Source: Rhodohalobacter sp. 614A
GTDB taxonomy: Bacteria > Bacteroidota > Rhodothermia > Balneolales > Balneolaceae
Assembly (NCBI RefSeq): GCF_021462415.1
Contig: NZ_JAKEDS010000003.1
Span: 338,743-402,742, forward strand
Length of the DNA: 64,000 bases
Direction: 5' to 3'
Part shown: piece after piece, positions 1 through 64,000 of the stretch
Layout of the letters: each line of letters begins with the position of its first letter
How positions within the stretch are numbered: the stretch's first letter is position 1
Program-made: the position numbers and the translations under genes
Notes under the pieces: model-generated
The model's input: the letters and a program-made list of their open reading frames with translations, nothing else
Database searches by the model: none
Told to the model about the DNA's origin: nothing

Positions 1-2
1 CA

Positions 3-869
3 ATGAAAATTCTTGTCCCAATTGATTTTTCCGATCGAAGCAAAAAAGCTTTACAGGTGGCTGATAAATTCGCTCAACTGTTTGATGGCAAAATAACCCC
101 GTTTTATTCTCATTTACCGATCTCGGAATTGGATGAACCGTACGCACTCGGGATGAGTTCAAAAATCTATCAAAATTTTGAGAATCTCGAAGAGCAACTC
201 ACAAACCGGGTAAAAGAAGTGGCTGAAAACAATGTAGACCCAAGCCGGCTCGATAAGCCTTCTGTAGTTTTAGGGAATGCGGCAGAAGGAATTATTGATG
301 CTTCGGAGGGATATGACTATATCATTATGAGTAGCCACGGCCGAACCGGATTTTCACGTTTCCTCCTCGGCTCAGTTGCAGAAAAAGTTTTGCGGCTCGC
401 TCATACTCCGGTAATGGTAGTTGAAAATGAATCGGAAGTAGACGATTTCAAGAAAATTATGGTCACAACCGATTTTTCTGACAATGCAGCAGAAGCCTAC
501 CCCTACGCGATTGATATCGCAGAGAGATCTGGTGCAAAAGTTGATTTGGTGCATGTATTGAGTTTCGAACAGTTTGATGAAGAAGAAAAAGATCTTTCAC
601 TTCGGAAAATCCGTGAAGAACGGCTTAAACTTCTTGAAAAAGAGCATTTCGGACGAATATCAAACCAGGTTAATCATGAAGTCATTGTCTCGCAGGACTC
701 GGTTCACGAGGCGATTTTCAATCATGTCCAAAATAATGAATACAACCTGATTATAATGGCAACGGTGGGCAGAACCGGAATCAATTATCTGATGATGGGA
801 AGTACAACTGCCAATGTGGTTCGCCATGTTAACACTGCCGTTCTCAGTGTGAATCCCAAGAAAGACTAA
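3..869 (+). CDS. Tandem universal stress protein (two UspA domains)
   Basis: A 288-residue cytoplasmic protein made of two UspA folds in tandem (about residues 1-140 and 148-285). Each half starts with the family's beta-strand pattern (MKILVPIDFSD; KIMVTTDFSD) and ends in the ATP-binding loop Gly-2x-Gly-9x-Gly-(S/T): SSHGRTGFSRFLLGSVAEKV in the first half and ATVGRTGINYLMMGSTTANV in the second. Both loops look intact, so both halves may bind ATP. Such proteins respond to starvation, redox or energy stress; the target is not readable from sequence. The start is the first codon after the window edge and matches the family N-terminus, but the ribosome-binding site lies outside the window. It converges on the outer-membrane protein gene, with a shared terminator between them. 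Confidence 0.93.
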   Translation: MKILVPIDFSDRSKKALQVADKFAQLFDGKITPFYSHLPISELDEPYALGMSSKIYQNFENLEEQLTNRVKEVAENNVDPSRLDKPSVVLGNAAEGIIDASEGYDYIIMSSHGRTGFSRFLLGSVAEKVLRLAHTPVMVVENESEVDDFKKIMVTTDFSDNAAEAYPYAIDIAERSGAKVDLVHVLSFEQFDEEEKDLSLRKIREERLKLLEKEHFGRISNQVNHEVIVSQDSVHEAIFNHVQNNEYNLIIMATVGRTGINYLMMGSTTANVVRHVNTAVLSVNPKKD

Positions 870-902
870 ATAGAAGCGAATAAAATAAATTTTCGGGATA
901 AA

Positions 903-936
903 AAAAGCCCGTAACTCGTAAGAATTACGGGCTTTT
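903..936. terminator. Bidirectional intrinsic terminator
   Basis: A perfect 9-bp stem, AGCCCGTAA (906-914) with TTACGGGCT (925-933) and a 10-nt loop, is flanked by an A-run on the left and a T-run on the right. It can terminate the stress-protein gene on the plus strand and the outer-membrane protein gene on the minus strand. Confidence 0.85.
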
Positions 937-959
937 AATTTAGTCAGCACCAAAAGCCG

Positions 960-2501
960 TTATATATCCACCCGGATGGTACCAAATATTTGCCAGCGGT
1001 CAACCGTTCGGTTTGCTGTTTCTGATCGGGTACTAACTTCAGGAAGCTGATCGGGAAGGTCATCATAGTCATACACGCCATAATCATACACCGCGCTTGT
1101 CTCTTCCCATGCAGTATACCGGGCAGCGGCTTCGAACCGAACGCCATTTCCAAGCCTGAAACCGGCTCCGAATGAGTATGAAGTTCTGTCGTCCAGGCCA
1201 TTTACAAACCGGCTCGGCTGGAAACCATATCCTCCACGAACGGTAAAATCTGGTGTTAAATCATAAGCCAATCCTGCTCTGTAGCTCCACACCGATTGAT
1301 AGGCTTCTTTGATAAAATCATTCTCGGCAAGTTCATCTTCAAAAAGATCGCTCTCTTCAAATTCAATTTCCGTATTGGAGTAGTCCACATATTCTGCAGA
1401 AAACGAAATGGATAAACCGGAAAAATCCTGAAGAGCAGCCCCTAATGAAACCCTCCCCGGATACTTCACATTGTAAGAAAATTCACTATTTGTAAAATCG
1501 TTGTAATCCGTGCCGTTGTCGAAAGTGGTTGTTATGGAGGCATCGAATTCCTCATCCACAAAAATCCTGGTTGGCAATGTATAACTTATTCCAAAATTGA
1601 CGTTATCGGTTGCTTTATAAAGGAGCCCAGCACGTGCACGAAAACCGTTATAACGGCTAGTCAGATTATCGTCCAATAGAATATTGTCTATATCCGTATC
1701 CCCGATCCCGTTTTCATCACTATCTATAATAGTGCTGTTATAATCATCTAATTCATCGATTTCCTGGAAAACCCGGTCGTACTTGAACTTACCTGTTAAG
1801 AGTCCAATACTTGCACCAACCATCACATTTTTTTGAAACTCAGTTGCAAAAAAGAGCGAGTATTCTCCGCCATTTCCGCTTTGTAATACCTCTCCTTGCT
1901 GGTGTATCCCAAAAAAATCACCGTATTCGTCGAACCCAATTCTGAAAATAGATTCGTCCCAATCTTCAAAGGTATCACCGTAATCGGTTGCAAAAGTGTT
2001 GAATGCTATCTCCTGATAAGGCGAACCATCGGTTTTGAAATGATCGGTTATTGTACTGTTTTCGTTAAGAGCCCGAAAAGCCAAGGCCCGGTTAAACGTA
2101 GTATGTTTGGTATAGGCTCCCCCAAAAACCAAACTTCCCTGGGATGTTGGAAGCGAATACAAAAAACCAAGATTTGATAAATTGAACTGATTATTATCCA
2201 GGGTTCTTGTATTTCCAAGGTAATTTCCATCTTCACTCACATCACCGAAAGACAGTCCAAATTCCCCGATACTTTTATCGAATAAAGCCATACTGGCCGG
2301 ATTGTCAATAAAAGACCCAATCCCTGCTTTCATTGCCGTACCGGGGAGCACAATCGATATGGGATCATATGCAGGTCCCTGGTCTCCAAACAACGTTGCC
2401 TGATTGTTATAAAGCAGGATATTATTATCGCTTTGAGCGTTTGATTGTTTCACTCCAAAGAAAGCAACCAAGAAAACTGTCATGATTAGAAATTTTCGCA
2501 T
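960..2501 (-). CDS. Outer-membrane transport barrel (OmpP1/FadL/TodX-like)
   Basis: A secreted outer-membrane beta-barrel protein of 513 residues. The chosen ATG (2499-2501) has a good Shine-Dalgarno (AGGTGGAG) just upstream and gives a normal signal peptide (MRKFLIMTVFLVAFFG...NAQ); an in-frame ATG 42 nt upstream would add a non-signal-like extension. After the signal comes the 'GTAMKAGIGSFIDNPAS' pattern seen in FadL/PorV-type proteins, then many alternating amphipathic strands and a barrel-like end (DRWQIFGTIRVDI) with the expected hydrophobic/aromatic alternation. The likely role is uptake of hydrophobic compounds or an outer-membrane scaffold; the substrate is unknown. It lies just downstream of the Arg/Ser-rich lipoprotein gene on the same strand, about 60 bp away, so they may be co-transcribed. 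Confidence 0.75.
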   Translation of the reverse strand: MRKFLIMTVFLVAFFGVKQSNAQSDNNILLYNNQATLFGDQGPAYDPISIVLPGTAMKAGIGSFIDNPASMALFDKSIGEFGLSFGDVSEDGNYLGNTRTLDNNQFNLSNLGFLYSLPTSQGSLVFGGAYTKHTTFNRALAFRALNENSTITDHFKTDGSPYQEIAFNTFATDYGDTFEDWDESIFRIGFDEYGDFFGIHQQGEVLQSGNGGEYSLFFATEFQKNVMVGASIGLLTGKFKYDRVFQEIDELDDYNSTIIDSDENGIGDTDIDNILLDDNLTSRYNGFRARAGLLYKATDNVNFGISYTLPTRIFVDEEFDASITTTFDNGTDYNDFTNSEFSYNVKYPGRVSLGAALQDFSGLSISFSAEYVDYSNTEIEFEESDLFEDELAENDFIKEAYQSVWSYRAGLAYDLTPDFTVRGGYGFQPSRFVNGLDDRTSYSFGAGFRLGNGVRFEAAARYTAWEETSAVYDYGVYDYDDLPDQLPEVSTRSETANRTVDRWQIFGTIRVDI

Positions 2502-2560
2502 ACTCCACCTACATTGATGATATTTTAACATTAACTCCTTCAATAGAAATACAAGTTATC

Positions 2561-4183
2561 TTACTTGTTCCTATCTCTTGATGATGAACGGCTTCTCGAT
2601 GATGAGCTGCCTCTGCTTCTTGAAGATGAAGAACTACTGCTGGACCGAACAGCGGGTTTTGAAGAGCTGCTTGATCCAGAACGGCTCACAGCAGATGATC
2701 TGCTATTGGAGGAGGATGAAGATCTGCCAAGCGAAGAAGAACTCCGGCTTCTTGATCCACTATTTCCGATTACATGCTTATAAATCTGCCGAACAGCATT
2801 ACTGTTGAAGAAACCGGGTCGGTTGTTATTGGATGATGATCGAGCATTGTAATCTCTTCCATAACGTTGTTGTGGAGATTCAACTTCACCTCGATCTAAA
2901 AGACGGCTCCTCAAAGACTGAATAGATCGTTCTCTTCTGCTCAAAGAACTTTGACTTGATACGTTTTTTTCTATCCGGCTATTATTATAGTCTTGAATTC
3001 GATTGTTGACAGAACTTGAGCGATTCACCCGTGTATACGGATCAGAATCCGATTGGCTGTTAACAGCAGAGTTTCGATTGTCATCTGATTCACGATGACG
3101 GATGATCGAATTTCCCCGGGTAATAACAACTCCTTCACTATCAATATTTCCTGAGCGGGAATTGTTCGAACTGCGGCTGCGATTGACCGTTCCACTGCTT
3201 CTGTTTGAAGAGGAAGATCGGCTTCTATTTACAGTACCGTTACTTCTGCTGCCAGATGATGACCGGCTTCGGTTTACTGTTCCGGAAGATCCTCGTGACC
3301 GGCTTGAGGATGAACCTCTGTTTACCGTACCTCTGCTTGAATTACTGCCTGACCGACTACGAACTGTAGATGAAGAACGTGAGTTTGTACTACTACCGGA
3401 TCGGTTGATCGTACCTCTGCTTCTTGACACCTGGCTTGTACGAGCATCTGACCGAACAGCTCTACGGCTGGCTGTATTCTGTACTCTTGCATCCGAACGG
3501 GTTCTTCTAACTGTGCTGGAACCGCGAGTAATCAAACCATTTCCTCTTGGCCCGTAATTTCTGGATGTTCGTGATCCTTGATAGACAATTACTCCGCCGT
3601 AGTATGGACTATGATATCCCCATCCCCAGTAATCTCCATAATACGGATAGTAGCCCGGATAAGCATAGTAGGAATAATATCCATAGCCTGGATGCCACCG
3701 ATTCCATCCATACATGAAACCTACAGAGAAATGCCAATTGAATCTTGCAGACCAATAAGAGTGTGGATGATAATGAGGATAGTAATGAGAATAATAGGGT
3801 GAGTAGTATGAGGAGTAGTAAGGTGAATCGTAGTAACCTCTGCCATAATAATTATTGATTACAACACTTCTGCCATATGGATCGTGGGCAAGGGCGGCTC
3901 CGTACTCTTCGTACCATCTTTGGACATCATAATCTTTAAAATAGTAAGACTCGGCATCTTCCCATCCATCTTCATAGCCCAGAGTATAATCTTCTTCATC
4001 TACAATTTGTTCGCCGCGTTGTTCTACAGAACGCTCAGCTGAACTTACTCTGTCTGCTCCCGAATGATAAGTTCCGCCCGAATTATATGGATCATATGTC
4101 GTTTTAAGCTGAGTGTAACAGCTGGTAGCAGTCATTGCCAATATGGCAACCAATAAAAAATTTAAAGTAGTTGAATATCTCAT
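2561..4183 (-). CDS. Tyr-rich, Arg/Ser-repeat lipoprotein of unknown function
   Basis: No function recognised. The 540-residue protein has a lipoprotein signal (LAMTATSC, lipidated Cys22), an acidic stretch (about 60-95), a Tyr/His/Pro/Gly-rich block (about 110-200, runs such as YYSPYYSHYYPHYHPH) and then about 330 residues of low-complexity, strongly basic Arg/Ser/Asn sequence. Inside it are near-tandem units beginning GTVNR (GTVNRSRSSSGSRSN, GTVNRSRSSSSNRSS, GTVNRSRSSNNSRSG; roughly 3150-3332). The length of low-complexity sequence without frameshift argues that it is maintained. Being anchored in the envelope and basic, it could bind polyanions such as polysaccharide or extracellular DNA (speculative). 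A GGAGG ribosome-binding site precedes the ATG, and a 16-bp dyad at 4254-4269 lies about 78 nt upstream of it. Confidence 0.7.
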   Translation of the reverse strand: MRYSTTLNFLLVAILAMTATSCYTQLKTTYDPYNSGGTYHSGADRVSSAERSVEQRGEQIVDEEDYTLGYEDGWEDAESYYFKDYDVQRWYEEYGAALAHDPYGRSVVINNYYGRGYYDSPYYSSYYSPYYSHYYPHYHPHSYWSARFNWHFSVGFMYGWNRWHPGYGYYSYYAYPGYYPYYGDYWGWGYHSPYYGGVIVYQGSRTSRNYGPRGNGLITRGSSTVRRTRSDARVQNTASRRAVRSDARTSQVSRSRGTINRSGSSTNSRSSSTVRSRSGSNSSRGTVNRGSSSSRSRGSSGTVNRSRSSSGSRSNGTVNRSRSSSSNRSSGTVNRSRSSNNSRSGNIDSEGVVITRGNSIIRHRESDDNRNSAVNSQSDSDPYTRVNRSSSVNNRIQDYNNSRIEKNVSSQSSLSRRERSIQSLRSRLLDRGEVESPQQRYGRDYNARSSSNNNRPGFFNSNAVRQIYKHVIGNSGSRSRSSSSLGRSSSSSNSRSSAVSRSGSSSSSKPAVRSSSSSSSSRSRGSSSSRSRSSSRDRNK

Positions 4184-4253
4184 AGTAGCCTCCGGACTTG
4201 CCGTTGTTTTACTTATCCACTTATATAATATAATAAATTTGAGCCATCAACTA

Positions 4254-4269
4254 TCACATAACCATGTGA
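4254..4269. promoter_or_regulatory. Candidate operator, 16-bp dyad
   Basis: The sequence TCACATAACCATGTGA is a perfect dyad (6-bp arms, 4-bp spacer), 7 bp per arm if the flanking A/T is counted. It lies upstream of the Arg/Ser lipoprotein gene, about 30 bp from an AT-rich TATATT/TATATAAG stretch that could be a -10 region. The same arms recur at 7847-7862 upstream of the histidine kinase gene. Binding by the neighbouring response regulator is an inference. Confidence 0.5.
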
Positions 4270-4285
4270 TGTAAACATCTCTCTG

Positions 4286-4918
4286 TTAAATCTCGCCTCG
4301 AAGGGATTTCGCAATCACTTCCGCTTTTGAGTTAACGTGAAGTTTCTTATAAATGTTTCGTATATGAGCACGAACGGTATCAATTGAAATATCGTATCTG
4401 TCGGCGATCAATTTATAACTTAAACCATCTACCAAACCATTCACGATATCCTGTTCCCGGGATGTCAGGTCGCTTTGAGGTTTATTTTCCGGTTCAGGTT
4501 TATTAAAGTGCTCTATCACTTTTCTTGCAATTTGGGGAGACATCGGTGCCCCGCCTGCTATTAAATTCTCAATTGACTCTTTGATTTCGGGTAATGATGT
4601 GTGTTTCAACAAATAGCCTGACGCGCCAGCAACCAGCGAGTCGAATATTTTATGAGAGTCGTGATACACTGTAAGCATGATGATTTCAACATCGGGATAT
4701 TTCTTCTTGATGATTTCGATTCCCTTAATTCCTGACATACCAGGAAGCTGAATATCCATCAATATTACGTCCGGAGGAGTATGCGCCTTAAGATGATCGA
4801 GCATCTCTTCAACCGAATCCACAGCAATTTTACAGTTCATCGTATCCTGCATATCCAGATATCGCTGAATAAGATTTCTGATTTTTACATTGTCTTCTAC
4901 AATTCCTACACTAATCAT
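4286..4918 (-). CDS. NarL/LuxR-family response regulator
   Basis: A 210-residue DNA-binding response regulator. The receiver domain (1-120) has the acidic pair ED (8-9), phospho-acceptor Asp55 in VILMDIQLPGMSG, Thr in MLTVYHD and Lys in YLLKHTS. The output domain (about 147-208) is a GerE/LuxR helix-turn-helix (LTSREQDIVNGLVDGLSYK; ADRYDISIDTVRAHIRNIYK). It starts 11 bp after the stop of the histidine kinase gene, so kinase and regulator form one operon and very probably a cognate pair. Dyads upstream of the kinase gene and of the adjacent lipoprotein gene are candidate binding sites, which would give autoregulation plus a neighbouring target. Confidence 0.93.
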   Translation of the reverse strand: MISVGIVEDNVKIRNLIQRYLDMQDTMNCKIAVDSVEEMLDHLKAHTPPDVILMDIQLPGMSGIKGIEIIKKKYPDVEIIMLTVYHDSHKIFDSLVAGASGYLLKHTSLPEIKESIENLIAGGAPMSPQIARKVIEHFNKPEPENKPQSDLTSREQDIVNGLVDGLSYKLIADRYDISIDTVRAHIRNIYKKLHVNSKAEVIAKSLRGEI

Positions 4919-4928
4919 GATTTACCTC

Positions 4929-7808
4929 TTATTTTATGGATCCGGTTGCGCGGACAGTGAATCCACCATTCGAAACAATATCAACGTCAGAATCTATACG
5001 TTCTGCCCGCATCCGCATGTTTCGCAATCCTTGACCCGATTTCCTGTCACTCTTTATTTTTGTTCCATTATCATGGATTTCCAGCTTGTATGTTTTCCCT
5101 ACAAAAGAAAAATTAATATCAACCCTGGTTGCATTCGAATGCTTTACAATATTATTGATGGCCTCTTTAAAAATGAGGTATATATTTTCTTTAACGTCCA
5201 CCGGTAGCCTTTCATGCATACGGAGGTTTTCAAAATCATAGAAAACATTTACCTCACCATTGACAAAAACCTGGTTCACATAATCCTGCATTCTGTCTGT
5301 AAGATCTCCGGCTGTATCATTTCTTGCATCTATAGACCAAACAATATCATCTAGGCTATTGACAATCTTGCGGCTGTGTTCTCCCAATTGCCGAAGGGTT
5401 TTCTTCACCTCTTCATTGACCGTTCCAGCCTGGAGGAAATCTGTTTGAAGGGCGAGCTCTGTAAGGGATGATCCAACATCATCATGTAAATCGCTGGCTA
5501 TCTGAACGCGCATCCGTTCAATATCAACCTGTTTTTTTACTTTAAAATATCGATAGGAAAACAGAGCGAGGCCGATAATCAACAATAAAATGAGCAGGAA
5601 GAACCACCACTGCAAATAGTACGGATAAGCAATATCAAAGGAAAAACGGGCAAGTTTTGCACTGGGCACTCCATCGGCGTTATATGCCCGAAGCTGAAAT
5701 TCGTATTCGCCCGGAGAGAGCGATGGATAACGAATTGTTCGCTCAGTTGTAATTTGCCATCCCTGGTCAAGTCCTCTCATTCTGTATTCATAGAAAATCT
5801 GATCCGGTGCTTCATAGCTCAGCCCGGAATAAGAAATCTGGACAAAATTCTCATCGTTATCGAACTGATGATCTCCCGAAGGGTTCACCATATGCCCGCT
5901 AACCATAATTTCTTCGAATTCAATACCTGGCGGAGATGTAATCTGCCTGACCTGTTCGGGGTAAAAATGGCTCAAACCTTCAACCGTTCCCAACCAAATG
6001 GTCCCATCAGATGCCAGATACGAAGCGCCGGCATTCAATTCATTTGTGATCAGTCCCTGATTTTTATTATAAACCCTGAATGACCGAAGGCGTTCTAAAG
6101 TAGAATTTGCCTGGAGTAATTCTTCCGGATGTAATTGATACAGCCCCCGGTTCGTTCCCACCCAATATCCATTGTTCCGATCCTGAATTGTAAAATAACT
6201 TATCAGATCTACCTGTTCGGATTGAGCCACCCGCTGGATTGTCTTTCCATCGTATTTTGCTATTCCATTAAATGTAGAAAACCATTTATTACCGTTTTCA
6301 TCTATATGAATCTGTATTACCCCGTTACTGGGCATTCCATCGGCCATGGTTAGGTATTCAAAATCTTCTCCATCATACATTGCCACTCCACCATAAGTAG
6401 CAAACCAGTAGTTTCCCTTGCTGTCTCTTTTAATGTCCATCACAGTATTGTTCAAAAATCCGTTTCCGGTATGGTATTGAACATATCCATCTTCCTTTAA
6501 TTGAATGACCCCGCTCTCGTAGGTGGCTATCCAATATTCATTTTTTTCTACGTCTTCATAGAACTTTCGAACCATTCCGAATGGAAAACGATCACTACTA
6601 ACCGTGTTAAATTGGCCATTTTGATAAATGCTGATTCCTTCTCTTGTGCCGATCCAAAGTCGTTCCCGGCTATCCAGCATAAATGCAAAAACAATATCAT
6701 CAACAAGACCGTCGGATTCGTCGTAGGGGTGAAACGTTTCCCCATCATGCCGCATAACTCCACCGCCATACGTTGCAATCCACACATCCCCATTGGGGCC
6801 TTCAATAAAACCGGTGATTACGTTATTGGTAAGTCCATTCTCGATATTGAAGCTTTGAAAATAGTCGCCCACATAAATACACAGGCCTCCACCGAGTGTA
6901 CCGAACCACATATTCCCCTCATGATCCAGCATGGAGGAGTGAATGTAAGGTGCAGGAACGCCTTCTGCTCGTGTGTAATTTTCAAATGTCCTTCCGTCAA
7001 AAAGTGAAACCCCTCCCTCTGTTCCCACCCAGATCCGGTTTCGATCCTCTACCGTAATCGTCTGGACCTTCTCATCCAGCAATCCATCAGACTGATTATA
7101 AACTGTCAGTTCACCATTCTCATACTTTACTAAACCCGAAAAAGTCCCGATCCAGATTCTGCCAAACGAGTCGCCGGTAATATGACGAATTCGATTATCC
7201 GGCAAACCATTTTCAACGGAATGATACTGCACCTCTCCATCATAAACTCTTGCAAGTCCCTCCCGGGATCCAATCCAGACGGTTCCATCATTTGCTGAAT
7301 AAATGGTTTGAACCCGCTCCATGGAAATTCCCAATGATTCGTTCAGGGAGATTAGTTTACCATTTTCCGGAAGCATCCAGGCGCCATTTGATTCGGTTCC
7401 AAACCAGTAATTTCCTTCCTGGTCTTCAGCAATCGAAATGACGGGGTATTGATTCAATTGGGAAACAGAGGCTGGGGTTATAAGGGTGTCGCCCCGCAGA
7501 ATAGAAATTCCGTATTCGGTTCCCGCCCATATCGTTCCTTCGCTATCTTGAAATAGAGCGTGAACATCGTTTGAAGAGAGTCCGTCTTCTTCGTAGTACT
7601 GCTTGAAGGATACACCATCAAACCGGTTCAGGCCATAACCGGTTCCCACCCAAATATAGCCTCGCTCATCCTGGATGATGGTTTGAGCCACAGATTCGCT
7701 CAGTCCAACCTCTATGGAATAGGTTCGAAATGGCAGGTATTGAGATTGAGCCATTTCCAGGTAACCAAGTGTTATGAGCAGAGTTAGTATGCAGGATCGA
7801 ATCAACAT
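4929..7808 (-). CDS. Two-component-propeller sensor histidine kinase
   Basis: A 959-residue membrane sensor kinase. Order: signal peptide (1-22), a large periplasmic region with about a dozen two-component propeller repeats of the form 'G.iW.gT..Gl..yd...f' (about 25-630, two seven-bladed propellers), a Y_Y_Y Ig-like domain (about 640-710, YEYRMRGLDQGWQ), one transmembrane helix (about 716-738, WWFFLLILLLIIGLALFSYR), a HisKA_3-type dimerisation domain with phospho-acceptor His775 (SDLHDDVGSS), and a HATPase_c domain (KEAINNIVKHSNA; DNG; GQGLRNMRMRAE). It lacks the fused AraC regulator of the hybrid propeller systems, so it should signal through the separate NarL-type regulator encoded 11 bp downstream. 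The ligand is unknown; propeller sensors in gut Bacteroidetes detect glycans, but no glycan-use genes are adjacent here. Confidence 0.93.
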   Translation of the reverse strand: MLIRSCILTLLITLGYLEMAQSQYLPFRTYSIEVGLSESVAQTIIQDERGYIWVGTGYGLNRFDGVSFKQYYEEDGLSSNDVHALFQDSEGTIWAGTEYGISILRGDTLITPASVSQLNQYPVISIAEDQEGNYWFGTESNGAWMLPENGKLISLNESLGISMERVQTIYSANDGTVWIGSREGLARVYDGEVQYHSVENGLPDNRIRHITGDSFGRIWIGTFSGLVKYENGELTVYNQSDGLLDEKVQTITVEDRNRIWVGTEGGVSLFDGRTFENYTRAEGVPAPYIHSSMLDHEGNMWFGTLGGGLCIYVGDYFQSFNIENGLTNNVITGFIEGPNGDVWIATYGGGVMRHDGETFHPYDESDGLVDDIVFAFMLDSRERLWIGTREGISIYQNGQFNTVSSDRFPFGMVRKFYEDVEKNEYWIATYESGVIQLKEDGYVQYHTGNGFLNNTVMDIKRDSKGNYWFATYGGVAMYDGEDFEYLTMADGMPSNGVIQIHIDENGNKWFSTFNGIAKYDGKTIQRVAQSEQVDLISYFTIQDRNNGYWVGTNRGLYQLHPEELLQANSTLERLRSFRVYNKNQGLITNELNAGASYLASDGTIWLGTVEGLSHFYPEQVRQITSPPGIEFEEIMVSGHMVNPSGDHQFDNDENFVQISYSGLSYEAPDQIFYEYRMRGLDQGWQITTERTIRYPSLSPGEYEFQLRAYNADGVPSAKLARFSFDIAYPYYLQWWFFLLILLLIIGLALFSYRYFKVKKQVDIERMRVQIASDLHDDVGSSLTELALQTDFLQAGTVNEEVKKTLRQLGEHSRKIVNSLDDIVWSIDARNDTAGDLTDRMQDYVNQVFVNGEVNVFYDFENLRMHERLPVDVKENIYLIFKEAINNIVKHSNATRVDINFSFVGKTYKLEIHDNGTKIKSDRKSGQGLRNMRMRAERIDSDVDIVSNGGFTVRATGSIK

Positions 7809-7846
7809 TATTCTTGCAAGCTAAAAAGATAATTTTATTGTACAAA

Positions 7847-7862
7847 TCACATGTTCATGTGA
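7847..7862. promoter_or_regulatory. Candidate operator, 16-bp dyad
   Basis: The sequence TCACATGTTCATGTGA is a perfect dyad with arms identical to those at 4254-4269. Its centre is about 46 nt upstream of the histidine kinase start codon, a position suited to control of the kinase/regulator operon. The orientation (TCACA-N6-TGTGA) is the reverse of a CRP site, so it is not a CRP box. Confidence 0.5.
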
Positions 7863-8065
7863 AGGACAATTAATTATTCAAAAAGAACTAAAGCAAGAAA
7901 TGCATACCATATCCCGCGAATAATGAGAGCCCTGTGATGAATGACAATTGAATTTACATTATAGCCTTCCACCTAACATTCAACAGTTCAAGGATTTTCA
8001 ACGAGTACTTACGGATATACTTCTCCCGCAAAATCTGTCAATGAAAAATAAATAGGGGTGTTTAC

Positions 8066-8920
8066 TTATCCGAGATAAGCTCTCAGAGCAGCACTTCGGT
8101 TATGATGGCGAAGTTTACGCAATGCTTTCTCTTTAATCTGACGGACACGCTCACGAGTCAGATCAAACCGTTCACCAATCTCTTCGAGTGTAAGAGAATG
8201 TTCCCGACCAATACCAAAATAGAGTCGGATGACTTCGGCTTCTCTTTTTGTAAGCTTGGAAAGCGCCCGTTCGATTTCCACTTTCAGGGATTCACCCATC
8301 AAGTCGTTATCCGGATCGGGGATTTCTTCGTTTTCCAAAACGTCAAGGAGACGGTTGTCTTCACCCTGTGCGAACGGAGCGTCCATCGAAAGATGGCGAC
8401 CGGAAATTTTCAACGTATCAGCTACTTCAGAAACCGTCATATCCAGGCTTTCAGCCAGCTCTGCCGCTGATGGCACACGTTCGTATTCCTGCTCCAGCTT
8501 GGAAAGTTCTTTACCAATTTTATTGAGAGCTCCAACCCTGTTCAAAGGCAATCGAACAATTCGGCTCTGCTCGGCAAGTGCCTGTAAAATGGATTGGCGA
8601 ATCCACCAAACAGCGTAAGAAATAAATTTAAAACCTCTTGTTTCATCAAAACGTTTGGCGGCCTTAATCAAACCAAGATTTCCCTCATTGATCAAATCAC
8701 CGAGAGACAGGCCCTGGTTTTGATATTGTTTTGCAACCGAAACCACAAAACGGAGGTTTGCTTTTGTTAAATCTTCAAGTGCGCGTTGTGATCCTTTTTG
8801 TATCTCTTTGGCGAGACGAACTTCGTCTTCAGGGGTTATCAGCTTCTCTTTACCAATTTCATGTAGATAGCGATCCAGTGATTCTGATTCGCGGGTAGAA
8901 ATGCCTGAACTTTTAGCCAC
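8066..8920 (-). CDS. rpoD: Primary RNA polymerase sigma factor (RpoD/SigA)
   Basis: A 284-residue sigma-70 family factor that directs RNA polymerase to housekeeping promoters. Visible regions: 1.2 ([20 protein letters not shown]), 2 with the core-binding and -10 recognition segment ([37 protein letters not shown]), 3 (about 125-200) and 4 with the -35 recognition helix ([37 protein letters not shown]). It lacks the long region 1.1 of E. coli RpoD, which is normal for the primary sigma factor of Bacteroidota and explains the short length. No partner gene is close; the upstream region holds an inverted repeat and a 16-mer shared with the rpsF leader. Confidence 0.94.
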
Positions 8921-8959
8921 TATGTATTAAATCTAAGTTGGGATTCGAAATTTTACTCA

Positions 8960-9017
8960 GTTTAACTACGTACAGAAACTGAATTTGGTATATAACATCG
9001 GTAGTTAAACAATCTTT
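8960..9017 (-). promoter_or_regulatory. rpoD upstream inverted repeat and shared 16-mer
   Basis: The arms GTTTAACTAC (8960-8969) and GTAGTTAAAC (9001-9010) form a perfect 10-bp inverted repeat with a 31-nt centre upstream of rpoD. The right arm sits in the 16-mer TAGTTAAACAATCTTT (9002-9017), which occurs identically upstream of rpsF at 33625-33640. At rpsF this 16-mer carries the -33 TTG; at rpoD the matching -7 box is poor. Probably a shared promoter or factor-binding element. Confidence 0.35.
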
Positions 9018-9062
9018 ACAATATATGAATTCTTGATGCTATTTTAAAACCATCTGTTTACT

Positions 9063-10235
9063 TCAAATGAGTCTCAAAAATGAACGGCCATTCCATTTAT
9101 TTTCAATTCCATATGCGTCTAAAATGGTAGCCGATACATCGGAAAATGTTTCCCGGATGCCGAGATCAACCCCTCTTTGTGATCCTTTATTTACCACAAG
9201 AATGGGCACAAATTCCCGGGTATGATCGGTACTGTCATCGGCTGGATCGTTTCCATGATCTCCCGAAATAAATAACAGATCACCATCATTCAATTTCTCT
9301 ATCATTGCAGGAATTGCCCTGTCAATTTCTTCCAGGCATTTTCCATATCCTTCCGGATCCTGACGATGACCGTACAACTGGTCGGTATCAATTAAATTGA
9401 TGAACGTAAAGCTATCCTCAATATTTGCACTCATCAAACTCAAAAGTTGAGAAATTCCCTCAGCATTATTTCTGGTCTTTCGGTATTGGGTAAATAGATG
9501 GTCAGCAAACAAATCAATCACTTTTCCAATGGAATAAACCGGGATATCATTCTCCTGCAGTACCGAAAGCAAATTCGGCTCAGGGGGAATCAAAGAATAA
9601 TCGTGTCTTTTTTCAGAAATTCTTTCAAACGCCCCCGGTTTTCCATGAAAAGGCCTCGCAATAACGCGGCCAACTCCATGTTCTCCAATCATAACCTTCT
9701 CTCTGGCAAATTCGCACCATTCATACTGTTTCTCGAGAGGAACAACATCGGTATGGCAAGCCACTTGGAAAACACTGTCGGCTGAGGTATAAACAATGGG
9801 ATTCCCGGTTTCCAAATGCTCTTTGCCATAATCGGCTATGACCTGAGTTCCGGAGTAGGGTTTATTACAGAGAGTGTCTCCCACTCCAATTCCATCACAA
9901 AATTTTTGAATCACTTCATCAGGAAATCCATTCGCATAGGTTGGAAAAGGTTGATCAAGATGAATTCCAGCAAATTCCCAGTGACCGGTTGTACTGTCTT
10001 TGCCGGCAGAGACTTCTCTCATCTTACCAAAAGAAGCAATGGGCGATTCTATCTTTTTTATCGAATTGAAATCCCGGATATCTCCAAGGCCGAGCTGCTC
10101 AAAATTCGGAAGCTGAACATTGGCAATCCGGCTCACATTTCCCAGCGTGTCGGCTTTCTCATCGCCGTATTGATGTGCGTCTTCCTGGGCTCCAACTCCT
10201 AAACCGTCAATAATCAGTAAAAATGTTCTTGGCAT
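9063..10235 (-). CDS. deoB: Phosphopentomutase
   Basis: A 390-residue cytoplasmic enzyme interconverting (deoxy)ribose 1-phosphate and 5-phosphate, which links nucleoside salvage to central carbon metabolism. It belongs to the alkaline-phosphatase superfamily: the first metal-binding motif is at the start (LLIIDGLGVGAQEDA), the phospho-acceptor Thr lies in GKDSTTGHWEFAG, and the remaining metal ligands lie in SGDHGNDP and STDHTRE. The length is as expected for DeoB. It starts 2 bp after the stop of the upstream GAF-type gene, so the two are translated from one message. No nucleoside phosphorylase or deoxyribose-phosphate aldolase gene is in the window. Confidence 0.95.
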   Translation of the reverse strand: MPRTFLLIIDGLGVGAQEDAHQYGDEKADTLGNVSRIANVQLPNFEQLGLGDIRDFNSIKKIESPIASFGKMREVSAGKDSTTGHWEFAGIHLDQPFPTYANGFPDEVIQKFCDGIGVGDTLCNKPYSGTQVIADYGKEHLETGNPIVYTSADSVFQVACHTDVVPLEKQYEWCEFAREKVMIGEHGVGRVIARPFHGKPGAFERISEKRHDYSLIPPEPNLLSVLQENDIPVYSIGKVIDLFADHLFTQYRKTRNNAEGISQLLSLMSANIEDSFTFINLIDTDQLYGHRQDPEGYGKCLEEIDRAIPAMIEKLNDGDLLFISGDHGNDPADDSTDHTREFVPILVVNKGSQRGVDLGIRETFSDVSATILDAYGIENKWNGRSFLRLI

Positions 10236-10237
10236 AT

Positions 10238-11695
10238 TTATAGTCCGGAAATCGTGGCATTCTCATTCTTCATTGCACTGCTAAGTAAACGCTTCGCCTG
10301 TTTCCACAAATCATTAATATCTTCTGTGTCCGATTCAACTTTCCCTGAACCGGTTTTCACATGTACTTCTACTTTTCGTCCATCGCCAAAATCAAGTTTT
10401 TCTCTCAAATCACTCTTAACAGTATTTAGCCATTCCTGATGATGGTTCTCATCAGGACTCACTAAAACATAGGAATACACATAATCACTGTGAAAACCAA
10501 TCAAACCATTCAATCCCAGCCGGGAAGGGTTCAACGCTTTTACCATCAATCGCTGTAATTTCTTCAGATCTTCCAACCGAAACCGGGAACGCAATTCGGA
10601 CAGGTTTTCAATTCCAACCAATCCATACCACATTGTTTGGTTGTCAAACCGGCGTTTCATGTGTGTGTTGATGCAAAGATTCATGAGATCAGGCTGAAAA
10701 TTCCCGTATTCTGTTGCCAGCAAATTCTGGTTGAATTCGTTATTGGCCCGATTCGTCTGGATGGTTAGCGAGGCAATTTTCACCAAATTCTTAAGCTGAT
10801 GCTTAGTGGACTCTTTAAAGATCAATGGATTTTTATCGTAAGCTAAAACCACTGCACATCTTTTATCAGATATCAAAATCGGAATAGCCAGTGTAGCCCC
10901 TTCAGTGGAAGCTTCTGATGTGGAAACTCTTTTTGGGTTTTGGTTGAAGTGGATGGAAAACATCGACTCACCCTTCTGAAGCGCATCGTACGCCATAGAT
11001 TTTTCCTCTACCATCAATCCCAGTGCGGGTGATTCCGGCGAGTCGGCTGAACGAATGGCATTCACCCAGGTTTCCATACCGCGCAAAGCCACCGAAACGC
11101 CCCCGGATGGAAGAATTTTCTGCATCTCCTCCACCATCACGTTCAATACTTCTACATTGGAAAGCTTGGTTGTAATTTGGTCTGTCGATTCATCATAGTC
11201 CGTCCATTTCTTTTGATCTTCGTAAAGATCAGTCAACTCCAGGTATGTATTTAACACGTTCATGTGCGCATTCCTGTAGGCTGAAACCGAATTCTCAAGT
11301 TCCTTCAGGTCCAGCCGTTCTTCAGTTTCAATAACTGTAAGTGCAACTGTTGAGTTGTTATTTTCGAAAGGGATGATGGTTAGATAGCGGGTTGGCACTT
11401 GTTCGTAATAGTGCAACAACTCTTCCCGGTCAATTTGATGACCCACCTCAATCTGAACAATATCTCTGATATCCCTGAATTGATTGAGGAAAAACTTGTC
11501 AAACGCAATTCGGTCTTTGAACATTACATTCGAATAAACCGTGTAGGTCGTTTCAAGTACAAATTGCTGTCTGGAACGATTCACCCAATAAAGATAAGCC
11601 GTTTTGGCACCTGTGGAGCGCCCAACCAACTGCATCAGGTCGTCCATGATGTGTTTAAACTCAAACAGTGCTTTCTCTTCTCTTTTCGAACTCAT
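10238..11695 (-). CDS. GAF-type protein with degenerate GGDEF-like C-terminus
   Basis: A 485-residue soluble protein without signal peptide. I read two GAF-like sensory halves (about 5-150 and 175-320; the second has the strand pattern 'GATLAIPILISDKRCAVVLA') and a C-terminal region (about 345-475) whose helix-strand order resembles a GGDEF domain (MWYGLVGIENLSELRSRF; LGLNGLIGFHSDYVYSYVLV). The GG[DE]EF signature itself is absent, replaced around 'GLIGFHSDYVYS', so nucleotide cyclase activity is unlikely; it may be a nucleotide sensor or scaffold. It is followed 2 bp later by deoB and preceded 41 bp upstream by pepF on the same strand. The family is not named with confidence. Confidence 0.55.
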   Translation of the reverse strand: MSSKREEKALFEFKHIMDDLMQLVGRSTGAKTAYLYWVNRSRQQFVLETTYTVYSNVMFKDRIAFDKFFLNQFRDIRDIVQIEVGHQIDREELLHYYEQVPTRYLTIIPFENNNSTVALTVIETEERLDLKELENSVSAYRNAHMNVLNTYLELTDLYEDQKKWTDYDESTDQITTKLSNVEVLNVMVEEMQKILPSGGVSVALRGMETWVNAIRSADSPESPALGLMVEEKSMAYDALQKGESMFSIHFNQNPKRVSTSEASTEGATLAIPILISDKRCAVVLAYDKNPLIFKESTKHQLKNLVKIASLTIQTNRANNEFNQNLLATEYGNFQPDLMNLCINTHMKRRFDNQTMWYGLVGIENLSELRSRFRLEDLKKLQRLMVKALNPSRLGLNGLIGFHSDYVYSYVLVSPDENHHQEWLNTVKSDLREKLDFGDGRKVEVHVKTGSGKVESDTEDINDLWKQAKRLLSSAMKNENATISGL

Positions 11696-11736
11696 ACCCG
11701 AATTAAGTTAGTGGTATATGCTTATAAAGTAGGATT

Positions 11737-13518
11737 TTACAGCGAAGCTGCCAACTCTTCGGCTTCTTCTACCATCGACTCAAAAATATCAAGCCCCCGA
11801 CTCCAGAAATTTTTATCGTTGATATCCAGTCCCATTTTTGAAACCAGGTTGTGCGGCCAGTCGCTTCCCCCCGACTCAAGTAATGCAAGATATTTATCGG
11901 AAAACCCATCTTTCTGTGATTTGTAGGAATCGTATAATGCCAGAACTAACAATTCACCAAATGCATAGGCATATACGTAGCCGGGTGTATGCAGGAAGTG
12001 AGGAATATAACACCACCAGATCTTATACTCATCCGTAAGCGTGACCGAATCGCCATATAGAGCTTTTTGGGTTTCTATCCAGAATTCCGAGAACTGTTCT
12101 TTCGATAATTCTCCCTGCTCGCGTCTGGCATTGTGAATTTTATCCTCAAACCGATTCATGGAAATCTGCCGGAATACCGTTGCAATCGTATCATCAATCT
12201 TACTAATAAGAAGCGCCAGTTTTTCCTGTGGATTGTCCAAACGGTTCATCAATTTATTAAAGACAAGCATTTCTCCAAAAACTGACGCTGTTTCTGCGGT
12301 TGTCAAAGGTGTAGAGGATTGTAATTCCCCCTGTTTTCTTGAAAGATATTGATGGACGCCATGACCCAACTCATGGGCCAGGGTTTGAACGTCTCTGAGT
12401 TTCCCATCAAAATTCATAAACACATACGGGTGAACGGAAGTGACCGTACTGGCGGAATAGGCTCCTCCTCTTTTTCCCGGTTTGATCGCAGCATCAATCC
12501 AGTTATTCTCAAAAAACTCGGAGGCAATCGAACTCATCTCCGGGTGAAAATCTCCATATGCTTCCAGAACCATGTCTTTGGCTTCGCCCCACTTCACGGT
12601 TTCTGTGGATTTTGTAATTGGTGCGTACCGGTCGTAATCAAACATCTCATCTATCCCCAAAAGTTTGCGCTTCAGTTTGTAATACCGTTGCGCAAGTGGG
12701 TAACTGTCCGTCACGGCATTCACCAGTGCATTTACCGATTCGTGATCGGTTTGGTTTGCCATGTTTCGGGATGTAATCCAGCTATCGTAATTCCTCAGCT
12801 TATCGTTGGTGGCTTTATCGGCGAGGATGGTATTAAAGACAAATGTTAATGTTCTGGAATGATCCTGGAATGTTCTTGTAAGTGAGGCGTGAGCTTTCTT
12901 TCGAAGTTCGCGGTCCGGCTCATGCAGTTTACTCAACACTTCCTGTTCAGTCTTTTTCTCGCCGTCAAGATCAAACCGTGCGGCTCCGAGTGTTTCATCA
13001 AAAAACCTGTTCCAGGCAGCACGTCCGGTTACCGATTTTGCGCTCATTACCTTCTCGGCTTCCTCGGTCAAAGTGTGCTCTTTGTACATCCTGGAAACTT
13101 CCAGATAGTGCTTCCATGTTTTTAATTCATCGGATTGGATCAGTTCATTTGCTTTTTCATCATCAACCTTCAACCATTCCACATCCGAAAAAACCAGTTT
13201 CTGGCTGACTTCTGATCCCAATTCATTAGCCTGCTGAAGTAATTTTCCTAGTTCGGGATCTTCCGTATTTGTGGACCAAATCAAGTGTGCGTACGAACCG
13301 ATTTTGCCAAGTGTTTGTACAATTTTTTCGTACTCACGGAGCATGTTGGCAAATTCTTCTGCACTTAAATCCTGGATTTTCCCTCTGTATGAAGCACGAA
13401 ATTCATCAGCTTTTTTCAGGATATTTTCACTGTCTGATTTCAAAACCGGATCAGATGGAGAATCATACAAATCCGATAAGTTCCAGTGAATATTTTCAGC
13501 TCCGTTTTTGTTACTCAT
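11737..13518 (-). CDS. pepF: Oligoendopeptidase F (M3 family zinc peptidase)
   Basis: A 593-residue cytoplasmic metallopeptidase that cleaves short peptides. The zinc motif HELGH is at residues 382-386 with the third ligand Glu about 25-30 residues on in TPLTTAETASVFGE. The N-terminal helical region (about 10-190) is the PepF lid domain, and the C-terminal 'HFLHTPGYVYAYAFGELL' is characteristic of M3B members. Length matches PepF (about 600). There is no signal peptide. It diverges from the sucA gene across a 289-bp spacer and may lead an operon with the GAF protein and deoB. Confidence 0.95.
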   Translation of the reverse strand: MSNKNGAENIHWNLSDLYDSPSDPVLKSDSENILKKADEFRASYRGKIQDLSAEEFANMLREYEKIVQTLGKIGSYAHLIWSTNTEDPELGKLLQQANELGSEVSQKLVFSDVEWLKVDDEKANELIQSDELKTWKHYLEVSRMYKEHTLTEEAEKVMSAKSVTGRAAWNRFFDETLGAARFDLDGEKKTEQEVLSKLHEPDRELRKKAHASLTRTFQDHSRTLTFVFNTILADKATNDKLRNYDSWITSRNMANQTDHESVNALVNAVTDSYPLAQRYYKLKRKLLGIDEMFDYDRYAPITKSTETVKWGEAKDMVLEAYGDFHPEMSSIASEFFENNWIDAAIKPGKRGGAYSASTVTSVHPYVFMNFDGKLRDVQTLAHELGHGVHQYLSRKQGELQSSTPLTTAETASVFGEMLVFNKLMNRLDNPQEKLALLISKIDDTIATVFRQISMNRFEDKIHNARREQGELSKEQFSEFWIETQKALYGDSVTLTDEYKIWWCYIPHFLHTPGYVYAYAFGELLVLALYDSYKSQKDGFSDKYLALLESGGSDWPHNLVSKMGLDINDKNFWSRGLDIFESMVEEAEELAASL

Positions 13519-13735
13519 TGATAATTGATTAAATGATTTTTCTTAATAAAATATTGAGGTTGAATATAAAGAAAGAAGAACCCTTGATAAATGATCTTTT
13601 TTGATAAAATTTTACCCTCACAAGTGTTTAAAAATCATCGTATTTTTGCCCAAGAATGGTTAGTTTCAACCTGTTTTATGAAGTTTATTAAACTATATAT
13701 CTCTACATTTATTGAACAAAACCAAAATCAACAAG

Positions 13736-13759
13736 AAGTACGTTCAGTTGCACGTACTT
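13736..13759. promoter_or_regulatory. Inverted repeat in the sucA leader
   Basis: AAGTACGT (13736-13743) and ACGTACTT (13752-13759) form a perfect 8-bp inverted repeat with an 8-nt centre, about 50 nt upstream of the sucA start and downstream of an exact TATTTTTG box at 13641-13648 (no matching -33 TTG found). It could be an operator or a leader hairpin. Confidence 0.35.
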
Positions 13760-13807
13760 AAATCAACTCTTTTAAAGAAAACTACCTAATTTTCAAGACC
13801 CCATATT

Positions 13808-16800
13808 TTGAAATCACTTGAAGCCGTTTTCGGACCCAACTCCGCTCTTGTAGAAGAATTATACAAACAATATCAGGACGATCCCGATTCTGTACCGGGC
13901 CACTGGAAAAGATACTTTGATGAACTGGAAGGAAAAGAAGTTGCGGAACCTTCCCCGGCGGGCAATGGCGCTCCGGTTACCAAAGAAAAAAAGGCTCCTT
14001 CAAAAGAAGAACCAAAAGAGAAGAAAAAGGAACCGACCATTCCCAAAGGCGCTGAACTGGAAAAAATCAAGGGAGTGGCTTCGAAGATTGTCGAAAACAT
14101 GGATGAAAGCGTCTATGTACCAACGGCAACATCCCTTCGCGTGCTGCCTGTAAAAATGATGACGGAAGATCGGGCGATCATCAACTCGCATCTGCTCAAA
14201 ACGGGCAATATGAAAGCCTCATTTACCCATTTGATTGCGTGGGCAGTGATCAAAGCGCTTAAAGAGTTTCCGAATATCAACTCCTATTATGTTGAAAAAG
14301 ACGGAGATCATTACAGGATAAAACCGGAGCAGGTTAATCTGGGAATTGCAGTGGATCTTGAAAGTAAAGACGGCTCCCGAAACCTGGTGGTACCGAATAT
14401 CAAGGGCGTAGATAAAATGAATTTTAAAGAGTTTCTCTTCGCCTATTCCGAACTTATTGACAAAGCCCGCAACGGTAAACTTGAACTCTCTGATTTTTCC
14501 GAGACAACAATTAGCGTTACAAATCCCGGAACGATCGGAACGGTTTCTTCCGTCCCTCGCCTGATGAAAGGCCAGGGCGCTATTATTGCGACCGGTGCCA
14601 TCAACTATCCGGCTGAATTCCAATCCATGGCTCAGGATGTTTTGAACCAGCTTGGTGTCAGTAAAGTGATGACAGTGACCTGTACATACGACCATAGGAT
14701 TATTCAGGGAGCTGAATCGGGAATGTTTCTCCAACAAGTTCACAATCTGTTGAACGGCAAGGAAGATTTTTATGAAGAGATTTTCAAGGACCTTGACATC
14801 CCATATGAACCTTTCCCATATGGCGAAGACAAATACGAAGGACAATTAAGCGGCAGAGGAAATACCCTGGAGCAGGATCGACGTGCCATTGCCGTCTGGA
14901 GGCTCATCAACATGTACCGAATGCGTGGGCATGTTCTTGCTGATTTGGATCCACTCGGAACGGAACCCGGCACGGGGCCTGAATTAGATATTGAATATTA
15001 TGGCCTCACACTTTGGGATTTAGACCGTGAATTTTACTGTGATGGATTAGGCGGACAGGAAACGGCCAAACTTCGTGATATCATTCAACTTCTCCGAAAC
15101 ACTTACTGCGGAAAAATTGGTGCCGAATATATGCACCTTTTGGATTTGGATGAGCGAAAATGGCTTCGAGAAACGATGGAGTCTACTACAAATACTCCGA
15201 AACTGACCAAAGACGATAAGGAAGATATTCTACATAAACTGAATCAGGCCATGGCCTTCGAACAGTTTCTGCACAAGAAATATGTAGGGCATAAAAGGTT
15301 CTCGCTGGAAGGTGCGGAAACCCTAATCCCGATGATGCACTTTTTGATGGAGCGCGGTGTCTCAAAAGACGTCAAGAAATTCTTTCTTGGAATGGCACAT
15401 CGCGGACGCCTTAATATTCTCGTGAATATTATGAACAAGCCGTACAGAAAGGTTTTTGCAGATTTTGAAGGAAATGTAGATCCGGATACCATCCAGGGCT
15501 CTGGCGATGTGAAGTATCACCTCGGATCAAAAGGTTCTTATGAAGTGGATGAAGGTAAATCCATTGAACTGGAACTCATGCCGAACCCCAGTCACCTAGA
15601 AGCTGTAAATCCTGTTGTGGAAGGAGCTGCAAGAGCCTGTCAGGATCATTCTGAAGAAGAAAATGCCAAACAAAAAATTGTACCGGTATTGATGCATGGC
15701 GATGCAGCATTTGCAGGCCAGGGAGTGGTTGCCGAAACTCTGAATATGTCGCAGCTCAGGGGCTATGAAACGGGCGGTACTATTCACATCATCATTAACA
15801 ACCAAATTGGGTTTACCACACTCCCGAGAGATGCGCGCTCTACAGAGTATGCTTCCGATCTTGCCAAAATGATCCTCGCTCCCATTTTTCATGTGAATGG
15901 AGATGATCCCGAAGCAGCCGTCCATGCAATGAACCTTGCAATGGATTACCGTCAGAAATTTGGAAAAGATGTGGTTGTTGATCTGATCTGTTACAGAAAA
16001 CATGGCCATAATGAAGGTGATGAACCCGCTTTTACACAACCCGGAATGTATAAGGAGATAGAAAATCATCCGACTGTAAGGGATATTTATGTAAAGGAAT
16101 TGTTGAGAAAAGGCGAGTTTACCGAAGAGGAAACTCAGGCTATTTTTGACGAGTTTGAGGAATTGTTGCAGCAAGCGTTTGAAGATGCCAAGAGTTCTCC
16201 CTCTCTCGAAGTAACTGAAAAAATGTTGACCCGGACAGAAGCGAGTCAAAATGAACGGGACGAGTTTCCGGATACGACTTATTCTATCGATGATCTGAAA
16301 GACATTGCCGTTAAGCTTAATACCGTACCCAAGGATTTTGACGCAAATCCTAAACTGCTTCGCCAACTTGCAAAACGTGCAGAAGCGGCTCAAAATAATG
16401 AGAAAAAAATTGATTGGGGTTTTGCCGAGGCTCTCGCTTTTGGCTCTCTTTTGAAAAGTGGACGTACGGTTCGCCTGGTCGGACAAGATGCGGAGCGTGG
16501 TACTTTCTCCCACAGGCATGTCGTTTTGCATGGTACTGAGACGGCTCAGCGATTTACACCGCTGAATAACCTGAGTGATGACCAGGCAACGTTTTATCCG
16601 TATAACAGCTTGTTAAGTGAATTTGCCGCTCTTGGATTTGAGTTTGGATATTCATCAGCCATGCCGGAAGCATTGGTTATCTGGGAAGCTCAGTTCGGCG
16701 ACTTCGTGAATGGAGCGCAGATAATCATTGACCAGTTTATTTCAGCTTCCGAGGCCAAGTGGGGACAAAAATCAGCACTGGTTATGACTCTCCCCCATGG

Positions 16801-17440
16801 ATACGAAGGCCAGGGACCTGAACACTCCTCTGCGCGTCTTGAACGCTTCCTGCAACTTTGTGCAGAAGATAATATTCAAGTTGCCAACTTTACTACGCCT
16901 ACGCAGTATTTCCATGCTCTCAGAAAGCAAACACTCCAAGAGAAAAAGAAACCTCTTATTATTATGTCTCCGAAAAGCTTGCTGAGACATCCCATGGCTG
17001 TTTCCAGCGTTGAAGAACTTGGAAGTGGTTCCTTTCAACCATTTATTCCTGATGAGGAAGTGGAGGATAAAAAGTCGATTGATCGGCTGATCATCTGTTC
17101 GGGCAAAGTTTATTACGACTTGTATAAAGTCCGCGAAGAGAAAGAAAAGTCAAACACTGCTATTGCCCGTCTCGAGCAATTTTATCCTTTCCCTGATGAA
17201 GATATTGAGAAATTTCTCAAAGAGTACAAGCATGTGAAAGAAATTATCTGGTGTCAGGAAGAGCCAAAAAATATGGGAGCATGGACATTTGTATTTCCAC
17301 GCCTTCAATCACTTCTGCAAAAAGGACAACACATCACTTATGCCGGACGACAAGCAGCAGCTTCTACTGCGGCAGGGCAAAAGAAAATTCACGATGCCGA
17401 GCAGGAGAAACTTATAAATCAGGCACTTGGACTGGAATAG
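13808..17440 (+). CDS. sucA: Fused dihydrolipoyl succinyltransferase / 2-oxoglutarate dehydrogenase E1 (Kgd type)
   Basis: A 1210-residue enzyme of the TCA cycle. N-terminus (1-40, LVEELYKQYQDDPDSVPGHW) is the E1o targeting segment, followed by an Ala/Pro/Lys linker (42-80), a complete E2 acyltransferase core (about 85-330, active site DHRIIQG with His296) and a full ThDP-dependent E1 (about 350-1205: MAHRGRLNILVNIMNKPY; MHGDAAFAGQGVV; INNQIGFTT). There is no lipoyl domain, so it must use the lipoyl domain of another E2 subunit. This architecture is best known from actinobacterial Kgd (about 1230 aa). The start is TTG at 13808: an in-frame stop lies 21 nt upstream and no ATG intervenes, and the N-terminus fits the family. 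It is convergent with folE2. Confidence 0.93.
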   Translation: MKSLEAVFGPNSALVEELYKQYQDDPDSVPGHWKRYFDELEGKEVAEPSPAGNGAPVTKEKKAPSKEEPKEKKKEPTIPKGAELEKIKGVASKIVENMDESVYVPTATSLRVLPVKMMTEDRAIINSHLLKTGNMKASFTHLIAWAVIKALKEFPNINSYYVEKDGDHYRIKPEQVNLGIAVDLESKDGSRNLVVPNIKGVDKMNFKEFLFAYSELIDKARNGKLELSDFSETTISVTNPGTIGTVSSVPRLMKGQGAIIATGAINYPAEFQSMAQDVLNQLGVSKVMTVTCTYDHRIIQGAESGMFLQQVHNLLNGKEDFYEEIFKDLDIPYEPFPYGEDKYEGQLSGRGNTLEQDRRAIAVWRLINMYRMRGHVLADLDPLGTEPGTGPELDIEYYGLTLWDLDREFYCDGLGGQETAKLRDIIQLLRNTYCGKIGAEYMHLLDLDERKWLRETMESTTNTPKLTKDDKEDILHKLNQAMAFEQFLHKKYVGHKRFSLEGAETLIPMMHFLMERGVSKDVKKFFLGMAHRGRLNILVNIMNKPYRKVFADFEGNVDPDTIQGSGDVKYHLGSKGSYEVDEGKSIELELMPNPSHLEAVNPVVEGAARACQDHSEEENAKQKIVPVLMHGDAAFAGQGVVAETLNMSQLRGYETGGTIHIIINNQIGFTTLPRDARSTEYASDLAKMILAPIFHVNGDDPEAAVHAMNLAMDYRQKFGKDVVVDLICYRKHGHNEGDEPAFTQPGMYKEIENHPTVRDIYVKELLRKGEFTEEETQAIFDEFEELLQQAFEDAKSSPSLEVTEKMLTRTEASQNERDEFPDTTYSIDDLKDIAVKLNTVPKDFDANPKLLRQLAKRAEAAQNNEKKIDWGFAEALAFGSLLKSGRTVRLVGQDAERGTFSHRHVVLHGTETAQRFTPLNNLSDDQATFYPYNSLLSEFAALGFEFGYSSAMPEALVIWEAQFGDFVNGAQIIIDQFISASEAKWGQKSALVMTLPHGYEGQGPEHSSARLERFLQLCAEDNIQVANFTTPTQYFHALRKQTLQEKKKPLIIMSPKSLLRHPMAVSSVEELGSGSFQPFIPDEEVEDKKSIDRLIICSGKVYYDLYKVREEKEKSNTAIARLEQFYPFPDEDIEKFLKEYKHVKEIIWCQEEPKNMGAWTFVFPRLQSLLQKGQHITYAGRQAAASTAAGQKKIHDAEQEKLINQALGLE

Positions 17441-17453
17441 TTTTTACCAGATG

Positions 17454-17548
17454 AGACATTGTATTTCTTGAATGGGTTGAAACCAAAATCTACTTTGCCA
17501 ATCGAACTTACTTCGAAAAAACAAAGCAGATTAAGAAATACAATGTCT
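17454..17548. repeat. Nested 95-nt inverted-repeat element between sucA and folE2
   Basis: Outer arms of 16 bp are perfect: AGACATTGTATTTCTT (17454-17469) and AAGAAATACAATGTCT (17533-17548). Inside are a second stem, AATCTACTTTG (17487-17497) with CAAAGCAGATT (17522-17532), one mismatch, and an apical TCGAA/TTCGA stem (17502-17506/17512-17516). A 17-nt bulge on the left side holds GGGTTGAAACC, itself able to form a small stem with a TGAA loop. A T-run follows on the plus strand. It may terminate sucA, but it is longer and more layered than the other terminators here; a palindromic mobile repeat or structured RNA is possible. Confidence 0.6.
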
Positions 17549-17568
17549 TTTTCAGGCAGATAGAGTTC

Positions 17569-18468
17569 CTATCTCAAACCGTTTGGAACGCCTTTGCAAA
17601 TACGGCTAACGGCATCATGGCTGTGCAGGCTTTCGAGGTGAGCACACCGAACTACAAAATCTCTGATTCGTTCGTCTTTATTCATTTCATCATAAAGAAG
17701 GCGGGCGGCATCTTCCACAAATTTTTGGAATGCGCCATTCATCTCGGCAAAAGCTTGTTCGTCTTCGCGTTTTACAATGACCTGGGTTTCAGTCTGAAGA
17801 GCTTCCCGGCAGATCTCAACCAAGTCATCAATAAACATTTCGCTGTTCAACTGAATGGTCAGATTGGCTACACTTCGTTGGCTGTGCGGAATGGTTGCAA
17901 TATCTCTCGTTTCACGGGCATGCTCTGACAATTCATACGAGCAGGGACACGCACTACTATACTCAAAATCAAGATGAATGAAACTCGAAAAGCGATCGTG
18001 TTCATCCACCTTTCCTTCAAACGAAACCCTGTAATACTGATACCCTTCATTCTCTGAACGAAGGCTTTTCTTGATCATTGGATAGTTGAAAGAAAGCTTT
18101 AAAAATGCAGTTTTACTTTCAAGATCATCTTTATAGGCACGCAATACATCCCGAAGTTTATCAGGGTGAAAGACATCCTCTTTGAACTTGTAGAACGTTC
18201 TCATGATGCGTCCCATATTGATTCCTTTCTTCCCGGCTTCCAGCCCAACATATCCATCAACGGATGTTTCAAGAGTTAGCAATTCGCCGGTTGGGGTTGG
18301 ATATTTCAAGGGAAGTTTAAAATTGGAAATGCCTACTTGCTGAATCGGAACGTTTGCTCCCTCAATTAATGAGGCCGGACCATTTTGCAAATCCGGAAGG
18401 CTTTCCTTGTATTGATCGGTTACTACAAAGGTTGGGTCGTAAAATCGTTTTAAGTTGGTTGTAATCAT
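17569..18468 (-). CDS. folE2: GTP cyclohydrolase I type B (FolE2)
   Basis: A 299-residue enzyme converting GTP to dihydroneopterin triphosphate, the first step of folate and tetrahydropterin synthesis. It belongs to the FolE2/MptA T-fold family, not FolE: the catalytic Cys lies in [15 protein letters not shown], followed by HSQRS, and a conserved C-terminal His-rich end ([13 protein letters not shown]). Length is typical. Family knowledge: FolE2 does not need zinc strictly, so it often serves under zinc limitation. It lies 25 bp downstream of the pyruvoyl-tetrahydropterin synthase gene on the same strand, giving a two-gene pterin operon. Confidence 0.95.
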
Positions 18469-18493
18469 AACTAATTAATAAGTACGTAGTTGC

Positions 18494-18925
18494 TTATACC
18501 GAAAGATAGGGACAATATTCTGCACTGTTTCGTTCGGTTTCCTGTAAGCGGACGGAATACAACTTGGGATTGTTGTCGGAAGCGTGTTCTATCTCATCTT
18601 TCAACTCATAAAAAAAAGCTTTACACAGATTTTCTGTTGAAGGAATAATGCCATCTAAAAAAGAGACTTCCAGGTTCAGATTTTTATGATCACAGAGATC
18701 AATAACCTTTTCCTTGATAATGGATTTCAACTTTCCCAGATCAATCACATATCCAGTTTCGGGATGTGGCTCACCAACGACGGTAACTTCTATAATATAG
18801 TTGTGTCCGTGCCAGTTTGGGTTGTTGCATTTCCCGAAAACTCTCTGGTTCCATTCGTCCGATTTATTCGGATTATGAAGACGATGAGAGGCATTAAAAT
18901 GTGCTTTTCGCGTAACGTAAACCAA
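18494..18925 (-). CDS. queD: 6-pyruvoyl-tetrahydropterin synthase family enzyme (PTPS/QueD)
   Basis: A 143-residue T-fold enzyme acting on dihydroneopterin triphosphate. Zinc ligands are His14 (FNASHRL) and the pair in HGHNY; catalytic Cys lies in FGKCNNPNWHGHNY and the Asp-His pair in LCDHKNLNLEV. The FGKCNNPN.HGHNY and DHKNL.L signatures are close to those of animal PTPS, more than to E. coli QueD, so tetrahydrobiopterin-type synthesis is as likely as queuosine synthesis. Co-transcription with folE2 supplies its substrate. No other queuosine genes (queC, queE, queF) are in the window, whereas a pterin-carbinolamine dehydratase is encoded at 35.2 kb. Confidence 0.88.
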   Translation of the reverse strand: MVYVTRKAHFNASHRLHNPNKSDEWNQRVFGKCNNPNWHGHNYIIEVTVVGEPHPETGYVIDLGKLKSIIKEKVIDLCDHKNLNLEVSFLDGIIPSTENLCKAFFYELKDEIEHASDNNPKLYSVRLQETERNSAEYCPYLSV

Positions 18926-19017
18926 GTTTATTCTGTCATTATTTTGATATCAAGACTGTAAACATAATCTATTTAAAGCCTGTTCCCAAAATGGTTCGAA
19001 AGGGTATAAAGATAAAA

Positions 19018-19058
19018 AAAGCTGCATGAACTTTCTTCCTCTTAGTTCATGCAGCTTT
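19018..19058 (-). terminator. Intrinsic terminator of the TonB receptor gene
   Basis: GCTGCATGAAC (19021-19031) pairs perfectly with GTTCATGCAGC (19045-19055). Read on the minus strand, the 11-bp stem is followed by seven T residues, about 50 nt beyond the receptor stop codon. The A/T flanks also allow termination in the other direction. Confidence 0.88.
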
Positions 19059-19108
19059 GAAAACGAATTGACTACGTATTTCTTGTTCTCTGTCTTTATA
19101 AAAAAGGT

Positions 19109-21997
19109 TTAAAACGAATATTTAAATCCAAGGCTTACGGTGGTATGCGGGTTATAAAGACTGAATATCTGCTTATCTGTTTCATAACCATGATAATACT
19201 CTCCCTGGCTATCATTCAGGATGTTGGAAACACTCATATTCACAGATGCATTTGGCCCAAAGGATTTGTTTAAATTGAGCCTGAGATTGTGAAATGGTTC
19301 GCTATAAACGTCCGGGAAAAGACCGCCGCCAACCACGGTAAGTGTTTCTCCCTGAACGTTATAGAAGAGTCCGCCATCCAAACCAATTGCAGCATTATCA
19401 TATGATAAACCCGCATTAATGATGTACGGTGCCTGTCCGGCCATTTGTCGGGTGTCATCAATTGACTGACCTTCTTTTTCATAATTCTTACGAGCCTGGA
19501 ATTCCTGCTGGGTCATATCAATCATTGATTCCGTGACGGTAACATTACTGCTCAGGCTAATGTTTTGCAATGGCCCTGCAATAAACCCGAGGTTCTTTCT
19601 GAACTCAAATTCCACACCGAAAACCTGTCCATCACCAACATTTCGAGGCTGGAATTCACTTGAAGTCTGTTGTGCCTGAACTCGAACAAGTTCTATAGGA
19701 GCGTCAAATGATTTGTAGAACAAGCTAAATGACAGTAACTGTCCTCTGTTGAAGAACATCTCCCACCGGGTGTCAAAATTATGAATTCTGGTTTCCGTCA
19801 GGTTACCGTCCCATTCACCGATTGCAAACAGTCCGCCGTTGAAAATACGATCCGAAATCGGATCTAAAATCTGGGCGAAAGAAAGTTCCTTAAATGATGG
19901 CCTTGCAATGGTTCTTGAGTAAGAGAATCGCAAGTTTTGGTTCTCCGTCAGGAAGTATGTAAGGTTTGCAGATGGGAAGAAATCCAAAGCATCCAATACT
20001 TTTTCATCATCCAGATTATTACCATTTCCTCCCTGGGCATACAGCGCATCACGCCCGGTATGGCGTTGTACATAATTCTCAACACGCAGACCTAAGCTTG
20101 TTCTGAGACTCGGGAACAGGTTAAACTCATTTGAAACGTATAATGAAGTATTCTGAATGCTGGAGTTGTATGAGTTTGGATTTGGATCCGGATTAGCGGA
20201 TTGATAGTAGATACTTCCATTGGGGAAAATATTTTCCGGTTTCAAAACCTCTGCAGGATCACCTGTCAGGTCCGGAATGGAACCGAAAAATTGCATATCA
20301 AAAGCCAGAATTTCATAATCCCTTTCTTTGTAAACATGGCTTCCACCCACTTTGAATTTTGCGCCGGCTCCAAACAACTGGTAATCGCGTGTAATATCCA
20401 ATCGGCCAACAGCATTAATTTCGTCCATGTAGCGCCAGATTCTGCTTGGAAACCCTCCGGCACCGGCATTAAACCGAAGGCCATTTGGTGCTTTGGTATA
20501 TGCAATGCGCCGAACGTCAGGATCATTCATCGTGGAAAACGTTGGTGAAAGCCTCCAGTTCACCTCCCACTTTGCATTATTAAAATAGTGAACTCCATTC
20601 AGCAAAAAGTTCGTAACGCTTCGCTCGCTGTACTCAATGTTGTAGGAATCCGCTGTATATCCGGATTGGCCGGGTGCATCCACACTGTTGTTGATAAAGA
20701 ACGAAGTAGCGCGATCTTCTCCATTCTGCAGGTGCATTCCTGTAAGTTTATATTTTGAATTAGGTGTTTTAAATGCGATACCTGCCATTCCGCCCAAAAG
20801 AACATTACTCTCAGACACAATCCCATTTTGTTTTGTAGCATAAATTAAATCGTAAGCAGATGGTTGTGCCTGATTTTGGAACTCCCCATATCTATAGTCG
20901 TCGTAGTGGCTGGTAGACCGTTTATACGTTCCTGATAAGATATAGCCAAATGTGTTATCGCCACCCAAATCAAATTGGTTGCCCAATGAAACACCGGCGC
21001 TTACATCCATTGGATTTGTCAACTCTTTGGGGCCCAATGTGGAACTAAAGCTGTTCACAAATCTATTGACCTCTTCGCTGGGTGCCCCGCTTATTGGTGT
21101 CGGAATATTTTCCACATCAGCTCCACTTGGGAGCTCTCTGGTACCATTGTCAAAACCGAGAAAATCAGTATTACTTCCATCATATCCCAGGAAATCGCTA
21201 TTAAAGTGCATGGAAGGATTATAACTTGTACTTACAGATACATCTAAAATCGGCTCTTCAGGAAAATCTTTTGTTTCAATATTTACAATTCCTCCGGTAA
21301 AATCAGCTGGCATTTCTGCAACAGCTGTTTTCGTAATGATCATATTGTCGATCAGATTCGTAGGAAAAATATCAATTTGAAGACTGTTTTTATTTGGATC
21401 GAGACTCGGGATGTCCACTGAGTTCATCATTGTTTTGGTATACCTGTCTCCCAATCCTCTTACGTACACATATTTACCACCTTCAACAGAAACGCCGGTA
21501 ACCCTTTTTAGGGCCTGGGCAGCATCCGAATCGCCAATGGTTCTGAATCGTTCGGCAGAAATACCATCTAAAAGATTGGCTGATTTTCGTTTTGTTGTAA
21601 TCATAGCCGCTTCAGAAATGTTCACCATTTCGGCTGTAACTACAACTTCTTCCATTTCTTCTACAGTTTTCTGCAGAAGAATATTGTCTATAATTGTGAC
21701 CTCGCCCGATTCTACGTCAACTTCTTCAATTGTTACCGGAGTATAAGAAACGTAGGAAATTCGCAAGCTGTATTCTCCCTCAGGCAATGAGAGAGTAAAT
21801 TTTCCATCAAAATCAGTTGTTGTACCATTTGATGTACCCTGCACAAGCACGGTTACACCATAAACAGGATCGCCAGTAGCTTCTTCATAAACAGTTCCCC
21901 GAATGGTTCCATTTTGAGAATAACCTATAGCTGGCAATACAACTACTAAAATTAGCAGTAGTAAAAATCTATTTAGAATATTCATTGATTTTATCAT
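19109..21997 (-). CDS. TonB-dependent outer-membrane receptor
   Basis: A 962-residue outer-membrane receptor. Signal peptide (about 1-27), carboxypeptidase-regulatory-like domain (about 29-115, GTIRGTVYEEATGDPVYGVT; FDGKFTLSLPEGEYSLRISY), plug domain (about 140-245, with KRVTGVSVEGGKYVYVRGLG and FTGGIVNIETKDFP) and a C-terminal 22-strand-type barrel ending in aromatic TTVSLGFKYSF. The family imports large substrates using ExbB/ExbD/TonB energy. The upstream gene on the same strand encodes a surface lipoprotein, so the two probably form an import pair similar in logic to SusC/SusD, although the lipoprotein is not SusD-like. The substrate is unknown. The receptor lacks the SusC-specific signature, so I call it a general TonB receptor. 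Confidence 0.9.
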   Translation of the reverse strand: MIKSMNILNRFLLLLILVVVLPAIGYSQNGTIRGTVYEEATGDPVYGVTVLVQGTSNGTTTDFDGKFTLSLPEGEYSLRISYVSYTPVTIEEVDVESGEVTIIDNILLQKTVEEMEEVVVTAEMVNISEAAMITTKRKSANLLDGISAERFRTIGDSDAAQALKRVTGVSVEGGKYVYVRGLGDRYTKTMMNSVDIPSLDPNKNSLQIDIFPTNLIDNMIITKTAVAEMPADFTGGIVNIETKDFPEEPILDVSVSTSYNPSMHFNSDFLGYDGSNTDFLGFDNGTRELPSGADVENIPTPISGAPSEEVNRFVNSFSSTLGPKELTNPMDVSAGVSLGNQFDLGGDNTFGYILSGTYKRSTSHYDDYRYGEFQNQAQPSAYDLIYATKQNGIVSESNVLLGGMAGIAFKTPNSKYKLTGMHLQNGEDRATSFFINNSVDAPGQSGYTADSYNIEYSERSVTNFLLNGVHYFNNAKWEVNWRLSPTFSTMNDPDVRRIAYTKAPNGLRFNAGAGGFPSRIWRYMDEINAVGRLDITRDYQLFGAGAKFKVGGSHVYKERDYEILAFDMQFFGSIPDLTGDPAEVLKPENIFPNGSIYYQSANPDPNPNSYNSSIQNTSLYVSNEFNLFPSLRTSLGLRVENYVQRHTGRDALYAQGGNGNNLDDEKVLDALDFFPSANLTYFLTENQNLRFSYSRTIARPSFKELSFAQILDPISDRIFNGGLFAIGEWDGNLTETRIHNFDTRWEMFFNRGQLLSFSLFYKSFDAPIELVRVQAQQTSSEFQPRNVGDGQVFGVEFEFRKNLGFIAGPLQNISLSSNVTVTESMIDMTQQEFQARKNYEKEGQSIDDTRQMAGQAPYIINAGLSYDNAAIGLDGGLFYNVQGETLTVVGGGLFPDVYSEPFHNLRLNLNKSFGPNASVNMSVSNILNDSQGEYYHGYETDKQIFSLYNPHTTVSLGFKYSF

Positions 21998-22063
21998 TGA
22001 GTTTTTTTTAACGGCTTGTTTTTTAAATCAAATAACGGGTATGTAAATCGACAGTTTTAAAGT

Positions 22064-22099
22064 ATGGCTTGCTCCCGGAAACTGACGGAAGCAAGCCAT
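22064..22099 (-). promoter_or_regulatory. Intercistronic hairpin between lipoprotein and TonB receptor genes
   Basis: ATGGCTTGC (22064-22072) and GCAAGCCAT (22091-22099) form a perfect 9-bp stem with an 18-nt loop. It lies 28 bp after the lipoprotein stop codon and about 67 bp before the receptor start. Read on the minus strand it lacks a clear T-tract, so it may be a partial terminator or an mRNA-stability element allowing unequal expression of the two genes. Confidence 0.5.
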
Positions 22100-22126
22100 T
22101 TTGAGAGGAATAATAATGTTGGGTGA

Positions 22127-23665
22127 TTAGAGTCCTATGTCACTAAGTGCTCCGGACTGATTGGCCCATGTCCATGGAAAGTCAGCAGCTGCAGGACCTA
22201 CAGTGTTTGCATTAAGTCCAACTTCGGTAAGTACACCACCCGAAACTCCTGCAAAAATGGTTGCAGCATCGTTGCCACCGCCAGTCAGTGTGTATTCCCA
22301 ATTGGTAGATGGACAATTACCGTCGCCACCAAAAGAATCAATTGGATTGAGTGTTTCGTCCTCATCTGGGGTACCAGGATTATCTGCAATCGGTCCATAA
22401 GAAGCTGACCATCCGTAGATATACAGATCGTTTACACCGGCATTGGTGTTTCCGTCATAATCTACCAGCGAGAATATATCGTCTCCTGCATACAGAACAC
22501 CGTTATTAAACGTGTGGCATCCGCGATTCAGAGTACCTTCCGGTCCGTCCAGTTCGAAGCCTGAACCACCTGGCGAAACAATAATGAAATCTGAGGCTGT
22601 ACCGATCCAGTCTTGGTCAGTGTCGAGACCATCATCTCCTGCATTCCAAATTACAATGCCAGTAACACTTACATTACCGCCAAACCATTCGATACCATCA
22701 TCCTGGTTGGCAACAACTTCTACGTTTTCAATTACTGTACCGTCTCCAACTCCACCGAGAGTCAATCCGTTAATCTCATTTCCTTCACCAATGTTTGTAC
22801 CGCCGTGACGAATAGAAATATAGGTAATGGTTCCGGAGCTGTCGTTCGGATCGTCGCCGCCATACAGACCATTTGAATCTGAGGTAGGAATACCTTCAAT
22901 TTGTACAGTTGCTGCTGAAGCTGAAATAGGTGCGTTACCGAGAACAATCAATCCGCCCCAAAGGCCATTTACATTAGGATCGAGATTCGGGCTGCCAAAA
23001 TTTCCAGCGGCAATATCTTCTGGCAAGATTTCATCGGCCACAGATGTGAAAATAATAGGCAATTCAGCAGTACCCATGGCATTCAGTGTAGCATCCCGTG
23101 CAATAAGAAGAACTGACGCATTAGCACCTGCACCTGCTTCACCTTTTACAACCACTCCCTCTTGGATGGTTAGTGTAGCACCGGCTTCAACTGCAATTCT
23201 GCCGCCTAAAATGTAGGTCTTGCCTGTTTCCCAAGTGGTATCGGAAGTAATATTTCCGGAAACCAAAATCTCTGTTTCTTCCTCAGAAATAGATACGGCA
23301 GCCACTGCATCGTCTGATACACCATCCTCATCCGTTACAGTAAGAGTAACGGTTCCGGCACCGGCAGAATTTGCTGTAAAGCTAACAACTACTGTTCCGC
23401 TTGTTGCACCCACTGACGGCTGTGAAGAAATCGTAGCAGTTCCATTTGCAGCCTGAACACTTGCTGATGCATAACCAACATCCGCAGTGATATTAAATGT
23501 TAGATCAATCGATTCTCCTATCAGCAGATTCTGCGACTGGGAGTTGCTGTCGACTGTTACTCTGAGGACAGTAGACCCATTATCGTCATCGTCAGAGCAA
23601 GAAACTAAAATGGAAAAAACCAACAGAAGACTGGTGGTTATTTTTAGTAATGATTTGAGATTCAT
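22127..23665 (-). CDS. Surface-exposed beta-helix lipoprotein paired with a TonB receptor
   Basis: A 512-residue lipoprotein. Signal peptide ends at VSC with lipidated Cys23, followed directly by SDDDD; in Bacteroidota an S-(D/E)3-like sequence after the Cys is the known lipoprotein export signal to the cell surface. Next an Ig-like region (about 35-130, TVTLTVTDEDGVSDDAV), then a long repetitive beta-helix-like region (about 135-500: GRIAVEAGATLTIQEGVVVK; NGLWGGLIVLGNAPISA; NVEVVANQDDGIEWFGGNVS; NAGDDGLDTDQDW). Acidic turns such as DDG and DTDQD suggest Ca2+ binding. No catalytic motif is recognised. It precedes the TonB receptor gene and may capture its substrate. Similar proteins have been misnamed as transporters. 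Confidence 0.7.
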   Translation of the reverse strand: MNLKSLLKITTSLLLVFSILVSCSDDDDNGSTVLRVTVDSNSQSQNLLIGESIDLTFNITADVGYASASVQAANGTATISSQPSVGATSGTVVVSFTANSAGAGTVTLTVTDEDGVSDDAVAAVSISEEETEILVSGNITSDTTWETGKTYILGGRIAVEAGATLTIQEGVVVKGEAGAGANASVLLIARDATLNAMGTAELPIIFTSVADEILPEDIAAGNFGSPNLDPNVNGLWGGLIVLGNAPISASAATVQIEGIPTSDSNGLYGGDDPNDSSGTITYISIRHGGTNIGEGNEINGLTLGGVGDGTVIENVEVVANQDDGIEWFGGNVSVTGIVIWNAGDDGLDTDQDWIGTASDFIIVSPGGSGFELDGPEGTLNRGCHTFNNGVLYAGDDIFSLVDYDGNTNAGVNDLYIYGWSASYGPIADNPGTPDEDETLNPIDSFGGDGNCPSTNWEYTLTGGGNDAATIFAGVSGGVLTEVGLNANTVGPAAADFPWTWANQSGALSDIGL

Positions 23666-23754
23666 ATTTGTAAGAATTGTTTTTGAGAGTTTTGAATAAC
23701 ACTCTCAAAATATTCTTACAATGTTACAGGCAGGTTAATCCAATGTTATGAAAA

Positions 23755-23791
23755 TGATAACAAAAGTCCGGAGGCTTGACTTTTGTTATCA
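23755..23791 (-). terminator. Strong hairpin downstream of ftsH
   Basis: TGATAACAAAAGTC (23755-23768) pairs perfectly over 14 bp with GACTTTTGTTATCA (23778-23791), 9-nt loop. It lies about 96 nt beyond the ftsH stop and about 90 nt upstream of the lipoprotein start codon. On the minus strand it is followed by TTTTC, a weak T-tract. It is the best candidate for ftsH termination, but its position upstream of the lipoprotein gene also allows a regulatory role. Confidence 0.6.
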
Positions 23792-23886
23792 CAACAAACT
23801 TTAATCCCCTCTTGACATAAGCAACATAAGTAATTTAAAAACAATTACTTATACACATATAAAAGAATTTGAATAAAGAAGTGGAA

Positions 23887-25986
23887 TCAGCTTTTTTCTT
23901 CTTCCTCCTGATCCTCTTCTTTTTCACTCTTTTCAAGTGATTCTGCCTGTTCTTCTACTTCATTTTCTCCATTGGCCGAATCATTTTTTTCATGGCCGAT
24001 TAATTTTGGAGTTCCGTTAGAAGTAGATTTTTCAGATGTGGTATCTTCAAAAATTCCTTCAGGGTAATTGCCACTGGGCCTGTCACCTAACATCTCTCTT
24101 AGATCATGATGATTAAGGACTTCTTTTTCCAATAAAGTTTCGGCCATTACCTGAAGTTTATCTTCGTATTTCTTCAGGAGATCGAGTGTACGACGGTAGT
24201 TTTTCTGAATAATTTTGCGAACAGCTTCGTCAATTTGTTGTGCTGTATGTTCAGAGTACTTTTTATTGAATCCATAACTATTCTCAGGACTGCTGGAATC
24301 TTTCAGGGACAAGTATCCTAATTCCTGGCTCATGCCATACTCAGCAACCATCGCAAATGCCATGTTGGTTATTCGCTCAAGGTCGTTTTGCGCACCGGTA
24401 GATACTTTGCCAAAAACAATTTCTTCAGCCACACGTCCACCAAGAAGAGCACAAATTTTATCTTCCAACTCTTCCGTAGTCATCAGAAATCGATCTTCAA
24501 GTGGCGTTTGAAGGGTATAACCAAGTGCAGCAAAACCACGCGGAACAATACTTACCTTCAGAACAGGATCTGTATGTTCAAGCATCCATCCAACGATGGC
24601 ATGCCCCGATTCGTGGTATGCAACTATTTTCCTTTCATGTGGACTAATGAGTTTGTTCTTCTTCTCAAGACCTGCAACTACACGCTCAATGGCATCCTGA
24701 AAATCTTCCATTTCCACTTTTTTCTTATCGCGGCGGGCGGCGAAAAGTGCGGCTTCATTACAAAGGTTAGCCAGTTCAGCACCTGCAAAACCCGGAGTTT
24801 GTGAAGCCAATACTTTCAGATCAATATTCTCGGAAAGCTCAAGTTTTCGGGAGTGAACTTCAAGAACCTGCATACGCCCTTTTAAATCCGGTTTATCAAT
24901 CATGATCTGACGATCAAATCGGCCGGGTCTCAATAGAGCGGAATCCAAAATATCGGGGCGGTTTGTTGCCGCCATAATGATTACACCTTTGTCGGAATTA
25001 AATCCGTCCATCTCGCTAAGCAACTGGTTCAGCGTATTTTCCCGCTCATCGTTAGAGCTCATCGCCATTCCACGACCTCGCGTACGTCCGATTGAATCAA
25101 TCTCATCAATAAAAACGATACAGGGTGCTTTTTCTTTGGCCTGCTTGAATAGATCACGAACCCTCGCGGCCCCTACCCCAACGAACATTTCCACAAAATC
25201 AGAACCACTTAAAGAGAAAAAGGGTACATCAGCCTCACCTGCCGTCGCTTTAGCCAGCAAAGTTTTACCCGTGCCAGGAGGGCCCACAAGCAGAACACCT
25301 TTGGGAAGCGTACCGCCAAGACGTGTAAATTTCTGTGGATTACTTAAAAATTCTACGACTTCTTCAACTTCTGCTTTTGCTTCTTCAAGACCAGCGACAT
25401 CTTTAAAAGAAACTTTACTTTCGGTCTGTTTATCGTAAAGAGAGGCTTTGTTTTTGCCAATATTCAATACCTGTTGACCGGGATTCATTCTGCGGAAAAT
25501 GAATATCCAGAAAACGACGATCAACGCAATTGGAATCAGCCATATTAAGATACCGCTAAACCAATCTTCTTCAATGCGAACATCATATACAACATTATTG
25601 GCATCTAAGACGGGGCGGATTTCATCGCCTTCGAGCATAGTCGTTGAAAACTTGCCGGTTGCCCCATCGGTTGTTCCCGTCCAGCTATTTTGATTTGGAG
25701 TTGGACGTTCAACAAGTCCCTCTTCGAAGGCTTTTTCTGAATATTCTCCCTGGATCTCAACTTTGTTCGTAATCGTGATTTCGTCTACATATCCTTCTTC
25801 TACATATTCAAGAAATTCGCTGTATTTAATGCGTTCTGATGAGGTTCCCGGCACGAAATAAAGATTGAAACCAATTAATACCAGGAACAAGACAACATAA
25901 ATCCAAATGGGAAAACGAGGGGTTTTCTTACTGTTCTTGCTGTCCTTATTGTTTGAATTTTTCTGCGGAAAATTTTTTTTCGCCAT
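23887..25986 (-). CDS. ftsH: ATP-dependent zinc metalloprotease FtsH
   Basis: A 699-residue membrane-bound AAA+ protease that degrades misassembled membrane proteins and short-lived regulators. Two transmembrane helices (about 26-46 and 143-164) flank an extracytoplasmic domain. The AAA domain has Walker A GPPGTGKT (235-242), Walker B in [12 protein letters not shown] (about 289-300) and the second region of homology [20 protein letters not shown]. The peptidase domain has HESGH (458-462) and the distal Asp ligand in [12 protein letters not shown]. The C-terminal 40 residues are very acidic ([15 protein letters not shown]-like), an extension beyond the core. It has its own upstream spacer (134 bp) after thiL. 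Confidence 0.97.
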
Positions 25987-26119
25987 TTCTATAGTTTAGA
26001 TATCAAAAGAGCTTTAAATATAACTCTTTTTTAAAAGAATTCTTTGTTTGAGAGAATAGATTTAGCTGGTTTAGAAAATACGGGTTATTAACGAACAGGT
26101 TTTGATTTTATGCAAATCT

Positions 26120-27148
26120 TTACAAATCAAACTCTATAGTGCGGTCTTCTCCTGTATTTATCTTCAAATTTTTAAATTCATTCGACATTTTTCCGATCAC
26201 AGAAAAATCATCAAATTCGGCCTTTAGTTTTTCTACATTTGATTCTTTGAGCGTAAACAGCATTTCAAAATCTTCTCCGCCATAAAACGCATATTTATCA
26301 ACATCTTCTTTCATTTCATCGGCCACTTGCCTTGTTTCAAGAGATATGGGTACTGCAGGAGAATATATTTCAGCTCCAAGTCCCGAGTTCTTTGCAATCT
26401 CTTTCAGGTCTGCAATCAATCCCTGGGTAACATCAATCATACTTGACGGTTTGTCTTCCATCTCTGCAAGAGCTTTAATAAAATCTTGTCGGGCCATCGG
26501 TACAAGTTGCCGTTGTACTACATATTCGTATGGTTCAAGATCTGGCTGAAACTGTTCTCCACCATTCTGTTCCTGCCACTCTTGTTTTTCTCTCATTAAA
26601 ACTCTGAGACCTGCAATTGCTGAACCTAAATCTCCCGTAACACAGATGACATCCCCGTGATGGGCGCCATCTCTATAAATAACACTCTCTTTTTTTGACG
26701 TACCCAATGCGGTTACGGAAATTGCTAAAAGCTGGTGAGAGGCTGTGGAATCTCCTCCTGTAAGTTGAATACCGTAATCTGAGCATGCTCTGTCTATACC
26801 CTTGTATAATTGTTCAATCATCTGAACCGAATATTTATTGGGTATAGCCAAATCCACCAGAAGCTGAACCGGATTGCTATTCATAGCATAAATGTCGCTT
26901 ACAGCGCCGGTTACTATTTTATAACCAAGGTGATGTAAGGGAGTGTAGGTGACATCAAAATGGATACCCTCAAGAAATATTTCTGAAGAGGTTGAAGTTA
27001 TATTCCCGGTTACCTCTTTATATACAGAGGCATCATCACCAATTCCTTTAATAATCTCTTTTCTTGACTCTCCTGTATAATTTTTAAACTCCTCTATGAG
27101 TGAAGAGAATCCTAAATCTTTGATTTGTTGAAAGTTTTTTGAATCCAT
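26120..27148 (-). CDS. thiL: Thiamine-monophosphate kinase
   Basis: A 342-residue enzyme phosphorylating thiamine monophosphate to the active diphosphate with ATP. It has the PurM-like fold: N-terminal IKGIGDDASVYKE, Mg-binding TGGDSTASHQ, and C-terminal AFYGGEDFEMLFTL. I start it at ATG 27146-27148 (MDSKNFQQIKDLGF), matching the family N-terminus. A longer reading from 27166 would add MPFLFF, but those six codons are the T-tract and right arm of the terminator at the end of the ExbB/ExbD operon. The gene therefore starts directly at the tail of that terminator and has no clear Shine-Dalgarno, so it may depend on read-through. No other thiamine genes are nearby. Confidence 0.92.
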   Translation of the reverse strand: MDSKNFQQIKDLGFSSLIEEFKNYTGESRKEIIKGIGDDASVYKEVTGNITSTSSEIFLEGIHFDVTYTPLHHLGYKIVTGAVSDIYAMNSNPVQLLVDLAIPNKYSVQMIEQLYKGIDRACSDYGIQLTGGDSTASHQLLAISVTALGTSKKESVIYRDGAHHGDVICVTGDLGSAIAGLRVLMREKQEWQEQNGGEQFQPDLEPYEYVVQRQLVPMARQDFIKALAEMEDKPSSMIDVTQGLIADLKEIAKNSGLGAEIYSPAVPISLETRQVADEMKEDVDKYAFYGGEDFEMLFTLKESNVEKLKAEFDDFSVIGKMSNEFKNLKINTGEDRTIEFDL

Positions 27149-27157
27149 AAAAAATAA

Positions 27158-27191
27158 AAAAGGCATATATCCATGTGGACAAATGCCTTTT
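27158..27191 (-). terminator. Intrinsic terminator of the exbB-exbD operon, abutting thiL
   Basis: AAAAGGCAT (27158-27166) and ATGCCTTTT (27183-27191) form a 9-bp stem with a 16-nt loop. Read on the minus strand, the stem is followed by TTTTTTATTTTTT and then immediately by the thiL ATG. Confidence 0.82.
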
Positions 27192-27218
27192 AAAACGATG
27201 ATTTAAATATTAGATAAA

Positions 27219-27665
27219 CTAAATTTCTCGTCGAGTTGAGTAGTTTATTCGAAGTGTTCCGGCATGTCTGAGTTCTTGCTGAACATCAGTAATAACGCCG
27301 AATTCAGAATCACTGTCTACTCGTAGAGATACAATGAGTCGAGGTTGCTCTACTAATTTATCGTACATGATATTTCGTATTGCGCCCATTTCCTCAACCA
27401 GTGCATCGTCAATCTGGACCTTTGTATCACCAACTCTGTTTCCGCCAAGCCGTTCAGGCCCGACGTAAACATAGCTTACAAGTCGTTTTTGCTCAATCTT
27501 TTCGATGTTTTCAGCAGCAGTATATTCAATCTGCACCTGTAATTCCACTTCGCGGAGTACAGTGGTAACCATAAAAAAGATCAAAAGCATGAATACTACA
27601 TCAGGCATGGCTGATGTTGGTACACTCTGACTTGTTTTTGCTTGTTTCTTTTCAAAATGTGCCAT
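27219..27665 (-). CDS. exbD: ExbD/TolR-family biopolymer transport protein (second copy)
   Basis: A 148-residue inner-membrane protein with one N-terminal transmembrane helix (about 20-40, VFMLLIFFMVTTVL preceded by TSAMPDV, which holds the conserved membrane Asp) and a periplasmic domain. ExbD works with ExbB to couple proton flow to TonB or Tol partners. This copy ends with LRHAGTLRINYSTRREI. It starts 5 bp after the first exbD copy. Two ExbD paralogues in series are common in Bacteroidota and may form a heteromeric complex. Confidence 0.9.
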   Translation of the reverse strand: MAHFEKKQAKTSQSVPTSAMPDVVFMLLIFFMVTTVLREVELQVQIEYTAAENIEKIEQKRLVSYVYVGPERLGGNRVGDTKVQIDDALVEEMGAIRNIMYDKLVEQPRLIVSLRVDSDSEFGVITDVQQELRHAGTLRINYSTRREI

Positions 27666-27670
27666 AATGA

Positions 27671-28216
27671 TTAACCCTCGTCAGGTTCTGCGATTGAAAT
27701 TTTCTTTGGATACAATTCTTGTATCTCCTCTTGCTCCACCGTTTGATCTTCCAAGGAAGTGTACGGAACTCCAAACCTTTCCATAGATGCAGTATGACGT
27801 AACTCGGCATAAGCGCCCATCACTTCATCAAGCATATCTATGTAAACGTTATAGGGAGTAGCTCTTTGTGTTTTAATGGATACAATCGCATCATTAGGTG
27901 ATTCTGATAAATCCGGATTCGCACCGTTATTATTCACAAATGTCTTAATTTTTTCCTTCACAGAACTTATAGAGGCAGGTTCTTCATCAATAAGAACCAT
28001 TCCCTGTGCATTCACCAGGATATTAAGCAGATTTCGCTCTTTTACTGGTGGCGGGTCTGTGTTTTCGTCAGGCATTGGCGGTAATATCAACCCAATACCT
28101 GTATCAACATCAATGGTTGTTACAACGAGAAAGAAAATAAGAAGCAAAAAGGCGATATCTGCAAGTGAAGAACCATTGATCTCTGGCTCTTCTCTGTTTC
28201 GCTTTTTCTTTAACAT
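27671..28216 (-). CDS. exbD: ExbD/TolR-family biopolymer transport protein (first copy)
   Basis: A 181-residue inner-membrane protein. The N-terminal helix (SSLADIAFLLLIFFLVVTTI, about 15-36) carries the conserved Asp (LADIAFL) that conducts protons at the ExbB interface; the rest is a periplasmic domain with a Pro-rich link (LPPMPDENTDPPPV) and a longer C-terminus than its neighbour. It lies between the 89-residue membrane protein gene (11 bp upstream) and the second exbD gene (5 bp downstream), in one operon that starts with exbB. Confidence 0.9.
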   Translation of the reverse strand: MLKKKRNREEPEINGSSLADIAFLLLIFFLVVTTIDVDTGIGLILPPMPDENTDPPPVKERNLLNILVNAQGMVLIDEEPASISSVKEKIKTFVNNNGANPDLSESPNDAIVSIKTQRATPYNVYIDMLDEVMGAYAELRHTASMERFGVPYTSLEDQTVEQEEIQELYPKKISIAEPDEG

Positions 28217-28227
28217 ATTGGCCCGAT

Positions 28228-28497
28228 TTAAAAGTTAAATGTTCCTCGTGTTCCTGTCACTAAGATGGAAAGAAGCATAAGGGCTATCATAAAAATCATA
28301 GTAGCAACTCCTGCCTGTGCGAATGTTCCCGTTAGAAAAAAGGAAACAGCAAATACAACCACAGGTACTCCCATCGCTCCAAGTTTTTTGAAATCGGATT
28401 TTCCGTGCATCACGTTTCTGATTCCGGAAATAAAGATCCCAATAACACCTATTACGATAAGACCGAGAGCTAAACCTATTGCTAAATTATTAATCAT
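28228..28497 (-). CDS. Small three-helix membrane protein in the exbB-exbD operon
   Basis: An 89-residue hydrophobic protein with three predicted membrane helices (about 5-27, 44-62 and 66-82), separated by a short basic loop (RNVMHGKSDFKK). No family recognised. Its location between exbB (41 bp upstream) and exbD (11 bp downstream), all on one strand, implies a role in the ExbB/ExbD complex or its assembly (inference). Confidence 0.75.
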   Translation of the reverse strand: MINNLAIGLALGLIVIGVIGIFISGIRNVMHGKSDFKKLGAMGVPVVVFAVSFFLTGTFAQAGVATMIFMIALMLLSILVTGTRGTFNF

Positions 28498-28538
28498 AAA
28501 TTTTTCCTATTAGATAATTTAATTTCGGTTTCCAGCCT

Positions 28539-29246
28539 TTACTCGGTTGTATCCTCTTCAGGAACTATTTTTTTACCTTCTTTAAGGAGTACAATAGAGT
28601 CGATAAGAGTAATAGAGCTTTCTTCCATATCGGAGATCAGTCTGTCAATTTTTGACACACAATAGTTGTAACCGATCTGGAGAATAATACCTGCAAGAAG
28701 ACCACCAGCTGTTGTCAACAATGCAATTTTAATACCACGTGCAACCAAGCTTGGAGAGATATCGGCAGCGGCTTCAATAGCATCGAAGGCCTCAATCATA
28801 CCAACTACAGTTCCAAGGAAGCCAAGGAGTGGTGCAATAGCGATAAAGAGAGATAACCATACAAGTCCTCGCTCGAGGAAGCTCATCTCAATTGATCCAT
28901 AGGTTGTAATTGCTTTTTCAGCGGCATCGATACCTTCATCGGCACGCATTAAACCTGCCTGAAAAACGGAAGCTACCGGTCCACGTGTTTTAGCACATAA
29001 TTCTTGTGCAGCCGGGATACCACCTTCCTGAAGTGCTTGCTGTACTTCAAGTACAAATTTCCTGGTGTTTATGTCAGCCAGATTTAATGTAATAATGCGC
29101 TCCAGAAAAATAGCCAATCCTAGAATAAGGGCTATTAGTACAGGCCACATGAACTCGCCTCCTTCATTAAATTTTTCGACGATTACATTAAAAAAGCCAG
29201 CATCAGCCCCAGCTTGTAGAAAAAAGAGAGCTAAAGATGAAGTCAT
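28539..29246 (-). CDS. exbB: ExbB/TolQ/MotA-family proton channel protein
   Basis: A 235-residue inner-membrane protein. Three transmembrane helices (about 35-52, 132-157 and 172-197) with the family's core: RGLVWLSLFIAIAPLLGFLG followed by TVVGMIEAF, and GIKIALLTTAGGLLAGIILQ. It forms the stator with ExbD, using proton motive force to drive TonB-dependent transport or envelope constriction. It is first in an operon with the small membrane protein and two exbD genes, and probably serves the TonB receptor encoded 7 kb away among others. Confidence 0.93.
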   Translation of the reverse strand: MTSSLALFFLQAGADAGFFNVIVEKFNEGGEFMWPVLIALILGLAIFLERIITLNLADINTRKFVLEVQQALQEGGIPAAQELCAKTRGPVASVFQAGLMRADEGIDAAEKAITTYGSIEMSFLERGLVWLSLFIAIAPLLGFLGTVVGMIEAFDAIEAAADISPSLVARGIKIALLTTAGGLLAGIILQIGYNYCVSKIDRLISDMEESSITLIDSIVLLKEGKKIVPEEDTTE

Positions 29247-29415
29247 ACGTTTACTCCGCGTTATGTTTTGGTTTTGAGCTTAAATTGAAGCAAAATGATA
29301 GATCATTTGTCACATAAAGTCAAAATATCAAATACTAACTTAATATTCAGAAATTATATGTGTAACTAAAATTCTGCAGTTAATAATTATATACTCTTGG
29401 AATATATTAGTTGAA

Positions 29416-29428
29416 GGCACTAAGTGCC
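29416..29428. promoter_or_regulatory. Candidate operator GGCACTAAGTGCC
   Basis: A perfect 6-1-6 dyad (GGCACT, A, AGTGCC) about 170 bp upstream of the exbB start codon and about 40 bp from the larger palindrome. Function unknown; a repressor operator is plausible. Confidence 0.35.
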
Positions 29429-29468
29429 AAACAGTTTATCCAAATTCTTTTGAAAAAATTCAAATTAA

Positions 29469-29492
29469 AGGTTAATAAGCGCTTATTAACCT
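29469..29492. promoter_or_regulatory. 24-bp perfect palindrome upstream of exbB
   Basis: AGGTTAATAAGC is followed without spacer by its exact reverse complement. A 12-bp perfect half-site with no loop is unsuited to an RNA hairpin and better suited to a dimeric DNA-binding protein. It lies about 223 bp from the exbB start and about 90 bp beyond the OmpA terminator. Confidence 0.5.
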
Positions 29493-29579
29493 GTATACAC
29501 AAATCTTATGTATGGTTTTGAAGAGTCTGTCCGACCACAATACCATACAAAACAGATTTCGAAAATTTACTTAAAATAA

Positions 29580-29603
29580 AAAACGCATCCGAGGATGCGT
29601 TTT
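29580..29603 (-). terminator. Intrinsic terminator of the OmpA-like gene
   Basis: AAACGCATCC (29581-29590) and GGATGCGTTT (29593-29602) form a 10-bp stem with a 2-nt apex (8 bp with a larger loop in practice), with T/A-runs on both sides, 17 nt after the stop codon. Confidence 0.85.
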
Positions 29604-29619
29604 TTAAAAGATTGTTAAA

Positions 29620-30162
29620 TTAACTTCTTGGATTAAGTGGATGCGATTCCGCTCTGCGATTCTTTTCGCAACCAGGAGTGTCTTGATCCATTTCCATTTC
29701 GGCACATGGAATCGGAGCTTTTCCTAATCCACGTGATTCAATCCGACCTTCACTAATTCCGTTTTGTCGATAGAAATCTACCACGGCAGCAGCACGTCGT
29801 AAACTCAATCTCAGGTTGTATTGATCGCCACCAACGTGATCGGTATAGGCATCTACACGAACTCGTGTATTGGGATGATCCCGAAGAACGGTTACGTTAT
29901 CAGCAAGAAGTCTTGCCGCACGATCTGTTATTGTGTACAGGTCAAAGCCAAAGTTAATGGTATTTAAATCTTCTACCATTTCAACTTCTTCTTCCTCTTC
30001 AGGTTGTTGGGCCGAATAATCAGTATTGTCCTCAACCGGTGCTTCTGTAACAGTTGGCTCCGGTTCTGGCTCAGAAATTTCTTCTGCAGTTTTACATGAA
30101 CTGAATAATAATGCCCCAATTGTTAAGATGAGGAGGAATAGTGTAATTTTGTTAGTTGTCAT
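29620..30162 (-). CDS. OmpA-family (Pal-like) lipoprotein
   Basis: A 180-residue lipoprotein. Signal peptide ends LLFSSC with lipidated Cys23, followed by a Pro/Glu-rich linker (EPEPEPTVTEAPVED) and an OmpA C-terminal peptidoglycan-binding domain (about 68-172): INFGFDLYTITDRAARLLAD, VRVDAYTDHVGGDQYNLRLS with the peptidoglycan-contact Asp, and NGISEGRIESRGLGK. The family's Arg is in CEKNRRAES. It anchors the outer membrane to peptidoglycan, like Pal. The linker length is short and the C-terminus (SHPLNPRS) differs from the usual NRRVEF-type end. It has its own terminator. Confidence 0.88.
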   Translation of the reverse strand: MTTNKITLFLLILTIGALLFSSCKTAEEISEPEPEPTVTEAPVEDNTDYSAQQPEEEEEVEMVEDLNTINFGFDLYTITDRAARLLADNVTVLRDHPNTRVRVDAYTDHVGGDQYNLRLSLRRAAAVVDFYRQNGISEGRIESRGLGKAPIPCAEMEMDQDTPGCEKNRRAESHPLNPRS

Positions 30163-30252
30163 AAAGCAATTGTTTTATAATGTTGTGAGCTTAAGAATAG
30201 AAAATCTGAAAAGGAAGGATGATTTGCAATACTTATTCCTAAACCTCTTGGA

Positions 30253-30426
30253 TTAATATTCCCTTTCAAAGAAATGTCGGTAGAACTCTTCATCGCTTAA
30301 AAGAGACATCTCTAACTTTTTTAACCTTTTAAGGTCTATTTTATACTTAGCATGGTCTCTTCGCTTCCCAGATCTTTTTAAAAATAAAACTAAAATTTCT
30401 GGCTTCCTATATGCAAAAAGGCACAA
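30253..30426 (-). pseudogene. Possible short gene or gene remnant downstream of dsbD
   Basis: A 57-codon open frame reads on the minus strand from a TTG at 30426 to TAA at 30253-30255. Its product is strongly charged in a coding-like way: KRSGKRRDHAKYKIDLKRLK, then SDEEFYRHFFEREY. There is no ATG at the head, no ribosome-binding site, and an in-frame stop just upstream, so it may be the 3' end of a decayed gene. I do not recognise a family. It lies 28 bp beyond the dsbD stop. Confidence 0.25.
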
Positions 30427-30453
30427 TGTAAAATTTTATAAATATGTGAGATA

Positions 30454-32379
30454 TTAGAGATTGTTCAACTTGTTATACCTTTCTATTCCTCTCCCCAGAA
30501 ATTCTTCAAATGCCTCTGCCCTCGTATAGCCAATCAATTGATCCAGTACACGCCCCGATTCGGGATCAACAATTGCGTAGGTTGGCAAAGCCACGGTGCC
30601 GGTTAATTCAAATTGAAACTGCTGATTTTCCTCAGCGTCAGTCCCGCCATCGGTGTAGAGTTTTACTTTTTCCATTTGCTCAAAACGTAGTTGAACATCC
30701 TCCAAAGGGAAAACCGTATTCTCCATTGCCCGGCAGTTTGTACACGTATAACCTGTAAAATCGATAAAAAGCGGCCTGTTTTCTGAAATCGCATTGTCAA
30801 CGGAAGCCTCATAGTCATCAGACCAAATCTCCCCACTTTGGGAATTATTCGTTCCTGCTGAACCGATTGAGTTAACAACACTTACATCCGTTGGTTTTTT
30901 AGCTGGAAGCCACGAATCCCAAATACCGAGCGAAGCTCCAAGCAGACCGGGAATCAAATAAAAACTGAAGAGCAGAAACGGAATAGCAACCAATAATCTG
31001 CCGGTGGTTATGGATTCCGGTTTTTGATCTCCATGAAGAGAAAATGTACCCAACAGATACAATCCGGTTAAAAAGAAGAGCGTTATCCAGATTGCAATTC
31101 CAAGGGGACGCGAAATAATTCCCCACTGCCATACAATATCCGCATTCGCCAAAAACTTAATGGAGGCGGCTAAAATGATAAACCCAAGCACTACTTTTAC
31201 CACGTTCATCCAGGCACCGCTTTTGGGAAGCGACTCAAGATAGCCGGGAAACATCGCAAAAAGGATAAACGGACTGGCAAATGCTGCCGAGAATCCAAGC
31301 ATTCCCACAATCGGGTAGAACCAGTCTCCGCCGGTAGTTGCAGCCAAAATAGCTCCCACAAAAGGAGCGGTACATGAAAATGAAACAGCACTGATTGTCA
31401 GCCCCATAAACAGAGTGCCGACCATACCACTTCCCTCATTACTTTTTTTGTTGAGCCAGTTTGTGAGACGGTATGGCAACCTCAATTCAAACATACCAAG
31501 AAGGCTCACGCCAAATACAATAAACATGATTCCAATACCCAAATTGACAAACGGATTGGATGCGAACTGGCTCACACCGCTTACCCCTAAAATGAGCGCA
31601 AGAATTGCGCCGAGCGACGTAAATATGATAACAATTGATAAACCAAACATGATGGCTTGTGCCCAACCGGTTTGGTTTTCTTTTGCCTGATTTGAGAAAT
31701 AGGAAACTGTCAGGGGTATTAAAGGAAAGACACACGGGGTTAGAAGTGCTGCAAATCCTGCGGTAATTGCCAGCCAGAGAAATCCCCAAATACTATCGGA
31801 TGAAATCCCGGCTTCACTTGTCAGTTTAAATTCCTCATCATTTTCAGCTTGTTGATTCGCTGCCGATTCGGAAAAATCCTGGAATGGATTATCAGCAACT
31901 CCGGCCAAAACCACCTCTCCTTCTATCTGTTTGGTTTTCGGAGGCAGGCAGGATACATCATCACAAACCTGGTATAAGATTTCCAGAACAATCGACTGAG
32001 TTCCCTCTAATGAAGGTTTAAAAGCAACAGGAATCGTGAAACGGGCTGATTTTGAATGCCATCCCAAATCAGTATTAAAGTTAGGATCGAATGCAATCAC
32101 TGCATCTGATTCCTGTACATCACCGGCGATTGCCATATCCGATGATGGAGTAGAAAATTGTGTTGGATAAGGCCCGGCATCCGGGTCATTCGAAATAGAA
32201 TAGAGGTGCCAGTTTCCATCGATGGATGCTTCAACAATAACATTGAAAACTTCCCCAGCCCGGGCACTATCGGGAGCTTCTGCCAGGGTATAATCAACAG
32301 GATCCAATAACTGACCGTAAACAAAAAATGGGGATAACGCGAAGAGCGCAATCCCCATTATAAATGCTAATTTTTTCAT
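30454..32379 (-). CDS. dsbD: Thiol:disulfide interchange protein DsbD
   Basis: A 641-residue inner-membrane reductase carrying electrons from cytoplasmic thioredoxin to the periplasm. Signal peptide (1-22); N-terminal DsbD-alpha-type domain (about 25-165) with a Cys pair in YQVCDDVSCLPP; eight or more membrane helices (about 195-490) with the conserved cysteines in LLTPCVFPLIPLTVSY and FSCTAPFVG; C-terminal thioredoxin domain (about 515-635) with the CxxC motif in DFTGYTCTNCRAM. All three redox cysteine pairs are present, so it should be functional. It follows rplI at 34 bp on the same strand, perhaps by read-through. Confidence 0.94.
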   Translation of the reverse strand: MKKLAFIMGIALFALSPFFVYGQLLDPVDYTLAEAPDSARAGEVFNVIVEASIDGNWHLYSISNDPDAGPYPTQFSTPSSDMAIAGDVQESDAVIAFDPNFNTDLGWHSKSARFTIPVAFKPSLEGTQSIVLEILYQVCDDVSCLPPKTKQIEGEVVLAGVADNPFQDFSESAANQQAENDEEFKLTSEAGISSDSIWGFLWLAITAGFAALLTPCVFPLIPLTVSYFSNQAKENQTGWAQAIMFGLSIVIIFTSLGAILALILGVSGVSQFASNPFVNLGIGIMFIVFGVSLLGMFELRLPYRLTNWLNKKSNEGSGMVGTLFMGLTISAVSFSCTAPFVGAILAATTGGDWFYPIVGMLGFSAAFASPFILFAMFPGYLESLPKSGAWMNVVKVVLGFIILAASIKFLANADIVWQWGIISRPLGIAIWITLFFLTGLYLLGTFSLHGDQKPESITTGRLLVAIPFLLFSFYLIPGLLGASLGIWDSWLPAKKPTDVSVVNSIGSAGTNNSQSGEIWSDDYEASVDNAISENRPLFIDFTGYTCTNCRAMENTVFPLEDVQLRFEQMEKVKLYTDGGTDAEENQQFQFELTGTVALPTYAIVDPESGRVLDQLIGYTRAEAFEEFLGRGIERYNKLNNL

Positions 32380-32412
32380 CAGGTTTCTCGCATTAACAGC
32401 CTGGAAAGCGAA

Positions 32413-32865
32413 TTAAGCTTCTTCTGCTTTCACAACCCAAACTTTAACCTGTGGATTAAGATCACCCATTAAATCAATGGTAGCCGTGTATTCGCCAAGA
32501 GTTTTGATGTCCTGATCAATACTAATTTTTCTTCGGTCGATCAAAATATCCCGCTCTTCAAGAGCTTCTGCAATCTGGATATTTGTAACCGTTCCATGGA
32601 TCTTGTCGTCCTCACCTACAGTAACCGGAATGGTAACCGATGTAGTTTCAAGTTGTTGTGCCAGTTCTTTGGCTTTCTCAACTGTCAATTCTGCTCTCAG
32701 TTCGGCTTCACGTTTCATTTGCTCATGATGCTTGATAGCACCTTCGGTAGCTAAAACGGCTTTTGCCTGTGGAATTAAATAATTCCGGCCGTAACCTGGT
32801 TTTACATCTACCAGATCACCAGCTGAACCAAGCTTTTCTACGTCTTCTTTTAAAATCAATTTCAT
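32413..32865 (-). CDS. rplI: 50S ribosomal protein L9
   Basis: A 150-residue large-subunit protein. N-terminal domain MKLILKEDVEKLGSAGDLVD then VKPGYGRNYLIPQAKAVLAT, a charged connecting helix (about 45-75) and the C-terminal domain with IDQDIKTLGEYTATIDL. Length is full for L9. It is the last gene of rpsF-rpsR-rplI, starting 14 bp after rpsR. Confidence 0.97.
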   Translation of the reverse strand: MKLILKEDVEKLGSAGDLVDVKPGYGRNYLIPQAKAVLATEGAIKHHEQMKREAELRAELTVEKAKELAQQLETTSVTIPVTVGEDDKIHGTVTNIQIAEALEERDILIDRRKISIDQDIKTLGEYTATIDLMGDLNPQVKVWVVKAEEA

Positions 32866-32879
32866 GTGTTATACCCTCC

Positions 32880-33131
32880 TTATCTCAGATTTTCACTTAC
32901 GTAGGGAATCAACGCTAAAAACCGGGCTCTTTTAACCGCCGTTGATAGCTGACGCTGATGTTTGGCACTGGTGCCGGTTACACGTCTTGGAAGAATTTTA
33001 CCCTGATCGTTGATAAATCGTTCGAGAATGTCGGTTTGCTTGTAATCAACATACTCAATTCCTGCTTTGGTAAACTTGCAGTCCTTGCTTTTTAAATGTC
33101 CTTTCTTGGGATGCGATGGATTATTAATCAT
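32880..33131 (-). CDS. rpsR: 30S ribosomal protein S18
   Basis: An 83-residue small-subunit protein that binds as a heterodimer with S6. Motifs: [20 protein letters not shown] and [20 protein letters not shown], with the end [15 protein letters not shown]. It lies between rpsF (18 bp upstream) and rplI; no ssb gene intervenes, unlike in Firmicutes. Confidence 0.97.
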
Positions 33132-33149
33132 AATGGAATCTCTTTAAAT

Positions 33150-33530
33150 TTATTCGTCTTCGTCTGAATCTTCTTCGGTCTCTTCATAAAGAGATGGAAG
33201 CTCGCCTTTTTTCATAAGCTCATAATGACGCTTCATTTTTGCATCATACTTCAGCGTGAGATATCGCATGATGTCATCATGAATTCTCATCGTTCTTTCG
33301 GCTTTTTCAATAGCTTCGCCTGGAGCTTCGAAGTACATATTTACGTAGTAACCTGTACTTTTCTTATCAATTTCGTAGGCAAGTTTTTTTACTCCCCATT
33401 CATCAACGTCAACGATTTCTCCACCGTTGTCTTCGATTAGTTTATTTATATGACTTACCAGCTCTGAAAACTTTTCCTCATCGAGGACAGGATTCAAGAT
33501 GTAAGTCATTTCATAGAAATGTTTCTTCAT
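33150..33530 (-). CDS. rpsF: 30S ribosomal protein S6
   Basis: A 126-residue small-subunit protein: YEMTYILNPVLDEEKFSELV, then WGVKKLAYEIDKKSTGYYVN, and an acidic C-terminal tail (EETEEDSDEDE). First gene of the S6-S18-L9 operon. A good TTG-N20-TATCTTTA promoter lies upstream (33605-33635). In many bacteria the S6:S18 dimer represses its own leader RNA; a short TTTCC/GGAAA hairpin at 33555-33570 lies in the leader, but I could not confirm the known motif. Confidence 0.97.
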   Translation of the reverse strand: MKKHFYEMTYILNPVLDEEKFSELVSHINKLIEDNGGEIVDVDEWGVKKLAYEIDKKSTGYYVNMYFEAPGEAIEKAERTMRIHDDIMRYLTLKYDAKMKRHYELMKKGELPSLYEETEEDSDEDE

Positions 33531-33604
33531 ACTGTCTGTTTTGTCTTTGGTTGATTTCCAAAATCGGAAACAGTCGCCGTGCGTTTTGCCGACAACAGAG
33601 CCTG

Positions 33605-33635
33605 TAAAGATAAGAATTGATGTTTAGTTAAACAA
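33605..33635 (-). promoter_or_regulatory. Candidate Bacteroidota-type promoter for rpsF
   Basis: On the minus strand, TTG (33633-33635) is followed after 20 nt by TATCTTTA (33605-33612), seven of eight matches to the group's TAnnTTTG -7 box. The leader to the rpsF ATG would be about 70 nt. The -33 element lies in a 16-mer that recurs upstream of rpoD, and the adjacent GTTTAGTTAAAC (33622-33633) is a small dyad. Confidence 0.5.
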
Positions 33636-33646
33636 TCTTTCCGACA

Positions 33647-33673
33647 GAGATTTTATTGAATGAATAAAATCTC
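33647..33673 (-). terminator. 11-bp hairpin between nuoN and rpsF
   Basis: GAGATTTTATT (33647-33657) and AATAAAATCTC (33663-33673) form a perfect 11-bp stem with a 5-nt loop, about 46 nt after the nuoN stop. It is AT-rich and lacks a trailing T-tract, so termination of the nuo operon is likely but not certain. Confidence 0.5.
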
Positions 33674-33718
33674 AAATGAAGGATTAGTAGTGATGTGTGT
33701 AGATATCACATACGGAAA

Positions 33719-35161
33719 TCAACCCGCATAATATGATGAAATTAACTCTATCAATCCGGAGGTTGGCAGAACCGGTTCAATACCATAATAAACGGTTAAT
33801 ACTGCCAGCAGAATTAACGTCCATTTGAACATAAAACCGGGAGTTTTCATCGTGTATTCTTTGTGAGGTTCTTTGAAGTAGAGATAGACCATCACGCGCA
33901 AATAGTAGTAAACACTTGCCGCACTTGCCAGCACACCGATAATGGCCAATGGAACCAATCCGGCTTGAACCGCAGCGGCAAATACATAGTATTTTCCAAT
34001 AAACCCAACCATCGGCGGAATGCCTGCCAGCGAAAAGAGAAAAATGGAGAGCATCACTCCCATCACCGGAACTTTAAAACCGAGCCCGGCATAACTGTCA
34101 ATTTCAGTAAAATCGAGTCCGCGGTTTCTTTCATAATAGGCGATTACTCCAAAAGCGCCCGCGTTCATAATCGTATAAGCAAAAAGATAGTAGAGAACTC
34201 CGGTGTACCCTGCTTCCGTTCCGGCTGCCAATCCCACCAACAGATAACCGGCATGGGCAATACTGGAATAGGCCAGCATTCTCTTCACATTGTCTTGCGC
34301 CATTGCAATCAGGTTCCCCACTATCATAGTGATGATGGAAACGACCCTGATCACATTTTGCCAATCACCGATTTCGGAATTGGGTAACATTCTTGTTAAT
34401 ACTAAGATAAACGCAACGAATGTAGCGGATTTAACCGCCGTTGCCATAAAAGCCGTTAATGTTGTGGGCGTACCCTGATAAACATCTGGTGTCCACATAT
34501 GAAATGGAACGGCCGCTATTTTAAAGAAGAGACCTACAAGTAACAAACCTGTACCTGCGAGAAATAACAAACTCGGTTCAGCGGCCGCTGCAACAGCTTC
34601 TAAATTTGTAGCACCCGTTGCACCGTAAATCAGTGCAATCCCATAGAGAAGAAATCCCGTTGAGAAAGCCCCCAGGAGAAAATATTTCAAAGCTGCTTCT
34701 GCGCCGATCTTTTCATTTTTGAACAATCCGGCAAGTACATAAAGGCAGATCGACATCGTTTCGAGACTGATAAAAAGTGTAATCAAATCGTTGGTAACGG
34801 CAAGTCCCAGCATTCCTGTAATTGAAAACAGCATCAACCCATACACTTCGCCGTTGTGTAAGTCTAAATCCTGAAGATAATCCCGCGAAATAGTCACACA
34901 AAAAAGAGAACCCATTAACACCACTACCGAACCGAAAGCTCCAACACCCCCGTAAATAATCATCCCGGAAAAAGCTGTACCGGTTTCACCGTATAATGAC
35001 TGAATTGTGAATAACAATGCAATAGAAATTCCGCCGATAGTAACCCCAAATGTAAGATTTGCCGATTTCTTAAAGGCTTCCAGCATGATCGCTATCAAAC
35101 CGGCAAAAGCTACAATAACACCGGGTAAAAAAGTTTGTAGGTCCTGTAGGATTTCCATCAA
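33719..35161 (-). CDS. nuoN: NADH-quinone oxidoreductase subunit N
   Basis: A 480-residue antiporter-like membrane subunit of complex I with about 14 helices. The TM7 lysine is in LFFKIAAVPFHMWTPDVYQG and a further lysine in ATAVKSATFVAF, with the TM5 Glu in LFISLETMSICLYVLAG; LAYSSIAHAGYLLVGL is the usual TM10 motif. It is last in nuoL-nuoM-(pterin dehydratase)-nuoN. A GTP-like alternative start is not needed: the ATG gives MMEILQDLQTFLPGVIV, a normal N-terminus. Confidence 0.95.
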   Translation of the reverse strand: MMEILQDLQTFLPGVIVAFAGLIAIMLEAFKKSANLTFGVTIGGISIALLFTIQSLYGETGTAFSGMIIYGGVGAFGSVVVLMGSLFCVTISRDYLQDLDLHNGEVYGLMLFSITGMLGLAVTNDLITLFISLETMSICLYVLAGLFKNEKIGAEAALKYFLLGAFSTGFLLYGIALIYGATGATNLEAVAAAAEPSLLFLAGTGLLLVGLFFKIAAVPFHMWTPDVYQGTPTTLTAFMATAVKSATFVAFILVLTRMLPNSEIGDWQNVIRVVSIITMIVGNLIAMAQDNVKRMLAYSSIAHAGYLLVGLAAGTEAGYTGVLYYLFAYTIMNAGAFGVIAYYERNRGLDFTEIDSYAGLGFKVPVMGVMLSIFLFSLAGIPPMVGFIGKYYVFAAAVQAGLVPLAIIGVLASAASVYYYLRVMVYLYFKEPHKEYTMKTPGFMFKWTLILLAVLTVYYGIEPVLPTSGLIELISSYYAG

Positions 35162-35226
35162 CTATTTTTGCTTTATCTGATCGTACAAAATTGACCCGGA
35201 TTGTCCGGGCTTAAAAATCATCAACA

Positions 35227-35514
35227 TTAATTGCTATAAATTTCCTCAATGGCTCTGGCCAGTTTGATGTCTTTTTCTGTCACTTTATCATCTGCATCGT
35301 GAGTACTTAATGTTATTGAAACACTGTTGTACACGTTCGACCAGTCGGGATGGTGAACCAGTGCTTCGGCCTCAAAGCCAACTCTCACCATAAAAGACAT
35401 CGCTTCTTTGAAATCATCGAATGAAAAATCTTTGGTAATTGTGTCATCCTCGAAATTCCAGCCATCAAGGTTTTTCAATTCTTGTTCAATTTGTTCTTTA
35501 CTCAGTGGATCCAT
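35227..35514 (-). CDS. phhB: Pterin-4a-carbinolamine dehydratase
   Basis: A 95-residue cytoplasmic enzyme that dehydrates 4a-hydroxytetrahydropterin, recycling the cofactor of aromatic amino acid hydroxylases. Motifs: FDDFKEAMSFMVRVGFEAEA, catalytic HHPDWSNVYNSVSITLSTHD and the C-terminal VTEKDIKLARAIEEI. Start ATG 35512-35514; a GTG directly before it (35515-35517) is possible. It is wedged between nuoM (stop 4 bp upstream of the ATG) and nuoN (65 bp downstream), apparently co-transcribed with complex I. No hydroxylase gene is in the window. With FolE2 and PTPS at 17.6-18.9 kb it supports a tetrahydropterin pathway. Confidence 0.92.
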   Translation of the reverse strand: MDPLSKEQIEQELKNLDGWNFEDDTITKDFSFDDFKEAMSFMVRVGFEAEALVHHPDWSNVYNSVSITLSTHDADDKVTEKDIKLARAIEEIYSN

Positions 35515-35518
35515 CACT

Positions 35519-37267
35519 TTATTTGTTTGAGGTGAACGATTCTGTTTGAAAATTTATCCCGATATATCCTTTTTCAAAGCTATTCATTGTACAAAAGTCA
35601 TTGCGAGCGCGCGAAGCAATCTCCCCCTGATGATAAGGAAAATAAGATGTCTTCACTTCGTTTGTCATGACCATTTGGTTATGTGAAACATTTTCTACGT
35701 CATAAATTCTTGCGGTCCAGTCCGGCAGTTCTTCTGCTTTTGTTGATTCCAAAACCGCTACGCTTTTCTCTTCTGAGATAGTGATAAATGACTCCACCCA
35801 GTTCTCAGAATATTTTGTAAAGTCAACCGGCCTGATTCCAATCCAAACCATAAAAATTACAAGTGGAACCAACAGCCCGATTTCCCTTCCGTTGAGATCC
35901 ACAAGCTTTTTATTCTTCTCGTGTGTGATGGGACCAAACATCACTCGCTGATACATCCACAACATATACGCTGCGGCTAATATCACTCCAATAGCGGCGA
36001 AAACGGTATACGCATGATTTGCATAAAGCTCTGAGAAAAACGAACCGTTCAGAATTAAGAACTCTCCTACAAATCCATTCAATCCCGGCAACCCGATTGA
36101 TGCGAGCGTTGCAATCATAAAGAAAACGGCAAAGACCGGCATCTGTTTGGCAATGCCTCCAAAGTCAGAGATTTCGCGAGTATGAGCACGATCATAAATC
36201 ATTCCAACAATGAGGAAAAGCGCGCCGGTAGATAATCCGTGATTAATCATTTGAATGATGGCTCCCTGAACGGCTACCGTATTCAATGCAAAAATTCCAA
36301 GTACTACAAAACCAAGGTGGCTGACAGATGAGTAGGCAACCAGCTTTTTCACGTCTTTTTGCACCATCGCCACGAGGGCTCCATAGATTATTCCAATGAC
36401 GGCCAGAGCAGCCATGATCGGTGCAAATTCTGCAAATGCATTCGGAAAAATGGGCAAACAAACTCTTACTAAACCATACGTTCCAAGCTTCAGCATAATA
36501 GCAGCTAACACAACAGAACCAGCAGTTGGCGCTTCCGTATGTGCATAGGGAAGCCAGGTATGAAATGGAAAGAGCGGTACTTTGATACAAAATGCCAGGG
36601 CGAAAGCGAGGAACATCCACGTTTGTTCAACCAATCCCACAGTGTATGCCGGACTTGCTATAAATCTCCAGTCGGATGTAAATGCATAAACCCCTGAGGC
36701 TGCTCCGGCACTATACCCCAGGTAAATGAGCGCCACGAGCATAATCAACGATCCGACAAGGGTATAAATAAAGAATTTTATCGTTGCATGAATCTTGTTT
36801 TTCCCTCCCCAAATCCCAATCAAAAAATACATGGGAATCAAAGTCAGCTCGAAGAACACGTAAAAAACAACCAGATCGAGCGAGGCGAAAACACCGAGTG
36901 ATCCGGTCTGTAAAATCAACAACATGGAATAGTAACCAACAAGATTCTTACTGATCGAATCCCAGGATGAGAGAATTACAATGGGTCCCATCAACGTGGT
37001 GAGCATAAAAAGCAGAAGACTCAATCCATCCAGACCTACTAAATATTTTACATCCATTCCTGAAAAAACCGAACCGCCTTCGGTTACATATTGCGGAATT
37101 GCAGAACCGGCAATATCAAACTGAAATAATAAAGGCAATGAAAGCAAAAAAGTGATACTCGTAACAATTAGGCTTGTCCATTTTACTGCCTGTTCATTCC
37201 GAATGAACAAAAACGCCAGAATCCCCACAAGAGGAAAATAAATCGTGATATTTAATAAAATATCCAT
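35519..37267 (-). CDS. nuoM: NADH-quinone oxidoreductase subunit M, with repeat-derived C-terminal extension
   Basis: A 582-residue antiporter-like subunit of complex I. TM5 Glu in VVFYVFFELTLIPMYFLIGI, TM7 Lys in FCIKVPLFPFHTWLPYAHTE, TM10 motif VAYSSVSHLGFVVLGIFA. The membrane core ends near residue 500 (E. coli NuoM is 509 aa); about 80 further residues are not NuoM-like. Residues about 547-557 (QGEIASRARND) are the translation of a palindromic interspersed repeat at 35597-35628, so part of the tail was acquired by repeat insertion near the 3' end. The core residues are intact and the protein should function. The next gene starts 4 bp after the stop. Confidence 0.93.
   Translation of the reverse strand: MDILLNITIYFPLVGILAFLFIRNEQAVKWTSLIVTSITFLLSLPLLFQFDIAGSAIPQYVTEGGSVFSGMDVKYLVGLDGLSLLLFMLTTLMGPIVILSSWDSISKNLVGYYSMLLILQTGSLGVFASLDLVVFYVFFELTLIPMYFLIGIWGGKNKIHATIKFFIYTLVGSLIMLVALIYLGYSAGAASGVYAFTSDWRFIASPAYTVGLVEQTWMFLAFALAFCIKVPLFPFHTWLPYAHTEAPTAGSVVLAAIMLKLGTYGLVRVCLPIFPNAFAEFAPIMAALAVIGIIYGALVAMVQKDVKKLVAYSSVSHLGFVVLGIFALNTVAVQGAIIQMINHGLSTGALFLIVGMIYDRAHTREISDFGGIAKQMPVFAVFFMIATLASIGLPGLNGFVGEFLILNGSFFSELYANHAYTVFAAIGVILAAAYMLWMYQRVMFGPITHEKNKKLVDLNGREIGLLVPLVIFMVWIGIRPVDFTKYSENWVESFITISEEKSVAVLESTKAEELPDWTARIYDVENVSHNQMVMTNEVKTSYFPYHQGEIASRARNDFCTMNSFEKGYIGINFQTESFTSNK
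35597..35628. repeat. Interspersed palindromic repeat inside the 3' end of nuoM
   Basis: GTCATTGCGAGCGCGCGAAG followed by CAATCTCCCC is a recognisable form of the GTCATTGCGAG...GCAATCT repeat found scattered in many Bacteroidota and other genomes. TTGCGAG/GAAGCAA gives an imperfect hairpin. It is read through in frame by nuoM (see that entry). Confidence 0.7.
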
Positions 37268-37284
37268 AGAGTTTTTTCAGAATC

Positions 37285-39306
37285 TTAAAACAATAAAATT
37301 GCTAAAACGAGGATAACACCAAGTATCAAAAACAGTGCATAATTACTGGCAACTCCTGTTTGAATATACCGCAGAAGGCTTCCGCTTATCCGGACAAAAC
37401 CGGCCACGGCGTTTACAATTCCGTCCACAATTTTCATATCGAAAACAGCTAACCGTTTTTCTGAAAAGTTCACAATTGGAAACACAACTGCGCCCTCATA
37501 CAGCTCATCAAGACTGTATTTTTCTTTCCAGACGTTGTAAAAAGGACCGAATTTTGAAGAAATAAGAGCATCTGATTTTGTCTGCTGGTCATTGGCATAC
37601 ATCTTATATGCTGTATACACTCCGGTCACAGCAACCAAAATTGCAAAAATCATCATAATCCATTCGGTTGTGTGCGAGAGATCCAGCGGAATATCTGCCG
37701 CGATGGTGTGAAGCCAATCATGCAGCCAATGAATATGCGCTTCGTGTCCAGTAAATGTGGCCGCTATAAAATTTGGCAGCCCAATAAATCCGCCCACGAC
37801 AGATAGTGTTGCAAGTGCCCAAAGTGGGAGGGTCATTGTTGAAGGACTTTCATGAAGATATTCTTCCGAATCTTTCGCCTGCTTAAATAGCTTAGGAAGT
37901 TTAAAAGTGCCGTGAAACGTGGTGTAGGTTAACCTGAACATATAAAAAGCCGTCAGGAATGCCGTAATCGTTGCAACTCCCCAAAGAATGAAATACATCG
38001 CTCCGGCAAACTCTCCGAAACCCATATTAAAAGCGTGGATAACAATTTCATCTTTTGAAAAGAAACCGGCCAATGGAGGAATTCCGGCAATCGCGATGGT
38101 AGCAATCAAAAAAGTTTTATAGGTAGACGGCATGTATTTTCTCAATCCGCCCATATTCCGGATATCCTGCGGATCAAAATGGACACCCTTCCCGTCTTCG
38201 TGAAGCTTATGCTCTACATGCTCCATGGTATGAATGACAGATCCTGAACCAAGAAAAAGACAGGCTTTGAAAAATGCGTGCGTGATTACGTGAAAAATTG
38301 CAGCTGTAAACGCACCCGATCCAAGCGCCAAAAACATAAAACCCAATTGCGACACCGTGGAATAAGCCAGTACTCCTTTAATATCATTTTGGGTGATGGC
38401 GACCGTAGCGGCAACAATGGCTGTCAATGCCCCGATAACGGCAACAATCATCATTACTTCCGGGCTCATGGTATATAAAGGAGACATTCGTGTGATGAGA
38501 TAAATGCCTGAGGTTACCATGGTTGCTGCATGAATAAGAGCAGAAACGGGAGTCGGACCCGCCATTGCATCCGGGAGCCAGACAAATAATGGAATTTGAG
38601 CGCTTTTTCCGGTAGCCCCAATCAGCATCAGAAGGCCAATCCAAAAAATGGCATCGCCGCTAAACGCGCTCAGGTTTCCGAGAACCGCCTCAAAATTCAG
38701 GCTCCCAACCGTTTCAAAAATCATAAAGATCGCGACCAGAAATGCAAAGTCCCCTACCCTGTTATAAAGAAAAGCTTTTTTTGCCGCATTTGATTTCATC
38801 ATATCGGTATACCAAAAACCGATTAATAAATATGAACAGAGGCCCACACCTTCCCAGCCAAGAAATAACAGCAACAAATTATCAGCCAGAACCAAATTGA
38901 GCATTGCAAAAATGAAGAGATTCAGATAGGCAAAATATTTCCAGTAACCTTTATCATGGGCCATATATCCCATCGAGTAGAGGTGGATCAGCGAACCAAC
39001 TCCTGTCACCACGAGAGTCATAATCAGGGAGAGCTGATCGACCTGGTAGGCAATATCAACACTGAAGGTTCCTGTATTCATCCAGGTGAAGAGATGGGCA
39101 AAAGCCGGCTCTGCGTCTGCATCAATATTCAAAAACAAAAAGACCGCACAAAGAAAAGGAAGAAAAACTGCAAGGTTGGCAAGCGTACCGATTAACATTT
39201 TTTTACTTCGATAAGCGGTAGAGAAAAGCCCAACAATTCCATTAATTAAAAAACCGAATAGCGGTAAACCTATAATCAGACTTACGAGCGCTGTAGGTGA
39301 TTCCAT
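37285..39306 (-). CDS. nuoL: NADH-quinone oxidoreductase subunit L
   Basis: A 673-residue antiporter-like subunit of complex I with about 16 helices and the C-terminal lateral helix region that braces the membrane arm. TM5 Glu in LLFLGWEGVGLCSYLLIGFW, TM7 Lys in GATGKSAQIPLFVWLPDAMA, and LIHAATMVTSGIYL; Lys/His region LAYSTVSQLGFMFLALG. Somewhat longer than E. coli NuoL (613). First gene of the LMN cluster, 17 bp before nuoM. It diverges from the antiporter operon across 322 bp. Confidence 0.96.
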   Translation of the reverse strand: MESPTALVSLIIGLPLFGFLINGIVGLFSTAYRSKKMLIGTLANLAVFLPFLCAVFLFLNIDADAEPAFAHLFTWMNTGTFSVDIAYQVDQLSLIMTLVVTGVGSLIHLYSMGYMAHDKGYWKYFAYLNLFIFAMLNLVLADNLLLLFLGWEGVGLCSYLLIGFWYTDMMKSNAAKKAFLYNRVGDFAFLVAIFMIFETVGSLNFEAVLGNLSAFSGDAIFWIGLLMLIGATGKSAQIPLFVWLPDAMAGPTPVSALIHAATMVTSGIYLITRMSPLYTMSPEVMMIVAVIGALTAIVAATVAITQNDIKGVLAYSTVSQLGFMFLALGSGAFTAAIFHVITHAFFKACLFLGSGSVIHTMEHVEHKLHEDGKGVHFDPQDIRNMGGLRKYMPSTYKTFLIATIAIAGIPPLAGFFSKDEIVIHAFNMGFGEFAGAMYFILWGVATITAFLTAFYMFRLTYTTFHGTFKLPKLFKQAKDSEEYLHESPSTMTLPLWALATLSVVGGFIGLPNFIAATFTGHEAHIHWLHDWLHTIAADIPLDLSHTTEWIMMIFAILVAVTGVYTAYKMYANDQQTKSDALISSKFGPFYNVWKEKYSLDELYEGAVVFPIVNFSEKRLAVFDMKIVDGIVNAVAGFVRISGSLLRYIQTGVASNYALFLILGVILVLAILLF

Positions 39307-39628
39307 TTAACAGGTTACTTAGTTTGGCCTAATATCACGAGTCAATAATAGCAACTAAAAAAAAACAACAATAATTCAGGTGCAAAAGATACAAAATTCT
39401 TCTCCAACTTAAATTCGGCGAACCGCCATTCATGATTTGGTGAATTTTTTGGATACTAAAGCTGTTGACACCTGTAACTTTTAATAATTATTTTGGTTGG
39501 TTATCCAAAATTGCTTAAGGGGTAAGAATGTTTTAAAAGTTGCAAATTTAATTGCAGGTCATTCCACTTTTTTAATAAGTTATTTAGTATATCAATTTGA
39601 CGGGGACAACCTGCTACATTAATCACAG
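39307..39628. other. 322-bp divergent promoter region between nuoL and mrpE
   Basis: No coding sequence seen. It should hold the promoters of the nuoLMN operon (minus) and of the antiporter operon (plus). On the plus strand a candidate promoter is at 39465-39496. Two AT-rich tracts flank it. No large dyad was found beyond short GGCG/CGCC and TTCA/TGAA pairs near 39417-39445. Confidence 0.6.
39465..39496 (+). promoter_or_regulatory. Candidate promoter of the Mrp/Mbh-type antiporter operon
   Basis: TTGACA (39465-39470) followed after 17 nt by TTATTT (39488-39493), or, in the group's own form, TTG-N21-TATTTTGG (39489-39496, seven of eight matches to TAnnTTTG). Both readings give a start about 125 nt upstream of the first gene. 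Confidence 0.4.
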
Positions 39629-40192
39629 ATGTCGAAGTTTTCTTTTTTTAGTATTACAATGTCATTTATCTCCCTGATGCTCTTCTGGATTTTGATGAGC
39701 GGTTTCTTCGACGCTGTGCACCTTACATTCGGCGTTCTTTCTGTTGCCGGTGTACTTTTGTTTAACTATCAATTAAAAAAACACCGCTTTTATGCGGATG
39801 ACATGGACAACCTCGATGAACTGAGATTCTTTCGGGCTGTCTATTACTTCTTCTGGTTGGTGTATCAAATTATAATGGCCGGTTTTCATGTGGTCGGGAT
39901 TATCATGCGTCCCTCAATGCCGATTGAAACTTCCATTTTAAAATTCCGGGTTGATCTTCCCAGCTCTCACGCAAAAATGATTCTCGGCAATTCCATCACG
40001 CTTACTCCCGGTACCTTAACGGTTGAAATTGAAGGAGATCTTTTTACAGTTCATGCTCTGGATAAAGCATCTTATGCAAGCCTGGAAAATGATGAAATGC
40101 CCCGGCAAGTACTCCAGCTTTTTGAGAAAGAAGAACGCCAGGTAATCAAAGATTTTGAGGTAATTAAATCCATGGACAAGGAGAAATCATAA
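39629..40192 (+). CDS. mrpE: Na+/H+ antiporter subunit E (MrpE/MbhA-like)
   Basis: A 187-residue membrane protein: two N-terminal helices (about 10-50), a third near 70-90 (YYFFWLVYQIIMAGFHVVGI), then the cytoplasmic MrpE domain with ILGNSITLTPGTLTVEIEGD and LFTVHAL. First gene of the operon; its stop overlaps the start of the next gene (ATA-ATG region), with AAGGAG serving that gene. There is no strong ribosome-binding site for this start; an in-frame ATG 10 codons on is the alternative. Confidence 0.9.
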   Translation: MSKFSFFSITMSFISLMLFWILMSGFFDAVHLTFGVLSVAGVLLFNYQLKKHRFYADDMDNLDELRFFRAVYYFFWLVYQIIMAGFHVVGIIMRPSMPIETSILKFRVDLPSSHAKMILGNSITLTPGTLTVEIEGDLFTVHALDKASYASLENDEMPRQVLQLFEKEERQVIKDFEVIKSMDKEKS

Positions 40193-40464
40193 TGCATACT
40201 TTCTTTCTCCTTACGGCCATTGTTTTAACCATTATTATAGCCGTACCACTTGTGCGGGTTTTAAAAGGGCCAACGGTTTTTGACCGGCTGCTCGCCACAA
40301 ATGCTATCGCAACAAAAACAATTGTTTTGATCTGTCTGATTGGTTTTTTGTACGGACGAATCGACATGTTCATTGACATTACACTGGCATACGCCATTCT
40401 CGGTTTTGTGGGATCTGTGGTGATTGCCAAATATGTAATTTCATCCAAAGTTTTGCGGGATTGA
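40192..40464 (+). CDS. mrpF: Na+/H+ antiporter subunit F (MrpF/MbhB-like)
   Basis: A 90-residue protein with three helices (about 3-22, 34-54 and 58-80). The family signature VRVLKGPTVFDRLLATNAIA is present, as is the membrane Asp in GRIDMFIDITLAYAILGFVG. AAGGAG ribosome-binding site upstream. It sits between mrpE and mrpG with 1-bp spacings. Confidence 0.93.
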   Translation: MHTFFLLTAIVLTIIIAVPLVRVLKGPTVFDRLLATNAIATKTIVLICLIGFLYGRIDMFIDITLAYAILGFVGSVVIAKYVISSKVLRD

Positions 40465-40465
40465 T

Positions 40466-40792
40466 ATGACAGTAGCGGATATTATTTGCATAATCCTGGT
40501 TGTTATCGGCATCATTTTTATGCTGATGGGAAGTATTGGTATTCTCCGTCTGCCTGATTTTTACTCCCGTTCTCATGCAACAAGTAAAAGCGACACCCTC
40601 GGAATTCTGTTTGTGATTGCCGGGCTTGTCGTTTATGAAGGGCTTACACTCAGCGGATTCAAGCTCATCTTAATTATCCTCTTTATTGCTCTTGCCAATC
40701 CTATTGGAACACATGCACTTGCAAGATCTGCATTACAAAGAGGCCTGAAGCCATTCTTTAGTGAAGATGCAAAAAAAGGAGGTAAATCATGA
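40466..40792 (+). CDS. mrpG: Na+/H+ antiporter subunit G (MrpG/MbhC-like)
   Basis: A 108-residue protein with three helices (about 4-26, 46-64 and 68-88). The MrpG motif GSIGILRLPDFYSRSHATSK is intact and followed by DTLGILFVIAGLVVYEG and LANPIGTHALARSAL. The 3' end overlaps the next gene by 4 bp. Confidence 0.93.
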   Translation: MTVADIICIILVVIGIIFMLMGSIGILRLPDFYSRSHATSKSDTLGILFVIAGLVVYEGLTLSGFKLILIILFIALANPIGTHALARSALQRGLKPFFSEDAKKGGKS

Positions 40793-41034
40793 TTTGGGAA
40801 CTGGAACTTATTCTCTATCTCTTTTTGGTGATTTCCGGTGTAGTAGCGCTCGAGGTAAAAGATTTACTCGTTGCCGTTGTGATGATGTCTGTCTTTAGTT
40901 TCATAATGGCGCTTCTTTTTATATCAATGGGCGCCGTTGATGTTGGCTTTACAGAAGCCGTAATAGGTGCAGGTGTTACCGGAATTCTGTTTGTCGTTGT
41001 TGTCTATCAAACCACAAGAAAAACAAAAGATTGA
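40789..41034 (+). CDS. MbhD-like subunit (DUF4040; equivalent to a C-terminal part of MrpA)
   Basis: An 81-residue three-helix protein. The sequence ALEVKDLLVAVVMMSVFSFI and DVGFTEAVIGAGVTGILFVV match the domain that in long MrpA proteins follows the NuoL-like part, and that stands alone as MbhD in archaeal hydrogenase. A strong AGGAGGT ribosome-binding site precedes the ATG. Overlaps its neighbours by 4 bp on each side, so translation is coupled. Confidence 0.85.
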   Translation: MIWELELILYLFLVISGVVALEVKDLLVAVVMMSVFSFIMALLFISMGAVDVGFTEAVIGAGVTGILFVVVVYQTTRKTKD

Positions 41035-41336
41035 AATACCTGAAAGCTCTTATAATGGTAGCCTTTGCTGTGTTATTGATCTACGCAGCGTCTGATCTGC
41101 CCTACCGTGGCGATCCCGACAATCGTATGAATCAGGAACGAAGCATGATAAATACCCCCGTTGCAGGGAGTTATTACATCGAACATGCCTACCATGATGC
41201 TCATACGCCAAATATTGTTACTGTTGTATTAGGTGATTACAGGGGCGTGGATACATTTGGAGAGCAAATTGTAATTTTCACTGCCGGAATGATCACTATG
41301 CTGGTGCTTCGCCGATCAAGAAGGAGGAATTCGTGA
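41031..41336 (+). CDS. MbhE-like subunit (equivalent to the extreme C-terminus of MrpA)
   Basis: A 101-residue protein with a helix at each end (about 4-22 and 78-95) and a polar centre with the characteristic Pro-rich, Tyr/His pattern (ASDLPYRGDPDNRMNQ; GSYYIEHAYHDAHTPNIVT; VVLGDYRGVDTFGEQIVIF). TTG start overlapping the previous TGA (TTGA). It corresponds to the MbhE module. Confidence 0.82.
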   Translation: MKYLKALIMVAFAVLLIYAASDLPYRGDPDNRMNQERSMINTPVAGSYYIEHAYHDAHTPNIVTVVLGDYRGVDTFGEQIVIFTAGMITMLVLRRSRRRNS

Positions 41337-41773
41337 GAAGTCAATTTAACAGTCCGATTATTGTTTTGGGAGCCAGGTTTTTAGCTCCGTACATCATGGT
41401 GTTTGGACTGTACGTAATTTTCCACGGGCACTACAGCCCCGGCGGAGGTTTCCAGGGAGGAGCACTTCTTGCAGCAGCCATTTTGTTGATACGGGTGGCT
41501 ACGGGTCGCCGGGTATCCCGCCTGCAACTCAAAGAATTTGCAACCACGCCGCTTGCGGTAATTGGTGTTGTTATTTACTTCGCTACCGGCCTCACAGCTA
41601 TGATAGCCGGTGGATATTTTCTTGATTACGGACAACTCCCAATCCCCGGAATGGATCCGGTTTGGCTCAGGTATACCGGAATTTTAATCATTGAAGTGGG
41701 CGTAGGCTTAGCGGTAACAGCTATTCTTGTCATGATTTTCGACAATATGGTTAAAGGAGAAGATTATGCTTGA
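41333..41773 (+). CDS. mrpB: Na+/H+ antiporter subunit B (MrpB/MbhF-like)
   Basis: A 146-residue protein with four helices (about 10-30, 38-55, 70-95 and 113-135). Signature FHGHYSPGGGFQGGALLAAA is intact. The start is GTG overlapping the previous stop (GTGA), supported by a strong AGGAGG 6 nt upstream; a strong ribosome-binding site with a GTG start is the deciding evidence. Overlaps mrpC by 8 bp. Confidence 0.93.
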   Translation: MRSQFNSPIIVLGARFLAPYIMVFGLYVIFHGHYSPGGGFQGGALLAAAILLIRVATGRRVSRLQLKEFATTPLAVIGVVIYFATGLTAMIAGGYFLDYGQLPIPGMDPVWLRYTGILIIEVGVGLAVTAILVMIFDNMVKGEDYA

Positions 41774-42137
41774 TTTCTTTTTCGGACACTATGCGTATTG
41801 GTTTAGCATCATTCTATTTTCCATAGGGATGTACGGCATTCTGTTTAAGAAAACGCTCATTAAAAAGATTATCGGGCTGGCTATTTTGCAATCATCCGTA
41901 ATCCTTTTTTTCGTATCGGTTGCATCCAAAGTTGACGCAACAGTGCCCGTTTATGATGCTTCAATACCTGTGGAGCAGGTTGCAAATTATCTGAATCCGC
42001 TTCCCCACACCCTTATGCTTACCGCTATCGTAGTTGGAGTTGCAACCCTTGGAGTGGCCTTTACTCTTTTGATTGCCATTTACAACCGGTATCAAACATT
42101 GGATGAACAAGAATTGATAGAAAAAATCCATGATTGA
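41766..42137 (+). CDS. mrpC: Na+/H+ antiporter subunit C (MrpC/MbhG, NuoK-like)
   Basis: A 123-residue three-helix protein homologous to NuoK. The family pattern 'SIGMYGILFKKTLIKKIIGL...QSSVILFFV' and LPHTLMLTAIVVGVATLGVA is present (split here for length). AAGGAG precedes the ATG. It overlaps mrpD by 8 bp. Confidence 0.93.
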   Translation: MLDFFFGHYAYWFSIILFSIGMYGILFKKTLIKKIIGLAILQSSVILFFVSVASKVDATVPVYDASIPVEQVANYLNPLPHTLMLTAIVVGVATLGVAFTLLIAIYNRYQTLDEQELIEKIHD

Positions 42138-43620
42138 GTCACAACTGCCCGCTCTTATTGCTCTTACGTTTGCGCTCTTTGCAGTTCTAATTGCCCTGTT
42201 GGGCCTGTGGAAAAGTTCCTATTCGCAACCCCTCGCCGTTATCGGAGCCGGAGTCGCTACAACACTTTCCCTGTTTGGATTTATCAACTATCTGAATAAT
42301 GGCGCCATACGGTATTTCTTTGGTGGATGGGAACCGCCCATCGGTATCGAATTTATGTATGACGGGCTATCGTCGTTCATGGTTCTCGTTATCAATAGCG
42401 TGGCTTTACTGGTTCTGATCCATGCAAAACACATTTCCGCCCGTGAATACCCCGGCAAGGAAATGCCTTATTTCACGCTCTCCATGCTCATGATGTTGGG
42501 CTTCAACGGAATGGTTCTGACGGGTGATTTATTCAACTTTTACGTTTTTCTTGAGATTTCATCCCTCTCAAGCTATGCTTTGATTTCAATTGGAGAAAAA
42601 CCGGCGCCATTTTCCGCTTTCAGGTATTTGATCATTGGAACCACAGGCGGAACTCTCTATCTGCTGGGGCTTGGTTTTTTGTACACCCTAACCGGCACAC
42701 TCAACCTGGTTGATATGTCCGGAATGCTGCCGATGGTTGCGGACAATACCGCGGTAGTTGCCGCTCTTATTTTAATGATCGTTGGAATTGGTGTAAAAGC
42801 CGCCCTCTTCCCCATGCATGGTTGGCTGCCGGATGCGTACACCTACGCATCTTCAAGTTCTACAGCGTTGATTGCTCCGGTGGGGACAAAAGTTGCGGCC
42901 TATATGCTTTTCCGCATCGTTCTCTATCTTTTTGGGGTTGAATTGATTGATGCAGTGGCCCCGCTTACAACCGTTCTCGGCGTGTTGGCATGCCTTGGAA
43001 TTCTGTACGGCTCCATTATGGCGATCGCACAAACCGAATTAAAACGAATGCTGGCGTTCAGCAGTATTTCCCAAATAGGTTACATTATTATGGGCCTTAG
43101 TTTAGCCAATCCGTTTGGGTTTGCCGGGGCTCTGCTTCATGTGGTAAATCATGCAGCTATGAAAGCCTGTCTCTTTTTGGTTTCCGGAAATTTAAGGATG
43201 AAAGAAGGTCATACCGATATCACGAAATTTGATGATTCATTCCGAAAAAAATATCCGTGGTCAATGGCGTCTTTTACGGTCGCAGCTATTTCTATGGTTG
43301 GACTTCCGCCACTTGCCGGGTTTTTCAGTAAGTGGTACCTGGCACTCGGAACCATCGAGAATAATAATTGGCTTTTTCTGGCAGTAATCCTGATTAGTTC
43401 GCTCCTCAATGCCGTGTACTTCTTCAGAATTATTGAAAAAGTGTATATGAAAAATCCCGACGAAACTAGTCAGGAAACCGAAACGGTCAAGCCCAAAAGA
43501 AATGAGGTTCCAGCCAGCATGCTGACTCCAACTGTAATTCTTGCAATCAGCCTTTTTGTTATCGGATTGGCAAATGCAGCCATCGTAGGATTTTTGATGG
43601 GTATTTATCCCATGCAATAA
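42130..43620 (+). CDS. mrpD: Na+/H+ antiporter subunit D (MrpD/MbhH-like)
   Basis: A 496-residue membrane protein with about 14 helices, homologous to NuoL/M/N. TM5 Glu in TGDLFNFYVFLEISSLSSYA, TM7 Lys223 in GIGVKAALFPMHGWLPDAYT, and a further Lys in APVGTKVAAYMLF; TM10-type motif LAFSSISQIGYIIMGLS. The key charged residues are intact. It is the first of three antiporter-type subunits in the operon. A palindromic repeat lies in the 152-bp gap to the next one. Confidence 0.95.
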   Translation: MIESQLPALIALTFALFAVLIALLGLWKSSYSQPLAVIGAGVATTLSLFGFINYLNNGAIRYFFGGWEPPIGIEFMYDGLSSFMVLVINSVALLVLIHAKHISAREYPGKEMPYFTLSMLMMLGFNGMVLTGDLFNFYVFLEISSLSSYALISIGEKPAPFSAFRYLIIGTTGGTLYLLGLGFLYTLTGTLNLVDMSGMLPMVADNTAVVAALILMIVGIGVKAALFPMHGWLPDAYTYASSSSTALIAPVGTKVAAYMLFRIVLYLFGVELIDAVAPLTTVLGVLACLGILYGSIMAIAQTELKRMLAFSSISQIGYIIMGLSLANPFGFAGALLHVVNHAAMKACLFLVSGNLRMKEGHTDITKFDDSFRKKYPWSMASFTVAAISMVGLPPLAGFFSKWYLALGTIENNNWLFLAVILISSLLNAVYFFRIIEKVYMKNPDETSQETETVKPKRNEVPASMLTPTVILAISLFVIGLANAAIVGFLMGIYPMQ

Positions 43621-43659
43621 AAGGTTCAAAGATGAACTCAATCTTGAAATTAATAAATA

Positions 43660-43737
43660 GTCATTCCGAACTTGATTCAGAATCTCATAGCGATCATCGT
43701 TTTATAACTTGGGATCCTGAGTCAAGCTCAGGATGAC
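43660..43737. repeat. Paired palindromic interspersed repeat between mrpD and the second antiporter subunit
   Basis: The left arm GTCATTCCGAACTTGATTCA (continuing GAATC, 43660-43684) and right arm GATCCTGAGTCAAGCTCAGG (continuing ATGAC, 43713-43737) are imperfect inverted copies of one another. Each arm is itself a small hairpin, for example TCCTGAG/CTCAGGA on the right. This is a familiar repeat type in Bacteroidota intergenic regions, of the small palindromic (REP-like) class. It splits the operon but contains no clear terminator T-tract. Confidence 0.65.
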
Positions 43738-43772
43738 TAAAGTAGTCATGACACTTTAAAAAAGTATAATTA

Positions 43773-45254
43773 ATGGACATTTCTATCGTCCCCTTACTGG
43801 CAATTTTAACATCACTGGCGGCTGTGCCATTGATCCTGTTCAGCAGCAAAAAACCAAATCTGCGTGAAGGCTGGACCATCCTTGCCGGTGTTGTAAAATT
43901 TGGTCTCGTTTTGTCGTTGCTTCCCGGAGCCATTGCCGGAAAAAGCGTAGAACTGCATCTGTTTAATCTCGCCCCCGATATGCCGTTTGCATTGAATGCA
44001 GACCCGCTCGGGGTTTTCTTTGCTGTCATTGCATCCGGTCTTTGGATTTTTACATCGTTCTATTCTATCGGGTATATGCGCGGAGCCGGTGAGAAAAAGC
44101 AAACCCGCTATTTCGCAAGTTTTGCCGTTTGTCTTTCTGCCACAATCGGGATTGCATTCTCGGCCAACCTCCTCACATTTATCGTGTTCTACGAAATGTT
44201 GACGCTGGCCACCTATCCCCTTGTGATTCATAAAGAAACGAAGAAAGCCATCAATGCCGGGCGAAAATATTTATCCTACACTTTAACGGCCGGATTATTA
44301 CTGATTGCCGCAGCCGGGTTAACTTATTACTACACCGGTTCCATCGATTTTAATCCTGAAGGAATTTTCGGGAATGCCAATATTCCTCATACAGCCATGT
44401 TGGTTACCTTCATCCTGTTTCTTGGAGGCGTAGGCGTGAAAGCCGGTATTATGCCACTCCATAGCTGGCTGCCTTCAGCAATGGCCGCTCCCACCCCGGT
44501 AAGTGCTTTGTTGCACGCCGTAGCTGTGGTTAAGTCCGGCGTATTTGCTGTAATTCGTGTTACGGGATTTGTATTTGGAACAGATGTAATGGCTTCCTAC
44601 GGCTTAAATGATATTCTCATTGTTCTTGCCGGAGCGACGATCATTCTGGCTTCACTGCTCGCATTTGCTCAGGATAATTTAAAACGGCGGCTGGCCTATT
44701 CAACCGTGGGGCATCTCTCCTATATCGTTTTGGGTGTAGCTTTGATGACACCCCTCGGAATGCAGGGAGGAATTATGCATATTGCCGCTCACGCTACAAT
44801 GAAAATCACGCTATTCTTTTGTGCAGGAGCTATTTATGTAAACCTTCATAGGGAAAATATCAGTCAATTAAACGGAATTGCAAAGGTCATGCCCTGGACA
44901 ATGGCCGCATTCACTATTGGCTCGATGGGTCTGGCCGGAGTTCCGCCACTCAACGGATTTGTAAGCAAATGGTTTCTGGCAATGGGATCACTCCAGGGAG
45001 ATATGATATTGCCGTTAATCATCCTGATCATTAGCGGACTTTTAAATGTCGGATACTTCTTCCCCATTATTCAAAGAGCGTATTTCAGAAAGGGCGAAGG
45101 ATTGGAAAAATATGGCGAGGCATCTCCTTTCATGGTGGTTCCGTTGTTTACCACGGCCGTTTTATCAATTTTATTCGGATTATTCCCGAATCTGTTTTTC
45201 CACTTTTTTGATTTGGCAACCTCCATCGCAAGCAGTTTGTTTTCCGGTGGATGA
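43773..45254 (+). CDS. Second NuoL/M/N-like antiporter subunit
   Basis: A 493-residue membrane protein with about 14 helices. TM5 Glu in LLTFIVFYEMLTLATYPLVI, TM7 Lys223 in GGVGVKAGIMPLHSWLPSAM, Lys in HAVAVVKSGVFAVI and TM10-type LAYSTVGHLSYIVLGVAL are present, so proton translocation residues are intact. It is not a tandem copy of mrpD; identity is confined to motifs. It probably takes the place of the N-terminal antiporter domain of MrpA, which is missing here. Overlap with the next gene is absent (27-bp spacing). Confidence 0.88.
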   Translation: MDISIVPLLAILTSLAAVPLILFSSKKPNLREGWTILAGVVKFGLVLSLLPGAIAGKSVELHLFNLAPDMPFALNADPLGVFFAVIASGLWIFTSFYSIGYMRGAGEKKQTRYFASFAVCLSATIGIAFSANLLTFIVFYEMLTLATYPLVIHKETKKAINAGRKYLSYTLTAGLLLIAAAGLTYYYTGSIDFNPEGIFGNANIPHTAMLVTFILFLGGVGVKAGIMPLHSWLPSAMAAPTPVSALLHAVAVVKSGVFAVIRVTGFVFGTDVMASYGLNDILIVLAGATIILASLLAFAQDNLKRRLAYSTVGHLSYIVLGVALMTPLGMQGGIMHIAAHATMKITLFFCAGAIYVNLHRENISQLNGIAKVMPWTMAAFTIGSMGLAGVPPLNGFVSKWFLAMGSLQGDMILPLIILIISGLLNVGYFFPIIQRAYFRKGEGLEKYGEASPFMVVPLFTTAVLSILFGLFPNLFFHFFDLATSIASSLFSGG

Positions 45255-45281
45255 AATGATTGAACTTAATCACACAGAATT

Positions 45282-45497
45282 ATGAAAACCTGGCACTGGA
45301 TCGTTTTAGGAGTTTTGGCTCTGATCACACTGATCCTTGAGTTTACGGTTTTAGCAGATTATCACCATCATTGGTGGAATTCCATCCCCCTGTTTTATGG
45401 GATTTACGGATTCCTGGGATGTATAGTCACAATCTTTTTAGCGAAAGGACTGGGCAAATTGTTCATTTTTAGAAACGAAGGATATTATGATCGTTGA
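45282..45497 (+). CDS. Small two-helix membrane protein in the antiporter operon
   Basis: A 71-residue protein with two helices (about 5-26 and 37-57) and a His-rich loop between them (ADYHHHWWNSIPLFYG). Unrecognised family. It overlaps the third antiporter gene by 11 bp and follows the second by 27 bp, so it is a conserved-looking operon member. The three successive His could bind metal (speculative). Confidence 0.75.
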   Translation: MKTWHWIVLGVLALITLILEFTVLADYHHHWWNSIPLFYGIYGFLGCIVTIFLAKGLGKLFIFRNEGYYDR

Positions 45498-47208
45498 TTT
45501 GATTTTTATACCGGCCGTCGTGATGATCCTCGGAGCGTTTATTCTTCCTCTGCTCCCCGAAAAAACACGATCCTCAGCTTTTTTGGTTTTCCCTTTGATT
45601 GCCTTGGTCAGCCTCTGGCAATATCCGAATGATTTTTCTCTATCTTTGCATTTTGGAAGTTATGAACTGATACCCGTCTATGTTGACGGGCTCAGCCGGG
45701 TTTTCGCTATTGCTTTTGCTCTTGTTGCCCTTATCGGCGGAGTGTATGCACTGCATCTCAAAGATGTGGGTCAGCAAAGCTCCGCACTTGTTTATGCCGG
45801 AGGAGCATTAGGTGTAACTTTAGCCGGAGATTATTTCACATTATTTGTCTTTTGGGAGTTGATGGCCGTTAGTTCCGTTTATTTAATCTGGGCCAGAAAA
45901 ACCGAAGAGACCGACCGAGCCGGAATGCGTTATTTAATCGTTCACATGTTTGGCGGCGGCCTGCTGATGGCCGGAATCCTATGGCACGTTTCAGAAACCG
46001 GTTCACTTTTGGTTGAAAGTTTACCCTACGAATTTACCTGGCCGTCTGTCTTGATGCTGCTTGGAATCGCCGTAAATGCTGCTGTCCCTCCACTACATGC
46101 CTGGCTGGCAGATGCGTATCCAAAAGCCACCATTACCGGTGCCATTTTCATGTGTGCCATCACAACAAAATCTGCTGTTTATGTGATGGTTCGCCTATTC
46201 CCGGAATGGAGCATTCTTATTTGGGTTGGTGTAATGATGGGAATCTATGGAACCATTTTCGCTCTCATTTCAAACGATATCCGCCAAATTCTTTCTTACT
46301 CCATTGTCAGTCAGATTGGTTATATGGTAGCTGGTGTGGGAATTGGTTCCGAAATGGCTTTGAATGCAGCTACCGCCCACGCCGTAAATAATGTGCTGTT
46401 CAAATCTCTTCTTTTTATGGGAGCCGGTGCTGTAATCTATGCAACGGGCAGAAGCAAACTCACAGAGCTCGGCGGACTTGCGGGTAAAATGAAAGCCGTT
46501 GTAGCTCTCTACCTTGTTGGCGGATTGGCCGTATCGGGCGCACCATTGTTCAACGGGTTTACCAGTAAAACCATGGTTGTCAGTGCCGCAGGTGAAGCTC
46601 ATCTGGAATGGGTAATGTTACTGCTGACAATCGCGTCCATCGGATCCTTCTTGCACAGCGGATTAAAGCTCCCCTACTTTACATGGTTTGGAGAGGCAAA
46701 AGAAGAGATCACCAATATCAAACCCATCCCAAAAAACATGATTGCCGGAATGGGAATCGGAGCGTTTTTCTGTATTCTTATCGGAGTTTATCCCGATGCG
46801 CTTTACAGTCAACTGCCATATCCTGTTGAGTATCATCCCTATGATGTTTATCACCTCGTAGAGATGGTTCAGATTCTTGTTTTTGCCTTCATCGGGTTCT
46901 GGCTCTTCAGAAACAAATTTGCCGGAACGGATAACATTCTTCTGGATTTTGACTGGTTCTATCGAAAAGCGCGTCCCGCAACCGAGAAAATATTCGTCAC
47001 AAGTGTGGACAGAATTTATGGTTATGCTGAAAATGCTACGCTTTGGATGGCAGGGTTTCTGACTGAAAAATTCAGAGATCCGTTGGTCTGGCTTCATCCC
47101 TTTACGGAATCCAAACAGGAAGCCTCAAAATACAGCCACGCTGTGGAAGTGGTAATGAGTTTTATTCTCCTCACATTCGTGATCTTTGCGTTGGTTTATT
47201 TCATATAA
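45487..47208 (+). CDS. Third NuoL/M/N-like antiporter subunit, with TM7 Lys replaced by Asn
   Basis: A 573-residue membrane protein with about 14 helices plus a C-terminal extension with a long amphipathic stretch (LLDFDWFYRKARPATEKIF) and a final helix. TM5 Glu is present (YFTLFVFWELMAVSSVYLIW) and a Lys in AITTKSAVYVM, but the conserved TM7 lysine is Asn197 (IAVNAAVPPLHAWLADAYPK). TM10-type SYSIVSQIGYMVAGVGIG is present. It is the last gene of the operon. The substitution suggests a changed proton path or a structural role in this subunit. Confidence 0.88.
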   Translation: MIVDLIFIPAVVMILGAFILPLLPEKTRSSAFLVFPLIALVSLWQYPNDFSLSLHFGSYELIPVYVDGLSRVFAIAFALVALIGGVYALHLKDVGQQSSALVYAGGALGVTLAGDYFTLFVFWELMAVSSVYLIWARKTEETDRAGMRYLIVHMFGGGLLMAGILWHVSETGSLLVESLPYEFTWPSVLMLLGIAVNAAVPPLHAWLADAYPKATITGAIFMCAITTKSAVYVMVRLFPEWSILIWVGVMMGIYGTIFALISNDIRQILSYSIVSQIGYMVAGVGIGSEMALNAATAHAVNNVLFKSLLFMGAGAVIYATGRSKLTELGGLAGKMKAVVALYLVGGLAVSGAPLFNGFTSKTMVVSAAGEAHLEWVMLLLTIASIGSFLHSGLKLPYFTWFGEAKEEITNIKPIPKNMIAGMGIGAFFCILIGVYPDALYSQLPYPVEYHPYDVYHLVEMVQILVFAFIGFWLFRNKFAGTDNILLDFDWFYRKARPATEKIFVTSVDRIYGYAENATLWMAGFLTEKFRDPLVWLHPFTESKQEASKYSHAVEVVMSFILLTFVIFALVYFI

Positions 47209-47349
47209 GTAAACATTCTCTCAGAGAAAATGGCCAGGGAACAAGAGCAAGGTGATATGGCTCTATACCTTAAGTTGTGGTAAAGTTTCTGCTTCAACTG
47301 ATTCAGTTAATATTTATACCTCAATTGATTTTCTCCTATCTTAAACCCC

Positions 47350-48420
47350 ATGGGATTATTACTCTTTTATTTAGTTTTAGCAATAGGTGTCTCCTTTCTT
47401 TGTTCAATTCTGGAGGCTGTATTACTATCCATTACTCCCTCCTATGTTGCCGTTCTGGAAAAGAATGAGAGCAAATCAGGAAAGATTCTTCGGGACCTGA
47501 AGGAGGATATTGACCGACCACTTTCCGCTATTTTAAGTCTGAATACCATTGCACACACCATTGGTGCGGCTGGCGTTGGTGCACAGGCACAAGTTGTATT
47601 TGGCAATGCTTATGTAAGTCTAACTTCAGTCGTTTTAACATTGGCTATCCTGGTTTTTTCGGAAATCATCCCAAAAACCCTGGGTGCAACCTATTGGAAA
47701 AAACTCTCGGGTTTTGCCGCCAGAGCCACAAAAATATTGATTATTTTAACGTATCCTCTTGTACTTCTTTCAAAAGGAATTACCAATCTGATCGCCAGCG
47801 AAGACAAACAACCGTCGGTCAGCCGCGAAGAGTTTAGTGCCATGGCTGAACTGGGCCACGAAGAAGGTGTCTTTGAAAAAGAGGAATCCAATATTTTCAA
47901 AAATCTCATCCGGTTCAATTCGCTTCGGGTAAAAGACATCATGACACCCAGAATTGTGGTGGTCAAATACCCGGAAAAGATTGCAATAAAAAAAGTAATG
48001 GAAGACCAGGATAAGCTGTGGGTTTCGCGCATTCCGGTTTTTGAAAATGACGAAGAAAATATCACGGGATATGTGCTCAAAAACGATGTCTTTTTAAAAT
48101 TTTCGAAAGGTGAGGGAGATAAACAGCTTAAAGATATCCGGCGTGAAGTGCTCATTATACCCGAAAATGTTTCGATCAAAACACTGTTTGCAAGACTTCT
48201 GGAATCACAAGAACATATTGCTGTTGTAGTTGATGAATACGGTGGATTTTCCGGTGTTGTGACGATGGAAGATGTCGTTGAAACTCTCCTGGGAATGGAA
48301 ATTGTAGATGAAATTGATGCCATTGATGACATGCAAAAACTGGCCAGAGAAAAATGGAGAGAAAGGGCCAAACGCCTGGGAATTCCGCTGCCGGGTTCCG
48401 TAAAAAAAGAAGAAGAGTAG
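47350..48420 (+). CDS. CNNM/DUF21 transporter with CBS domains, lacking the CorC/HlyC domain
   Basis: A 356-residue membrane protein. The DUF21/CNNM membrane domain (about 1-165) has the usual SILEAVLLSITPSYVAVLEK, LNTIAHTIGAAGVGAQAQVV and ILVFSEIIPKTLGATYWKKL. Two CBS motifs follow (about 200-255: IMTPRIVVVKYPEK; 265-325: AVVVDEYGGFSGVVTMEDVV). The C-terminal CorC/HlyC domain found in most relatives (430 aa) is absent, replaced by about 30 charged residues. Family role: Mg2+/Co2+ efflux or homeostasis. It is 140 bp after the antiporter operon and convergent with the next gene. Confidence 0.9.
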   Translation: MGLLLFYLVLAIGVSFLCSILEAVLLSITPSYVAVLEKNESKSGKILRDLKEDIDRPLSAILSLNTIAHTIGAAGVGAQAQVVFGNAYVSLTSVVLTLAILVFSEIIPKTLGATYWKKLSGFAARATKILIILTYPLVLLSKGITNLIASEDKQPSVSREEFSAMAELGHEEGVFEKEESNIFKNLIRFNSLRVKDIMTPRIVVVKYPEKIAIKKVMEDQDKLWVSRIPVFENDEENITGYVLKNDVFLKFSKGEGDKQLKDIRREVLIIPENVSIKTLFARLLESQEHIAVVVDEYGGFSGVVTMEDVVETLLGMEIVDEIDAIDDMQKLAREKWRERAKRLGIPLPGSVKKEEE

Positions 48421-48433
48421 CTACTTTTTAAAT

Positions 48434-49081
48434 TTAACCTATCATCGGTGTTTTGGCAGAAAACGGTACCGGTTGTTCCGCTGAATCCAGCATCCACTTT
48501 GCCACATCGCCGCGGGTAATGCTTTTTGTCAACCCATAATGGTTTATCATTTCTACTTTACCGGTTGGCGCTCCATCCTTTAGAGTAACCGGACGGACGA
48601 CCATCCAATCAAGTGGGGTTTTCTCAAAAGTGGATTCCATGTTTGCAAGGTCTTTATAAGCTACTCTTATATTACTATTTAAGATCAGCCAGCGAAGAAC
48701 CGGATTCACCGAATGGATGCTCTCTCTTACACCCGCTGCAGTAATGCCGACGAATCGGGCTATGTTATTCTGAGGCATAAGTTTTACCAGCATTTTTGCA
48801 ACACGGGTTGTCAGATCCTCTGGCGAAGCAAGATCTGACCATGGGTTCCAGGGTTTTTCCCGTTTGATTCCAAGGGCCGAAATCACCACATCACATCCAC
48901 TTATTCCTTCCTCCAACACTTTTTTATCTAGCACATTGCCGCGGATGAGCTCAATTTCTTGCGGTGTTTCAAACGGTGTTTCAGGACGAACGACAGCACG
49001 AACCGTATGTCCTCTTTCAGCAGCAAGTTTTACGAGCCAGCGTCCACATCCGCCGGATGCGCCAAGAATCAATAACTTCAT
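48434..49081 (-). CDS. NAD(P)-binding atypical short-chain reductase
   Basis: A 215-residue Rossmann protein of the NmrA/atypical-SDR type. The cofactor-binding Gly-rich motif is at the start (LILGASGGCGRWLVKLAAER), followed by VVRPETPF and a conserved GNVLDKKVLEEGISGCDVVI. The catalytic Tyr-3x-Lys is not evident, which is common for this class. Substrate unknown. Its start overlaps the stop of the upstream small lipoprotein gene by 4 bp (ATGA), so the two are translationally coupled. It is convergent with the CNNM gene, with a 13-bp gap. Confidence 0.83.
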   Translation of the reverse strand: MKLLILGASGGCGRWLVKLAAERGHTVRAVVRPETPFETPQEIELIRGNVLDKKVLEEGISGCDVVISALGIKREKPWNPWSDLASPEDLTTRVAKMLVKLMPQNNIARFVGITAAGVRESIHSVNPVLRWLILNSNIRVAYKDLANMESTFEKTPLDWMVVRPVTLKDGAPTGKVEMINHYGLTKSITRGDVAKWMLDSAEQPVPFSAKTPMIG

Positions 49082-49467
49082 TTTTTTGTGATCAAGAGGC
49101 GAATATAATAATCATCTTTTTCGAACTGCCGCGGATATTCAGGATAAGGAGCTAAATTCAGAAGTTCCACATGTATGTTCGTAATGGTTGTATCGTGTGG
49201 TTCAAGATATGTATTCAATATAATATCATGATTTTGAACTTTTAACTGAACCTTTCCATTCCCCGCCCAAATACAATTTGCATTAGACGGACATCGCGAA
49301 TCTTCAAGTACATCCACAAATTCAACTGAAATTCTATTGTCTCCTATTCTGGTTTTTTCGCCGATAGCAAGATCAAATTCATCGCCATAATCATATTGCT
49401 CAGGTGTCAATGAACTTTGGCACGCGGTACAAATCATCAACAAAAGATATAGGAAAATGGACTTCAT
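49078..49467 (-). CDS. Small lipoprotein with DSRCPSNANCIWAG motif
   Basis: A 129-residue lipoprotein (signal peptide ends LLLMICTAC, lipidated Cys16). The body is a beta-rich domain with the motif EDSRCPSNANCIWAGNGKVQ, whose two cysteines probably form a disulfide; this pattern recurs in small Bacteroidota lipoproteins without assigned function. Overlaps the downstream reductase gene by 4 bp. Confidence 0.7.
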   Translation of the reverse strand: MKSIFLYLLLMICTACQSSLTPEQYDYGDEFDLAIGEKTRIGDNRISVEFVDVLEDSRCPSNANCIWAGNGKVQLKVQNHDIILNTYLEPHDTTITNIHVELLNLAPYPEYPRQFEKDDYYIRLLITKK

Positions 49468-49717
49468 AAATTACGTGGATATTAATCCTTCTGTTCATAC
49501 AAAATACACCTGAAAAATCGATTATGCCTATTCTACATTAATCATTTTTTTTAATCATATACTCAAACCGGTGCCTATTTCTTTTGGATTCTTACATCCT
49601 CAGTACGATCTTCTTTTTTAAATCTAATACATGTTGGGTTTAAACAATTTTTTACTGACAAAACAAAAGGACTGTTTCAACACCAACGGGGAAAATCCAT
49701 ACTTAAATATTGTGTCC

Positions 49718-51076
49718 ATGGAAAATTTTCAGCTATTGGCTGCTACCATAATTGGAATCGTTCTGCTACTTTTGTTGGTTACGCGATTCAAGATAAACGC
49801 ATTTATTTCACTTCTGATCGCCAGCATTGTGGTAGGATTGGGAGCGGGAATGCCGGCCGTTGATGTGCTTAACAGCATGCAGGAAGGAATGGCCGGAACA
49901 CTCGGGTTTGTAGCAACCGTGGTTGGCCTTGGAGCTATTTTTGGACAGATTCTTGAACATTCCGGCGGAGCAGAATCTGTTGCCCGAACCCTGATTCGAA
50001 AATTTGGCCGTGATAAAGCCCCCTGGTCTATGGTTATCACGGGTTTTGTAGTTGCCATACCTGTTTTCCTGGATGTGGGATTCATTATTTTGGTGCCGCT
50101 TATTTATGCGTTATCACGAGACACGGGAAAATCACTTCTCTATTACGGTATTCCTTTACTCGCCGGGCTGGCTGTAACCCATGCATTTATTCCTCCAACG
50201 CCTGGCCCCATTGCCGTGGCCGATATTCTTGGGGCAGATCTTGGATGGGTTATCTTACTCGGTTTTATTGTTGGAATTCCTACTGCAATTATAGCCGGAC
50301 CCATTTTCGGTAAATACATCGGAAATAAAATCCATATTTCCGTACCCGATTATGTGGATATGGAAGAGAATGAAACAAAAGAGGATACCGAGCTTCCCCC
50401 ATTCACTCTCCTTATTCTGATTATTTCTGTACCACTTTTTTTGATTCTGGGGAATACAATTACTCAGGCTTTGATTGATCAAGGTGTAACGGAACCTCAA
50501 TTTTGGACAGAATTTCTCATCTTCATCGGTCATCCTTTCAGTGCTTTAACCATTGCGGTATTAATTGCCATGTATTGGTTGGGAGTTCGCCGGGGAACCT
50601 CACGCGATCAGTTATCAAAACTGAGTATGGAAGCCATGAAACCAGCCGGTGTAATTATTTTAATTACGGGTGCCGGCGGGGTTTTCAAACAGGTTTTAGT
50701 GAACAGCGGTGTAGGTGATATGCTCGCAAGCGGCATGGCCGACCTTGGATTGCCGCTAATCGTTTTAGCGTGGTTAATTGCAGCGGCTGTCCGCGTAACT
50801 CAGGGCTCCGCTACAGTTGCAATGATTACAGCCGCCGGTATCCTTGCCCCTATCATGGTTTCTTTCGACATCAGCGATCCGCAAAAAGCGCTTATTGTAT
50901 TGGCTATTGCTGCCGGTTCAACAACGCTTTCTCATGTAAATGATAGTGGTTTCTGGTTGGTCAGCCGTTACTTTGGCATGAGCGAAAAAGACACGCTCCG
51001 ATCTTGGACCATGATGGAGACAATTATCTCCGTGGTGGGATTTGCACTCGCTTTTGGATTAAGCTTTTTTGTGTGA
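49718..51076 (+). CDS. GntP-family gluconate/organic acid permease
   Basis: A 452-residue membrane protein with about 12-14 helices. Family features: GLGAIFGQILEHSGGAESVA, FIPPTPGPIAVADILGADLG and VTQGSATVAMITAAGILAPI, with HVNDSGFWLVSRYFGMS near the end. Substrates in the family are gluconate, ketogluconate, D-glycerate or related acids. I take ATG 49718 as start, where the first membrane helix begins; a further ATG at 49631 would add 29 polar residues unlike the family. No kinase or regulator gene is adjacent, so the substrate cannot be assigned. Confidence 0.88.
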   Translation: MENFQLLAATIIGIVLLLLLVTRFKINAFISLLIASIVVGLGAGMPAVDVLNSMQEGMAGTLGFVATVVGLGAIFGQILEHSGGAESVARTLIRKFGRDKAPWSMVITGFVVAIPVFLDVGFIILVPLIYALSRDTGKSLLYYGIPLLAGLAVTHAFIPPTPGPIAVADILGADLGWVILLGFIVGIPTAIIAGPIFGKYIGNKIHISVPDYVDMEENETKEDTELPPFTLLILIISVPLFLILGNTITQALIDQGVTEPQFWTEFLIFIGHPFSALTIAVLIAMYWLGVRRGTSRDQLSKLSMEAMKPAGVIILITGAGGVFKQVLVNSGVGDMLASGMADLGLPLIVLAWLIAAAVRVTQGSATVAMITAAGILAPIMVSFDISDPQKALIVLAIAAGSTTLSHVNDSGFWLVSRYFGMSEKDTLRSWTMMETIISVVGFALAFGLSFFV

Positions 51077-51100
51077 TTGATTACCGCACAGAAAATTGAT

Positions 51101-51403
51101 TTACCAGCGCAGCAAATTAACTTTTGTAATATCAACAGAAAGGTTGTTTCTGAAAATGGCAAGGATAATGGCCAGGCCAATCACGGCTTCGGCCGCAGCC
51201 ACTGCCAAAGAAAAGAAAACCAGCATCTGGCCGGTTACATCTCCATGATAAGAACTGAATGAAATAAGGGTAAGATTTACAGCATTCAGCATTAGTTCTA
51301 CGCACATAAAAATCACAATGGCATTTCTACGGATGAGTACTCCAACTAATCCAATCACAAACAGAACCGCACTTAATGACAGGTACCAATCAATCTCAAT
51401 CAT
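51101..51403 (-). CDS. nuoK: NADH-quinone oxidoreductase subunit K
   Basis: A 100-residue three-helix subunit of complex I. The conserved [16 protein letters not shown] contains the TM2 Glu, and [18 protein letters not shown] the TM3 Glu. It overlaps nuoJ by 4 bp (ATGA). Convergent with the permease gene. Confidence 0.96.
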
Positions 51404-51921
51404 TCTGAAACTCCTTCCTTATTTTTCTTGAATTGTGCGATCATGAGTGCCCCAACCACAGCAGCTGTTAACAAAATGGCTGTCATTTCAAATGCAAATA
51501 GATAGTCGGTGTAGAGTACGTCACCGAGCGCTTCAACGGTTCCGACTGTTTGCATGTCCGGCGAAATTTCCGGGAGTATATCAACAACTCCTTCAAAACT
51601 GTACAATACCAAGCTAAGCACTACTACTCCCAGCAAAAAAGCTGAGATATACTTCATCCTGATTTTACTAAAAAGGGATTCCTCGTCATCAACATTCAAC
51701 AGCATAATCACAAAAAGGAACAGAACCATAATTGCGCCGGCGTAGACAAGAATTTGAATAAGTGCAAGGAATTGTGCCTGCAAGAGAAGGTAAAGGCCGG
51801 CAATGGATATCATATTCAGAACAAGAAAAAGCGCACTACTCACGGTGTTTTTGTTCAAAACCATTCCCAGTCCTGATGCAATGGCCAGTACTGCAAGAAA
51901 GATAAAAGTGAACGTGTCCAT
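51400..51921 (-). CDS. nuoJ: NADH-quinone oxidoreductase subunit J
   Basis: A 173-residue membrane subunit of complex I with about five helices. Features: [20 protein letters not shown] (TM3 region, containing the usual pi-bulge segment) and [20 protein letters not shown]. Pairs with nuoK, but the remaining complex I genes (nuoA-I) are not in the window and nuoLMN lie 12 kb away. Follows uppP at 78 bp on the same strand. Confidence 0.96.
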
Positions 51922-51998
51922 TCTGATCGTTTAATTAAACGCTCTTAAAGGTACCTAAATTTAAAAATGCCTTCAAGCTGATCGAAGGTTTTTCAAAT

Positions 51999-52814
51999 TC
52001 ATAAAAAATAAACAATTCCGACGATGCCAACGATCCAGCAGTAGTAAGAAAAGTAGAAGAATTTTTCTCTTTTCAATAATGCTACCAGATAGCTTAAGGC
52101 AAGGTATCCTGATAGAAATGACGCCAGGAAACCTGTGATTAAAACAAAAATCGCAGCCGTTTCAATTCCCGTTTCCATCAAATCCATGACAGCAAGCAGC
52201 ATCGCCCCGGCAAGTACGGGAAGAACCATCAGGAAAGAAAAATTAGCAACCTCCTCTCTCTTAATTCCTGCAAAAAGGCCTACCGAAATTGTAGAACCTG
52301 AACGGCTGATGCCCGGAATGATGGCAAAGGCTTGTGCAATTCCCATCATCAGGCTTCGGAATAATGTCATCTCCCCTTCCGGATTTTTTACGAATTTCGT
52401 TGAGAACAGTAATGTGCCGGTAATCAATAACATACACGATACAAAAAAAGGATTCAGAAACAGGTTTTCGATTGCATCACGCATGGTAAATCCAACAATC
52501 ATGGCTGGAATCATACTCACCAGGATAAAGAGACTGAATTTTACATTGGAATTGGTTTTGTACATCCCGGATTTCAATCCTTGCGGGGTTATACTTTTCA
52601 GTACATCGCGTATGATTTCGCCAATCAGTTTGCGATAATATAGAACGATGCTGCAAAATGAGCCGAAATGAACAACTATTTCGAAGGTAATACCGGTCTC
52701 CAGATCACGGCCCAAAAGTGCCTGTGCCAATACCAAATGGCCGGAACTGCTAACGGGTAAAAATTCTGTGATGCCCTGTAAAATTCCTAAAAAAATCGCT
52801 TCAAATAAATCCAT
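51999..52814 (-). CDS. uppP: Undecaprenyl-diphosphate phosphatase (BacA/UppP)
   Basis: A 271-residue membrane phosphatase that recycles undecaprenyl diphosphate to the carrier used in peptidoglycan and polysaccharide synthesis, and confers bacitracin tolerance. About eight helices. Active-site motifs: GITEFLPVSSSGHLVLAQAL (Glu/Ser) and IIPGISRSGSTISVGLFAG (Arg/Ser). Length is typical. It diverges from the MoxR gene over 155 bp and precedes nuoJ. Confidence 0.96.
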   Translation of the reverse strand: MDLFEAIFLGILQGITEFLPVSSSGHLVLAQALLGRDLETGITFEIVVHFGSFCSIVLYYRKLIGEIIRDVLKSITPQGLKSGMYKTNSNVKFSLFILVSMIPAMIVGFTMRDAIENLFLNPFFVSCMLLITGTLLFSTKFVKNPEGEMTLFRSLMMGIAQAFAIIPGISRSGSTISVGLFAGIKREEVANFSFLMVLPVLAGAMLLAVMDLMETGIETAAIFVLITGFLASFLSGYLALSYLVALLKREKFFYFSYYCWIVGIVGIVYFL

Positions 52815-52969
52815 GTATCAATTAGTTAGAATCAATAAAAACTCTCGAAAACTGTGGTTTTTGAACATGTAAATTTTGCAGCTAAGCATTATTATTCGTT
52901 CATTATAAACCGCTTTTAAGAGTTTGAAAAGATAGTAATTTGAATAGCAACATCTAACTGAAATTTGAT

Positions 52970-53968
52970 ATGAGCACAACAGTTGATATGCAGGCACTTG
53001 GTGAAAAAATTGAACGCCACAGTGCATTTATCGATGACATTTACAGCGAACTTGATAAGATCATCGTAGGGCAGCGTTATATGATTGACCGCCTTTTGAT
53101 CGGGCTCCTGGCTGATGGTCATGTTTTACTGGAAGGCGTTCCCGGATTAGCCAAAACCCTGACCGTTTCTTCGCTGGCAACCGTCATCAGCACCAAATTT
53201 CAACGCATTCAGTTCACTCCCGATCTCCTCCCGGCCGACCTTATCGGTACTCTCATTTACAATCAAAAGGAGATGAAGTTTACCGTAAAAAAAGGTCCCA
53301 TTTTTTCTAATATTGTTTTAGCTGATGAGATTAACCGTTCTCCGGCAAAAGTTCAGAGTGCCTTGCTCGAATCCATGCAGGAACGCCAGGTGACCATTGG
53401 AGAAGAAACCTTCAAGCTGGAAGCTCCGTTTCTTGTGCTTGCCACTCAAAACCCTGTGGAACAAGAAGGTACATATAACTTGCCTGAAGCCCAGGTGGAC
53501 CGTTTCATGCTGAAATTAAAAATTGGGTATCCTTCAAAAAGTGAGGAACTCGAGATTATGCGCCGGATGGCAAAAACAGGTAAGAAGACGGAATTGAATG
53601 CCGTGGTAACTCCTGAGCAGATCCTCGACGCCCGAAAGGTGATTAATGAGATTTATGTTGATGAAAAAGTAGAGCGTTATATCGTAGATCTTATTTTTGC
53701 GACCAGAAATCCAGCTGATTATAATCTGCCCGAACTTGGCGACCTGATTTCATTTGGTGCCTCTCCCCGTGCATCGATCAATATGAATCTTGCATCACGC
53801 GCTCATGCTTTTATGCAGCACAGAGCTTACGTAACGCCTGAAGACGTTCGTACAATTACACTCGATATACTTAGGCACAGAATCATTCCAACATTTGAGG
53901 CCGAAGCTGAAGACATTACCTCTGAAGACATCATTAAGAAAATTCTGTCGAACGTGCAGGTACCATAG
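52970..53968 (+). CDS. MoxR-family AAA+ ATPase
   Basis: A 332-residue cytoplasmic AAA+ chaperone-like ATPase. Walker A GVPGLAKT (56-63), Walker B in NIVLADEINRSPAKVQSALL, sensor 1 in FLVLATQNPVEQEGTYNLPE, sensor 2 region in GASPRASINMNLASRA. MoxR proteins usually act with vWA and DUF58 proteins encoded beside them to insert metals or activate complexes, but here a terminator follows directly and no such partner is in the window. The ATG gives the normal N-terminus. Confidence 0.93.
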   Translation: MSTTVDMQALGEKIERHSAFIDDIYSELDKIIVGQRYMIDRLLIGLLADGHVLLEGVPGLAKTLTVSSLATVISTKFQRIQFTPDLLPADLIGTLIYNQKEMKFTVKKGPIFSNIVLADEINRSPAKVQSALLESMQERQVTIGEETFKLEAPFLVLATQNPVEQEGTYNLPEAQVDRFMLKLKIGYPSKSEELEIMRRMAKTGKKTELNAVVTPEQILDARKVINEIYVDEKVERYIVDLIFATRNPADYNLPELGDLISFGASPRASINMNLASRAHAFMQHRAYVTPEDVRTITLDILRHRIIPTFEAEAEDITSEDIIKKILSNVQVP

Positions 53969-53988
53969 TTTTATAAACGCCACTTTTC

Positions 53989-54020
53989 AAAAGCGCCGGA
54001 TGCGAATATCCGGTGCTTTT
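53989..54020 (+). terminator. Intrinsic terminator of the MoxR gene
   Basis: AAAAGCGCCGGAT (53989-54001) pairs with ATCCGGTGCTTTT (54008-54020) with one G-T wobble and a 6-nt loop; a T-run follows on the plus strand. Confidence 0.88.
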
Positions 54021-54235
54021 TTCTCTTCTTTTCCCCATTCCATTTTTCCTCCTATTCATGATCCTAATCTTATCTCGGATCGAATACTCCCTTCTGTATT
54101 AAATTCTATTACAAACATTTAACGAAAAAGTTGTTACCTATTCACTATTCCAAGAATAATGAGATATGATTTTAAACTATATATTTAAAATAGATTTTAT
54201 TAAATATTTTTAATTGATAATTGATTTAAAATAAA

Positions 54236-54298
54236 ATTATTCATTAACAAGAAATAGACTTGATTTAAATTCAACTAAGATATTTATTAATGAATAAT
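54236..54298. promoter_or_regulatory. 12-bp inverted repeat upstream of an orphan small gene
   Basis: ATTATTCATTAA (54236-54247) and TTAATGAATAAT (54287-54298) are perfect inverted copies with a 39-nt centre. The right arm ends 31 nt upstream of the 83-residue gene's ATG. In AT-rich DNA some symmetry occurs by chance, but 12 of 12 matches is more than expected at a given site. Confidence 0.4.
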
Positions 54299-54328
54299 AT
54301 TAAAGCGCGCAGACAATAAGAGAAACTT

Positions 54329-54580
54329 ATGAAAATTAAAATTGTACCGAGATCAAAAGTCAAGGTCTCCAGGAAAAGTAGATCCAAGTACGAAAAATTG
54401 AAAGAAGCGATTTCAAAATTAGAACCAAATGGTGATGCAATACGGGTTGAATATTCTACAAAAAAAGAATTGAACTCAATTCGCAATGTGGCCTACACTT
54501 ACAATCGGGAAACGAACAGTAAAGTAAAAAGTACAACCAACTCAACGAACGACGCTGTTTTCTTTTTCATCGAAAAGTGA
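54329..54580 (+). CDS. Orphan 83-residue basic protein
   Basis: Unrecognised. A basic N-terminus (KIKIVPRSKVKVSRKSRSKY) precedes a compact predicted alpha/beta body (KLEPNGDAIRVEYSTKKELN; NVAYTYNRETNSKVKSTTNS). No signal peptide or membrane segment. AT-rich, low-complexity codon use and the surrounding AT-rich DNA differ from neighbours. The pattern of a small basic head and a beta-rich body loosely resembles small phage-type or nucleic-acid-binding proteins, but that is only a shape impression. It is the only gene between the MoxR and rpsA genes. Confidence 0.55.
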   Translation: MKIKIVPRSKVKVSRKSRSKYEKLKEAISKLEPNGDAIRVEYSTKKELNSIRNVAYTYNRETNSKVKSTTNSTNDAVFFFIEK

Positions 54581-54948
54581 TTCTTTAGTTTAGGCTCAAA
54601 ACCGGTTCTTCCTACCTGTGATCAATTATTTATAGATAAACTGCACGCGAGTGTAAAACAATATGCGGCATTGACCATGCTCAGGTTTTTTATATCAATA
54701 ATGACCTAAAAAGTTATTCACTCTTTTTTGTGTCACCTAATGTAGTTGATACAAGATTATAATGATGTATCATTTTCGGCATAGGTCTGCTGACATTTCA
54801 GAAGAGTTCATTCTGTTATTAAACCATCTATCTCTTGATTTTCTTGTAAATCATGCTTCTCATTCTCACAAGCATCTCATAAAAAAAGGCCTCTGCTTTT
54901 AACAGAGGCCTTGACATAATTAACTAAAGAGAAGTTATGTGAAGTGAA
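54581..54948. other. 368-bp intergenic region after the orphan gene
   Basis: No gene recognised on either strand; short open frames lack starts and ribosome-binding sites. The rpsA terminator (54886-54912) is at the right end. No further structure seen. Confidence 0.6.
54886..54912 (-). terminator. Intrinsic terminator of rpsA
   Basis: AAGGCCTCTG (54886-54895) and CAGAGGCCTT (54903-54912) form a perfect 10-bp stem with a 7-nt loop; on the minus strand it is followed by a seven-T tract, 37 nt after the rpsA stop. Confidence 0.9.
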
Positions 54949-56904
54949 CTACTTCTCTTTTTCGTTTTTTTCTTTCTCAGCAAGTTTATCAGCCAAACCG
55001 GAAACCTCACCTAACGTAGGTGTTCCCGTTTCTACACTTTCTGATTTCTCAGATTTTTTCGCTTTTGGCTTTTTCTTCTTCACATCATCTTCAATCTGAG
55101 ACAATTCGATCGTTTTGCTTGACTCGTCAAACTCTACCACAAATCCTTCAACGGTATCACCTTCTTTGAAGTTTTCTTTCAGATCTTCAACAGAATCAGC
55201 AAGTTTATTGCCGGCGAGGAAAGCATCCACACCAAGATCCAATTTCACAAACATTCCTTTATCTGTAATCTTGGAAACTTCGCCTTTTACTTTGGAGCCG
55301 AGTCCATACTCTTCCGCGTATTTCTCCCACGGATTTTCCTGAACCTGCTTGTGTCCCAGAGTGATACGTCGGTTGTCAAAATCAACAGCAAGAATTACAA
55401 CTTCAATTTCCTGTCCTTTATCAACAACTTCGTTCGGGTGCTCAACTTTTTCTGTCCAGCTCAGATCCGAAACGTGGATAAGTCCGTCGATTCCCGGTTC
55501 GAGTTCAACAAATACACCAAAGTTGGTGAGGTTGCGAATTTCTCCTTTGTGAGTAGATCCGATTGGGTATCTGTCGAGAAGATCTTCCCAGGGATCTTTT
55601 TCAAGCTGCTTCACACCAAGAGAGATTTTCTTCTCATCTTCGTTGATGTTCAGAACCACACATTCAATAATGTCATCTTTCTGAACAAGTTGAGAAGGAT
55701 GTTTGATGTGTTGTGTCCAGCTCATTTCACTGATATGGATCAACCCTTCAACGCCTTTTTCAAGCTCGATGAACGCACCGTAATCGGCAATAGAAACCAC
55801 ACGTCCCTGAACCCGCATGTTCTCAGGATATTTCTCATAAATTTCATCCCATGGATGCGGCTGAAGTTGTTTCAGACCAAGGGATACTCGTTTGGAGTCT
55901 TCATCAAAATCGATAACGGCAACGTTCATGCGCTGATCGAGTTTAACAATCTCTTCTGGATGCTCAACACGACCCCATGAGAGGTCTGTAATGTGAAGCA
56001 GACCGTCTACACCGCCAAGATCGATAAACACACCGAAGTCGGTAATGTTTTTCACGATACCTTCGAGAACCTGGCCGGCTTCGATGGTTTCGAGAATTTC
56101 CTGACGCTGATCTTCAAGATCAGATTCAATAAGAGCGCGGTGAGAAACAACCACGTTTTCCGCCTGCATGTTGAGTTTTACAACCTGGAATTCCATGGTT
56201 TTTCCAACATAAGCGTCAAAATCGCGAACAGGTCGAACGTCGATTTGAGAACCCGGAAGGAACGCGTCAATTCCGAATACATCCACAACCATACCACCTT
56301 TGATACGTCGCTGAATATATCCTTCAATAACTTCGCCGGTTTCGTAAGAGCTTTCAAGATTTTCCCAAGCCTGAAGAATATCAGCTTTTTTCCGTGAAAG
56401 AATCAGCTGTCCTTCTCTGTCTTCCACTTTATCGAGGAAAACTTCCACTTCATCGCCGGGGGCAAGGTTTTCTAAAACCTTATTTGAAAATTCGTTTGCC
56501 TGTACAATACCTTCGGATTTAAATCCGATGTCAACAATTACATATTTTTCATCTACGGATACAACAATACCTGTTACAATCTCTTTCTCTTCAATTTCAC
56601 TGAGCGTATTCTCATACATTCCTGCAAGCTCGTGAAATTCTTCATCCGTATAGTCTTCTGAAGCAGCCTGGAGTTGATCAAACGTATAGGTTTCTCCTTC
56701 TACTTCGCCGGTAAAGGTTGGAATTCTTTTCTTAGGACTCTCTTCTTCAACTTCTTCAGATGATTCTTCCGTTTCGGCAACAGCTTCCTCATTTTCAACC
56801 GTTTCTTCCGTTTCTGCTTCTTCTGTTGCAGTTTCGGTAGCTACAGTAGTCTCTACTTCTTCTAATTCTTGTTCTTCGTTATTTTTGTTTACTTCGTCAG
56901 TCAT
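54949..56904 (-). CDS. rpsA: 30S ribosomal protein S1
   Basis: A 651-residue RNA-binding protein of the ribosome. An acidic, Glu/Thr-rich N-terminal tail (1-60, NKNNEEQELEEVETTVATET) precedes six S1 domains (about 110-180, 195-262, 280-350, 365-437, 452-522, 540-605) with repeated GEVSKITDKGMFVKLD-type and GVFVELEPGIDGLIHVSDLS motifs, then a Lys/Glu-rich tail. The acidic head is an addition to the E. coli form (557 aa) and is common in Bacteroidota. It follows cmk at 61 bp on the same strand. Confidence 0.96.
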   Translation of the reverse strand: MTDEVNKNNEEQELEEVETTVATETATEEAETEETVENEEAVAETEESSEEVEEESPKKRIPTFTGEVEGETYTFDQLQAASEDYTDEEFHELAGMYENTLSEIEEKEIVTGIVVSVDEKYVIVDIGFKSEGIVQANEFSNKVLENLAPGDEVEVFLDKVEDREGQLILSRKKADILQAWENLESSYETGEVIEGYIQRRIKGGMVVDVFGIDAFLPGSQIDVRPVRDFDAYVGKTMEFQVVKLNMQAENVVVSHRALIESDLEDQRQEILETIEAGQVLEGIVKNITDFGVFIDLGGVDGLLHITDLSWGRVEHPEEIVKLDQRMNVAVIDFDEDSKRVSLGLKQLQPHPWDEIYEKYPENMRVQGRVVSIADYGAFIELEKGVEGLIHISEMSWTQHIKHPSQLVQKDDIIECVVLNINEDEKKISLGVKQLEKDPWEDLLDRYPIGSTHKGEIRNLTNFGVFVELEPGIDGLIHVSDLSWTEKVEHPNEVVDKGQEIEVVILAVDFDNRRITLGHKQVQENPWEKYAEEYGLGSKVKGEVSKITDKGMFVKLDLGVDAFLAGNKLADSVEDLKENFKEGDTVEGFVVEFDESSKTIELSQIEDDVKKKKPKAKKSEKSESVETGTPTLGEVSGLADKLAEKEKNEKEK

Positions 56905-56965
56905 TTAGTTACCTGTTGAAATCTGCTGCATTTCGACTTTCGAAATACAGGGTTTAATTATTGTT

Positions 56966-57622
56966 TTAGTTTGATTTTTCTCTGATGATCTCAACCATTT
57001 CGCTGATCTGTTCATCAAATGTTTTTCCGGTTGTATCAATTAAAATTGCGCCATCATCTTTTTTTAGCGGATCGGCACTGCGGTTACTGTCTTTATAATC
57101 CCTTTCTTTAAGATTTTGTTTCACATCTTCAAAAGTGACATGAGCCTCAATGGACTCTAATTCACGGTAACGCCGTTTCGCCCTTTCTTCTAATGAAGCG
57201 TCCATATAAAATTTCAAATCTGCATTTGGGAAAACAGCTGTTCCGAGATCGCGCCCATCCGCAATGTATGTATCATGTTTAACAAGCTTTCGCATGTATT
57301 GATTCACGAATGATCGCGCCTTTGGTTCAGCAGCCATTTCACTTACATGGTTTGCAACTTCCTGGCTCCGAATTTCTTTTGTGATATCCTCACCATTCAT
57401 TTTTACCTGAAAGGTTGGATGCACATATTCAGTTTCCAGTTTTACATCCGGCAACATTTCAAAGAACTTCGACAGATCGGATGGTTCCGTTCTCAACCAT
57501 AAAAAAGTAAGCGCTCTATAGAGTGCACCCGAATCGAGATATTGGATATCGAGCAATTCGGCTATTTTCTTTGCGGTAGAACTTTTGCCGGATCCAGCCG
57601 GCCCATCAATTACTATGATCAT
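56966..57622 (-). CDS. cmk: Cytidylate kinase
   Basis: A 218-residue kinase phosphorylating CMP/dCMP with ATP. P-loop GPAGSGKSSTAK (about 7-18), substrate motifs YLDSGALYRALTFLW and ADGRDLGTAVFPNADLKFYM, lid Arg pair in ERAKRRYRELE. Length is typical. Start ATG gives MIIVIDGPAGSGKS. The cmk-rpsA order is widespread. It diverges from rpsT over 130 bp. Confidence 0.97.
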   Translation of the reverse strand: MIIVIDGPAGSGKSSTAKKIAELLDIQYLDSGALYRALTFLWLRTEPSDLSKFFEMLPDVKLETEYVHPTFQVKMNGEDITKEIRSQEVANHVSEMAAEPKARSFVNQYMRKLVKHDTYIADGRDLGTAVFPNADLKFYMDASLEERAKRRYRELESIEAHVTFEDVKQNLKERDYKDSNRSADPLKKDDGAILIDTTGKTFDEQISEMVEIIREKSN

Positions 57623-57672
57623 ATCAGAGAACAGCTAAATTAAATTTTTTATTCTAAACATTCAATCACTTC

Positions 57673-57703
57673 TTGTAACTTGAATATAGAAGCGTTAATT
57701 TTA
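57673..57703 (+). promoter_or_regulatory. Candidate promoter of rpsT-gpmI
   Basis: TTG (57673-57675) followed after exactly 20 nt by TAATTTTA (57696-57703), seven of eight matches to TAnnTTTG. The start codon lies about 50 nt downstream. The spacing equals that at rpsF and clpC. Confidence 0.5.
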
Positions 57704-57752
57704 TGGTTCTGAACACTAAAGAGTATTTAAATTATAAAGAGTAACACCAGTT

Positions 57753-58007
57753 ATGCCACAGCATAAATCAGCAATTAAACGTTTGCGCCAAAGTAAAAAG
57801 CGCAGAGCACACAACAATACACGTCGCTCTAAGATGAGAACGCTTGTTAAAAAAGTAATGTCTGCATCAGATAAAGAACAAGCTGAAAAGAGCCTGAAAG
57901 AAGCGGTTAGCTTTATTGACCGATTGGCTGTTAAAAATATTATTCATCCGAATACAGCAGCCAGAAAAAAATCTCAGCTTACCACACACGTAAATAACCT
58001 GTCGTAA
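57753..58007 (+). CDS. rpsT: 30S ribosomal protein S20
   Basis: An 84-residue basic small-subunit protein: MPQHKSAIKRLRQSKKRRAH, NTRRSKMRTLVKKVM, IDRLAVKNIIHPNTAARKKS. Length and ends are typical. It precedes gpmI by 2 bp. Confidence 0.97.
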   Translation: MPQHKSAIKRLRQSKKRRAHNNTRRSKMRTLVKKVMSASDKEQAEKSLKEAVSFIDRLAVKNIIHPNTAARKKSQLTTHVNNLS

Positions 58008-58009
58008 CA

Positions 58010-59515
58010 TTGTCTAAAGCTCTGCTTGTTATATTAGACGGCTTCGGTATTGCCGAAAATCCAGAAGTTAGTGCCGTTGATAAAGCCAATAAACCATTTT
58101 TCGATTCACTGATCGAAAAATATCCACATGCTCAACTTTCTGCCAGCGGCGAAGATGTAGGTTTGCCCGACGGTCAGTTTGGAAACTCTGAAGTAGGCCA
58201 CCTTAATATTGGTGCCGGCCGAATTGTATGGCAGGAGCTCTCAAGAATTAATAAGTCAATCAGAGAGGGAGAGTTTTTTGTGAATGAGATTCTGACCACC
58301 GGATTTGAAAAAGCCAAAGAGAAAGGAAAAATTCACTTTATGGGGCTTTTTTCTGATGGCGGAGTTCACAGCAATAACGAGCATCTGTATGCACTTCTCA
58401 AAATGGCTGAGAAGTATGGCATCGATAATGCGTATGTCCATGCATTTACCGATGGACGAGATACCTCCCCAAATGGCGGCGCTGAGTACCTGAAACAATT
58501 TGAGCAAAAAGCTGAAGAAATTGGTGTTGGCACAATCGCTTCAATTGTTGGGCGATATTACGCAATGGATCGTGATAACCGCTGGGAGCGAACCCAACAA
58601 GCCTACGATCTCCTGATTCACGGCAAGGGAACAGAAGTTGACCAGGCTTCTGAAGTTTTCGAAAGAAGTTATGCGAATGATATTACCGATGAGTTCCTGA
58701 TGCCACATCGGATCAAAACTTCTGAGAACAGCCGAATCGAAAAAGGTGATGTACTGATCTTCTTTAATATCCGGGGAGACCGGGCGCGCCAGATCACAAA
58801 AGCTCTCTTCCGTTTTGATGAGATTCCATTTGAAACTGAAGATCTTGATCTCCACTATATTACTTTTACCGACTACGACGACACATTCAACTCCTTTACA
58901 CATGTTGCTTTTCCTCCTAACCGCCTGAAAAATACAATTGGCGAATATGTGAGCAAGCAGGGATTGAAACAGTTACGCATAGCTGAAACTGAAAAATATC
59001 CGCATGTAACGTATTTCTTCAATGGAGGGGTTGAAACTCCAAACGAAGGAGAAGATCGGATTTTAGTACCAAGTCCAAAGGTTGCAACATACGATTTACA
59101 ACCGGAAATGAGTGCCCCCGAAGTTGGTGACAAACTGGTTGAAGCTCTTAAAAAAGATTACAGCCTGGCGATTTTAAATTTTGCCAATCCGGATATGGTT
59201 GGCCACACAGGCATTATGGAAGCTGCCGTTAAAGCTATCGAAACCGTTGACAAACAACTGAAACGTGTTACAGAAACAGCTGTGGAAAATGGATTTGAAG
59301 TGCTCATCATTGCCGACCATGGAAATGCAGACTGTATGGTCCAGCCGGATGGAAGCCCTCACACGGCACATACAACGGTTCCTGTGCCTGTTGTTTTAGT
59401 AACGGATCGCAATGTTTCACTAAAAAATGGAATACTCGCCGATGTTTCTCCAACTCTTCTAAAAATAATGGGTTTGGAGCAGCCTGAAGAAATGACCGGT
59501 ACTCCTCTCTTCTAA
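58010..59515 (+). CDS. gpmI: 2,3-bisphosphoglycerate-independent phosphoglycerate mutase
   Basis: A 501-residue glycolytic enzyme of the alkaline-phosphatase superfamily, interconverting 3- and 2-phosphoglycerate with Mn2+. Catalytic Ser60 in GNSEVGHLNIGAG; metal ligands in ILDGFGIAENPE, FANPDMVGHTG and ADHGNADCM; substrate motif FTDGRDTSPNGG. The start is TTG at 58010, two bases after the rpsT stop; no Shine-Dalgarno is seen, so translation is likely coupled to rpsT. The next ATG would be inside the first conserved strand. A hairpin follows (59526-59553). Confidence 0.95.
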   Translation: MSKALLVILDGFGIAENPEVSAVDKANKPFFDSLIEKYPHAQLSASGEDVGLPDGQFGNSEVGHLNIGAGRIVWQELSRINKSIREGEFFVNEILTTGFEKAKEKGKIHFMGLFSDGGVHSNNEHLYALLKMAEKYGIDNAYVHAFTDGRDTSPNGGAEYLKQFEQKAEEIGVGTIASIVGRYYAMDRDNRWERTQQAYDLLIHGKGTEVDQASEVFERSYANDITDEFLMPHRIKTSENSRIEKGDVLIFFNIRGDRARQITKALFRFDEIPFETEDLDLHYITFTDYDDTFNSFTHVAFPPNRLKNTIGEYVSKQGLKQLRIAETEKYPHVTYFFNGGVETPNEGEDRILVPSPKVATYDLQPEMSAPEVGDKLVEALKKDYSLAILNFANPDMVGHTGIMEAAVKAIETVDKQLKRVTETAVENGFEVLIIADHGNADCMVQPDGSPHTAHTTVPVPVVLVTDRNVSLKNGILADVSPTLLKIMGLEQPEEMTGTPLF

Positions 59516-59525
59516 TATTACCCGT

Positions 59526-59553
59526 CAGGAATTCAGGAAATTTTAAATTCCTG
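59526..59553 (+). terminator. Weak terminator of gpmI
   Basis: CAGGAATT (59526-59533) and AATTCCTG (59546-59553) form an 8-bp stem with a 12-nt loop, 10 nt after the gpmI stop, followed by TTTCAATTG. The T-tract is short. Confidence 0.5.
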
Positions 59554-59562
59554 TTTCAATTG

Positions 59563-59594
59563 TTTGCATTTGCATTTTCACCATACTACTTTCG
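59563..59594 (+). promoter_or_regulatory. Candidate promoter of clpC
   Basis: TTTG (59563-59566) followed after 20 nt by TACTTTCG (59587-59594), seven of eight matches to TAnnTTTG, with the start codon 77 nt downstream. No CIRCE-type or CtsR-type repeat was seen, so heat-shock control by those systems is not supported. Confidence 0.5.
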
Positions 59595-59670
59595 TAGGTG
59601 AATGAACTAAAAAACTACTTCACTCGTTACGCTAAAAAAGTTAGCAACGACAAATCTTTTAGGTCCCGCT

Positions 59671-62268
59671 ATGGAGGGTAATTTTTCAAGTAAAGTTCGT
59701 GATGTAATTCAATTCAGCCGTGAAGAGGCACTCCGGTTAGGCCATGATTATATTGGCACGGAACACCTCATTCTGGGAATCGTGCGATTAGGTGATGGAG
59801 TTGCCATTCGCATCCTGAAAAATCTGAATTGTGATCTGTTTAAATTAAAAAAGACAATTGAGGATACTGTCCGTGGTACCGGAGGAACGGTAACCGTTGG
59901 GAACATTCCGCTCACCAAACAAGCCGAGAAGGTTTTAAGAATTACCTATCTCGAAGCAAAACTATATAAAAGTGATACAATAGGTACTGAGCACCTCCTT
60001 TTATCTCTGCTTAGAGATGAGGAAAATATTGCTGCTCAAATTCTACAACAGTTTAGTGTTTCGTATGACGCTGTCCGTGAAGAACTGGATATGATCATCT
60101 CCGGGAATACCCGCGATACCGATCAAAGCGACGCCCGTACGGCGAGTTCTTCTACTCCACCGTCATCATCCAAAGGTTCACAATCATCCGGTAGCTCCAG
60201 AGAAAAGAAAATGGAAAAGTCAAAAACACCTGTACTCGACAATTTTGGCAGAGATCTTACACAACTCGCTGAGGATGGCAAGCTTGACCCTATCATTGGT
60301 AGGGAAAAGGAAATTGAGCGTGTGGCCCAGGTTCTGAGCCGCCGCAAAAAGAACAACCCCGTTCTTATTGGAGAACCGGGAGTTGGTAAAACTGCAATCG
60401 CCGAGGGATTGGCTTCAAGAATTGTGGAAAGAAAAGTTTCCAGAGTTCTTTACGACAAGCGGGTGATTGCACTTGATCTGGCTGCTCTTGTAGCCGGAAC
60501 CAAATACCGCGGCCAATTCGAAGAACGAATGAAGGCGGTTATGAGTGAATTGGAAAAAACCGATAATGTTATTCTGTTTATCGATGAACTCCATACCATT
60601 GTAGGTGCCGGTGGTGCAAGCGGTTCGCTTGATGCATCCAATATGCTGAAGCCGGCTCTTGCCCGTGGTGAAGTTCAGGCGATTGGTGCTACAACTTTGA
60701 ATGAGTACCGGCAGTATATCGAGAAAGATGGTGCTCTCGAACGGCGGTTCCAGAAAATTATGGTTGATCCAACCACGCTTGATGAAACGCTCGAAATTCT
60801 TAATCAAATTAAAGGGAAGTACGAGAAACATCATAGCGTTCAATATGATGACGCGGCAATTGAGGCTTGCGTGAAACTGACTGACCGATATGTAACCGAT
60901 CACTTCCTCCCCGATAAAGCTATTGATGCGCTTGATGAGGTTGGTGCACGTGTTCACTTGTCGAACATCACGGTGCCGGACCATATTCTTTCCCTCGAAG
61001 AGGAGATCGAAAAAACCAGCCAGGAGAAAAACTCCATGGTTAAAAAACAACGGTTTGAAGAAGCCGCCCGATTGCGGGATTCTGAAAAACGGCTGATCGA
61101 AGAGCTCGAACAAGCTCAAAAAGAGTGGGAAAAAGAATCCGAACACATTGTTTATGATGTAACTGAAGAAGATGTTGCCTCTGTAGTTGCTATGATGAGT
61201 GGTGTTCCGGTCAACAAAATCAGCCAGAAAGAAGGTCAGAAGCTTCTCAAAATGCGGGAAGAACTCGGCAAGAATATTGTTGGTCAGGATGAAGCAATCG
61301 TAAAACTTACAAAAGCTATCCAGCGAACGCGGGCCGGCCTGAAAGATCCGGCGCGGCCGATCGGTTCATTTATTTTCCTTGGACCAACCGGCGTAGGAAA
61401 AACGGAAATGGCCAAAGTATTAGCAAAATATCTGTTCGATAAGGATGAAGCCCTCATTCGAATTGATATGAGTGAGTACATGGAGAAATTCAGTGTATCC
61501 AGATTAGTGGGTGCGCCTCCCGGATATGTTGGTTATGAAGAAGGTGGAATTTTAACCGAGAAAGTTCGCAGAAAGCCATATAGCGTTGTTCTTCTTGATG
61601 AAATTGAAAAAGCACACCCGGATGTATTTAACATTCTTCTGCAGGTGCTGGATGATGGAATTCTTACTGACAGCCTTGGACGAAAAGTCGATTTCCGAAA
61701 TACCATTATTATCATGACATCCAACATTGGTGCGCGTGATATTCGAAATATGGGTCAAGGGATCGGGTTCTCTGCCGGCGACAGCGCGTTCGACTACGCA
61801 CAGATGAAATCAACCATCCAGGATGCTCTCAAAAAAGTCTTTAATCCGGAGTTTTTGAACAGAATTGATGATGTTTTAACATTCAAACCACTGGAAAAAG
61901 AAGACATCTTCAAGATCATCGACATCCTTTCTGACGAACTCTTCGTAAGAATCCGGAATCTTGGATATGAACTTGAGCTCACAAAAGGAGCCAAAGATTT
62001 TATATCTGACAAAGGATTTGATCAGAAATTTGGTGCACGTCCTCTGAAAAGAGCTATTCAAAAATATGTTGAAGATCCGCTTGCGGAAGAACTGCTTGGT
62101 GTAGATCACCCGGCAGGGTCTGTCATCAAAATTAAGATGAACAAATCACGCGACGGACTTGAGTTCGACTGGACGGAACCTGAAACATCCGAACCGTCAT
62201 CATCCGCTAGCAATAGTGATGAAGACAATTCTCCTTCGGAAGAATCTGAACAGGAAGCAAAAGCCTGA
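59671..62268 (+). CDS. clpC: AAA+ chaperone-protease subunit ClpC
   Basis: An 865-residue Hsp100 unfoldase that feeds ClpP. N-terminal Clp repeat domain (about 1-145, with two repeats of the [12 protein letters not shown] type), a Ser-rich linker (about 150-185), first AAA module with Walker A GEPGVGKT (234-241), a middle UVR-like domain (about 430-470, [20 protein letters not shown]) that marks ClpC over ClpB, second AAA module with Walker A GPTGVGKT (571-578) and [21 protein letters not shown] ClpP-docking tripeptide (VGF-type) appears as IGF in [11 protein letters not shown]. The final 35 residues are an acidic Ser-rich tail. The ATG at 59671 yields [20 protein letters not shown], the normal N-terminus. 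Confidence 0.96.
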
Positions 62269-62295
62269 CACAGGGAATTAAATAGCTAAGAATAG

Positions 62296-62331
62296 AAAAA
62301 AGCACGTGGCCCATCAGTCACGTGCTTTTTT
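62296..62331. terminator. Bidirectional terminator after clpC
   Basis: AGCACGTG (62301-62308) and CACGTGCT (62319-62326) form an 8-bp stem with a 10-nt loop, extended by a six-A run and six-T run, 28 nt after clpC. It can serve the convergent secreted-protein gene as well. Confidence 0.9.
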
Positions 62332-62359
62332 TATTACCCTCCATTAAAGAAGGGTGCAT

Positions 62360-63460
62360 TCAAAAAGAGACTCCAACAAAAAGCCTGCGATTTAAACCTT
62401 CAATTTCATATTTAGCTCCATTTTTTGCTAAATCGAGCCGATTTGCATCTAATGTGGAAATGGAAAAAGGCACCTCCTGTCTCGCTATTTCTCTCGCAGA
62501 TATGCTAACCGCAGTGATTTCCGGTTCACTAATCTCTATTCCATTCTGGGTTCCGCCCAAAGCGATAATCGTTTGACTCCCAGGATCATACCCTGCAAAA
62601 ATGATTGAACTTCTTGATGAGGCACTACCAACACGGCCACCATCGGGAATTTCGTAAACCTGTACCCTTCCACTTGAGTAGATTGTGAGATGCGATGCGT
62701 TTTCATTCAATGTGGCACCGACTAAATTTTCATCTGACTCAATGTCAAAAATCTCATTTCCAAACCTGTCAAATATTGCAATTCTGCTTCCACCTCCTCC
62801 ATTCAATAAAATCGTGATAAAAGAGCCGTCATCACTCACGCGTAGATTCTGAATCTCTTCAGTTCTGCTGTTAAAAAAGACCTCGGTATTTCTATCTCCA
62901 TAGACCAGCTGGGCTCTGGAACCGGTCTGCGAACCAAAAGAAATAACCGGATTATAAAGCACAATGGTATTCCCAGATGCATCTGCTGCTAATTGAGATT
63001 CTCTTTCACCATCCATACTTCCCGAACTATTGGATACCGAATAAGCCGTTTCAGCCTTTGAATTTAAAAAAGTAAAATTGGCAACATTATCACGGAGCAC
63101 AATTCTGCCTGAATCAAACTGGTAGGTATTCACCGTGTTATCCGTTGGAACAAAAAACTCCATATTTCTTTGAGCAAGCAACTCGCCTTCAGAATTATAA
63201 CTCATCAGGTTTATACCATTTTCCCTTTGGAGGAAAGAAGCTTTTTGGTTGGATGAAGAAAGTGACCAAGCCACCGGATTCGTTACCGTTGTTGATCCCA
63301 AAACAAATTGATCATTAGAAATCGTAATGGTACCTCCATTCGCAGAGAATGTATTCGTGGAATATGAGTTTTGATCTGCTGGTGATTCGATATTAATATT
63401 TTGTGAAAAAAGAAGAGAGGAACTACAAAAAAAGAGGATCGCCGTAAAAAGAAACTTCAT
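62360..63460 (-). CDS. Secreted beta-propeller-like protein of unknown function
   Basis: A 366-residue exported protein. The ATG at 63458-63460 starts a good signal peptide (MKFLFTAILFFCSSSLLFSQ), so I prefer it to an in-frame ATG 12 codons upstream. The body is a series of beta-rich repeats, each with patterns like 'SDDGSFITILLNGGGGSRIA' and 'NENASHLTIYSSGRVQVYEI', suggesting a WD40-like beta-propeller. No catalytic motif seen. It is divergent from a family 2 glycosyltransferase gene (70 bp between starts), and convergent with clpC. Confidence 0.65.
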   Translation of the reverse strand: MKFLFTAILFFCSSSLLFSQNINIESPADQNSYSTNTFSANGGTITISNDQFVLGSTTVTNPVAWSLSSSNQKASFLQRENGINLMSYNSEGELLAQRNMEFFVPTDNTVNTYQFDSGRIVLRDNVANFTFLNSKAETAYSVSNSSGSMDGERESQLAADASGNTIVLYNPVISFGSQTGSRAQLVYGDRNTEVFFNSRTEEIQNLRVSDDGSFITILLNGGGGSRIAIFDRFGNEIFDIESDENLVGATLNENASHLTIYSSGRVQVYEIPDGGRVGSASSRSSIIFAGYDPGSQTIIALGGTQNGIEISEPEITAVSISAREIARQEVPFSISTLDANRLDLAKNGAKYEIEGLNRRLFVGVSF

Positions 63461-63530
63461 CGATTGAAAGCTTAATGTTGTTATATTCAAATTCACTGAA
63501 AGAACGAGAATTTTGTAATGAAATGCACAG

Positions 63531-64000
63531 ATGTTCTACTCTATCATCATTCCGGTTTATAACCGGCCGGATGAAATTTATGAGCTGCTCGAAAGCCTTA
63601 CCAAACAAACGTACACCCACTTTGAAGTTCTAATTGTTGAAGATGGTTCCCAAAAATCTTCAGAAAAAATAGTTGATGAATTCTCGAATTCATTGAACAT
63701 CAGGTATTTTTACAAAGAAAACAGTGGCCAGGGATTCTCAAGGAATTTTGGTTTTAAAAGAGCAAAAGGGGATTATTTCGTTGTTTTTGATTCAGACTGT
63801 ATCATCCCGGAACACTATTTTGAAGTAGTAAATCAGTTTTTGGCAAAAAATCCGGCAGACGCCTGGGGTGGACCAGACAGAGCCCTCTCTTCCTTCACTC
63901 CTCTTCAGAAAGCGATCAATTTCAGCATGACCTCCATTCTCACAACAGGCGGGATTCGTGGAAATAAAAAAAATCTTGGAGGATTCCACCCGCGTAGTTT
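63531..64000 (+). CDS. Glycosyltransferase family 2 (5' part; runs off the window)
   Basis: An incomplete gene with no stop before position 64000 (157 residues readable). The start MFYSIIIPVYNRPDEIYELL is a textbook GT-A family 2 N-terminus; next the nucleotide-binding segment FEVLIVEDGS, SGQGFSRNFGFKRAKGDYFV and the metal-binding DxD-type motif DSDC. In-frame TGA lies 12 nt upstream of the ATG, so the start is well set. Family role: transfer of a sugar from a nucleotide sugar to a lipid, glycan or protein acceptor in envelope polysaccharide synthesis; acceptor unknown. The upstream secreted-protein gene is divergent. Confidence 0.9.
   Translation, partial: MFYSIIIPVYNRPDEIYELLESLTKQTYTHFEVLIVEDGSQKSSEKIVDEFSNSLNIRYFYKENSGQGFSRNFGFKRAKGDYFVVFDSDCIIPEHYFEVVNQFLAKNPADAWGGPDRALSSFTPLQKAINFSMTSILTTGGIRGNKKNLGGFHPRS

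Follow-up and report, generated by a model that had tools for sequence, protein, structure and literature searches.

An operon of eleven open reading frames at 39629-47208 on the forward strand of the window (the whole 64,000-nucleotide stretch of Rhodohalobacter sp. 614A DNA that was analysed) encodes what is, judged by its gene content, a stand-alone mrpA-less (group 3-type) Mrp cation/proton antiporter. It consists of mrpE-F-G, an MbhD-like and an MbhE-like gene, mrpB-C-D (the last termed D1), and then D2, X and D3. The predicted machine probably swaps sodium for protons; the Mrp family is known, and this build is an uncommon way of making one. Operons without mrpA and with several mrpD genes are already in print as group 3 Mrp, a group without mrpA and 'sometimes with multiple copies' of mrpD (PMC8415708, which, like the other papers cited here by PMC number, is represented by excerpts). 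All eleven reading frames were found at the positions and lengths given in an earlier note on this DNA, and are listed here with the features around them.

39629..40192, forward: mrpE (MbhA-like), 187 aa; PF01899, 100.8 bits; sole MNHE gene found in the genome
40192..40464, forward: mrpF (MbhB-like), 90 aa; PF04066, 55.6 bits
40466..40792, forward: mrpG (MbhC-like), 108 aa; PF03334, 95.6 bits; NF009314 and TIGR01300 over cut-off
40789..41034, forward: MbhD-like gene, 81 aa, resembling part of the MrpA C-terminal domain; PF13244, 65.4 bits; TEA motif
41031..41336, forward: MbhE-like gene, 101 aa, TTG start, resembling part of the MrpA C-terminal domain; PF20501, 40.5 bits; DTxGE motif
41333..41773, forward: mrpB (MbhF-like), 146 aa, GTG start; PF04039, 92.9 bits; PGGGF motif
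41766..42137, forward: mrpC (MbhG-like), 123 aa; PF00420, 75 bits
42130..43620, forward: D1, mrpD (MbhH-like), 496 aa; PDB relatives and four key charged positions
43663..43740, strand not given: palindromic REP-like repeat in the D1-D2 gap; sequence by eye
43773..45254, forward: D2, second antiporter-like subunit, 493 aa; NF005561/NF006236, 578/560 bits, under cut-off; residues
45282..45497, forward: X, small two-helix membrane protein, 71 aa; alignments and AlphaFold model
45487..47208, forward: D3, third antiporter-like subunit, 573 aa; NF009310 over cut-off; model, residues and structure comparison
46075..46077, forward: Asn197 codon of D3 (TM7 lysine position); residue alignment and motif scan
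37285..39306, reverse: nuoL, divergent neighbour; NF005141 and TIGR01974 over cut-off
35519..37267, reverse: nuoM, neighbour; TIGR01972 over cut-off
33719..35161, reverse: nuoN, neighbour; TIGR01770 over cut-off

The Pfam families of the operon (MNHE, MrpF_PhaF, PhaG_MnhG_YufB, MbhD, MbhE, MnhB, Oxidored_q2 and three times Proton_antipo_M) all scored over the curated cut-offs, the sole match below being a weak NADHdeh_related on D3. With NCBIfam, D3 exceeded the equivalog NF009310/PRK12668 (657.6 bits vs a cut-off of 564), while the top scores of D1 and D2 were to MrpD-type models, yet below the cut-offs of those models. D1 is separated from D2 by a 152-base gap with the palindromic repeat, a pattern that matched the genome eight times with at most two mismatches, whereas reversing the pattern as a control gave two matches. 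Downstream of the operon lie genes for a CNNM/GldE-like protein and a GntP symporter. Rfam gave zero matches over 30000-50000, and promoter-like (18 vs 17.3 in shuffles, sd 3.8) and terminator-like sites (13 vs 9.8, sd 3.2) occurred at about the frequency of shuffled sequence and were not used.

We then examined the class of the operon. This genome, 99.3% complete, encodes six PF00361 proteins (NuoL, NuoM, NuoN, D1, D2 and D3), one PF01899/MNHE gene and one PF00346 gene, the last located elsewhere on the contig in a run read by eye as nuoA-H. These counts indicate that it holds no full-length mrpA and no second Mbh/Nuo-type large subunit. The earlier note had described MrpA as missing as a long protein, with its C-terminal modules as separate genes; indeed, none of the six PF00361 proteins is a long MrpA, the two modules are the separate MbhD-like and MbhE-like genes, and a full-length mrpA elsewhere, which the note had named as evidence against its reading, was looked for genome-wide and not found. 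As in group 3 Mrp, homologues of MrpE, F, G, B, C and D lie in one operon (Pfam over cut-offs), with at least one mrpD-like gene and without a full-length mrpA (PF00361 set of the genome), and without a hydrogenase or Fd-oxidising module (PF00346 search and downstream genes). Canonical group 1/2 Mrp complexes (7QRU, 6Z16, 7D3U) have homologous subunits of the same fold, but one long MrpA fused to MbhD/MbhE-like domains in place of the D2, D3, MbhD-like and MbhE-like genes; such a fused protein was not found here. The gene order E-F-G-MbhD-MbhE-B-C-D is that of MbhA-H, as had been noted (mapping after PMC7419157), and is shared with the Mbh/MBS of archaea (PMC7684303, PMC7419157). However, the hydrogenase or sulfane reductase genes of those systems are absent: none was found among the downstream genes or by PF00346 in the genome, which bears out the note on this point, and an Mbh or MBS identity was rejected on these grounds.

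To follow the layout in other genomes, 80 of 321 D3 relatives were kept in the scan as named genome loci; a TM5 stretch of D3 was among the search patterns that gathered them. These loci comprised 36 in Mrp context, 36 in complex I context and 8, mostly on short contigs, without a context label, where the Mrp label required at least three of E, F, G, MbhD and MbhE, or a high-scoring D1, nearby (L088, L094 and L101 were so labelled from C and D1 alone, E-F-G not being found there), and the complex I label denotes weaker PF00361 proteins after D3. Of the 36 Mrp-context loci, 11 gave phmmer matches to all eleven genes in different reading frames, and D2 followed C-D1 in Mrp context across many phyla. 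Among six relatives from the same phylum with the D3 family over cut-off, five matched all eleven genes, the sixth lying on a cut contig; the search in relatives that the earlier note had proposed thus linked the two extra antiporter-like subunits to the Mrp genes, and the recurrence of separate D2, X and D3 genes ruled out a split-gene artefact of one genome. In 14 control genomes, including Haloferax volcanii, the D3 family rang in 13 and exceeded the cut-off in none. The Mrp layout with D2-X-D3 is widespread in bacteria, and the MbhA-H order also occurs outside archaea, so that reading the operon as an archaeal or rare type is not supported. The PGGGF motif of MrpB was kept in 38/38 Mrp-context rows, DTxGE in 28/29 and TEA in 22/23, while an acidic-V/L/I-G-V motif tried in MrpB was present in 27/38 rows only.

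X was present in all 79 loci with room for it. It is a conserved protein of two helices with a C-terminal motif of the (K/R)-x-E-D-Y-Y-D type (alignments and AlphaFold model); it had no NCBIfam match, six rows compared with Pfam gave nothing above the cut-offs, and no PDB relative was convincing. A fusion of X inside the haloarchaeal D2 (623-640 aa) was considered and rejected, the extra length resembling a hydrophilic insert and the X profile reaching a best E of 0.25.

The 118-row tree recovered D1, D2 and D3 as one clade each (99*, 100* and 100*). Its deep forks were weak, with a warning from the program of meeting long branches: D3 fell with HyfB-type rows (81), MbsH' (84) and, more widely, MrpA and NuoL (89), none of these starred, the placement of D1 beside either MrpD or NuoN was weak (support of 58), and D2 formed a clade of its own, not joined to MrpA. 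In the tree of the trios, those in complex I context formed one clade nested among the Mrp-context ones, and the window was placed among the latter. On these trees, D2 and D3 as stray complex I subunits, the outcome that the note had named as contrary to its reading, were rejected. D2-X-D3 apparently entered complex I a single time, as far as this nesting indicates; we found no mention of it in the literature searched, part of which was available as excerpts.

We further compared the structures. The best PDB relatives of D1 were MbsH (6u8y_H) and MrpD (7qru_D). The D3 model (mean pLDDT 90.5) predicts TM15 at 454-473, a horizontal helix at 490-528 and TM16 at 551-572, with lower confidence C-terminally (block means of 51-87 from residue 481 on). 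It fitted NuoL, MrpD, MrpA and MbsH' about equally (Z of 45.5, 45.0, 44.3 and 43.9). MbsH', the top PDB sequence match of D3, has a horizontal helix, but unlike D3 keeps the TM7 lysine (Lys217). By eye, D3 tails in complex I context resemble that of NuoL, unlike that of the window; the measured tails overlapped in range (71-116 in Mrp, 100-129 in complex I context), and 11 of the 87 rows (nine complex I, two Mrp) lacked the motif and were left out.

The key charged residues bear on the claim of the earlier note that the complex has three ion channels. In the alignment, the TM7 position was lysine in 44/44 D1 and 82/82 D2 rows, and asparagine in 90/90 D3 rows; the lysine was also found in NuoL, NuoM and NuoN of the window and in 101 of 102 further rows. 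An alignment-free motif scan gave Asn in 88/90 D3 and Lys in 79/82 D2, the five exceptions having matched at another place or not at all; their correct motif carries the expected Asn or Lys. D1 of the window has all four charged residues (TM5 E, TM7 K, TM8 K, TM12 K), and both D1 and D2 carry the charged TM5/TM7/TM8/TM12 set of a proton-pumping subunit, whereas D3 departs from it at TM7. Thr replaced the TM8 lysine in two of the 44 D1 rows, both haloarchaeal. D2 carries His and Lys in TM8 in 82/82 rows; this pair is described for MrpA, while NuoL has His only and MrpD, NuoM and NuoN have Lys only (PMC7419157). Since D3 has asparagine at TM7, three ion channels as worded are doubtful, and D3 is unlikely to be an ordinary proton pump; two canonical proton channels in D1 and D2, with D3 as a putative clamp, is the better reading. 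D3 may conduct protons all the same, as the TM5 Glu, TM8 Lys and TM12 Lys were retained in 90/90 rows (the TM5 stretch itself being a search pattern). Moreover, the authors of PMC9040806 count the complex I relatives as ion-pumping subunits, and a proton-pumping role is proposed for MbsH even though its TM7 residue is Glu (PMC7684303), so the TM7 lysine is not absolute. If all three subunits conducted, more protons would pass per sodium than in canonical Mrp, and the complex could run when the membrane potential is lower or the salt higher; we consider this unlikely against the invariably uncharged Asn of D3. Neither this asparagine nor X was mentioned in the literature searched, where Degli Esposti 2016 and Chadwick 2018 were represented by citation only.

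From the genes, their order and families, the residues, the phylogeny and the predicted D3 fold, we somewhat favour a single group 3 Mrp complex with two proton channels (D1 and D2), a clamping D3 and X at the joint, of which assembly, subunit positions, direction, ion and stoichiometry are what we infer. All operon products would form one membrane complex. MrpE, F, G and B, the MbhD- and MbhE-like proteins and MrpC would make up the sodium side, and D1 would lie beside MrpC and act as MrpD. The work of the single MrpA would be shared among D2, D3 and the MbhD- and MbhE-like genes, D2 providing the second proton channel with its MrpA-like TM8 pair. D3 would clamp the row of antiporter-like subunits with its C-terminal horizontal helix and final anchor helix, and X would be a small subunit where D2 meets D3. 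The membrane potential would drive proton entry via D1 and D2, and sodium exit.

A physical or regulatory partnership with complex I, by docking or by sharing D2-X-D3, appears very improbable. In the window, as in L033, L116 and L117, mrpE has nuoL as its divergent neighbour; in L038, mrpE comes after nuoL- and nuoM-type genes; in G055, the Mrp cassette is flanked by the nuoM and nuoN of a single run; and the trio itself apparently entered complex I once. However, 31 of the 36 named Mrp-context loci have no further PF00361-type gene in the available flank, this genome keeps a canonical NuoL, and the adjacency may be inheritance within a few lineages. Least probable is that D2-X-D3 forms a separate complex merely co-located in the operon: complex I operons carry the trio but no E-F-G, the gap and repeat set it apart from D1 in the window, and in L051 (X-D3-E-F-G-MbhD-B-C-D1-D2) X-D3 stands ahead of mrpE and away from D2, but D2 follows C-D1 across phyla, the complex would be left with one antiporter-like subunit without D2 or D3, and in complex I the trio fills the place of a structural subunit.

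The one-complex reading can be set beside known systems. The mrpA-less mrpEFGBB'CD of P. furiosus, which has a role in the pH dependence of growth and is likely a Na+ user (PMC8415708), shares the order of E-F-G, MbhD/MbhE-like, B, C and D and the absence of mrpA and a redox module, but has one D, a fused MbhD and MbhE, and no D2-X-D3. A similar locus is that of Ca. Nitrospira alkalitolerans, a group 3 Mrp in which two NuoM/NuoL-like genes after mrpD were read as extra mrpA/mrpD-like genes (PMC7784846). We compared it from the text, which names mrpA-G and gives neither a small protein nor a residue analysis; since it speaks of mrpA-G, identity with the layout of the window is not sure. The plasmid Mrp operons of Natronorubrum aibiense and Halostagnicola larsenii run E-F-G-DUF4040-MnhB-C-D1-D2-D3 and share the D3 family with the TM7 Asn; unlike the window, they have an MrpE of about 345 aa, the MbhD/MbhE-like part in one DUF4040 gene and a long hydrophilic D2 insert (by eye), and X was not found. 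The 'green complex I' of rhizobia (Degli Esposti and Martinez Romero 2016, as cited in PMC9040806), represented by the S. meliloti pSymA locus, has D2-X-D3 in the same order with the TM7 Asn in D3. However, its trio lies between nuoK and nuoM, replacing nuoL as in the complex I-context loci generally, and mrpE-G are absent, whereas in the window the trio follows mrpD and a canonical nuoL is present.

Mrp antiporters are regarded as near relatives of the ancestral stock of complex I. It is possible, and we propose it tentatively, that D2-X-D3 is a transplantable 'MrpA substitute', made of a D2 channel and a non-pumping D3 clamp, that arose in Mrp and entered complex I once in place of NuoL. If D3 is non-pumping, green complex I would have three canonical pumps, not four; the proton counts in print for complexes that contain two 'MrpD-like' subunits would be one too high, and X would be an overlooked subunit of both Mrp and green complex I. 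The NuoL-replacing trio also matters for how much energy complex I variants with additional subunits are said to yield. A three-subunit Mrp would likewise be relevant to how Mrp subunits are coupled: as a naturally occurring complex in which one of the three antiporter-like subunits has no TM7 lysine, it would provide a direct test of which of them pump and of what the horizontal helix does.

The features of the window are listed below, where D1, D2 and D3 denote the three antiporter-like subunits (PF00361) of the Mrp operon, D1 being mrpD, and X is the small membrane protein encoded between D2 and D3.

33719-39306, minus strand: canonical nuoN, nuoM and nuoL, divergent from the Mrp run
39629-47208, plus strand: mrpE, mrpF, mrpG, MbhD-like gene (81 aa), MbhE-like gene (101 aa, TTG start), mrpB (GTG start), mrpC, D1 (496 aa), D2 (493 aa), X (71 aa) and D3 (573 aa)
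43663-43740: REP-like palindromic repeat within the D1-D2 gap; similar copies are few in the genome (8, versus 2 for a reversed control)
47350-48420: gene for a CNNM/GldE-like CBS protein, 3' of the operon
49631-51076: gene for a GntP-type gluconate:H+ symporter, 3' of the operon

The eleven-gene run is operon-like, with most genes overlapping or nearly so and a 152-base gap separating D1 from D2, and ten of the eleven genes exceeded Pfam cut-offs. In NCBIfam, D3 passed the cut-off of the equivalog PRK12668 (657.6 bits versus 564), and D2 and D1 were closest to PRK07234/PRK08375 and PRK12662, respectively, below the cut-offs. Since the 4.69-Mb genome (99.3% complete) encodes six PF00361 proteins (NuoL, NuoM, NuoN, D1, D2 and D3), one MNHE gene and one PF00346 gene, it contains neither mrpA nor a second large subunit of the Nuo/Mbh type, which bears out the earlier note's description of the operon as mrpA-less. 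The PF00346 gene lies within a run read by eye as nuoA-H, at about 554-562 kb on the same contig and ~170 kb from the Mrp run; nuoL-M-N are split from it and adjoin mrpE.

In a tree of 118 rows (quick method, SH-aLRT), D1, D2 and D3 each formed a single clade with starred supports of 99, 100 and 100, and the window's proteins all fell in the expected clades with Balneolaceae neighbours. D2 and D3 are indeed linked with Mrp, as had been proposed, and are not stray complex I subunits. D3 grouped with three rows of the hydrogenase-4 subunit B type (81) and MbsH' (84), and a wider grouping took in MrpA and NuoL (89), all unstarred; the deep placement of D1 had a support of only 58, and the tree program flagged long terminal branches, including those of MbsH' and MbhH, as well as long branches joining one another. 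For the HyfB, MrpA and MrpD references, one row each was confirmed over the NCBIfam cut-off (L014, L026, L024).

In the sodium part, MrpB kept PGGGF in 38 of 38 rows, and an acidic-xGV motif, also tried, in only 27 of 38; DTxGE was present in 28 of the 29 and TEA in 22 of the 23 rows found. The MrpF motif DR...xN occurred in 24 of 37 rows, including the window (40192-40464), and its Asn position presumably corresponds to Asp38, a sodium-path residue, in B. subtilis MrpF. We read the key residue columns of the antiporter-like subunits with the window's NuoL as the ruler. At the TM7 position, Lys was invariant in D1 (44/44) and D2 (82/82), and was also found in the window's NuoL/M/N and 101 of 102 other rows, the remaining one having Glu. 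D3 carried Asn there in 90 of 90 rows (42 from Mrp loci, 37 from complex I (nuo) loci, 8 without context label, 2 haloarchaeal and the window), which do not represent 90 independent events because many rows are related. The D3 search patterns did not cover TM7 (one spanned the Glu of TM5 and another the DFDWFYRK stretch), and an alignment-free check concurred once its exceptions were inspected. TM5 Glu, TM8 Lys and TM12 Lys were retained in D3. D2 combined His and Lys at TM8 (82/82), like MrpA as described in the available part of PMC7419157. The TM7 position is variable in the superfamily, since it is Lys217 in MbsH' and Glu219 in MbsH (PMC7684303, available part), but, judged from the aligned rows, an uncharged residue in every sampled D3 is a different matter.

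The AlphaFold2 model of D3 (47-row alignment; mean pLDDT 90.5) predicted a 14-helix core followed by TM15 (454-473), a horizontal helix (490-528) and TM16 (551-572), the tail being less certain than the core because block means were 51-87 from residue 481 on. VIA-align gave Z scores of 45.5 for NuoL, 45.0 for MrpD, 44.3 for MrpA and 43.9 for MbsH' (27% identity), and Foldseek ranked MrpA first. For X, helices were predicted at 3-22 and 38-62 (mean pLDDT 86.6, pTM 0.51). A profile built on 61 rows matched X directly 5' of D3 in all 79 loci long enough to contain it (36 Mrp, 35 nuo, 8 without label; one further locus was cut off), most matched rows having helped build it, and also in 6/6 phylum relatives and S. 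meliloti pSymA; it detected X at loci where phmmer with the window's X failed. X had no NCBIfam match, none of six X rows matched Pfam over the cut-off, and a profile search of the PDB gave no convincing relative (best E 0.24).

The D3 family passed the cut-off in 7 of 148 genomes sampled across the phylum, including the window's own, and in none of 14 control genomes. Five of the six other phylum genomes had matches to all eleven genes, with the gene order preserved; in the sixth the contig is too short, and it carries D2, X and D3. A scan of one genome per species (84,980 species) yielded 321 relatives, of which 80 were kept, from Balneolaceae, Ignavibacteriales, Chloroflexi, Acidobacteria, Firmicutes, Verrucomicrobia, sulfate reducers, many Proteobacteria and one Methanoperedenaceae archaeon. 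Judged from the flanking genes, 36 of these loci were Mrp, 36 complex I and 8 without label. All eleven genes were matched by phmmer in different ORFs in 11 of the 36 Mrp loci; at others a small gene escaped detection, or ORFs about 175-340 aa long may be fusions of the MbhD, MbhE and B parts. Plasmid records contributed further relatives from rhizobia and haloarchaea (106 records at E 1e-60, 114 at 1e-40), the haloarchaeal plasmids carrying E-F-G-DUF4040-B-C-D1-D2-D3 with X undetectable. L051 (9778-17700) has a rearranged cassette, X-D3 preceding E-F-G-MbhD-B-C-D1-D2. Three proteobacterial loci (L088, L094, L101) have C-D1-D2-X-D3 with E-F-G not found nearby, and in L094 and L101 an ORF of another kind, about 480-490 aa long, lies 5' of C. 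On an Elusimicrobia contig (L085, 5165-7301), X and D3 are present and D2 was not found; the X-bearing ORF starts like another membrane protein, perhaps by insertion or assembly join.

In the complex I context, L050 (Desulfoferrobacter suflitae) encodes NuoB, C, D, H, J and K, then D2 and D3 with X between them, then two more PF00361 proteins (Pfam), and four further loci were inspected by eye. The pSymA record reads nuoJ-nuoK-[D2, 84-aa hypothetical, D3]-nuoM-nuoN-nuoA-C-D-E-F. This arrangement fits green complex I, where a pair of MrpD-like subunits takes over from NuoL (PMC9040806, available part, citing Degli Esposti and Martinez Romero 2016). In L041, L050, L068, L081, L067, L118 and others, D2-X-D3 takes nuoL's place between nuoK and nuoM/nuoN; L068 has a PF00361-type gene between a nuoK-like gene and D2. 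The nuo loci gave 71 weaker PF00361 rows; a random 20 of them entered the tree, and all clustered within the NuoM (8) or NuoN (12) clades. D3 measured from DxDW to its end had a median of 103 residues in nuo context (27 rows, range 100-129) and 89 in Mrp context (41 rows, range 71-116), omitting 8 rows without context label and 11 without the motif; by eye, the nuo-context tails resemble the NuoL C-terminus. In one other genome (L123/L124; contig 20, about 30-45 kb), a nuo run encloses the Mrp cassette, all on a single strand, in the order nuoJ and nuoL (both assigned by eye), nuoM, an unassigned stretch of about 1.5 kb, mrpE ... D3 and nuoN. Several lineages also have nuoL/M/N-type genes adjoining the Mrp cassette: the window (33719-39629), L033, L116, L117, L038 and L088.

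In a joined D2+D3 tree per locus without the D3 tail (78 rows: 42 Mrp, 34 nuo, 2 haloarchaeal), the nuo rows formed one clade (starred 99), requiring one change, and with the tree rooted on the two haloarchaeal Mrp rows, a root that is an assumption, this clade fell inside the Mrp rows (forks 94 and 90, unstarred). The simplest account of these sequences is that complex I recruited the D2-X-D3 trio once from Mrp.

Already known are group 3 Mrp operons containing more than one mrpD, the D3 family (catalogued in NCBIfam as PRK12668) and complex I forms that use two MrpD-like subunits. A similar Mrp locus has been noted in Ca. Nitrospira alkalitolerans, yet the accessible text describes it as mrpA-G. 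The literature searched, with partial coverage, yielded no mention of X, the D3 TM7 Asn or a single Mrp-to-complex I transfer.

In canonical Mrp, the 2H+/Na+ model places the channels in MrpA and MrpD (PMC9568556, available part); in the window's complex, D2 and D1 would be these two channels, with D3 as a clamp and X at the joint. The accessible part of PMC8415708 suggests that the mrpA-less Mrp of P. furiosus matters for the pH dependence of growth, with Na+ the likely ion. The window operon is most likely a group 3-type Mrp, predicted to be an antiporter that exchanges cations for protons, driven by the membrane potential, and serves salt and pH homeostasis; its direction may depend on conditions, because the P. 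furiosus Mrp is proposed to take Na+ in and move protons out as pH falls (same source).
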